The position numbers and the translations under genes were made by a program. The notes under the pieces are model-generated. The model was given only the letters and a program-made list of their open reading frames with translations, made no database searches and was not told the DNA's origin. A stretch of 32,672 nucleotides of DNA from an uncultured Eubacteriales bacterium (GTDB lineage Bacteria; Bacillota; Clostridia; UBA1381; UBA9506). Position 1 is the first letter of the stretch; each line of letters opens with the position of its first letter. Positions 1-32,672 of this stretch are shown one piece after another. The stretch is taken from contig CASGBM010000042.1 in the NCBI GenBank assembly GCA_949299615.1, positions 1-32,672 of the forward strand, in the 5' to 3' direction.

Positions 1-45
1 CTTTTGGATAGTTTGAGTGTAACATATTATTTTTCGTTTCGCCAT
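1..45 (-). CDS. Possible 5' end of a gene running off the left edge
   Basis: On the minus strand an ATG at 45 opens a frame reading MAKRKIICYTQTIQK to the window edge. A GAGGA stretch lies upstream at a rather long distance, and a short frame ending EEKM-stop finishes a few bases before this ATG. The basic start and the recombinase remnant next to it would fit a second recombinase of a tandem set, but 15 codons cannot establish a family. Confidence 0.2.
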   Translation of the reverse strand, partial: MAKRKIICYTQTIQK

Positions 46-57
46 AAACCTACATTT

Positions 58-126
58 TTTCCTCGGCGTTTTCTTTCATTTTATCACTGGCGTTGACAAT
101 CGAAAACGGTCTGAACGCCGAGGAAA
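58..126. repeat. 13-bp inverted repeat in recombinase debris
   Basis: The 13 bases TTTCCTCGGCGTT at 58-70 recur as their exact reverse complement at 114-126, 43 bases apart. Both arms translate as an N-A-E-E stretch in their own orientation: minus-strand KENAEEKM and plus-strand NGLNAEETTKR. This suggests a small inverted duplication or a rearrangement junction inside recombinase-derived sequence, not a regulatory hairpin. Confidence 0.4.
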
Positions 127-416
127 CAACGAAAAGAATCAATGCGCTTGCGGATGAAAAAAACGCTTTAGAAGTCAAAATTATGGAGTTAAAAGTTATT
201 CCGGCTGAAAATAAATCCGTCGAAGAGATAAAAGAAATTTTCTCTGCAACAGCAAACATACATAAATTATCTCCCGAAAACCAAAAACTTGTCATACAAA
301 AATTTGTCGATAAAATATTTTTGTATGAAAAAGGGGATAAAAAAATTGTTAGGGTCGTTGTAAACCCTAACAACACTGACGTATCCAGTTTTTTGGATAA
401 TAATGGTCGGGGTTGA
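93..416 (+). pseudogene. C-terminal remnant of a large serine recombinase
   Basis: The frame is open from 48, and the first plausible start is a TTG at 93 with no convincing ribosome binding site. About 105 codons read like the C-terminal tail of large serine recombinases (resolvase/integrase family): an Ala/Glu/Lys-rich helical stretch, then LSPENQKLVIQKFVDKIFLY and an alternating valine strand, KIVRVVV. The catalytic resolvase domain, with its nucleophilic serine, is absent, as are the recombinase and zinc-ribbon domains. The frame ends at a TGA inside the tRNA-Pro gene, so its last codons are chance readthrough into tRNA sequence. It is probably the leftover of an excised or decayed mobile element next to a tRNA. 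The family call rests on the helix/strand pattern alone. Confidence 0.55.
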
Positions 417-480
417 GGGATTCGAACCCCCGGCCCCATGGTCCCAAACCATGTGCGCTACCAAACTGCGCTAAACCCCG
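404..480 (-). tRNA. tRNA-Pro (anticodon UGG)
   Basis: Read on the minus strand, the gene starts CGGGGTTTAGCGCAG at 480 and ends ACCCCGACCA at 404. The seven-base acceptor arms CGGGGTT and AACCCCG pair fully. The D-arm has AGCGCAG/TGGTAGCGC, the anticodon loop is TTTGGGA with anticodon TGG, and the T-arm carries GGTTCGAATCC. The discriminator is A and the 3' CCA is encoded. It starts with C1 like other bacterial tRNA-Pro genes. Recombinase debris begins immediately 3' of the CCA. Confidence 0.96.
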
Positions 481-500
481 ACAGGCAATAACAACTATAT

Positions 501-529
501 ATATTACCTTTTTTCCTCTATTTTTTCAA
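501..529 (-). promoter_or_regulatory. Sigma-A promoter of tRNA-Pro
   Basis: On the minus strand TTGAAA (529-524) and TAATAT (506-501) are separated by 17 bases. This would start transcription roughly 15 bases upstream of the mature tRNA 5' end. No other gene could use it. Confidence 0.7.
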
Positions 530-611
530 GTATATTAAACCGCTATATTTTTAAATTATCTTTCAATTGGTGAGGATTTCTCAAAATTTCTTAGTTTCTC
601 TACCAAAACTG

Positions 612-1646
612 TCATTTTTCATTCCGAAACCAGTCATAAACTACCCCGCACAAAAGAAACAAACCTAAAATGCCAAACAGCGTGTAACAAGATTCTATCA
701 GCTGCGAAAACGGAATCAGCGACAGCGGGATTGCAGCCAGACATAATACCGCGGATACCGCTTTTCGGTTTCCTGTCCGCGCAGAAAAATGCTCGACAAC
801 CGAAAACCCATTGGCAGCGGCCGTCGTAAGCATGGCCATATAAAGCACTACCGCATAAAGAACCGACGCCGCTGACCCCAGACTCTTTGATATTGTCAAA
901 AGAGGCAGCTGCGAGCCGACAATTCCGCTGTATGCTGCGTATAGTACCAAACACGCTAAAACAATGACCCCCAAAAGCGCAAATCCTCCCAAAAGCCCCC
1001 CTTTTACTGCGCCGCTTTTTGAATCGGCAATTCTGCTGAGGGGAACCAGCACCGCTGACGCACTGATCATGTTAAAACTTACATATAAAAACACACTTAT
1101 AAAAAATTTGCCGCTGCCTACCGCAAACGGAAGCCACATTTCACGGTACTGCGAAAGCAAAAAAACAACGCAGGTGAATAAAATTCCGCAAAGCATAAAC
1201 GGAACTAATATACTATTTATTGCCGTTAGCCCTTTTAGGTTTCCTTGCAGTACAATAAAACAAACCAGCGCTGTAAACAGCGCGCCGCCAAGCTGCGGAA
1301 TGCCCAGCTGTTCTTGAAACAGCGCGCCGCCCCCCGCAATCATAATACAAAAACTAACTGCAAGAAACAGCTCTACAATTAAATACAATCCCTTCGCTAT
1401 CTTTGCGCCGAAAACCCGGTGTAAATAATCCTGAAAATTGTATATTTTTAAGGCTTTTGCCCTGCCCAAAACAATTGCCCCGCACAAAGCAAACATGCCG
1501 CCCGCAATCGCTCCGCCCCACAATCCTCTCACACCGTAGCGCACAAAGAATACCATTAATTCCTGTCCGGAGGCAAAGCCCGCTCCTAAAACCGCTCCGG
1601 CATAAACCGCTGCAATCTGCCAAACGTCCCTGCTGTTTTTTCTCAC
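612..1646 (-). CDS. YkvI-family integral membrane protein, putative transporter
   Basis: This 344-residue, strongly hydrophobic protein has about ten predicted membrane helices. Its N-terminus, WQIAAVYAGAVLGAGFASGQE, is the glycine-rich first helix typical of YkvI-like proteins, which are distant relatives of the APC/LeuT-fold amino-acid carriers. The Gly-Ala-Gly break fits an unwound substrate-binding helix. The substrate is not known for this family. Translation starts at a GTG (1646); the ATG overlapping it is followed at once by a stop, and only a weak GCGGGG precedes the start. It is a single gene, divergent from the hisD-like operon, with the DnaA-box region between them. No clear terminator was seen before the tRNA gene. 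Family assignment is fairly sure; function is inferred. Confidence 0.8.
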   Translation of the reverse strand: MRKNSRDVWQIAAVYAGAVLGAGFASGQELMVFFVRYGVRGLWGGAIAGGMFALCGAIVLGRAKALKIYNFQDYLHRVFGAKIAKGLYLIVELFLAVSFCIMIAGGGALFQEQLGIPQLGGALFTALVCFIVLQGNLKGLTAINSILVPFMLCGILFTCVVFLLSQYREMWLPFAVGSGKFFISVFLYVSFNMISASAVLVPLSRIADSKSGAVKGGLLGGFALLGVIVLACLVLYAAYSGIVGSQLPLLTISKSLGSAASVLYAVVLYMAMLTTAAANGFSVVEHFSARTGNRKAVSAVLCLAAIPLSLIPFSQLIESCYTLFGILGLFLLCGVVYDWFRNEK

Positions 1647-1726
1647 ATTTTGCCCCGCTCTCTTATAATTGTTTTTTTATGTTAACCCTATGAAAATGCT
1701 GGTTACACGAACTTTACATTTCTATT

Positions 1727-1738
1727 ACAAACGTTTGT
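1727..1738. promoter_or_regulatory. Perfect 12-bp palindrome, possible operator
   Basis: ACAAACGTTTGT is an exact palindrome between the ykvI-like start and the DnaA-box cluster. Its size fits a dimeric repressor site, but no regulator gene is nearby to support a specific call. Confidence 0.3.
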
Positions 1739-1753
1739 TTTGTTTATAAAACC

Positions 1754-1944
1754 TGTGGATAACCTGTTAATAATGTGGATAACTTTCAAGAAAACTTGAT
1801 TTTAACCGTTTTTTCTGTTGAAAACCATGTGGATAGTGTGGATAACTTTTATTTCCAATTTTCCATATGGTTTACATAAGATTATGATTTTTCGCCGCTC
1901 TTTGCTCCGAATTCTTCTCTTTTTATTAATTTTTATGTGGATAT
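1754..1944 (+). promoter_or_regulatory. Cluster of five DnaA-box-like sites
   Basis: Three exact TGTGGATAA sites lie at 1754-1762, 1774-1782 and 1837-1845. The motif is the reverse complement of the DnaA consensus TTATCCACA. Two one-mismatch versions lie at 1828-1836 (TGTGGATAG, directly abutting the 1837 site) and 1936-1944 (TGTGGATAT). All five point the same way, within 191 bases of AT-rich DNA. The last ends two bases before the -35 box of the downstream operon. The layout fits a DnaA-binding cluster used for titration, transcriptional control or replication origin function. No dnaA, dnaN or rpmH is present in the window. Confidence 0.7.
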
Positions 1945-1946
1945 TC

Positions 1947-1975
1947 TTGAATTTATTCCTATAATAGTATATAAT
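1947..1975 (+). promoter_or_regulatory. Sigma-A promoter of the hisD-like operon
   Basis: TTGAAT (1947-1952) and TATAAT (1970-1975) are separated by exactly 17 bases. The predicted start near 1982 gives a leader of about 55 bases before the ATG at 2037. The upstream DnaA-like site almost touches the -35 box, so DnaA could influence this promoter. Confidence 0.8.
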
Positions 1976-2036
1976 AGAATTTACTATGCAAAGCGATAAA
2001 TTATGGCTTACAGGAAAAGCAAAGGAGATTCGGCAT

Positions 2037-3329
2037 ATGAAAATTCGTGTCTGGAAAGATTGCTCGCAGGAAGAGAAAAATTTTGTGTTAAAGCGCGCCG
2101 AACTGGACATCAGCGAGCAGATGAAACTGGCGATTGATGTCTCAAACGACATCCGCGATCACGGCGATGCTGCTGTTTTAAAATACACAGAAAAATTTGA
2201 TCACGTCACGCTGACACAGGATAAAATAAAAGTGAGCGCAGAGGAGATAGAAGCCGGCTATCAAAATTTAGATCCCGAAACCCGGGAATCCATCGCCTAT
2301 GCCGCTAAAAACATCCGCAATTTCCATTCCAAACAGATGCCGGAGGAAATGTGGTTTACCAATGTTGATGAAGGTTTGATGGTGGGAGAAAAAACAACGC
2401 CTATTGTGGACGTTTGCCTTTATGTCCCCAGAGGAAAGGGCAGTTTTCCTTCCGTTTTGCTTATGCTGGGAATACCGGCTGTGGTTGCCGGAGTGCCGAA
2501 AATTGTGGTAGTAACTCCGCCGAATGAAAAAGGCGATGTTGACGATGCGATTTTAGCCGCCGCAAAAATTATCGGCATTACAGAAATTTATAAAGTAGGC
2601 GGAATCCAGGCGGTTGCCGCCGCAGCTTATGGGACGGAAACCATTCCGAAATGCCATAAGATTATTGGTCCCGGAAACGCCTACGCAACGGCCGCCAAGC
2701 GTGTTTTGGCAAACCATATTGACGCAGGTCTGCCGGCGGGACCGAGCGAAGTTATTATTTTGGCAGACGAATTTGCCGATCCGGAAAAATGTGCGCTGGA
2801 CGTTATGATCGAGGCGGAACACGGCCCGGATTCTGCCGCTCTTTTAGTTACCCACTCGAGGGATTTGGTGGAAAAAGTTCTTCCCATTATTGACCGCCAG
2901 CTTGAAAAAATCTCTGAAAAGCGGCGCAGCTTTGTCACTACTAACTTTGATACATACGGCGGCGTAATTTTGACCGAATCTTTGGAGGATTCCATCGCTT
3001 TTGTCAATGAATATGCGCCCGAACACATGGAAGTTATGACCAAAGACCCGTTTGCGGTTTTGGAAAAAATAAAAAATGCCGGTGAAATTTTGCTGGGTGA
3101 ATATACACCGGTCACCTTGTGCAATTTTGTGCTGGGACCGAATGCCATTTTGCCGACAGGGGGGTTTGCAAAAACCTATTCCAGCGTTTCTGTCATGGAC
3201 TTTTTAAAACGCTCTTCCGTGGGTTATGCCAGCCGGGAAGGCTTTGAGCGGGTCAGAAACCATGCCTATAACATTGCTAAGGTGGAAGGCTTTGATACGC
3301 ACGCTTTGGCGGTGAAAGAAAGGAAATAA
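2037..3329 (+). CDS. Divergent histidinol dehydrogenase-like protein (HisD family)
   Basis: This 430-residue protein has the HisD fold and length. Canonical HisD oxidises L-histidinol to histidine in two NAD-dependent steps using zinc. Start: ATG at 2037 with AAAGGAG nine bases upstream; an in-frame ATG at 1986 lacks this. Conserved: GPGNAY, PAGPSE, AEHGPDS, the catalytic Glu-His pair (E329/H330), the zinc-ligand histidines H262 and H422, and E417. Changed relative to E. coli HisD: zinc ligand Gln259 is Glu, zinc ligand Asp360 is Asn (N363), and substrate-contacting His367 is Ala (A370). The GDYASGTNH region reads CNFVLGPNA, and the usual YxPGG reads YVPRGKG. It is first in a cluster with equally divergent HisB. 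It may be a HisD paralogue with another alcohol or aldehyde substrate. Family is sure; histidinol as substrate is doubtful. Confidence 0.85.
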   Translation: MKIRVWKDCSQEEKNFVLKRAELDISEQMKLAIDVSNDIRDHGDAAVLKYTEKFDHVTLTQDKIKVSAEEIEAGYQNLDPETRESIAYAAKNIRNFHSKQMPEEMWFTNVDEGLMVGEKTTPIVDVCLYVPRGKGSFPSVLLMLGIPAVVAGVPKIVVVTPPNEKGDVDDAILAAAKIIGITEIYKVGGIQAVAAAAYGTETIPKCHKIIGPGNAYATAAKRVLANHIDAGLPAGPSEVIILADEFADPEKCALDVMIEAEHGPDSAALLVTHSRDLVEKVLPIIDRQLEKISEKRRSFVTTNFDTYGGVILTESLEDSIAFVNEYAPEHMEVMTKDPFAVLEKIKNAGEILLGEYTPVTLCNFVLGPNAILPTGGFAKTYSSVSVMDFLKRSSVGYASREGFERVRNHAYNIAKVEGFDTHALAVKERK

Positions 3330-3333
3330 GCTT

Positions 3334-3963
3334 ATGAACAGCAATAAAATTACGGTTACGCGCAAAACAACGGAATCGGAGATGAAAGTGGAACTTGACG
3401 GTTCTGCCCTCGCGCCGGACTACCGTTCCAAAATTCGCACCCCTGTGCCGTTTTTCAGCCATATGATTGAGCACATTGCGTGGCGCGCAGGCATCACCAT
3501 TTGTGTGGACATTTCGCTGGACCAATTTTTCCTGCATCATGTCATCTATGAGGATTTGGGAATCACTTTTGGGAAAGCGGCTAGAGAATATATTTTGCGC
3601 AACAAGGCAAACGGCGCAACCGGTTATGGCGATGGAATCGGGATTATCGACGAGGCAAAAGCCGAATGTGCAGTTAGTTTTGAGGAGCGCGCCTATTTTG
3701 GTTTTGACGCGCAAGCGATCAAGCTGCCGGCTTCTACCGAAGGGGTCAACTCGGAAGACCTTGTCACATTTTTAGAAGGGTTTTGCCAGGGGGCCATGTG
3801 CACCTTGCATTTGGACCTTACGAAAGGTGTGAACGGGCACCATATTTGGGAAGCGGCTTTCCGTGCTTTTGGGATTGCTCTCGGCCGTGCGTTTTTCTTA
3901 GATGAACGCCGCAAGAATATGTCTGCCGGCGTTGCCGGTTCGGTGGAGTTTCTCATTGATTAG
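3334..3963 (+). CDS. Divergent imidazoleglycerol-phosphate dehydratase-like protein (HisB family)
   Basis: The protein has 209 residues, close to the usual size of single-domain HisB (about 195), and follows the hisD-like gene by four bases. The two IGPD half-repeats are visible: RKTTESEMKVELDG, FFSHM (H43), an HH...ED segment (68-74), IDEAKAE, and GVNGHHIWEAAFRA (H169, H170, E173). Departures from the family are marked. FFDHM is FFSHM and the following His-Gly is Arg-Ala. DDHHTVED reads LHHVIYED, so without a gap one metal-ligand histidine becomes Val. The C-terminal phosphate-binding Ser-(Thr/Ser)-Lys-Gly is missing (SAGVAGS instead). Partial keeping of metal ligands with loss of phosphate contacts suggests a different, perhaps unphosphorylated substrate. 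The alternative is a fast-evolving true HisB. Confidence 0.8.
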   Translation: MNSNKITVTRKTTESEMKVELDGSALAPDYRSKIRTPVPFFSHMIEHIAWRAGITICVDISLDQFFLHHVIYEDLGITFGKAAREYILRNKANGATGYGDGIGIIDEAKAECAVSFEERAYFGFDAQAIKLPASTEGVNSEDLVTFLEGFCQGAMCTLHLDLTKGVNGHHIWEAAFRAFGIALGRAFFLDERRKNMSAGVAGSVEFLID

Positions 3964-3976
3964 GCAGGAGGATACC

Positions 3977-5035
3977 TTGAAACGTTTTAAGCTTGCTTCT
4001 TTTTTAGACCGGTATGACGCTGTTTTGTTTGATATGGACGGCGTTGTGACCAGCGAGCAAATGTATTGGAATTCTGCTGCGCTTGCTGTATTTGAAATGT
4101 ATTTTGGAAGTCATTATTACGGCAGTGAGACATTAAATGCAGCCGTATTATCTGAACATATGGGCAGCATCCGCCGCCGGATTTTCTGCTGTGACCAAAC
4201 CATTCGCACCGTGAAAAACCGGGGTGTCAACTCGAATTGGGATCTTGCCTATGTTGTGCTCGGCGCCGCGCTGTATTTGGAAATCAGCGGCGATTTTAAG
4301 GCAGTTTTAGCATATCTTGCGGACTTTGAGGGCGATGTGTTTTCCCTGTATAATGCCGTTGCGGAAAACCTTTCGGTGAAGTTTCAAAAAACGAAGGACT
4401 ACTATGCGCGCCTGGGCCCTTTTTGGCAGGAAGTAAAAAACTGTTTTCAGGAGTGGTTTTTGGGAGACAGGCTTTGTCAAAAGAGCGGCTTTTCCCAGCC
4501 CGTTCTCTGCGGCAAACCCGGTTTGCTGCATTCGGAAGAGCCGCTGGTAGATAAAGAAAAGCTGATTTGCCTGCTTCGGTTGCTCCACAGCAGCAACAAG
4601 CATCTCAGTGTTGGAACCGGACGGCCCCGCTTAGAATGCGAAAGCGTGCTTTCGGCTTGGGGCGTTTCCCAATATTTTGCGCCCGGCTGTCTGATCACAT
4701 ATGATTCTGTGACGGAGGCAGAACAGGAGCTGGCTTCTTATGGAATCTGCGCAGAACTGACAAAACCGCATCCGTTTATGTTTATAAAAGGAATGTTTGG
4801 AAATACCATATCTGCCTTGGATATTTTTCAGGGACATTATGATGCCGGCCTCTTGCGGCGAGCACTCGTTGTCGGCGACGCAGGCGCGGATCTTTTTGCC
4901 GCCAAAGCGGCGGGATTTGGGTTTGCTGCGGTTTTAACCGGCGTGCAGGGGCAGGGCGCCCGCAGTTTTTTTGAAAAAGAGCAGGCAGATTTTATATTAA
5001 ATGATGTATTAGAATTGATGACGGAGACACAATAA
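3977..5035 (+). CDS. HAD-superfamily hydrolase with a large cap domain
   Basis: The start is TTG at 3977, five bases after a perfect AGGAGG, giving 352 residues. Motif I is FDMDGVVT (nucleophile D19, acid/base D21). Motif II is a Thr/Gly strand LSVGTGRPR. The lysine of motif III is in LTKPHPF, and motif IV is VVGDAGADLFAAKAAG. About 200 residues between motifs I and II form an unusually large helical cap, expected to set substrate specificity. The family hydrolyses phosphate esters, or more rarely C-P or C-halogen bonds. Its place after HisD/HisB-like genes recalls HAD-type histidinol-phosphatases. Given the altered neighbours, a phosphatase for another intermediate is equally possible. Its TAA shares a base with the ATG of the next gene, so the two are probably translationally coupled. 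Confidence 0.85.
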   Translation: MKRFKLASFLDRYDAVLFDMDGVVTSEQMYWNSAALAVFEMYFGSHYYGSETLNAAVLSEHMGSIRRRIFCCDQTIRTVKNRGVNSNWDLAYVVLGAALYLEISGDFKAVLAYLADFEGDVFSLYNAVAENLSVKFQKTKDYYARLGPFWQEVKNCFQEWFLGDRLCQKSGFSQPVLCGKPGLLHSEEPLVDKEKLICLLRLLHSSNKHLSVGTGRPRLECESVLSAWGVSQYFAPGCLITYDSVTEAEQELASYGICAELTKPHPFMFIKGMFGNTISALDIFQGHYDAGLLRRALVVGDAGADLFAAKAAGFGFAAVLTGVQGQGARSFFEKEQADFILNDVLELMTETQ

Positions 5036-5565
5036 TGAATATTACTTTGCCTTTTACTGACGAAATCATCAGCCAGTTGCATGCGGGCGACCGCATAACC
5101 ATATCCGGTACTTTATATACTGCCCGCGATGCGGCGCATAAGCGCATGACGCAGCAGCTTTGCGGCGGAGCATCTCTTCCGTTTGATCCGAAGGGTCAGA
5201 CCATTTATTATGCCGGTCCGTGCCCCGCAAAGCCCGGCCACGTCATTGGTTCCTGCGGCCCTACCACCAGCGGCAGAATGGACGCTTATACCCCCGCTTT
5301 GCTGGATCTTGGGCTCAAGGCAATGGTCGGAAAAGGTCAGCGTTCAAAAGAGGTCGTTGACGCCATGGTCCGAAACCACTGTGTTTATTTGGGCGCGATT
5401 GGCGGCGCCGGGGCGCTGTATTCCAAATGTATTACCTCCATGGAAGTAATTGCCTATGAAGACCTTGGCCCGGAATCGGTCAAAAAACTAACGGTAAAAG
5501 ATATGCCGCTTACGGTTATTATTGATTGCCGCGGCAATAATTTATATGATTTGGCAGCAAAATAA
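5035..5565 (+). CDS. Class I fumarase / tartrate dehydratase beta-subunit-like protein, alone
   Basis: The 176 residues match the C-terminal (beta) subunit of Fe-S-dependent class I hydro-lyases (fumarate hydratase, L-tartrate dehydratase). Visible marks are LHAGDRITISGTLYTARDAAHKR near the start, YYAGPCPAKPG, the signature GPTTSGRMDAYTPALLDLG, and MVGKGQR. In two-subunit enzymes the alpha subunit (about 280 residues, carrying the cysteines of the 4Fe-4S cluster) normally lies directly upstream. Here a HAD gene takes that place, and no alpha subunit occurs anywhere in the window. Either the partner is encoded elsewhere or the beta domain works alone or in a new complex. The one-base overlap with the HAD gene suggests the two products act together. 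Confidence 0.88.
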   Translation: MNITLPFTDEIISQLHAGDRITISGTLYTARDAAHKRMTQQLCGGASLPFDPKGQTIYYAGPCPAKPGHVIGSCGPTTSGRMDAYTPALLDLGLKAMVGKGQRSKEVVDAMVRNHCVYLGAIGGAGALYSKCITSMEVIAYEDLGPESVKKLTVKDMPLTVIIDCRGNNLYDLAAK

Positions 5566-5633
5566 AAACAATAACTGCAGGTAAGAAGGTCCCATTTGTT
5601 TTTTATGATATTATAATTTAGGAGGAAACTAAC

Positions 5634-5843
5634 ATGGCAAACAAAGTAACCAAAGACACAATTATTATGGATGTACTGCAAATGAATGCCGATACGGCAC
5701 AATTCTTTTTTGAAATTGGGATGCACTGCTTGGGCTGTCCGTCTGCAAGCGGCGAATCCATTGCTGAAGCGTGTGCTGTCCACGGGGAAGATGCGGACGT
5801 TTTGGTAGATAAAATCAACCGCTTTTTAGCAGAAAATGAATAA
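5634..5843 (+). CDS. DUF1858 redox-disulfide domain protein
   Basis: This 69-residue protein begins after a strong AGGAGG. It matches the DUF1858 / hybrid-cluster-protein-associated redox disulfide family: TKDTIIMDVLQ, an alanine/phenylalanine helix, then the GMHCLGCPSASGESI motif with a CxxC at the N-terminus of a helix. Members occur alone or fused to redox enzymes in anaerobes and are thought to use the cysteine pair for disulfide or metal chemistry; no reaction is firmly known. It lies 68 bases after the fumarase-beta gene on the same strand with no terminator between, so cotranscription is likely. A redox partner for the Fe-S hydro-lyase is conceivable but unproven. Confidence 0.88.
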   Translation: MANKVTKDTIIMDVLQMNADTAQFFFEIGMHCLGCPSASGESIAEACAVHGEDADVLVDKINRFLAENE

Positions 5844-5910
5844 CCTGCGCCCTTTCAAAAATTCACTTATTTGACTGCGCGGGAGTTATCTAAAACCATA
5901 CGAATTTATA

Positions 5911-5962
5911 AACCTTTTCGGCGGAGAATGATACAAGAGGTTTTTCGCTGAAAGGGTTTTTT
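5911..5962 (+). terminator. Terminator of the hisD-like operon
   Basis: Arms AACCTTTTCGGCG (5911-5923) and CGCTGAAAGGGTT (5946-5958) pair over 13 positions, with two G-U pairs and a 22-base loop. A run of six T follows. It closes the five-gene + strand cluster. Confidence 0.65.
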
Positions 5963-5976
5963 ATGCCTTATGGCAC

Positions 5977-6014
5977 AAAAAACGAGACGGGCAGAAGAAA
6001 AATTGCCCGTCTCG
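5977..6014 (-). terminator. Terminator of the giant surface-protein gene
   Basis: CGAGACGGGCA (5983-5993) and TGCCCGTCTCG (6004-6014) form a perfect 11-bp stem. On the minus strand this is followed by six T, 20 bases past the stop codon of the 3104-residue protein. Confidence 0.9.
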
Positions 6015-6033
6015 CTTTACTGCTGTTTGTTTC

Positions 6034-9000
6034 TTACTTTTCTAAAAACCGCTGCAAAATGGTTGCTGTTTCTGCACGGGTGGTGTTCCCCTTTGGATCA
6101 AGGATATTGTTATCTTTTCCGCTGATTAACCCCGTACCAACTGCCCAGCTGATATTTTCCCTTGCCCAGGCTGATACTGTGCTTTCATCCGCAAACACAC
6201 TCAAATCTCCCTGTCCTTCTATTTCCATTGCTTTGTAATCTGCATAACGGTTCATAATCGCCGCCATCTCTTCTCGGGTTATATTCTGATTCGGCGCAAA
6301 TTCCGTGTCGGAATATCCGTTTACAATCTTTTCGCTCGCTGCCCAACGGATGGCTTCGCCGTAATATGCGCTCTCATCTATATCTGTAAACGGCATCAGA
6401 TAATTCACTGTCGGCTGTTGTTCCAGACGCCATAAAACCGTTACCAGCATACCCCGGGTAATTGTTTCATCAGGTGCGAATGTGTTTTCTGTCATGCCCG
6501 CAAACAATCCATTTTTATTTGCATATGCAACTGCACCATAGAACCAATCTGACTCCTTGACATCAAGGAACGGATTTTCCCATTGCTCCGTTTCAGAAGG
6601 ATCTGTTGGATTTGTCGGGTCCGATGTTCCCGAAGATCCTGACGATCCCGGCGTTCCCGAAGAGCCTGATGAACCTGACGGATCCGTCGGGTTGTCCGTT
6701 TCGGTTTCTCCTTCTGTCCATTTTGCGTACAAGGTCATGTTTTTCGTTACCTTGGCCGTGAAGTCATATGCTTCTGTGCATTCCGCATCTGTGTACCAGC
6801 CGCTGAAGGTATAGCCTTCTTTGGTCGGATTTGCCGGTTTTACAAGCGATGAATTTTTGTTTACGCGAACGCTTTCTACCTTGCTTCCGCCCTGGGTGTT
6901 AAATGTTACAGTATAGGAGGTGTTCTGTCCCGACGGTGCATATGGTGACCGCAAAAGGCTTAACGTATAATTCTTATCACTAACCGAAAATTGGATGGTC
7001 TGATCCCATCCCGTAATATTGACAGCAAGGCTGCCGCCTGTTCCCATGTCCGTATCTTGAATTGTTACCGTCCCGCCGTCGCCGGAATATGCCGTAATGA
7101 TCAGGCTTTCTGGCGCTTCTTTTGGCAGAGTGAAGGTATAGGTGTATACGCCTTCTTCATCTAAAGTAAATTTATCCTTGGTTATCGGCAAGCCTTCAAA
7201 GGTCAAAATCTCTTCGCCTTCTGTCAGGGTCTGCACCATGACCCGGGCGCCTGCCTGGCTGAATGAAATTTCATCCACCTGTTCCGTTTCGCCAAGCAAC
7301 TCGCCGGATATGTCTGTCTGTTGGGTTTCCAGTATCTTTCCGTCCTTCGCCAACAGGTACGCCATCAGCTTGCCTCCGGTATAGTTCTGCAGAGCGTTGT
7401 TTCTTAAGACGATCCGTGCAACGGTGTTCCCGGACTCGTCCGTACCCTGCTCTACATTCAGGCTGGCCTTTTCCCCTTCTCTGGCAAGCGCACCGGTCAG
7501 TAACACCGTCTCCTGATTGTCGGAGCGGTTATACTCCGGAAGCCGCACTTTTTCGCCCTGGTCTCCTATCTTCCCTTCTGTCCATACATCTGCATAGAGG
7601 TATACGCCGGTTTCCGGTACTTCTGCCTGCTGAAGTGTTGTTTCTACATAGTCCTTCAAATCAAAGGTAATTTCCATGTTAAACACATCCTGGTCAATCC
7701 GGCTGAGCGCCTCTTTGGAAATGATTGCCGTATTGCCCTGTACTTCGACGTCGGATGTTTGGCTGCTTATCGCTGCCTTTTCCGTGAAGAGGTCATCGGT
7801 GTAGAAATCTATTTTAACAGTCCTGTCCTTACCAGCCAGTGTGGCGTCGGACAAATTATACAGGGTGATCCCGATCGTCCTCTTCCCGTTCTCCTCTTTG
7901 AGCACTTCCATCCGTGAAATGCCGATATCGGGATAATCAAGATATACGGTCCCGTACAAGTTCACATTTCCGCCGTTTGCCGTAATCATGTAGTCTACAT
8001 CTTCTATTGTACTGCCGATCTTATGCAAAACAGGGATAGTTGCGCTCTGGTTCGGAAGCAGGGTGCCGTCGAAAACTGCCGTCTCGCCATTGCCCAAATC
8101 TATTTGCAGCCCGGCCAGATCGTTAATTCCCGTGTTGCGGATGGGGAACAGGATTGTTGTCCAGTTGTTCGCGCGCAGGTTTTGATATTCTACCCCGATT
8201 TTTTCCACTTCTGCCGCATCTAACGCAAAGCTGGAAGTCGCTGTGTAGAGCAGGATCTCTTCGCTGGGGATATACACTCCGCCCACATCTACTAAGGCGT
8301 CGTTGTTGTACTTTGTTGCCTGAATAATTGCTTTAACCTCATTAGAACCGCTCACATATGCCTCAAACTGATCCGCAAGGGTATTGTTCGGAAGGGTTGC
8401 CAGTTCCAAAGCAGACGACAGCAGATAGCCGCCATTCCCGTCGCTGCGCAGTTTTGCTGTTTTTAAAACACTGTGGGCTGATATCGTGAGCCCGTTTGCG
8501 TCCGATTCGTCCGTAATATTCTCATTCCATATAATGCTCAGGTTTTCTACATTGGAATAATCCCCGCTTAAAGAGGCAAACCGGAAATCGGCCCCTATCA
8601 TGGCGCCGTTCGCATTGGTCAGTTCTGCCAGCGAAGCAGGGAAACTGTTTGAAATAATGCCGTCTGTGCTGATTGCCGCCAGCTGAATGTCACTCTTATT
8701 GTTCCGCACGCTGTGCCAGCCGATAATAAACCGGTCGTCTCCTTCTTGGAAATTTGCGCCTATAACCTGCGGGTTTTCATCCAGATTGCTGTCTGCGGTC
8801 AGCATCATCGACGTTAGGAAGCTTCCGTCATTTTTCACAATGCTGTATCCCGTTTCATAATCTGCGGTATTGCTGTTTCCGCCTTTGTCCAGTGTATATA
8901 CCGCAATCGCCGTGCCATCCGGCAGCATTGCCGCCTCCAGGGCTTTGACATTGCCGCTGGTGCCGTTATACAGGGCCTTGGCTTCGCTCCAGCTGCTGCC

Positions 9001-12000
9001 GTCGTAATAGCTGTATACAATTGCATCCTGGGATTTAAAGTTCAGCAGGTTTTCATCATCTGCGCTGCTGTATACGCTTCTCCAGAACACGATGGCCTTG
9101 TCGCCGTTTGCCGCCACTGCAGGCGCCAGATCCGGCGTGCCGTTATTGGTAAGGCGGGTAGAGATCCAGCCGCTGCCGTCGTAAACCGATGCCACAATTT
9201 CGCTGCTGTTCATCAGCAGGTTTTGTTCTTCTATATTAATTTCATCCCCCGCGTCTTTTTCCGGAATCCGGCTGCTCATGCGTACCCACGCTGCGGCGGC
9301 AAAGTCTTCGCTGCCGGCAATGTCTGCATCGCTGTCTCCAAACCCGGAAAAGTCTGCCGGGTCTGCAATATTTGCCGGCACCGAATAACCGTCTGCGCCA
9401 AGGAGGCTGTATTGGATCCTGCTGTCATAAATGCTTTTACTGTCGCGGTCTCCGATGTGCACCAGCACTTTCCCGTCATCGCTGATTTCCGGATAGGCAC
9501 CGGGGTTCGCGTTTTTCTGAAGATTTTTCAGCCCGCTTTCTTTATCTAAGCTAAAGAGGGAAATCCCTCTTTTTTCCTCTCCCCACGTACGGGTATTTTG
9601 TGTCAGATAGTCCCGGCTTTGCAGTTTTGCCGTTGCAGACGCAACGCGCAAGCCATTGGCTGCCGCCTCGGACTGGAGTGACATTAGGGACAGTCCTGAA
9701 GTAGCGCTATCCCAATATGTTTCAATGTCGTCATACTGGTGAAACGTCTGTGTCGCGCCCCAAGAGCCCGATGCCAGTACCGCCTCATAGGAGATAAACA
9801 GGAATTTTGCAACAAATTTAATTCCCGCTTCTCCCAAAATTCCGACAGACTGGCCGTTCATCTGGCGTTTGGATTCATCCGCCAGATACGTCCGGGATAA
9901 GAATTTGTTTTGGTTATCCACCGTAAGCTTGCCAAACACGCCAAACTTCAGCGCCACAACCGAATAGTCAAAGCCTATTCCTCCAAACGCGGAGACATAG
10001 GCGTTAATCCGCAAGGTAGTCAAATAATCATTTACCGCGCTAAGCTCCGGATCGCTCCACGCAAGGTCATCGCCCTGCTGGCTGTACCGCACGGCGGTCT
10101 GAAAGTCAAGCTGGATCGTGCCGCCCAGTTCAAAAGACGCCGTTACCGGAACCGGCCCTACCGTAGTGTTTACATTAAAGTTAAACGCCGCTCCCACGCC
10201 GGCGGTAAATCCGCCACTGGTGGTATAAACTTCCCACTTTTTCTTCTCCAGATTATACCGGATTTCTGCTTCATAAAACCCCTCAAGCTGCAGGTTAAGG
10301 TCTGTTCCCGTAAATTGCTTTTTTGAAGAATTTTGCCGGTATGTTTCCATCGGGTTATACGTTCCCTGCGCCATTTCGCTCAAATCACCCACGCCCGGAA
10401 CATTCATTTCCGCTTCAGCCGAAAGGAAGTCAGCATCAAGGGCAACTCCTTTTTCTGAATAATCCATATCCTCCAGTTCTATCGTGTTATATCCCGTCCA
10501 GATCAACGCCTTAAACACGCTGGGATCCTCGCTGGGGGAGATGATCATTTTAAATATGGAAGAATCTACCGGCCCGTTAATTTCGCTCAGCTTGCCGGTC
10601 AATGTTTTAAATATGCTGCTGCTGCCTATTGACCCAAAGTTAGAGGCGCCCACAATACTTGCACCTTTCATGGTAACCAACATGTTGGTCACATTTTCAT
10701 CGTCGCTGACCTCAGGCACCCGTGACAAATCAATCAGGCGGAATGGCATGGTGCGTTCCTGCACCAGGCTGGAATCCTTTGTGACGCGGGTCTTTATGCC
10801 TATATCTTTCCCGTCTTTAATCCAGCCCGAATTGGTCATGCTTTCTTCGGTCAGCGTTAATACGTTAGTAACAACGGGAATCGATGCAAACGGATACTGT
10901 TCGTTGCTGCTGATCTGCCCATCGGGTATAAAGCCGTTTTCATCCGCCATTTTAAGATCAAAGTAGGGAGCGTCCTTCATGTCCTCGCCCCACAGGTACA
11001 TGATCGTTTGCAGATCTGCGGTTTTATAGGAGCTGCTGGGGCCTACCCTGCCGGTAAAATTACGAACATTGTTCACCTTGCCGTTGTCCAGATGGTAGTC
11101 GACAACCTGGTATGCCACAAACGGCTTGTTTGCTTCTCCCTCTGCAACCTCTTCCAGCGAAACAACCCCTTCTGCCGTGCGGATTTGGTCCACCATGCTG
11201 GTACCTGTATATACCGTATGCAGCAATGGATAATACCGGTTTTCTGCTATTTCACTAATTTCAAAAATGTATTCTATCTTATCCGTGGATATCAGCGCCG
11301 TATCTTCCGTTTCTCCGTTTTCTGATGACCAGAACTGGGTAACGTCAAAATACACTTCCACCGTCCCGTTTGCATCCGTTTGATACGTCTGACCTACGCC
11401 GCCGTTTTCCATGGAATCCACATTCGGGCCGAGTGCCGCCGTTTCACAATAATAGCCGTTTTTATACACGCCGCCGCGGATCGTTACATCCGTATTTGCC
11501 AGCGGGTCGCCGCCCGGTTTGATCAGGGTCAGCTCTGCTTTTGCCACTTCGCGCAGGCAGAAAATGTTCATCGGATAAAGCTGCAGTTTTGCCGCATCTT
11601 TTTCTCCCGACTGCAGATTCCTTTGATATAGCGTTCCCATGTATAGCGTATCCCCGTCTTTTGACCGAAGCCATACGTCGCTCGCTATCCCGTTCGGCTC
11701 ATAAAGCGCCAGCGTTCCGTCTTCGTTGGTCGTTTCCGTCCGCCGGTTTCCCTGTCCGTCGGTATACTCTAGTGTAGTGGTCACCGCAGGATCTACCTGG
11801 AATAGATAAAACCGGTTCTCTAAGGTTTGAGAATCCACCGCTATTGATGTGCTCATTCCGGTCGCAGCATGGGTTGCCGTAATAGTGGCATGACCGCTGC
11901 TGGTGGAACTGATTCCCATTGTGCTTTGAGGCAGGAATGACGTAATATCAAAATTCTTAATGTTTTCATACAACCCGCCCTGTTTATAGTTAACAGAGGC

Positions 12001-15000
12001 TACTGCATCGTTGTCTGTTTCCCACGATATGCCGTCTTTAAACGCGTTCCAGTTATACTCCTCATGGTTGATACTGATATAATCCATCAGGCTCAGCTGT
12101 TGACGCAGGTTTGCAATTTTCAGCGTGTCGGTCGGCAGCTCGTTCGCGCTTCCATCCACCTTGGATGTATTATCAAAGCTCAGATGGTCTATTTCTTCGT
12201 TTTGGCTGTTTACTATCTTTAAAATATCTCCGTTGTATACATACAGCGGGAACGAATCGCTGCTCGGCGCACTGGTTCCCAGATTGTCCACTGTAAGCGT
12301 TACCTGATAGGTATGCTTCAGTTCGCCCTCCGCCACGTCGCTGATCGAAAGCAAATAGCTGCCCGTGGCTGTATCAACAGGATGCGTTATGGTATTTACT
12401 ACCGTATTGTCCTCCGCCACCTCATGAATGGTAAGAACTGCATTTTGTCCGCTGCCTTCCGTCCAGTGTTCTAACTCCCACGGTATCTTTATGTTGTCCG
12501 TCTGATCGGTCAGATAGAGATTCTCCGGCTGTATCAGTCTCGCTGTCGCCGGCCAGGGATATACTACTATCCACGCCATGGCGCTCAGCCGTATCCCGTC
12601 CTCTAAGGCATGGGGGTGCGGCATGGACACCCTTACCGTATAGGCCGCTGCATCATCTTTGGATAACTGATGGAGTATTCCCTCTCCAATTTGGTATTGA
12701 TTTGCATCCAGCGCGGCAGTGTCCTTCAAAATCGGGGTCGCTCTTGCCAATGCTTCTTCGTTTGCATAGTTCCCTTCAAACAACTCTATTTGGAAAGTAA
12801 ATTCCTTATCTTCTACAAAATACTGCGCGTTGGAACTCCAAAGCACCGTTGCTGCCTCGTCCTGACGGGCAATTATGGCGGTAGATCCTGTCGGTATCAC
12901 CAGAGCAATTGAGTCCCCCGCAATAACCTGATACGTCTGCGTTTTGCCGGATACTTCCTCTGTTTTGCCTCCGTTATCTGCCGTAAATATAAACTCAACA
13001 GCACCCAGCGCCGTTCCTGTCAGTGTAACTGCTCCCGTATTCGGGTCAATGGTCGCAATTTCCGGATTGCTGCTGCTCCATTCCCCGCCCTGGAACGTAG
13101 GCGTTTCCCCGCTTTCGCTTTTTAGCGTTGCCGTCAGCGTCGGGCGATAGGTGTCTCCCAGCGACAGCGTATAATTGGATGGGTCGCTCTCTGCCGTAAC
13201 CAAAACTTCTGTCACGGGGATAAACTTCGGTACGGTGATGGATTTTTTGATCCACGGCACATCTACCCAGTTGGGTTCTGCCCTGGAACCTTCATTTGCC
13301 TGAAGTACGGCCGTATAGGATACATCGGTTTGTTTTCTCTCTATTTCAAAAGGATTGGTTTGGTAGGTCACCCCGTCATCTGCCACATAAAACTGCTGCG
13401 CTTCTATCTCGCTGCCGTCCGACCCATACAGAAGCACCCTGAAAGGCAGTTCCTGCGGGCTCGTACCTCTCCCATAATCAGTATAAAGCGTTTGATATGC
13501 TTCCGTAGCATCCAGAGACAAGGTAAAGCTTGCCGTATCATTTTCATATTTTCCATCCAATTCGGTAGCGGCATTGCGCATCAGTACAGTATTCAGGCTG
13601 GCTCCTGTTACCGTTTCCCCGTTTATTTCTACCGGATTCCCAAACAAGTCCGTAATCCCGTTAAGTATTGATACGGTTATCGTTTGACTGTCCAAAAATT
13701 GTACCGGATACCACAGATAAACGGAGTTTGAGGAAGTAGAAAGACCCACCTCCGCCGCTTTAAAATCCTTGCCGTTAATGGTAATGGTAGCATTTTTGTC
13801 AATTTTAACCATTTCATCAAATTGTAGTTTAATATAAACGCACTGTCCGGGAGAATAAGTACTCTCCGTTGTGGTAACGCTTCGCAGATTCGGGCTTGTT
13901 TCATCGTCAATTAAAGATATCGTACAGCTTTCCAAAACACCAATAATCCATTCCAGTCCCGGGCCGCCCACGCTGGTGTTAAGCGCACTAAATAGTTCCA
14001 AGGCTACCGGGATGGCGCCTGAACTTCCATAGCCGATAAAATCAATTTTATATTTTTCCCCGGGCTGAAGCGATTTCCCTGTGATTTCGTCATAAGATTC
14101 GATAATGACTCGAAAATTTGACGCTCCATAATTCATACTCGTATCTGTTTCTGTTGCTTTATTTGCATTGTTGGTCTGTGAAACTTCGGCTGTAAAACGG
14201 TAGTGTACACTCGTTTCCTCTGTTCTATCATATATTTCACTTGCATTCTGCATGCGGTCAATCAGGGAATTCAGTCTGGAGGAGGGAGGATTCGGAAACT
14301 TGATAGACTGTTCCAGTGACACGCCTGTCCATTTGTGTTCTGAGCGCCCAGCGGTTTCGGTCGTTGAAAGATCTTCCATATAATAATGGATCAGCCTAAT
14401 GCTATGCTTATCCATATAGGCGCCATTACTATAAAACAGAATTCCTTTGGGATTGGACAATTCCAGCAAAGCGGTATTATAGCCATTCAAAGATTGCCAC
14501 CCTGTACCCTGAAGGGATACGGTGATCTTTGCCCCTGTCTGCGCAGAACTTTTTGCTTCATATGACAGGGAACTGGTCTGTGTCTCTTTCATCGGCCATG
14601 AATTTACGTTGATTGTTGTACTGGCTAATTTAGAGTTATTACTATCCACAATAGAGACCGTAACGTTTTTAATTTCCCGGCTGGAATATCCCGGGATCAA
14701 GCTGACATCAAAAGAAACGGTTTGCCCGAGCGAAATATCAAATGAATTGGAAGAAAGAGAGGTGTTGTTGCCATCCGTAAAATCAAGCATTGTAAAATTG
14801 CTGACATCCAAGGTGCTGATAGAATCAGAAGCGGCCATCGTTTGGGCATTTAGCGTGCTTGTCAGCTGGATACCCTCTGCCTGAAGCTGGTTCATCAGGC
14901 TGTTTAGATTTGACAGCGCCTCGCCGGTAAAGGGTTTGCCGGAAAAATAGGTTTCCTGGATCCTTGCCAGTTCTTTTTCAATTTCGATGATTGTTTTCAA

Positions 15001-15348
15001 GTCTTTCAGCGGAATCGGCGTACCGTCCACATAGCCAATGCGGTCAAGGTTCGTAGCCGGATCTTCCAACAGCTCCATAACCTCATCCAGTGTAAGCTCC
15101 TCGCCGTCTAACGAGATGCTGTAATCGGTTTTAATTTCCCCATTTTCATCCAAAAGACCCAGTGCTTCTAGCTGTGCGGCAATTTGCTGTGCATCCATGC
15201 CGCTCATTGCGGAAAGCTGGCTTAAGATTTCCGTATTTTTTTGGGGATCATTTCCCAAAAGATCATTTACCGCTGCAAATACCGTGCTTTGAAGCAGGCT
15301 TATCACCAGCGTCAGGCATAATAGCATAGATAATAATTTCTTTTTCAT
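6034..15348 (-). CDS. Giant secreted SLH-domain cell-surface protein (3104 residues)
   Basis: Start: ATG at 15348 with AAGGAGG seven bases upstream. A typical Sec signal peptide (MKKKLLSMLLCLTLVISLLQ, ending near STVFA) heads the protein. Recognisable parts: a helical Leu/Glu-rich N-terminal stretch to about residue 160; an Ig-like (BIG2-type) stretch near 710-800 with WSSSNPEIATIDPNTGAVT; a Gly/aromatic-rich region near 1730-1860; and a later segment with repeated DGS-W and F-like phrases (about 1980-2330) suggesting a beta-propeller. Near 2800-2870 is an InlB/Listeria-Bacteroides repeat (VTFNTQGGSKVESV, FSGWYTDAECT), then a Gly/Ser/Pro/Thr linker, and three SLH repeats from about 2920 to the end. 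SLH repeats usually bind pyruvylated cell-wall polymer. It is probably a large surface adhesin or enzyme scaffold; no catalytic domain was recognised. Its start overlaps the stop of the small upstream gene. Confidence 0.9.
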   Translation of the reverse strand: MKKKLLSMLLCLTLVISLLQSTVFAAVNDLLGNDPQKNTEILSQLSAMSGMDAQQIAAQLEALGLLDENGEIKTDYSISLDGEELTLDEVMELLEDPATNLDRIGYVDGTPIPLKDLKTIIEIEKELARIQETYFSGKPFTGEALSNLNSLMNQLQAEGIQLTSTLNAQTMAASDSISTLDVSNFTMLDFTDGNNTSLSSNSFDISLGQTVSFDVSLIPGYSSREIKNVTVSIVDSNNSKLASTTINVNSWPMKETQTSSLSYEAKSSAQTGAKITVSLQGTGWQSLNGYNTALLELSNPKGILFYSNGAYMDKHSIRLIHYYMEDLSTTETAGRSEHKWTGVSLEQSIKFPNPPSSRLNSLIDRMQNASEIYDRTEETSVHYRFTAEVSQTNNANKATETDTSMNYGASNFRVIIESYDEITGKSLQPGEKYKIDFIGYGSSGAIPVALELFSALNTSVGGPGLEWIIGVLESCTISLIDDETSPNLRSVTTTESTYSPGQCVYIKLQFDEMVKIDKNATITINGKDFKAAEVGLSTSSNSVYLWYPVQFLDSQTITVSILNGITDLFGNPVEINGETVTGASLNTVLMRNAATELDGKYENDTASFTLSLDATEAYQTLYTDYGRGTSPQELPFRVLLYGSDGSEIEAQQFYVADDGVTYQTNPFEIERKQTDVSYTAVLQANEGSRAEPNWVDVPWIKKSITVPKFIPVTEVLVTAESDPSNYTLSLGDTYRPTLTATLKSESGETPTFQGGEWSSSNPEIATIDPNTGAVTLTGTALGAVEFIFTADNGGKTEEVSGKTQTYQVIAGDSIALVIPTGSTAIIARQDEAATVLWSSNAQYFVEDKEFTFQIELFEGNYANEEALARATPILKDTAALDANQYQIGEGILHQLSKDDAAAYTVRVSMPHPHALEDGIRLSAMAWIVVYPWPATARLIQPENLYLTDQTDNIKIPWELEHWTEGSGQNAVLTIHEVAEDNTVVNTITHPVDTATGSYLLSISDVAEGELKHTYQVTLTVDNLGTSAPSSDSFPLYVYNGDILKIVNSQNEEIDHLSFDNTSKVDGSANELPTDTLKIANLRQQLSLMDYISINHEEYNWNAFKDGISWETDNDAVASVNYKQGGLYENIKNFDITSFLPQSTMGISSTSSGHATITATHAATGMSTSIAVDSQTLENRFYLFQVDPAVTTTLEYTDGQGNRRTETTNEDGTLALYEPNGIASDVWLRSKDGDTLYMGTLYQRNLQSGEKDAAKLQLYPMNIFCLREVAKAELTLIKPGGDPLANTDVTIRGGVYKNGYYCETAALGPNVDSMENGGVGQTYQTDANGTVEVYFDVTQFWSSENGETEDTALISTDKIEYIFEISEIAENRYYPLLHTVYTGTSMVDQIRTAEGVVSLEEVAEGEANKPFVAYQVVDYHLDNGKVNNVRNFTGRVGPSSSYKTADLQTIMYLWGEDMKDAPYFDLKMADENGFIPDGQISSNEQYPFASIPVVTNVLTLTEESMTNSGWIKDGKDIGIKTRVTKDSSLVQERTMPFRLIDLSRVPEVSDDENVTNMLVTMKGASIVGASNFGSIGSSSIFKTLTGKLSEINGPVDSSIFKMIISPSEDPSVFKALIWTGYNTIELEDMDYSEKGVALDADFLSAEAEMNVPGVGDLSEMAQGTYNPMETYRQNSSKKQFTGTDLNLQLEGFYEAEIRYNLEKKKWEVYTTSGGFTAGVGAAFNFNVNTTVGPVPVTASFELGGTIQLDFQTAVRYSQQGDDLAWSDPELSAVNDYLTTLRINAYVSAFGGIGFDYSVVALKFGVFGKLTVDNQNKFLSRTYLADESKRQMNGQSVGILGEAGIKFVAKFLFISYEAVLASGSWGATQTFHQYDDIETYWDSATSGLSLMSLQSEAAANGLRVASATAKLQSRDYLTQNTRTWGEEKRGISLFSLDKESGLKNLQKNANPGAYPEISDDGKVLVHIGDRDSKSIYDSRIQYSLLGADGYSVPANIADPADFSGFGDSDADIAGSEDFAAAAWVRMSSRIPEKDAGDEINIEEQNLLMNSSEIVASVYDGSGWISTRLTNNGTPDLAPAVAANGDKAIVFWRSVYSSADDENLLNFKSQDAIVYSYYDGSSWSEAKALYNGTSGNVKALEAAMLPDGTAIAVYTLDKGGNSNTADYETGYSIVKNDGSFLTSMMLTADSNLDENPQVIGANFQEGDDRFIIGWHSVRNNKSDIQLAAISTDGIISNSFPASLAELTNANGAMIGADFRFASLSGDYSNVENLSIIWNENITDESDANGLTISAHSVLKTAKLRSDGNGGYLLSSALELATLPNNTLADQFEAYVSGSNEVKAIIQATKYNNDALVDVGGVYIPSEEILLYTATSSFALDAAEVEKIGVEYQNLRANNWTTILFPIRNTGINDLAGLQIDLGNGETAVFDGTLLPNQSATIPVLHKIGSTIEDVDYMITANGGNVNLYGTVYLDYPDIGISRMEVLKEENGKRTIGITLYNLSDATLAGKDRTVKIDFYTDDLFTEKAAISSQTSDVEVQGNTAIISKEALSRIDQDVFNMEITFDLKDYVETTLQQAEVPETGVYLYADVWTEGKIGDQGEKVRLPEYNRSDNQETVLLTGALAREGEKASLNVEQGTDESGNTVARIVLRNNALQNYTGGKLMAYLLAKDGKILETQQTDISGELLGETEQVDEISFSQAGARVMVQTLTEGEEILTFEGLPITKDKFTLDEEGVYTYTFTLPKEAPESLIITAYSGDGGTVTIQDTDMGTGGSLAVNITGWDQTIQFSVSDKNYTLSLLRSPYAPSGQNTSYTVTFNTQGGSKVESVRVNKNSSLVKPANPTKEGYTFSGWYTDAECTEAYDFTAKVTKNMTLYAKWTEGETETDNPTDPSGSSGSSGTPGSSGSSGTSDPTNPTDPSETEQWENPFLDVKESDWFYGAVAYANKNGLFAGMTENTFAPDETITRGMLVTVLWRLEQQPTVNYLMPFTDIDESAYYGEAIRWAASEKIVNGYSDTEFAPNQNITREEMAAIMNRYADYKAMEIEGQGDLSVFADESTVSAWARENISWAVGTGLISGKDNNILDPKGNTTRAETATILQRFLEK

Positions 15349-15674
15349 TGTGTAACCTCCTTGTCTTCTATGTCATTGGGCTTTTGTTTTTCATACCGTC
15401 GTTTGTCATGTCTGCACACGCCGATCAACGTGTTGGGCAGCTGTTTGTAAAATCGGCACGATCCGCAATCAATAAGCGGTTCGTTTTGGTTCCTCTGCTC
15501 ACCTAAAACACAAGCATCCTCAACAGTTAGCATGATGGGATATCCTTTTGGCGTATATACCGGATTTTTAATAAAATCGGGATACATTTCCATATACTTG
15601 CCGGATTGTTTATCATACTGGAGCGGAATTATCAGGGATGCGCCTTCAATGTTATATCGTTTTGTCTTCTCCAT
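15345..15674 (-). CDS. Small Cys/His-motif protein coupled to the giant surface-protein gene
   Basis: I do not recognise a family. The best start is the ATG at 15674, eight bases after AAGGAAG, giving 109 residues; an ATG at 15680 is only two bases from it. There is no signal peptide or membrane helix. The middle has a hydrophobic, proline-containing part (YPDFIKNPVYTPKGYPIML). The C-terminal half has DCGSCRFYKQLPNTLIGVCRH, a C-x2-C...C-x-H arrangement that could bind zinc or an Fe-S cluster. A charged tail follows. Its TGA overlaps the next ATG (ATGA), implying translational coupling to the 3104-residue protein. A cytoplasmic accessory or regulatory role for that protein is inference only. 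Confidence 0.75.
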   Translation of the reverse strand: MEKTKRYNIEGASLIIPLQYDKQSGKYMEMYPDFIKNPVYTPKGYPIMLTVEDACVLGEQRNQNEPLIDCGSCRFYKQLPNTLIGVCRHDKRRYEKQKPNDIEDKEVTQ

Positions 15675-15713
15675 ACGCATAGCTTCCTTTCCGTTTTGCT
15701 TGTAGCTGATTTT

Positions 15714-15722
15714 ATTATAACA
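15714..15722 (-). promoter_or_regulatory. Extended -10 promoter of the small gene / giant surface-protein operon
   Basis: On the minus strand TGT-TATAAT is a consensus extended -10. No good -35 box lies 16-18 bases upstream (GGCCTA), as is common for extended -10 promoters. A 13-bp palindrome lies just upstream. Predicted transcription start is near 15707. Confidence 0.6.
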
Positions 15723-15740
15723 TAAATCTATTTCTTTAGG

Positions 15741-15771
15741 CCCACCCATTTTATCCTCTAAAATGGGTGGG
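15741..15771. repeat. Perfect 13-bp palindrome beside the surface-protein promoter
   Basis: CCCACCCATTTTA and TAAAATGGGTGGG are exact complements around a five-base loop, TCCTC. The palindrome covers the -35 zone of the minus-strand promoter. It has no T-run on either side, so a protein-binding operator or a mobile-element end is more likely than a terminator. Confidence 0.6.
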
Positions 15772-16033
15772 TATGGGTGCTTTAGGTAAAATTCAGGATA
15801 CTCTTGCTGTTTGTGGTGATATAAATTTCTTTTTTGCTATATTTTGATAACATTTTGCGCCGCGGTTGTAAAAACAGATTGTTTTCCTATTTTTTTGATA
15901 AATTGCGCGCATCCCGCGGGGTGTTTCTTTATAAAAAATGTTTCTGGCCTTTTGCCGATTATCCTTTGTAAAGAATGGACACGACGGCTGTGTACAGGGA
16001 TTTTAAAAAATAACTGCGCTGCAAACCATTTTT
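15772..16033. other. AT-rich spacer without a convincing gene
   Basis: Both strands were read. Short open frames here lack ribosome binding sites and protein-like composition. The stretch holds no clear promoter or hairpin of its own and leads into the first copy of the 95-bp repeat. Confidence 0.5.
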
Positions 16034-16128
16034 TTATAACAAGATTTCATTGAAAGCTTTCGCACAAGCGAAAGCCTCATAAAAAGCGTTTCAACCTCGC
16101 GAAGCGGGGGATATATGCCCGCCGCTTG
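16034..16128 (+). repeat. 95-bp direct repeat, copy 1
   Basis: Every base is identical to copy 2, 254 bases downstream. It contains an 8-bp hairpin with a four-base loop (GCTTTCGC ACAA GCGAAAGC) and a second G/C-rich foldback (AAGCGG...CCGCTT). The flanks differ at both ends, so this is a discrete unit. It may be a structured RNA element or part of a mobile-element end. Confidence 0.85.
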
Positions 16129-16224
16129 CTTCAAGTTTTACGAGCCTGCATGCATTGTTTTTTTGTTTTTTATTTGGTTTTAGGCTTGTTTGATTCCGTA
16201 ACATAACTGTTTAACCCACATAAA

Positions 16225-16271
16225 ATAATATGCACCTCCCAAAGGTAAATACTTTTGGAGGTGCATATTAT
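16225..16271. repeat. Long palindrome between the two 95-bp repeats
   Basis: Arms 16225-16244 and 16252-16271 (ATAATATGCACCTCC...) pair over 20 positions with a single mismatch around a seven-base loop. The arms are AT-rich outside and CACCTCC/GGAGGTG inside, without a T-run. It could be a miniature inverted-repeat element or a strong transcript-end or attenuation structure. Confidence 0.7.
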
Positions 16272-16287
16272 CACCGTGTAGAAATCA

Positions 16288-16382
16288 TTATAACAAGATT
16301 TCATTGAAAGCTTTCGCACAAGCGAAAGCCTCATAAAAAGCGTTTCAACCTCGCGAAGCGGGGGATATATGCCCGCCGCTTG
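16288..16382 (+). repeat. 95-bp direct repeat, copy 2
   Basis: It is identical to 16034-16128. This copy continues into a further foldback (CCGCTT...AAGCGG) and then the CCACCT-AAG-AGGTGG hairpin, neither of which is present after copy 1. Copy 2 may therefore be the fuller version and copy 1 a truncated duplicate. Confidence 0.85.
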
Positions 16383-16403
16383 TTTCTTTGAAAGCGGTAC
16401 CCG

Positions 16404-16418
16404 CCACCTAAGAGGTGG
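16404..16418 (+). repeat. Hairpin resembling an IS200/IS605-type right end
   Basis: CCACCT-AAG-AGGTGG, preceded by CCCG and followed by GGGACATCAC, looks like the subterminal hairpin seen at right ends of IS200/IS605-family elements. In such elements it also forms the 3' part of TnpB-associated RNA. No tnpA or tnpB coding sequence is left nearby, so this would be a relic or a non-autonomous element. Confidence 0.35.
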
Positions 16419-16440
16419 GGGACATCACAGCGAGGTTATA

Positions 16441-16471
16441 AAACAAAAAGGGGATACTCGAAAGTATCCCC
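16441..16471 (-). terminator. Terminator of the S-layer-like gene
   Basis: GGGGATACT (16450-16458) and AGTATCCCC (16463-16471) form a perfect 9-bp stem with a four-base loop. On the minus strand a T-rich run follows. It lies 37 bases past the TAA at 16508 but 160 bases past the TAG at 16631, which favours the TAA as the original gene end. Confidence 0.9.
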
Positions 16472-16507
16472 TTACATTTTTAAAGTTTTTACTGCATTCG
16501 TTACAGA

Positions 16508-16630
16508 TTATTCTTCAACAGCGTCCGTAACTTCTTCCACTACAGGCTCGTCTTCAACAACCGTAGAAACAGATGAATTTTCTTCTTCTTCAACTACAGT
16601 AGTTGCTGATGAAGTATCTTCCTCTTCTTC
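16508..16630 (-). other. In-frame continuation of the S-layer-like gene beyond a TAG stop
   Basis: After ...GSGE-TAG the same frame continues for 40 sense codons. It starts EEEEDTSSATTVV and ends VVEEVTDAVEE before a TAA at 16510-16508. The peptide is acidic and Thr/Ser/Val-rich like the rest of the protein. TAG ends other genes here (HisB-like, sigK, Nudix, thiC), so it is a normal stop codon in this genome. A single change, GAG to TAG, would make this a lost C-terminal tail; occasional readthrough is the alternative. Confidence 0.75.
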
Positions 16631-19600
16631 CTATTCACCACTGCCAGTAGCAGTTGGTGTTGCAGTCGGTGTTGCAGTCGGTGTTGCAGTCGGTGTTGCA
16701 GTCGGTGTTGCAGTCGGTGTTGCAGTTGGTGTTGCAGTCGGTGTTGCAGTCGGTGTTGTAGTTGCAGTTGTCGGAGCTTTGCCTTCATCATACTGAATCT
16801 GAACTGCGTCTACAACCAAGCCATCATCAATCTTCAGAACAACCATATATTCATACTGAGAGTTCGGTTTCTTCAGAGAAGACAGAGAAGACAGTCTGGT
16901 TACAGCGTTTCTGGAATTGTTCGCCATCTTAGAATCTTCGATAACGGCAACTGTTCCAACGTCTTCGCCGGTAGCAAAGTCATATTCATTTCCATCAACC
17001 GTAATGTATCTGGTCTCTTTGCCATCCACATAGCCATATACAAACTGGATAGATTCTGTATCCTTTGCTAACAAGTCTTTATCATAGTAATCAAATACCA
17101 TGCTGCCTTTTACAATTTCATCACCGGACAGGCTGTACTGGAAGATATCGCCGATTTCCAGATCGTCCAAATCGTCACAGTTGTCGCTGATGATTGCAGA
17201 TTTCGTTTCGCCATCCTGCAGGAAGGTTACTTTCTTCGCTTCGATTCCATCAGAACCAATGGTCGTAGAAATCGTGGTAGCAACTGCCAAAGCAGATTTC
17301 TTGTTTGTATCAACGCCTTCGGTTGCAATTGCAATACCGATGTTGCGGTCTCTGTCAGAATCAAAGAGGAAGGTGTTGTCATAAGTGCCGTCTTCGTCTA
17401 AGCCAGCGAAGGACAGAACTTCCAAATCATCTTCGTCAATGTTCCATTTTGAACCTACCTGAGATGCCGGAGCATACATTAAGATACTCTTGCCTGTGAA
17501 GGTAGCGCCGCAGAATCTTTCAGAGCTTTCTCTGTAAGAATTGCCGCTTGCTTTAGAGTAGTTAAATTCGCTCGTGTCGTTGGTTTCAACAGCCAATCTG
17601 ATTTCTCTGATTGTGCCGTCACTGGACAGTTTGTAAGTGATGAAACGTTTCGGAATGTTGGCAATCGCAGCTGCCTCTGAATTCTGGTCAGCAATCGCTG
17701 CTTTTAATGTGCCGTTTGTATCATCAAAGTAATCTGTCTGGTCATTGTTTGCGCCGTCGATAGCTACATTCTTCAAGGCAGGTGATTTTACAACAACTTT
17801 CTTGCCATCGCTTGTAGTTTCATAATAAACATACAGCGTGTCATCAATATCCAGTGTTACAAAAGAACCATCCTGTGTGAACATTTTCACCTGGTAGGTC
17901 GGTTCGCCGAAGCTTTCCGTGTAACCGATTTTTGTAATGAAGCCGTAGTTCGTTCCGCTTGCGCCTTCACCGCTCCACTCGGTATCCATATCCAGGATCT
18001 TGTTGTCAATCGTCAGGAAGAAACGTCCAGCATCGCCGATAGATACATCAGCTGCATCCGGAGCCAGGTCATATTCTTCGCCGTTGATGACATAAGTTCT
18101 GGTTTGCGGATCTACTTCTTCTGTTACGGTACCTTCTACCGTATTTCTGCTGACAACGATGTCCATGTAGGTAATGTTATCATCTGCCAGATCCGGGAAT
18201 TCAACATCAGCGCCGGAGCAGATAATGTTCAATACATCATTTTCCTGGATGTCAGCCAGCTCGATCGGTGCGCCGTCCATCTCAAGAGTATAAACAAATT
18301 TGTCGCTTCTTAAGTCTTTGCTCAGCTCAATATCAGGGCCGTTGGTGTAGATAATTTCATCTTCCAGGTTCACTTCCGTTACCAGAGCATAGGTATAACG
18401 GGTTACAAACACTTTGTCATATACACCGCTGCTCTTGTTGCCCATGAAGACAACTTTGCTCGGAGCCTTGCCTGCGTCATCAATGGAATTAAACACCGTT
18501 TTTGCATCTGCAGAATCTAATTTCACACCATTCAGATATACAGTAAAGTCTGGTTGGTTATTGTACGTAGCCAAATCAACTTCCTGGGTGTTGATATCGT
18601 CTTTGCTTTCATAGTACTCAAATGTTGCGCTGTCATAGTCTGCATAGTCAAAGTTTGCAGTTACTTCCAGAACATCAACGGATTTTGTATCCGGAGTAAT
18701 TGCTTTTAACACGTAGTTGTCATCTTCATCTAAGCCGATGTAAGCAACAACGGTGTAGCCCAGGTAATCATCAGCGTTGGTATCGCCTACATACAGGGTC
18801 ATGTTGTTGTAAGCATCCGTGTTGTCGTAAGCACCGTCTAAAATGTCATCCCAATCAAATTTGTAAGAATTGATCAATTCGATTCTAACGCGGTTGTTAC
18901 CATTTTTGTTCACCAGAGTGTTATTGCTTCTCGGTGTGTCAACTACTTCTGCTTTTACCTTGGTGATATCCAGGTAGTGGCTCAGAAGAGTTCTTCTTGC
19001 ATAGTCAGTACCATCATAGATGTTGTACTCGCTGTAGCCGTTTAAGGAAATGTAGCTGGATTCCATCAGCGGAACATCCAGTGCATTGTAGGTCAGCTGA
19101 GCAACAACGCTTCTCGGAGCATTGGCATTCCCTGCCAGAGAAACGCCATCATTAATGCGGTTGGAAGCTGCAATTACAAAGTAACCAGTCGGGTAGCCGC
19201 CCTTTTGCACTGCCAGCGGTTCATAACCCAGAGCTACAACCAGCATTTTGATTGCTTCTTCGTATTTTACCGGAGCGTCCGGATCGAAGATGCCATCGCC
19301 TTTACCGTTTACGATCTTCTGCTGTGCTGCCCAGTTAATATAACCGGAAGCCCAGTGGTCAGCAGAAACGTCGGTGAAGATGGTAGTGCCTTTAGAGCCG
19401 TTTGCTGCATTTTCCTGACCCATAGCTCTGCAGACAACTGCTGCGAACTCGGATCTTTTGATTTCGGCGTCGCCATTAAAGTTACCATTCTCGTCGCCTT
19501 CCAGGATACCGAGCGATGACAGAACGTCAACCGCTTCATAGTAGCTGGCTGTTGTTTCGACGTCTCCGAAAGTTTTAGCGCTTACTGTAACAGCCATCGC

Positions 19601-19657
19601 GGAGATGACCATAGCAAGAGACAAAACAACGGAAACCAGTTTTTTGAGATTTTTCAT
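16631..19657 (-). CDS. SLH-domain S-layer-like surface protein (1008 residues to the TAG)
   Basis: Start: ATG at 19657 with GGGAGG about 12 bases upstream. The signal peptide MKNLKKLVSVVLSLAMVISA is followed by cleavage near VSA. SLH repeats occupy about residues 28-200: TFGDVETTASYYEAV...LGILEGDENGNFNGDAEIKRSEFA, then FTDVSADHWASGYINWAAQQ...GIFDPDAPVKYEEAI. The remaining ~700 residues are Asp-, Thr- and Val-rich beta-type sequence with few cysteines, typical of S-layer assembly domains, and I see no enzyme motif. The C-terminus is a (PTAT)n tract encoded by 12-bp repeats. A near-consensus promoter, long leader and own terminator fit high expression as a main wall-coat protein. The natural C-terminus may be 40 residues longer. 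SLH identity is sure; being the main S-layer protein is inferred. Confidence 0.92.
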   Translation of the reverse strand: MKNLKKLVSVVLSLAMVISAMAVTVSAKTFGDVETTASYYEAVDVLSSLGILEGDENGNFNGDAEIKRSEFAAVVCRAMGQENAANGSKGTTIFTDVSADHWASGYINWAAQQKIVNGKGDGIFDPDAPVKYEEAIKMLVVALGYEPLAVQKGGYPTGYFVIAASNRINDGVSLAGNANAPRSVVAQLTYNALDVPLMESSYISLNGYSEYNIYDGTDYARRTLLSHYLDITKVKAEVVDTPRSNNTLVNKNGNNRVRIELINSYKFDWDDILDGAYDNTDAYNNMTLYVGDTNADDYLGYTVVAYIGLDEDDNYVLKAITPDTKSVDVLEVTANFDYADYDSATFEYYESKDDINTQEVDLATYNNQPDFTVYLNGVKLDSADAKTVFNSIDDAGKAPSKVVFMGNKSSGVYDKVFVTRYTYALVTEVNLEDEIIYTNGPDIELSKDLRSDKFVYTLEMDGAPIELADIQENDVLNIICSGADVEFPDLADDNITYMDIVVSRNTVEGTVTEEVDPQTRTYVINGEEYDLAPDAADVSIGDAGRFFLTIDNKILDMDTEWSGEGASGTNYGFITKIGYTESFGEPTYQVKMFTQDGSFVTLDIDDTLYVYYETTSDGKKVVVKSPALKNVAIDGANNDQTDYFDDTNGTLKAAIADQNSEAAAIANIPKRFITYKLSSDGTIREIRLAVETNDTSEFNYSKASGNSYRESSERFCGATFTGKSILMYAPASQVGSKWNIDEDDLEVLSFAGLDEDGTYDNTFLFDSDRDRNIGIAIATEGVDTNKKSALAVATTISTTIGSDGIEAKKVTFLQDGETKSAIISDNCDDLDDLEIGDIFQYSLSGDEIVKGSMVFDYYDKDLLAKDTESIQFVYGYVDGKETRYITVDGNEYDFATGEDVGTVAVIEDSKMANNSRNAVTRLSSLSSLKKPNSQYEYMVVLKIDDGLVVDAVQIQYDEGKAPTTATTTPTATPTATPTATPTATPTATPTATPTATPTATPTATGSGE
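16656..16763. repeat. 12-bp tandem repeat (nine units) encoding Pro-Thr-Ala-Thr
   Basis: Nine units of GGTGTTGCAGTC (plus-strand reading) lie head to tail, with degenerate partial units on both sides. Variation is limited to the last base (C/T) and one interior change in the final unit. Being a multiple of three, copy changes keep the frame and only alter linker length. Such Pro/Thr tracts serve as extended, often glycosylated, wall-spanning linkers. Confidence 0.9.
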
Positions 19658-19797
19658 AGTCTCTCAAATCCTCCCTTATAATAATTTTAAAGTTTAACCG
19701 AAAGAGATATGTAGTGACGCACAACCCGTTCCTCTTTCAAAAACGGATATTGCGACTTACCGATAGGGACAAATCGCCCTACCATGATTCTGCATTG

Positions 19798-19826
19798 ATT
19801 ATACCATTAAAATTTCGGATAGTCAA
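19798..19826 (-). promoter_or_regulatory. Sigma-A promoter of the S-layer-like gene
   Basis: On the minus strand TTGACT (19826-19821), a 17-base spacer and TATAAT (19803-19798) form a near-perfect promoter. The predicted start near 19791 gives a leader of about 133 bases. Close to its 5' end the leader can fold (TAGGG...CCCTA), a layout known to stabilise abundant surface-protein mRNAs. Confidence 0.88.
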
Positions 19827-19938
19827 TGCCTGATTTGCAGTTGTAACGAAAATGTAAAGAATCACCCTGCAAACCTATATGCAACCGCACTTTTTGTGCA
19901 TTATTGCCCAAACAAGAAATTCCTTTTTGCGCTTTTTT

Positions 19939-19968
19939 CACAATAGGAAGGTTTCCCTTGTGGTTTTT
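19939..19968 (+). terminator. Hairpin with T-run, no gene upstream
   Basis: CACAATAGGAA and TTCCCTTGTG pair with one bulge around a three-base loop and are followed by GTTTTT on the + strand. It lies between the divergent S-layer and aroQ promoters with no + strand gene before it. It may end a short non-coding transcript or be chance. Apart from this hairpin I see nothing definite in 19827-20150. Confidence 0.35.
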
Positions 19969-20150
19969 GCTCTAAAGCGCCCTCTGCCTTTGCTGTCTGT
20001 AATGCCTGTTTTCCGCAATCTATACCAAAAATATTACAAGCTCACCTATTCATTTTAATCTGAAAAATCCGATCTGTCAAGATTTTTTTTCTACTTTCGC
20101 AGATTTTTCACATTTCTTCCTACTTTCAATCAAGATACGGCGTAAGATGG

Positions 20151-20179
20151 TTGCACATCCCCATATCTTGTGTTATACT
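20151..20179 (+). promoter_or_regulatory. Sigma-A promoter of aroQ-comFC
   Basis: TTGCAC (20151-20156), a 17-base spacer and TATACT (20174-20179). The predicted start near 20186 leaves a leader of about 114 bases to the aroQ ATG. Confidence 0.75.
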
Positions 20180-20299
20180 ATCCTATGTATTTTCCCTGGA
20201 TACTATAAAAGACGGGAAACAACAGAAAAAGTTGCACGGATTTTGAATTTGAAACGCAAATGTAACATTTCTTTTTTCTATGGCAAGGAGGATTCCTCT

Positions 20300-20740
20300 A
20301 TGTACGGTAAAATTATGCTGATTCACGGTCCTAATCTCAATATGCTCGGGATTCGTCAGCCTGAAATTTATGGGACAACGACACTGTCCGAAATTGAGAG
20401 CCTCATGGAAAAAAAAGCAGACGAGGCGGGGGTTTTGCTGGAATGTTTTCAATCCAACAGCGAAGGTGCGCTGATTGACGCAATTCAAAGCACCTACCGC
20501 CGGGCGGACGGGATTATTTTAAACGCCGGCGCGTACACGCATTACAGCTATGCCATACGCGACGCGATTGCGTCAGTTATGGTGCCTACGGTGGAAGTCC
20601 ATCTTTCTGACATTCACAGCCGGGAGGATTTCCGGCGTATATCCGTCATCGAGCCCGTTTGCGTCCGTCAGATTTGCGGCATGGGCGTTGACGGCTATAT
20701 TGCTGCGCTGGAGGAGCTGATGAGGAATCATGTCCGCTAA
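20300..20740 (+). CDS. aroQ: Type II 3-dehydroquinate dehydratase
   Basis: Start: ATG at 20300, eight bases after AAGGAGG, giving 146 residues, the usual size. The enzyme dehydrates 3-dehydroquinate to 3-dehydroshikimate in the shikimate pathway and forms a dodecamer. Signature motifs are present: GPNLNMLGIRQPEIYG with the catalytic arginine and tyrosine, NAGAYTHYSYAIRDAI (usual NPGAYTH, here Ala for Pro), and VEVHLSDIHSREDFR with the catalytic histidine (usual LSN, here LSD). No other aro gene is nearby, so the gene is separated from the rest of the pathway. It overlaps comFC by 11 bases, and the two are probably one transcript. Confidence 0.96.
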   Translation: MYGKIMLIHGPNLNMLGIRQPEIYGTTTLSEIESLMEKKADEAGVLLECFQSNSEGALIDAIQSTYRRADGIILNAGAYTHYSYAIRDAIASVMVPTVEVHLSDIHSREDFRRISVIEPVCVRQICGMGVDGYIAALEELMRNHVR

Positions 20741-21449
20741 GTTTGTCCGTCTCTTTTTTCCGAACCGCTGTGTTCTCTGCGAAAGCGTGCTTGCCGGCGA
20801 CGCTGCGCTGTGTGAAACTTGCCGCGGGAAAATTACGCTGCTGGGCACAGCCAGCCTTTGCCAAAAGTGTTCCCGCCCTGTAAGCAGCGGGCAGGCGTTT
20901 TGCCGGGACTGCCGCGTGCAGGCTCACTCTTTTGCCGCCTGTTATGCTGCGGCGCTGTACGAGGGCGCACTGCGCCAATCGGTGCTGCGTTTTAAATTTT
21001 ACCGTCACCCGGAATACTACCGCGGCTACGCCCAAATGATTCTCGCACGGCTGGTGCAGACAGAGCACCTGCCGCATTTTGACGCGGTGATTGCGGCGCC
21101 GCTGTCTGCCGAGCGCCGAAAAGAGCGCGGATACAATCAGTCGGAACTGCTTGCCAAGGCCGTTTCCAAAGGGCTTGGCGTGCCGTTCGAGAAAAACTGC
21201 ATTCAAAAGATTCGCCACACACCGGCGCAAAGCACGCTTTCATATACGGAAAGGATGCATAATCTGCGCGGCGCATTCCGTATCAAAGCAAAAGAACGGG
21301 TGCGGGGCAAAACCATTCTCTTGGTCGATGATATTTTGACGACCGGCGCAACCGCGGATGAAATTGCCCGCGTTTTGCTGCGCGCTGGTGCACACGGCGT
21401 TTATGCGGCGGTTTTAGCCGTTACGCCCATCAAGGAGGATGCCTTTTAA
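20730..21449 (+). CDS. comFC: ComF family phosphoribosyltransferase-like protein
   Basis: The 239 residues have the ComF layout. An N-terminal zinc-ribbon region carries two cysteine pairs on each side (CVLC...CETC, CQKC...CRDC), followed by a type I phosphoribosyltransferase fold ending in the PRPP motif ILLVDDILTTGATADE. Other family marks are KFYRHPEY, APLSAERRKERGYNQSELLAK and KIRHTPAQSTLSYTERMHNLRGAF. ComFC takes part in DNA uptake in competent Firmicutes, but homologues are widespread in species without known competence. No comFA is adjacent here. It starts inside the end of aroQ, so translational coupling is likely. Confidence 0.92.
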   Translation: MSAKFVRLFFPNRCVLCESVLAGDAALCETCRGKITLLGTASLCQKCSRPVSSGQAFCRDCRVQAHSFAACYAAALYEGALRQSVLRFKFYRHPEYYRGYAQMILARLVQTEHLPHFDAVIAAPLSAERRKERGYNQSELLAKAVSKGLGVPFEKNCIQKIRHTPAQSTLSYTERMHNLRGAFRIKAKERVRGKTILLVDDILTTGATADEIARVLLRAGAHGVYAAVLAVTPIKEDAF

Positions 21450-21524
21450 ATCTATGTGAGACCTTATCCGAGGTTTTTCCTTTTCGGAAACTTTTTCGGA
21501 CTTGCACTTTTTAATCTTTGGCAG

Positions 21525-21532
21525 CATAAAAT
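21525..21532 (+). promoter_or_regulatory. Candidate sigma-E/sigma-K type -10 element before sigK
   Basis: CATAAAAT fits the -10 element of mother-cell sigma factors and lies 29 bases before the sigK start, where sporulation control is expected. No clear matching -35 is visible, so this is tentative. Confidence 0.35.
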
Positions 21533-21560
21533 AGAAGCATCCCATTTTGGAGGTGCTTTT

Positions 21561-22277
21561 ATGTTTTCATCGTTTGCAGTTCTTGTCTTTTACCTCTTGC
21601 GCTACGGCGCATTTCTTTTATCCTATATCTCCAACCCAAATGCTTTTCCCAAACCCCTGACGCCAAAGGAAGAATCACACTATATTGCGCTTGCCTGTGC
21701 CGGCGATTCCGCCGCAAAAGACATTTTGGTTGAGCATAATCTCCGGCTGGTTGCACATGTAGTGAAAAAATACTGTACAAACGGAAACTATGACTCTGAG
21801 GATTTAATTTCCATTGGCACCATCGGCTTAATCAAAGCGATTAACTCCTTTGACGGCAGTAAAAACACCCGGCTCGCCACCTATGCGGCGAGGTGCATTG
21901 AAAACGAAATTCTTATGCTGATGCGCGCCGGGAAAAAAACTTCCATGGAAGTTTCTTTAAACGACTGTCTCGGACATGACTCTGACGGAAATGAAGTCAC
22001 CTTTATGGATGTTCTGCCGTCCTGCGAAGAAGAAATTTTTGATACGGTTGGCCTGAAGGTGGATATTAAAAATTTATATGAATACATACAAACGGCGCTC
22101 GAAGGTAGGGAAAAAGAAATTATACTGCTTCGATACGGGCTATGCGGGCGGCCGTATACCCAGCGGGAAATTGCAAAAAAAATGGGGATTTCCCGCTCTT
22201 ATGTTTCGCGGATTGAAAAAAAAGCACTGCAAAAATTAAACAAGTGTTTTGCAGACAGCGAACCAAAAACCACATAG
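21561..22277 (+). CDS. sigK: Sporulation sigma factor sigma-K (precursor)
   Basis: Start: ATG at 21561, seven bases after GGAGG, giving 238 residues; an upstream GTG extension lacks a binding site. Sigma-K directs late mother-cell gene expression during sporulation (spore coat and cortex). Residues 1-33 (FSSFAVLVFYLLRYGAFLL, then SYISNPNAFPKPL) are the hydrophobic pro-sequence that holds the factor at the membrane until cleavage. Region 2 shows HNLRLVAHVVKKY, DLISIGTIGLIKAINSFDG and TYAARCIENEI; region 4 shows GLCGRPYTQREIAKKMGISRSYVSRIEKKAL. The coding frame is continuous, so there is no skin-type element interrupting it as in Bacillus subtilis and Clostridioides difficile. It sits 111 bases after comFC, probably with its own promoter. 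Confidence 0.96.
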   Translation: MFSSFAVLVFYLLRYGAFLLSYISNPNAFPKPLTPKEESHYIALACAGDSAAKDILVEHNLRLVAHVVKKYCTNGNYDSEDLISIGTIGLIKAINSFDGSKNTRLATYAARCIENEILMLMRAGKKTSMEVSLNDCLGHDSDGNEVTFMDVLPSCEEEIFDTVGLKVDIKNLYEYIQTALEGREKEIILLRYGLCGRPYTQREIAKKMGISRSYVSRIEKKALQKLNKCFADSEPKTT

Positions 22278-22318
22278 CGCCGTGCGCTTTTGATCCGGCT
22301 TTTGTACAAAAACCATGC

Positions 22319-22346
22319 ACGGGACCTGCCTTTTCTTCATAATATA
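22319..22346 (+). promoter_or_regulatory. Candidate sigma-K-type promoter before the cupin gene
   Basis: AC (22319-22320), 17 bases, then CATAATATA (22338-22346) matches the sigma-K pattern AC-N(16-17)-CATAnnnTA. However, the expected start near 22353 would fall inside the ribosome binding site AGGAGGTGA (22351-22359). The match may therefore be chance, or the start may lie a little upstream. Confidence 0.3.
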
Positions 22347-22364
22347 TAAAAGGAGGTGAACGCT

Positions 22365-22811
22365 ATGAATTTAAACCGATGCGGCATCTACGGCATAGAT
22401 CTTCAGGATTTTGGTCCGGAGCCGCTGATTATTAACATAGACCGTTCGGCGCAAATCAACCGAAATTACCGCACCGCACTCTGGACCGGCCAGCATTTGC
22501 AGGCAACGCTGATGAGCATTCCGGTCGGCGGAGACATCGGGCTTGAAATGCACGATCATCTGGATCAGTTTATACGAATTGAAAACGGGTTTGCCCTCGT
22601 GGAGATGGGGAAACAGCAAAACGCACTCAACTACCGCCAAAGAGTAAACAGCAGCTACGCCGTCTTTATTCCTGCCGGCACCTGGCATAACATCACAAAC
22701 ATCGGCTGCACACCGCTGAAACTGTACTCCATTTATGCACCGCCCCAGCACCCGTTCGGAACGGTGCATCAAACAAAAAAAGCGGCTATCGCAGCAGAAA
22801 TGCACAAATAA
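22365..22811 (+). CDS. Cupin-domain protein downstream of sigK
   Basis: Start: ATG at 22365 after a very strong AGGAGGTGA (spacing eight from GGAGG), giving 148 residues. It is a single cupin barrel. Motif 1 is GLEMHDHLDQFIRIENG with two metal-binding histidines, followed by GFALVEMG. Motif 2 is FIPAGTWHNITNIG with the third histidine. The C-terminus, YAPPQHPFGTVHQTKKAA, is shared by small cupins in Clostridia. The metal and substrate are unknown, and these proteins may act as isomerases or small-ligand binders. It lies directly after sigK and converges with the Nudix gene 12 bases away. A role in late sporulation is possible from position and the sigma-K-like site but not shown. Confidence 0.85.
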   Translation: MNLNRCGIYGIDLQDFGPEPLIINIDRSAQINRNYRTALWTGQHLQATLMSIPVGGDIGLEMHDHLDQFIRIENGFALVEMGKQQNALNYRQRVNSSYAVFIPAGTWHNITNIGCTPLKLYSIYAPPQHPFGTVHQTKKAAIAAEMHK

Positions 22812-22823
22812 TGCCGTTTGCGG

Positions 22824-23240
22824 CTAGTTTAAATGCTGCTTTATGTATTGCGCCGCCTTCTGCATCACTTCTTTGTCCCGTTCAAAGGTGATGCAGGAGA
22901 CGGCGTTTTCTACGTCCATCCAGCAGAGAGCATCAATTTCTTCTTCCTGCCGCTTTGTTTTATCCGTATTTACCACAGCAAGAAAATACACCACGTCTTT
23001 TGTAACGCCTGCCTTCGGGGAATATTGGACCTTAGCGCGAAAGTCCGTATTAATTACAATGTCCAGTCCTGTCTCCTCTTTTACCTCACGCACGGCGGTC
23101 TCTTTTTCGGTTTCTGTCCCTTCTACATGCCCTTTCGGAAACGCCCAGTGTCCCCCGTTTTTATTCTGTATCAAAAGCGTTTTAAAGCTGCCTTCCTCGC
23201 GGCGTACAACGACAGCGCCGCATGATTTTTCTTTTTTCAT
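22824..23240 (-). CDS. Nudix hydrolase, Ap4A-hydrolase-like
   Basis: Start: ATG at 23240, seven bases after AAGGAGG, giving 138 residues. The Nudix box is complete: GHVEGTETEKETAVREVKEETGL matches Gx5Ex7REUxEExGU. The N-terminal SCGAVVVRR and the WAFPKGHVE lead-in are typical of bis(5'-nucleosyl)-tetraphosphatase-type members, which split dinucleoside polyphosphates or other NDP-X compounds. Substrates cannot be predicted with certainty from sequence. It follows rny on the same strand, with rny's terminator between them, so it is read either by leakage or from an unseen promoter. Confidence 0.93.
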   Translation of the reverse strand: MKKEKSCGAVVVRREEGSFKTLLIQNKNGGHWAFPKGHVEGTETEKETAVREVKEETGLDIVINTDFRAKVQYSPKAGVTKDVVYFLAVVNTDKTKRQEEEIDALCWMDVENAVSCITFERDKEVMQKAAQYIKQHLN

Positions 23241-23283
23241 TCTGCTGCCTCCTTCTATTTCCGGTTTCACTTACACAGATTGT

Positions 23284-23317
23284 AAAAAACAGGGGCTGCT
23301 GCTAAACACAGCGCCCC
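23284..23317 (-). terminator. Terminator of rny
   Basis: On the minus strand GGGGC-GCTG pairs with CAGC-A-GCCCC, with a one-base bulge, followed by TGTTTTTT. It lies 14 bases past the rny stop codon. Confidence 0.8.
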
Positions 23318-23330
23318 TTTTCCTTATATT

Positions 23331-24899
23331 TTATTTCGCGTAATCAATCGCCCTGGTTTCCCGAATAACATTCACCTTAATCTGTCCGGGATATTCCAGT
23401 TCACTTTCGATCTTCTTCACAATATCACGCGCAATCAGCACAATCGCGTCGTCTTTTACATCCTCTGGACGAACCATAATGCGGATTTCACGTCCTGCCT
23501 GAATGGCAAACGACTTGTCAACGCCTTCAAAGGAATTTGCGATTTCCTCCAGTTTCTCCAGCCGTTTGATATAGCTTTCAATGTTTTCGCGCCGCGCGCC
23601 CGGGCGAGCCGCCGAAATAGCGTCTGCCGCCTGCACAATCGCCGCAACCAGCGTCGTTGCCTCCACGTCGCCGTGGTGCGCCATAATAGCGTGGACAACC
23701 TCTTTGCCTTCTTTATATTTTTTCGCAAGCTCCGCGCCGATCATCACGTGCGAACCTTCCATCTCATGGTCTGCCGCTTTGCCCAGATCGTGTAAAAGCC
23801 CGGCGCGCTTTGCGAGCGTAATGTCCGCGCCCAGCTCTCCGGCGATCAAGCCGGACAGATGTGCCACTTCAATGGAATGTTTTAACACGTTTTGCCCGTA
23901 GCTGGTTCTAAATTTCAGCTTGCCGAGCAGTTTAATGATTTCCGGATGCAAGCCGTGTACGCCTGTCTCAAACGTGGCATTTTCGCCCTCCTGCTTGATT
24001 TCGGCTTCCACTTCTTTTTTCGCTTTTTCATACATTTCTTCGATGCGCGCCGGATGGATCCTTCCGTCCACAATAAGCTTTTCCAAAGCCACGCGCGCAA
24101 CCTCACGGCGAACCGGATCAAAGCCGGACAAAATTACCGCCTCGGGCGTATCATCAATAATCAAATCGATTCCCGTCAGTGTTTCCAGCGTACGGATATT
24201 TCTGCCTTCACGGCCGATAATTCTTCCCTTCATCTCGTCGCTCGGCAGGTTCACGACAGAAACTGTGGTTTCCGCCACATGGTCTGCGGCGCACTTTTGA
24301 ATGGCACCGGCGATAATGTTTTTCGCCTTTTTCTCCGCTTCCTCTTTTGCCTGTGTTTCTATGTCTTTCACCATAATGGCGGCTTCGTGCCGCACTTCGC
24401 TCTCTATGCTCTTTAGCAGGTACTGCTTTGCATCGTCTACGCTCAAGCCGGACAGTTTTTGCAAAACCTCCAGCTCTTTACGCTTGATCTCTTCCACCTC
24501 TTTCTTGGCAAGATCAAGCTCTTTTTCTTTCTTATTCAGGTTTTCATCCTTTTTCTCAATGGCATCTGTCTTTTTATCCAGAGTTTCCTCTTTTTGCTGG
24601 ATTCTCCGTTCCTGGCGGGTAATCTCATTGCGCCGGTCTTTAATTTCTTTTTCAAATTCCTGCCGCTGCTTATGATTTTCCTCTTTGGCTTCCAGCATCA
24701 GTTCCCTTTTTTTGTTTTCCCCTTCTTTTTTCGCACGCTCAACAATTTCCTTAGCTTCCGCTTCTGCGCTGCCAAACTCCGCTTCTGCGATCTTTTTTCT
24801 ATAGGAAACGCCCATACGAAACGCTGCAAACGCTGCCAGGGCAATTAATATCACTGCGATCACTATGTAGATAATCAGTATAACCGGATCTATTTTCAA
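23331..24899 (-). CDS. rny: Ribonuclease Y
   Basis: The 522-residue protein matches RNase Y in length and order. It has an N-terminal membrane helix ([20 protein letters not shown]), a long charged coiled coil (about 40-180), a KH RNA-binding domain ([21 protein letters not shown]), and an HD domain with catalytic [15 protein letters not shown]. RNase Y is the membrane-bound endonuclease that starts mRNA decay in many Firmicutes. The start appears to be TTG (24899); AAAAGGAGGTG lies only three bases from it, closer than usual, but no better in-frame start exists. It is divergent from cca, with a good promoter on each strand. Confidence 0.97.
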
Positions 24900-25030
24900 G
24901 CACCTCCTTTTAAAATATCAGGCTCTCTTGCCTGCACCCCATTTGAACTAAATTTATACAAAAAGCGTAAAACAATTACAGAAACCCAAATTTCCGCAAG
25001 TTTAACATTAACATAGAAAACCACGATAAC

Positions 25031-25059
25031 ATTTTACTCTTTTTTCTGTTCGGTGTCAA
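25031..25059 (-). promoter_or_regulatory. Sigma-A promoter of rny
   Basis: On the minus strand TTGACA (25059-25054), 17 bases and TAAAAT (25036-25031). The transcript would start about 125 bases before the rny start codon, leaving a longish leader. Confidence 0.75.
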
Positions 25060-25096
25060 TGTTTTTTTGGTTATTCTTTACGAAATTTGTACCCCA

Positions 25097-25125
25097 TTGA
25101 CACCAAAGGGGAAAAATTTTATAAT
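25097..25125 (+). promoter_or_regulatory. Full-consensus sigma-A promoter of cca
   Basis: TTGACA (25097-25102), exactly 17 bases, then TATAAT (25120-25125): a perfect match in both boxes. The leader to the ATG at 25200 is about 68 bases and shows no obvious riboswitch. Such a strong promoter is unexpected for a tRNA-processing gene. Confidence 0.9.
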
Positions 25126-25199
25126 AAAAACAGGTTTCGTGTAAACTATCCCGGAAAAAACAATTTTTTTGAAATGATCACAGCCTAAGGAGTGCTTTT

Positions 25200-26549
25200 A
25201 TGCAGATATTACTTCCAGATCCGGTTCGCCGTATCATCAAAACCTTTCGCGCGCACGGATACCCGGCATATGCCGTGGGCGGCTGCGTGCGTGACAGTCT
25301 GCTCGGCCGCTGTCCCAGCGACTGGGACCTTGCGACAAGCGCGCAGCCGGAAGAGATAAAAAAGATTTTTCCCAAAACCATCGACACAGGAATTGCGCAC
25401 GGCACGGTCACTGTGCGCATGGACGGCAAAAACTACGAGGTGACAACCTACCGGATTGACGGAAAATATGAAGACAGCCGCCATCCCGCCGAAGTTACGT
25501 TTACCGATTCGATCTGCGACGATCTTGCGCGGCGCGACTTTACGATAAACGCGATGGCATATAATGAGGAGAACGGATTGGTCGACCCGTTTGGCGGGCA
25601 GGCAGATCTTGCACACGGCGTTCTCCGCTGTGTGGGAGACCCCATGCTGCGCTTTTCAGAAGACGCGCTTCGCATGCTGCGCGCGGCAAGGTTTTCTGCC
25701 CAGCTGGGATTTGAAGTTTTCCCCGATGTGCAAGCTGCCATGAGCTGTCAGGCGGAACGAATCTGCGCCGTCAGTGCCGAGCGGATTCGGGAAGAACTGA
25801 CAAAAATGGTATTATCCGACGCAAAAATCGCGTTTGATCTCCTGTTTCATACCGGACTGCTTGACAGGATTTTGCCGGAGCTTGCGCTGTGTTTTCGCAC
25901 CGCGCAAAAGATTAAGTACCATTTATATGACGTTGGGACGCACACCATGTTTGTTACAAAAAGCGTGCCGAAAATACCAGCCCTGCGCTATGCCGCTTTG
26001 TTTCATGATCTGGGAAAACCGCAAAAAAAGACGGTGGATCCGGACGGGACGACGCATTTTAAAGGACACGCTGCGGTGAGCACCGCCCTGGCACAGGATA
26101 TTATGCGCCGCTTAAAATTTGACAACAAAACCTGCGACCAGGTTCTGCGCCTGGTGAAATACCACGACCGCGAAATTGTACTGACGAAAAAAGCCGTTAA
26201 GCGCGCCGTTTTTGATGTGGGCGAGGATATTTTTCTCGATCTTTTGGATTTAAAACGCGGCGACGCCCTGGCACAAAACCTGATCTATTCCCGCCCGCGG
26301 CTGGCAAATTATGACCGCATAGAGCAGATTTACCTGCGCTGCCGAAAAGAACAGGAGGCGTTTTCCCTGCGCGACCTTGCCGTAGACGGGCACGACCTTC
26401 TTGCGCTTGGGTTTTCCGGCAAAGAAATTGGAACGCTGTTAAATGCGCTTCTCTTTTATGTCCTGGAACAGCCGCAAGACAATCAAAAAGAAAAATTATT
26501 AAAAATTTTGCAAAAAAATCAAAAACTGTGGTTAAACGGAATAAAATAA
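25200..26549 (+). CDS. cca: CCA tRNA nucleotidyltransferase with HD domain
   Basis: Start: ATG at 25200 after AAGGAG, giving 449 residues. The enzyme adds or repairs the CCA end of tRNAs. The N-terminal class II nucleotidyltransferase head shows YAVGGCVRDSLLG and the metal-binding pair in SDWDLATSA, then RRDFTINAMAYNE. The neck/body contains EDALRMLRAARFSAQLGF and SAERIREEL. The C-terminal HD domain has ALFHDLGKPQKK and FKGHAAVS, as in multifunctional CCA enzymes with phosphohydrolase activity. The tRNA-Pro at 404-480 already encodes its CCA, so for that tRNA the enzyme would serve repair. The gene is transcribed alone from a consensus promoter. Confidence 0.96.
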   Translation: MQILLPDPVRRIIKTFRAHGYPAYAVGGCVRDSLLGRCPSDWDLATSAQPEEIKKIFPKTIDTGIAHGTVTVRMDGKNYEVTTYRIDGKYEDSRHPAEVTFTDSICDDLARRDFTINAMAYNEENGLVDPFGGQADLAHGVLRCVGDPMLRFSEDALRMLRAARFSAQLGFEVFPDVQAAMSCQAERICAVSAERIREELTKMVLSDAKIAFDLLFHTGLLDRILPELALCFRTAQKIKYHLYDVGTHTMFVTKSVPKIPALRYAALFHDLGKPQKKTVDPDGTTHFKGHAAVSTALAQDIMRRLKFDNKTCDQVLRLVKYHDREIVLTKKAVKRAVFDVGEDIFLDLLDLKRGDALAQNLIYSRPRLANYDRIEQIYLRCRKEQEAFSLRDLAVDGHDLLALGFSGKEIGTLLNALLFYVLEQPQDNQKEKLLKILQKNQKLWLNGIK

Positions 26550-26675
26550 GGGTATATAGATCTTATGAGGGCTTTTGCAAATAAAACCTGAATTCCATGA
26601 AAAAATAAATCCTTACACACGGCATGATAAGACATTCTAATAGCAGAACCATTGTATTTATCCAGCGTCTATGTC

Positions 26676-26710
26676 ACAGGCGGACTTGTTTTGGGACATT
26701 TGCCGCCTGT
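26676..26710 (+). promoter_or_regulatory. Hairpin in the leader of the EF-G-like gene
   Basis: ACAGGCGG (26676-26683) and CCGCCTGT (26703-26710) form a perfect 8-bp stem with a 19-base loop, 15 bases before the GGAGG of the EF-G-like gene. There is no T-run after it. It could modulate translation. I found no convincing promoter in 26550-26739. Confidence 0.35.
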
Positions 26711-26739
26711 CGTTAATAAATATATGGAGGGTGTTTCTC

Positions 26740-28806
26740 ATGAAAGATTATCCGGTGTCAAAAATTAGAAATGTGGTGTTTTTAGGTCATGGCAGGGCGG
26801 GCAAGACCTCCTTATCAGAGGCGATGTTGCTCTCTTCGGGCGCGATTGAGCGTTTGGGGACGATTGCTTCGGGCAATACGGTGAGCGACTACGACCCGGA
26901 GGAGGTCAAGCGTTTGTGTTCTATTTCCACTTCCATTCTCCCGGTAGAATGGAACGGCAATAAAATTAATATCCTCGATACGCCCGGATATTTTGACTTT
27001 GTCGCAGAGCAGTACGAGGGAATCAGCGCAGCCGATGGCGCCGTTTTGGTCATCAGCGGAAAATCGGGCGTTTCGGTTGGTACAGAAAAGGCGTGGAAAA
27101 TTTGCAATAAGAGAAAAATCCCTCTGATTTTATATATTAACAAATTAGACGATGAAAAAGCGGACTATGCAAAAGTTTTAACCCAGCTTAAGGACACGTT
27201 TGGAAAATGCATTGCACCGTTTTTGGTGCCGATTAAAGAAGACGGAAAAATCAACGGGTTTGTGAACGTGGTGGATTTAAACGCCCGCCGTTTTGACGGG
27301 GAAAAGGTGATTGATATACCTGTCCCGGACGGGATGGATGACGAAATTCAGCCGGTGCGCGATATGATTATGGAGGCGGTTGCCGAAACGGACGAAGCGC
27401 TGATGGATAAATATTTTTCCGGCGAAGAATTTACCCGCGAGGAAATTCACCGCGCCCTGCGCCACGGAACAGAAGATTGCTCGATTGTCCCGGTTTTGTG
27501 CGGCAGTGCAGTAAAAAACCAGGGGACACGCCTGCTGCTTGACGCCATCTGCGATTATCTGCCGTCACCGGACGAAACGGGAGATATTATTGCTGCCGGC
27601 GCGGACGATGATTTTGTCGAGCTTTCTGCCGACGCGTCAAAACCGCTTGCGGCACAGTGCTTTAAAACCATTGCTGACCCGTTTATCGGCAGGCTTTCGT
27701 ACATACGCGTTTATCAGGGAACCGTTAAAAAAGACGATGTTTTATATAATTCCACCCGCAAAACGGAAGAAAGAGCCAGCCGGATCTTTATCCTGCGCGG
27801 GAAAAAACAGATAGAAACCGATCATTTAAGCGCGGGCGATATTGGTGTCATTCCCAAGCTTTCGAATACGGAAACGGGCGACACCTTGTGTACAAAATCA
27901 GCACCTGTCCTTTTTGAACCGATCGAATTTCCGGAGCCGGCAATGGCAATGGCAATTATGCCAAAGGCCAAAGGCGACGAAGAAAAAATCAGCAGTGGTC
28001 TGCACAAACTCATGGAAGAAGATCCCACCCTTGCCATGGAGCTGAACACGGAAACACACGAACAGATTATCCGCGGCATCGGGGAGCAGCATATCGAAGT
28101 TGCCGTAAGCAAATTGAGCTCGAAATACGGCGTAAATGTCGATTTGAAAATCCCGAAAGTACCCTACCGCGAAACGATCCGTAAGAGCGTAAAAGCGGAA
28201 GGCAAACATAAGAAGCAGTCCGGCGGGCACGGACAGTACGGCCATGTATGGATTGAGTTTGAACCAACGGATTCGGAAGAGCTTGTGTTTGAAGAAAAAG
28301 TGTTTGGCGGAGCTGTCCCGAAAAACTTTTTCCCGGCGGTGGAAAAAGGGCTCAAAGAAAGTATGGAGCATGGCGTTCTTGCCGGATACCCCGTTGTGGG
28401 ATTAAAAGCGACACTCTATGACGGTTCGTACCACAGCGTCGATTCCTCGGAAATGGCTTTTAAGGTGGCGGCAAATCTGGCATACAAAGCCGGACTTGTG
28501 CAGGCATCCCCAGTCCTTTTAGAGCCGGTCGGTGAGCTTTCTGTCAACGTTCCCTCCGCCAGCATGGGCGATATTATGGGCGATATTAACAAACGCCGCG
28601 GCCGTGTCCTCGGAAATGACCCGCAGGATGATGGGAGTGTGACCATCACCGCAGACGTTCCCATGGCGGAAATGGGACGATTTGCGACCGATCTTCGTTC
28701 CATGACGCAGGGAAGAGGCAGTTTCCGCTTTACCTTTAAAGGCTATGAACAGGCGCCGGAACCGGTTGCGAAAAAGATTATCGAAGAGAGCAAAGCGGCG
28801 GGGTAA
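26740..28806 (+). CDS. EF-G-like translation-factor GTPase (EF-G paralogue)
   Basis: Start: ATG at 26740, nine bases after GGAGG, giving 688 residues; an earlier GTG-type extension has no support. All EF-G domains are present: GTPase (P-loop GHGRAGKTS, G3 DTPGYFDF, G4 NKLD), beta-barrel domain II (FKTIADPFIGRLSYIRVYQG), domain III (GIGEQHIEVAVSKL), domain IV (SGGHGQYGHVWIEFEP) and domain V (NVPSASMGDIMGDINKRRGR). Canonical EF-G has AHIDAGKTT, while here the aspartate is Arg, and the effector region is short (AIERLGTIASGNTVSDYDPEE). These traits match the EF-G-like/FusA2 group rather than the main elongation factor. No rpsL, rpsG or tuf is adjacent, which also argues for a paralogue. Its job, such as ribosome recycling or stress translation, is not known here. 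Confidence 0.93.
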   Translation: MKDYPVSKIRNVVFLGHGRAGKTSLSEAMLLSSGAIERLGTIASGNTVSDYDPEEVKRLCSISTSILPVEWNGNKINILDTPGYFDFVAEQYEGISAADGAVLVISGKSGVSVGTEKAWKICNKRKIPLILYINKLDDEKADYAKVLTQLKDTFGKCIAPFLVPIKEDGKINGFVNVVDLNARRFDGEKVIDIPVPDGMDDEIQPVRDMIMEAVAETDEALMDKYFSGEEFTREEIHRALRHGTEDCSIVPVLCGSAVKNQGTRLLLDAICDYLPSPDETGDIIAAGADDDFVELSADASKPLAAQCFKTIADPFIGRLSYIRVYQGTVKKDDVLYNSTRKTEERASRIFILRGKKQIETDHLSAGDIGVIPKLSNTETGDTLCTKSAPVLFEPIEFPEPAMAMAIMPKAKGDEEKISSGLHKLMEEDPTLAMELNTETHEQIIRGIGEQHIEVAVSKLSSKYGVNVDLKIPKVPYRETIRKSVKAEGKHKKQSGGHGQYGHVWIEFEPTDSEELVFEEKVFGGAVPKNFFPAVEKGLKESMEHGVLAGYPVVGLKATLYDGSYHSVDSSEMAFKVAANLAYKAGLVQASPVLLEPVGELSVNVPSASMGDIMGDINKRRGRVLGNDPQDDGSVTITADVPMAEMGRFATDLRSMTQGRGSFRFTFKGYEQAPEPVAKKIIEESKAAG

Positions 28807-28822
28807 CCCGCTGATTCAGATA

Positions 28823-28872
28823 GGTGCGGCAGGATTGTTGTGTTAAATATAGGGCTTTTTTCCTGCCGCACC
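28823..28872. repeat. Perfect 12-bp inverted repeat after the EF-G-like gene
   Basis: GGTGCGGCAGGA (28823-28834) and TCCTGCCGCACC (28861-28872) are exact complements around 26 AT-rich bases. They lie between the stop codon and the real terminator. The loop ends in CTTTTT before the second arm. It may be a small transposable or stabilising hairpin. Confidence 0.65.
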
Positions 28873-28888
28873 GATTGAAAAATATCAT

Positions 28889-28924
28889 AAACCCCCAAGC
28901 GGAATCCGTTTGGGGGTTTTTTTA
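28889..28924 (+). terminator. Terminator of the EF-G-like gene
   Basis: AAACCCCCAAGCGG pairs with CCGTTTGGGGGTTT (one G-U) around a three-base AAT loop and runs into seven or more T. It is a very strong intrinsic terminator. Confidence 0.93.
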
Positions 28925-28965
28925 TTGTTCGGTTTAGCAGTTATTTTTATATTTGCACTTTCTGC

Positions 28966-29067
28966 GTAGGGTGCGGCGCTTGGTGCGCACCGTTATTTCA
29001 TACAGAACTCGCAGGCAAGAAACCAGTACGCACCATCAGGCCGGGACGTCTATGAGCCGTCCCCTAC
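28966..29067. repeat. Probable intergenic repeat relic bounded by GTAGGG...CCCCTAC
   Basis: The segment is bounded by GTAGGG and CCCCTAC. It carries two internal foldbacks (GGTGCG...CGCACC and GGGACG...CGTCCC), is more G/C-rich than its surroundings, and has no open frame of note. This looks like a short dispersed palindromic element between the EF-G-like gene and thiC. Only one copy is in this window, so dispersal is a guess. Confidence 0.35.
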
Positions 29068-29117
29068 ACGTTGTCATACAGCAAAGAAACGGAATAAACA
29101 TTTTTATCTACAAAATA

Positions 29118-30419
29118 CTAAATTACATCGACAAATTCCTTGTTTAGCACTTTATTCATATTCCGCACCGCGCACATTTTTCCGCACATGGTACAGCTAT
29201 CACTGTGCTCCGGCATAGATTCTTCGCGGTAGCGCCGGGCTTTTTCCCCGTCCATGGCAAGGGCAAACATTTCCTCCCAGTCCAAATTTTTCCGGGCAGT
29301 GCTCATCCTGCGGTCCCAATCCGCCGCACCGGGCAAACCCTTGGCAATGTCGGCCGCATGCGCCGCAATTTTTGCCGCAATAATCCCTTCTTTCATATCC
29401 TCCAGTGTCGGCAGGCGCAAATGCTCTGCCGGCGTGACATAGCAAAGGAACGACGCGCCACAGGCCGCGGCAATCGCGCCGCCGATGGCGGAGGTAATAT
29501 GGTCATAGCCCGGGGCAACATCCGTTACAATCGGTCCCAGGACATAAAACGGCGCGCCGTGGCACAGCGTTTGTTCTATTTCCATATTCGCTTTGATCTG
29601 GTCCAGCGGCATATGCCCCGGTCCTTCAATCATTACCTGAACTTTTTGTTCCCAGGCGCGGCGGGTCAGCTCGCCCAGCTCAATCAGCTCGCTGATCTGG
29701 CAGGCGTCCGAGGCGTCCGCAATCGACCCCGGGCGGCAAGCATCACCGAGACTCAGCGTGACATCATACTGTTTGCAGATTTCTAAAACTTCGTCAAAAT
29801 ATTCATAAAACGGGTTTTCCTTTCCCGTCATTTCCATCCAGGCAAAAATCAGGGACCCGCCGCGCGAAACAATATTCGTCAGACGTTTGTTGTTTTTAAA
29901 GCGTTCGGCGGTTTTACGGTTAATGCCGCAGTGGATGGTCATGAAATCCACGCCGTCTTCGGCGTGCATCCGAAACACATCCAGCCACTCCTGCGCCGTG
30001 ATCTGGTCCAGCTCCTTATGATAATATACCACGGCGTCATAGATGGGCACGGTGCCGATCATCGCCGGGCAGGATGCAGTGAGTTTGCGCCGGAACGTGC
30101 GCGTATCTCCGAAGGTAGAAAGGTCCATAATTGCTTCTGCCCCCATCTCAACGGCTTTGTTTACCTTTTCCATTTCCACGTCTAAATTGACGCAGTCTTT
30201 TGAAGTTCCGAGGTTTACGTTAATTTTTGTTTTCAATCGGCGCCCGATACCGTTTGGGTCGAGCGACGCGTGGTTTTTATTTGCGCAAATGGCAACCTGC
30301 CCTTTGGCGACAAGCTCCATTAATTCTTGTTCCGCAATTTGTTCTTTTTTGGCAACCGCTTTTATTTCTTTTGTTACAATTCCTTTTTTTGCCGCGTCCA
30401 TTTGTGTGGTATATGTCAT
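29118..30419 (-). CDS. thiC: Phosphomethylpyrimidine synthase ThiC
   Basis: Start: ATG at 30419, six bases after GGAGG, giving 433 residues, the short form without the extra N-terminal domain. ThiC is a radical-SAM enzyme that rearranges aminoimidazole ribotide to HMP phosphate, the pyrimidine part of thiamine. Visible marks: [92 protein letters not shown], and the C-terminal cluster cysteines CTMCGKMC. The spacing is C-x2-C-x3-C, one residue shorter than the textbook C-x2-C-x4-C. It stands alone, without other thi genes, under a TPP riboswitch and leader terminator, so expression should fall when thiamine is plentiful. No clear terminator follows the gene. Confidence 0.97.
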
Positions 30420-30447
30420 GATAGCCCTCCTAAATGATAATAAATCT

Positions 30448-30474
30448 AAAAAATGCCCTGCCAAAAAGCAGGGC
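30448..30474 (-). terminator. Riboswitch-controlled terminator in the thiC leader
   Basis: On the minus strand GCCCTGC (30474-30468) and GCAGGGC (30461-30455) pair around a six-base loop and are followed by ATTTTTT. It sits between the TPP aptamer and the thiC ribosome binding site, the expected place for a transcriptional OFF switch. Confidence 0.88.
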
Positions 30475-30504
30475 AAATTAAAATCTTGTATAAAACACAA
30501 ATAC

Positions 30505-30590
30505 AATCCCTACGCCGGCATTACCCGAACAGGTTCTTTGGGTCGGAAACAAAAAATTTTGCTTCCCTCTCAGCAAAAAGCTCCCCACTT
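30505..30590 (-). promoter_or_regulatory. TPP riboswitch (THI element) controlling thiC
   Basis: Read on the minus strand, the thiamine-pyrophosphate aptamer signatures appear in order: GTGGGGAGC, GCTGAGAGGGAAGC, GACCC, AGAACCTG, TCGGGTAATGCCGGCGTAGGGA. The last block and CTGAGAG are the conserved TPP-binding parts. The terminator hairpin follows about 30 bases later, so TPP binding should cause early termination of the thiC transcript. Confidence 0.96.
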
Positions 30591-30685
30591 TTTCTATTCT
30601 TATGTTACCTGATTTTAAAATAAATGTCAAGCCGCTGTTTCTTTTTTTCTCCGAATTTTAACAAATTTTGCCGCTGCGGCGCTTT

Positions 30686-32056
30686 TTAAACCTGCACCTT
30701 GTCGCTTTTTATATCTTTTCGGCGCAGCAAAAAGAAATAAACCACACATATCGTTAAGCTGACAAACGCAGACGCCGGCACAGCCAGGCCAATAAAAAAC
30801 ATTCCGGCTCCCGCTAGACGGCTCAGGGCATAAGACAGCGGGATTCGAACCAAAAAAGCGGAAAACAGCCCCTGCGCCATTACAAAAGCGGTATGCTCCC
30901 TGCCGTTAAAATAGCCGAGAAAACAAAAGCTAACCGAAATCATTAAATATTCCACCGAACAGCCCCGCAAATACTGGGCCGCCGCATTTAGGACCTCCGG
31001 ATCATTGTCGAAAATGCCCGCCAGCCATCTTCCTGCAAAGCAGGTGAGCAAAAACATCGCCGCCCCAAAGCAAAACGAAATTCCCTGTGCCAAAAACAGG
31101 GCGCGTTCTGCCCGTTTTTGATTGCCGGCTCCCATATTCTGCGCCACAAAAGCTGACAGTGCGGACATAAACGCCATTGGCACAATCGCCAAAAACACAA
31201 ACAATTTTTCCGCAATTCCCACACCTGCAGACGCAACCAGCCCAAGGGTGTTTACAATACCGGTAATGATTAAAAATGAAAGGCTGGTTAAAAAATCCTG
31301 CAGGGCAATTGGGGACCCGATTTTCAAAATCCGCCCCACAGCACTGCCGCTTTTTCTCCATTGTTCTTTTACCGAAAACGGCAGAGGGCGGCGGCGAATA
31401 TAGCAAAGCGAAAAGACCACGCTAAACGCCTGGGCAATGATGGTTGCAAGCGCCGCGCCGGAAGCGTCCATATGAAAGCCGCCGACAAAAAGCAGGTCTA
31501 AAAATACATTGACGAAACAGGCAATGAGCACAAATAAAAGCGGTGACCGCGAGTTGCCCAACCCTCGAAAAATGCCGCTAATCCCGTTATACGCGGTGAT
31601 AAAAACAATTCCGGCAGAACAAATCCGGAGATAGCGGACCGTTTCCGGCACAGCTTCTCGCGGCACACGCATCAGCCGCACCACCTGCGGTGCAAACAGC
31701 ACCATAGCGGCAGTCAAAAAAACTGCCATCGCAAAAAACAGTTTAATCTGACCGGCTACGACGCGACCGGCATCTTCTTTGTCCCCTGCACCGACAGCTT
31801 TTCCCAACAGAACCGTCACACCCATGGTCAGGCCGGTGATAAGCGCTGTAAGCCCCTGCATGACCTGGCTCCCTGTTGCCACCGCCGAGACGCTGGCAGT
31901 CGGCGAAAACCTGCCGACAACCGCCAAATCAACCCCGCCGTAAAACGCCTGCAAAAGCAGAGAAAACATGAGCGGCAGGGCAAACCGAACAAGCGGCGGG
32001 AAAATGGGACCGGATAAAAAAGGGTTGTGCTTTAAATTTGTTTTGTCGTTGGTCAT
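30686..32056 (-). CDS. MATE family efflux transporter
   Basis: Start: ATG at 32056 (MTNDKTNLKHNPFLSGPI) with GGAGG six bases upstream, giving 456 residues. About twelve membrane helices occur in two related halves. MATE features include PLMFSLLLQAFYGGVDLAVVGRF in helix 1-2, AVATGSQVMQG, GLTMGVTVLLGKAVGAGD, and in the second half GIAEKLFVFLAIVPMAFMSALSAFVAQNMGAGN. MATE proteins export cationic drugs or metabolites using Na+ or H+ gradients; the substrate here is unknown. The gene follows the LCP gene on the same strand behind that gene's terminator and runs towards the thiC leader. No local regulator is encoded beside it. Confidence 0.93.
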   Translation of the reverse strand: MTNDKTNLKHNPFLSGPIFPPLVRFALPLMFSLLLQAFYGGVDLAVVGRFSPTASVSAVATGSQVMQGLTALITGLTMGVTVLLGKAVGAGDKEDAGRVVAGQIKLFFAMAVFLTAAMVLFAPQVVRLMRVPREAVPETVRYLRICSAGIVFITAYNGISGIFRGLGNSRSPLLFVLIACFVNVFLDLLFVGGFHMDASGAALATIIAQAFSVVFSLCYIRRRPLPFSVKEQWRKSGSAVGRILKIGSPIALQDFLTSLSFLIITGIVNTLGLVASAGVGIAEKLFVFLAIVPMAFMSALSAFVAQNMGAGNQKRAERALFLAQGISFCFGAAMFLLTCFAGRWLAGIFDNDPEVLNAAAQYLRGCSVEYLMISVSFCFLGYFNGREHTAFVMAQGLFSAFLVRIPLSYALSRLAGAGMFFIGLAVPASAFVSLTICVVYFFLLRRKDIKSDKVQV

Positions 32057-32086
32057 GGAAAACCTCCAGGCGGTCCTCTGCCTCAC

Positions 32087-32120
32087 AAAAAATCGCCAAC
32101 AAGCGCATGCTTGGTGGCGA
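32087..32120 (-). terminator. Terminator of the LCP-family gene
   Basis: TCGCCAACAAGC (32093-32104) and GCTTGGTGGCGA (32109-32120) pair over 12 positions (one mismatch or G-U) with a four-base loop. On the minus strand six T follow. It lies between the LCP stop codon and the MATE ribosome binding site. Confidence 0.85.
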
Positions 32121-32234
32121 CGATTGTTCAAACAAAGCTCCGTTTTTATGCGTTTTTTCAAAACCTATGGTCTGATGTTTCTTTCCATTTTTCCTGTTTC
32201 CCAATCAGACTCCGTCTGTTTAAAGCCAAAGGTT

Positions 32235-32672
32235 TTATTTTGCCGGAATCGGCGTTTGCAGCTTTTTCGCTTCTTCTTCCGGATAGCCAAACTCCATCAG
32301 CACCAATTCTTTGGTTTCCTCCGGATCATAAATGTAGTAAGAGGCGCCGCTGATGGTTTTCGATCCGCCGGGCAGAACAAAAGTTTCAAACGATTCGGCA
32401 TCCATTTTGCGCAGCATGCCGATATATTTCAGCCCGTCCGCCACTGTGAAATTGGTTGTGACATATTCAGATACCGCGTTTGCAAGTTCGCCTGCTTTTA
32501 ACAGATACTGCGGTTTTAATTTCTGCTTGAGCAATTCTTTTAAAAAGTTTTGCTGCGCTTCAATGCGGCCCGGATCTCCCAGCGCATAATTTCCGGGTGC
32601 TGTACCGTCATTATTATGCCGAAAACGCACATAATCGTGCGCCGCCTGCCCGTCTAAATGCTGCATGCCGGG
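32235..32672 (-). CDS. LytR-CpsA-Psr (LCP) family protein, 5' part beyond the window
   Basis: Only the C-terminal 145 or so codons are present and the frame runs off the right edge. The remaining part has the conserved end of the LCP catalytic domain: PGMQHLDGQAAHDYVRFRHN and the arginine-rich GDPGRIEAQQNFLKELL. LCP proteins are membrane-anchored phosphotransferases that attach teichoic acids, capsule or other glycopolymers to peptidoglycan. That fits a cell with SLH proteins, which need a wall polymer to bind, but the distance gives no operon link. After the domain comes a less conserved tail ending in PIPAK. An internal ATG at 32666 is probably not the start. Confidence 0.9.
   Translation of the reverse strand, partial: PGMQHLDGQAAHDYVRFRHNNDGTAPGNYALGDPGRIEAQQNFLKELLKQKLKPQYLLKAGELANAVSEYVTTNFTVADGLKYIGMLRKMDAESFETFVLPGGSKTISGASYYIYDPEETKELVLMEFGYPEEEAKKLQTPIPAK

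Follow-up and report, generated by a model that had tools for sequence, protein, structure and literature searches.

A conserved cluster of predicted DnaA boxes outside the replication origin, upstream of hisD, in uncultured gut Clostridia

A dense, same-direction group of DnaA boxes ahead of a metabolic operon could be a chromosomal origin, a site of DnaA titration or part of a DnaA-controlled promoter. Which of these applies is the question raised by the intergenic region upstream of hisD in the window (the whole 32,672-nucleotide stretch analysed here, from an uncultured Eubacteriales bacterium). To our knowledge, few model bacteria are known to carry DnaA sites away from the origin. The preferred answer, to which we assign a probability of roughly 0.5, is that positions 1677-1879 may form an off-origin DnaA-assembly module that takes up DnaA and perhaps also acts on nearby promoters.

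An earlier note had described five sites in this region, at 1754-1944, and its core stands: the window sequence contains three exact copies of TGTGGATAA and a one-mismatch site, TGTGGATAG, that abuts the last of them, all in one direction (Table 1). The fifth site, also one mismatch away (TGTGGATAT), does end two bases before a -35 box as stated there, but the site is not conserved among 12 relatives and probably matches by chance. Thus, the conserved cluster spans 1754-1845 rather than 1754-1944. The earlier anatomy was also incomplete, as it missed the boxes TGTTAATAA at 1765, which abuts the exact copy at 1774, and TGTTGAAAA at 1816, together with an inverted pair of flanking elements, the brackets (TTATGTWAACY). 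The conserved structure consists of two direct-repeat triplets of boxes between these brackets, with start-to-start spacings of 11/9 bases in the first triplet and 12/9 in the second. All six boxes lie on one strand in the same direction, and the third boxes of the two triplets are 63 bases, or six helical turns, apart. C occupies box position 6 in four of the six window boxes (1754, 1774, 1828 and 1837), not in those at 1765 and 1816, and mostly not in relatives. The hisD module is a case of several predicted DnaA boxes clustered outside oriC, the property that defines an off-origin DnaA-box cluster.

Table 1. Features of the hisD intergenic region and its flanks, in window coordinates
Feature	Position	Strand	Sequence or remark
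Divergent membrane-protein-like gene	612..1646	-	No Pfam match; YkvI-like by eye only
Left bracket element	1677..1687	+	TTATGTTAACC; consensus TTATGTWAACY
Conserved stretch	1728..1749	.	CAAACGTTTG-TTTTGTTTATAA; ends in weak box-like TGTTTATAA (1741-1749)
DnaA box 1, triplet 1 (predicted)	1754..1762	-	TTATCCACA
DnaA box 2, triplet 1 (predicted)	1765..1773	-	TTATTAACA; form common at the family's oriC
DnaA box 3, triplet 1 (predicted)	1774..1782	-	TTATCCACA; abuts box 2
DnaA box 1, triplet 2 (predicted)	1816..1824	-	TTTTCAACA; among the two commonest forms at the family's oriC
DnaA box 2, triplet 2 (predicted)	1828..1836	-	CTATCCACA; least conserved of the six
DnaA box 3, triplet 2 (predicted)	1837..1845	-	TTATCCACA; abuts box 2
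Right bracket element	1869..1879	-	TTATGTAAACC (= GGTTTACATAA on +)
Fifth site of the earlier note	1936..1944	-	ATATCCACA; not conserved
Sigma-A-like promoter of the hisD operon	1947..1975	+	-35 TTGAAT (1947-1952), 17-base spacer, -10 TATAAT (1970-1975)
hisD (histidinol dehydrogenase)	2037..3329	+	Pfam; first gene of operon

Chance accounts poorly for this arrangement, as had been supposed. The genome to which the window belongs (2.39 Mb, 208 contigs) holds 33 exact TGTGGATAA copies; from that number, the expected count of three copies falling within 92 bases, anywhere in the genome, works out at about 2e-5. Same-strand TTATYMACA pairs separated by 30 bases or fewer are confined in this genome to three loci, on contigs C42 (the window), C106 and C133, where they lie upstream of hisD, pyrH and dnaN (oriC), respectively; the reversed-pattern control for such pairs gave 0 matches in the same genome. 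Three strict sites within 200 bases are found only at the hisD cluster and at oriC in 0.96 Mb of one relative, and nowhere in 4.8 Mb of simulated sequence.

Conservation was assessed by aligning the window with 12 relatives recovered from gut metagenomes, those of goat and sheep among them. The family genomes are fragmentary metagenome assemblies; counts use a family list of 20, and some handles duplicate one genome, as judged by identical coordinates (for example, G001 and G019). The earlier note had let its proposal hang on conservation in relatives, and these do keep the module layout, mostly with TTATCAACA, TTATTAACA or TTATTCACA boxes. Within the intergenic region, conservation is highest in the boxes (mean column identity 0.92 versus 0.66 elsewhere), a six-box template scores best in its true register among all placements, and box variation is concentrated at the fifth base of TGTkrATAA. 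Beside the first triplet, CAAACGTTTG (1728-1737) is a perfect palindrome that is partly conserved in relatives. One metagenome-assembled genome, SIG439, carries two hisD contigs (L040 and L042) and a module on each of them, a sign that the bin may be mixed. The only Rfam match in window positions 1-6000 is a tRNA at 407-480; the region is therefore not a known riboswitch or leader.

According to Pfam, the hisD operon extends to 5565 and encodes HisD, an IGPD-like protein, a HAD hydrolase and a fumarase C-terminal protein; this operon (2037-5565) is kept in many relatives. Farther along the window, 6034-15348 encodes a putative surface protein of very large size (3104 aa), and 16631-19657 a protein of 1008 aa with terminal TPTA repeats. 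Genus g3 retains the triplets beside the divergent membrane-protein-like gene, the neighbour that remains where hisD has been lost. Because the module outlives hisD in g3, a hisD-only switch is unlikely.

A second module lies upstream of pyrH (C106:4740-4769 in the window's own genome). Its 12/9 triplet was found upstream of pyrH in 15 genomes by tblastn of PyrH on matched loci, and in G025 by reading the sequence. pyrH adjoins its module in 16 of the 20 family genomes, whereas the module's opposite neighbour varies, a combination that favours promoter control at pyrH. In G015 (genus g2), a triplet match lies beside a prolyl-tRNA-synthetase-like gene instead, as judged by eye. In the sister family f3, 11 of 15 triplet matches precede a trmK-like gene, and a bracket element is close to some of them; the triplet search pattern fixes the spacing, so that only shared location counts as independent evidence in that search. 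A literature search for DnaA boxes in connection with pyrH returned no relevant paper. The pyrH module and the g3 genomes together weaken the earlier suggestion that the hisD operon in particular is tied to replication.

The best-placed alternative is that DnaA serves at these sites chiefly as a transcription factor, such that expression of the hisD and pyrH operons is set by replication state and DnaA uptake is incidental. Both modules are upstream of sigma-A-like promoters: CTTGMA starts 99-133 bases past the last hisD box (13 genomes), and the promoter at pyrH lies 54-108 bases past the last box. The boxes have the same orientation relative to the gene at both loci, the steady adjacency of pyrH points the same way, and B. 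subtilis DnaA is a transcription factor at some sites (PMC4447404). However, the distance from boxes to promoter is not fixed, the module is retained in g3 after the loss of hisD, and the f3 triplets mostly precede trmK, which leaves no common functional theme. Control of transcription is rather unlikely as the main role. That uptake is the principal effect is nonetheless the least certain part of the preferred reading, and is judged an even call.

As an uptake module, the region would work as follows. DnaA would recognise the six same-direction boxes within 1677-1879 and would assemble head to tail on both triplets; the module would thereby take up DnaA, preferentially the oligomerising ATP form. 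Such uptake could temper initiation, much as with datA or the Bacillus DnaA-box clusters, and might incidentally affect the hisD and pyrH promoters downstream.

On the identity of the binder, the comparative evidence is strong. The dnaN-side (oriC) regions of 17 family genomes carry mainly TTATCAACA, TTTTCAACA, TTATTAACA and TTATAAACA; TTATCCACA is infrequent there. The proportion of boxes with C at position 6 is correlated between oriC and the modules (Spearman 0.76, and 0.59 as a partial correlation for local GC, in 16 related genomes with kinship uncorrected). The recognition helix reads RNHAT in all 16 recovered family DnaA proteins, at the position of RDHTT in the E. coli, B. subtilis and M. 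tuberculosis proteins; alignment with E. coli (1J1V) and B. subtilis (8BTG) DnaA gives the changes D433N, T435A and H439N. Residues 433, 434, 435 and 439 contact bases of the box (PMC7561715, PMC5043019). Elsewhere the helix contains DHST (Ructibacterium), DHTT (f4) or DRTT (most of f3, read by tblastn). DRTT in most f3 DnaA proteins (L300-L315) corresponds to H434R, and the f3 triplets use TGTGGATAA and CGTGGATAA. Given that the same unusual boxes are found at oriC and that the family DnaA is altered at three base-contacting residues, DnaA very probably binds the hisD module; the earlier prediction of DnaA as the binder thus gains support from lineage-specific box variants that also fill oriC. 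Recognition of the boxes by some other protein would fit the A at box position 6 in most relatives, which is outside the classical TTATNCACA consensus, and the brackets, which point to at least one further binder. The presence of the same variants at oriC in the same genomes, their co-variation with the module boxes and the altered DnaA residues all speak against it, and it is improbable.

A broader and more tentative proposition, held at somewhat less than even odds, is that DnaA specificity has shifted in this family (D433N, T435A, H439N; box TTWTYAACA), and that oriC and two dedicated modules, meaning off-origin, fixed-spacing box triplets beside bracket elements, have changed along with it as one replication-control system. 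The residue changes may be what caused the box change. Sequence comparison in these uncultured gut Clostridia yields a matched set that comprises oriC, the two modules away from it and the changed recognition helix of DnaA. If the proposition is true, the family offers a natural test of the joint evolution of DnaA specificity and its sites, and origins in such lineages will escape searches with TTATNCACA.

The brackets form an inverted pair; 193-196 bases separate the two in the 10 aligned genomes with a match to both, and the spacing is the same in further genomes. TTATGTWAACY is rare, with 2-13 copies per genome, and its genome-wide counts are close to or slightly above control counts; in 0.96 Mb of G001, four of the seven copies are the two module pairs. 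The element is probably the site of a separate protein. It also occurs upstream of surface-layer-like protein genes with no DnaA boxes nearby (L333, L336, L339), and the module may thus consist in part of ordinary promoter sequence. The element presumably resembles the XerD arm of dif, a likeness that we treat as a lead. It would have the module work with a terminus or segregation protein, for which the near-constant spacing of the inverted pair and the concentration of copies at the two modules in that relative could be cited. A fuzzy search found no dif-like site, and the copies at surface-protein-like genes and the counts barely above control weigh further against the idea; dif/XerD was set aside as a main reading and is a minor, quite improbable rival.

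The origin itself lies elsewhere. In the relative G001, the cumulative GC-skew minimum, at 58,062, falls at the box cluster ahead of dnaN (C14, about 58.1-58.4 kb), which has parA/parB-like genes nearby; GC skew flips there, and the dnaN-side cluster is oriC. The GC-skew analysis that the earlier note had recommended thus places the flip at dnaN, with none at the hisD module (C15:55.3 kb, on a 427-kb contig) and none at the pyrH module (C11:61.8 kb) of the same genome. The cumulative skew maximum on C15, at 153.8 kb, is about 100 kb from the hisD module, which places the module on the terminus side in G001. The family's dnaA gene is not linked to dnaN or oriC (L033 on C96 and L180 on C133 in the window's own genome); it is upstream of a recF-like gene, on a contig other than that of dnaN. 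No box cluster was found beside dnaA on its contig, and an oriC next to dnaA was rejected for that reason. GC skew, not dnaA linkage, therefore settles the origin, and the earlier judgement that the hisD cluster is not oriC holds, although its argument from the lack of a nearby dnaA or dnaN was only half sound. Despite its dense boxes and AT-rich stretch, and a dnaA gene whose position cannot decide the matter, the hisD cluster is most improbable as an origin or second origin and was rejected as oriC, because skew passes through it with no flip and flips at the dnaN-adjacent cluster.

Among known systems, the closest firmicute parallel is provided by the B. subtilis DnaA-box clusters, which are likewise intergenic and away from the origin, and the deletion of all six of which leads to early initiation (PMC5295017). 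The present family differs in the two modules found per genome, fixed triplet spacing, brackets, other loci and, in most relatives of the window genome, another box sequence. E. coli datA is also an off-origin cluster, with essential boxes all in one direction (PMC5742627), as are those of the hisD module; datA is further characterised by an IHF site among its boxes and by stimulated DnaA-ATP hydrolysis. Moreover, datA depends on early duplication near oriC, while the hisD module in G001 is not near oriC and lies about 100 kb from the skew maximum. E. coli DARS1 and DARS2 share a three-box core with fixed spacing, but in them box I faces the other way from boxes II and III (PMC5742627), unlike the uniform direction of the six hisD boxes. 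The DnaA-controlled promoter of B. subtilis sda has a DnaA-box array in its promoter region (PMC4447404), whereas the conserved boxes of the hisD module stop about 100 bases upstream of the promoter. Epsilonproteobacterial DnaA likewise combines a lineage-specific box preference with changes in helix 5 of domain IV (PMC5043019); it prefers T at position 5, whereas here the shift is at position 6, where A replaces C, and the changed residues are 433, 435 and 439.
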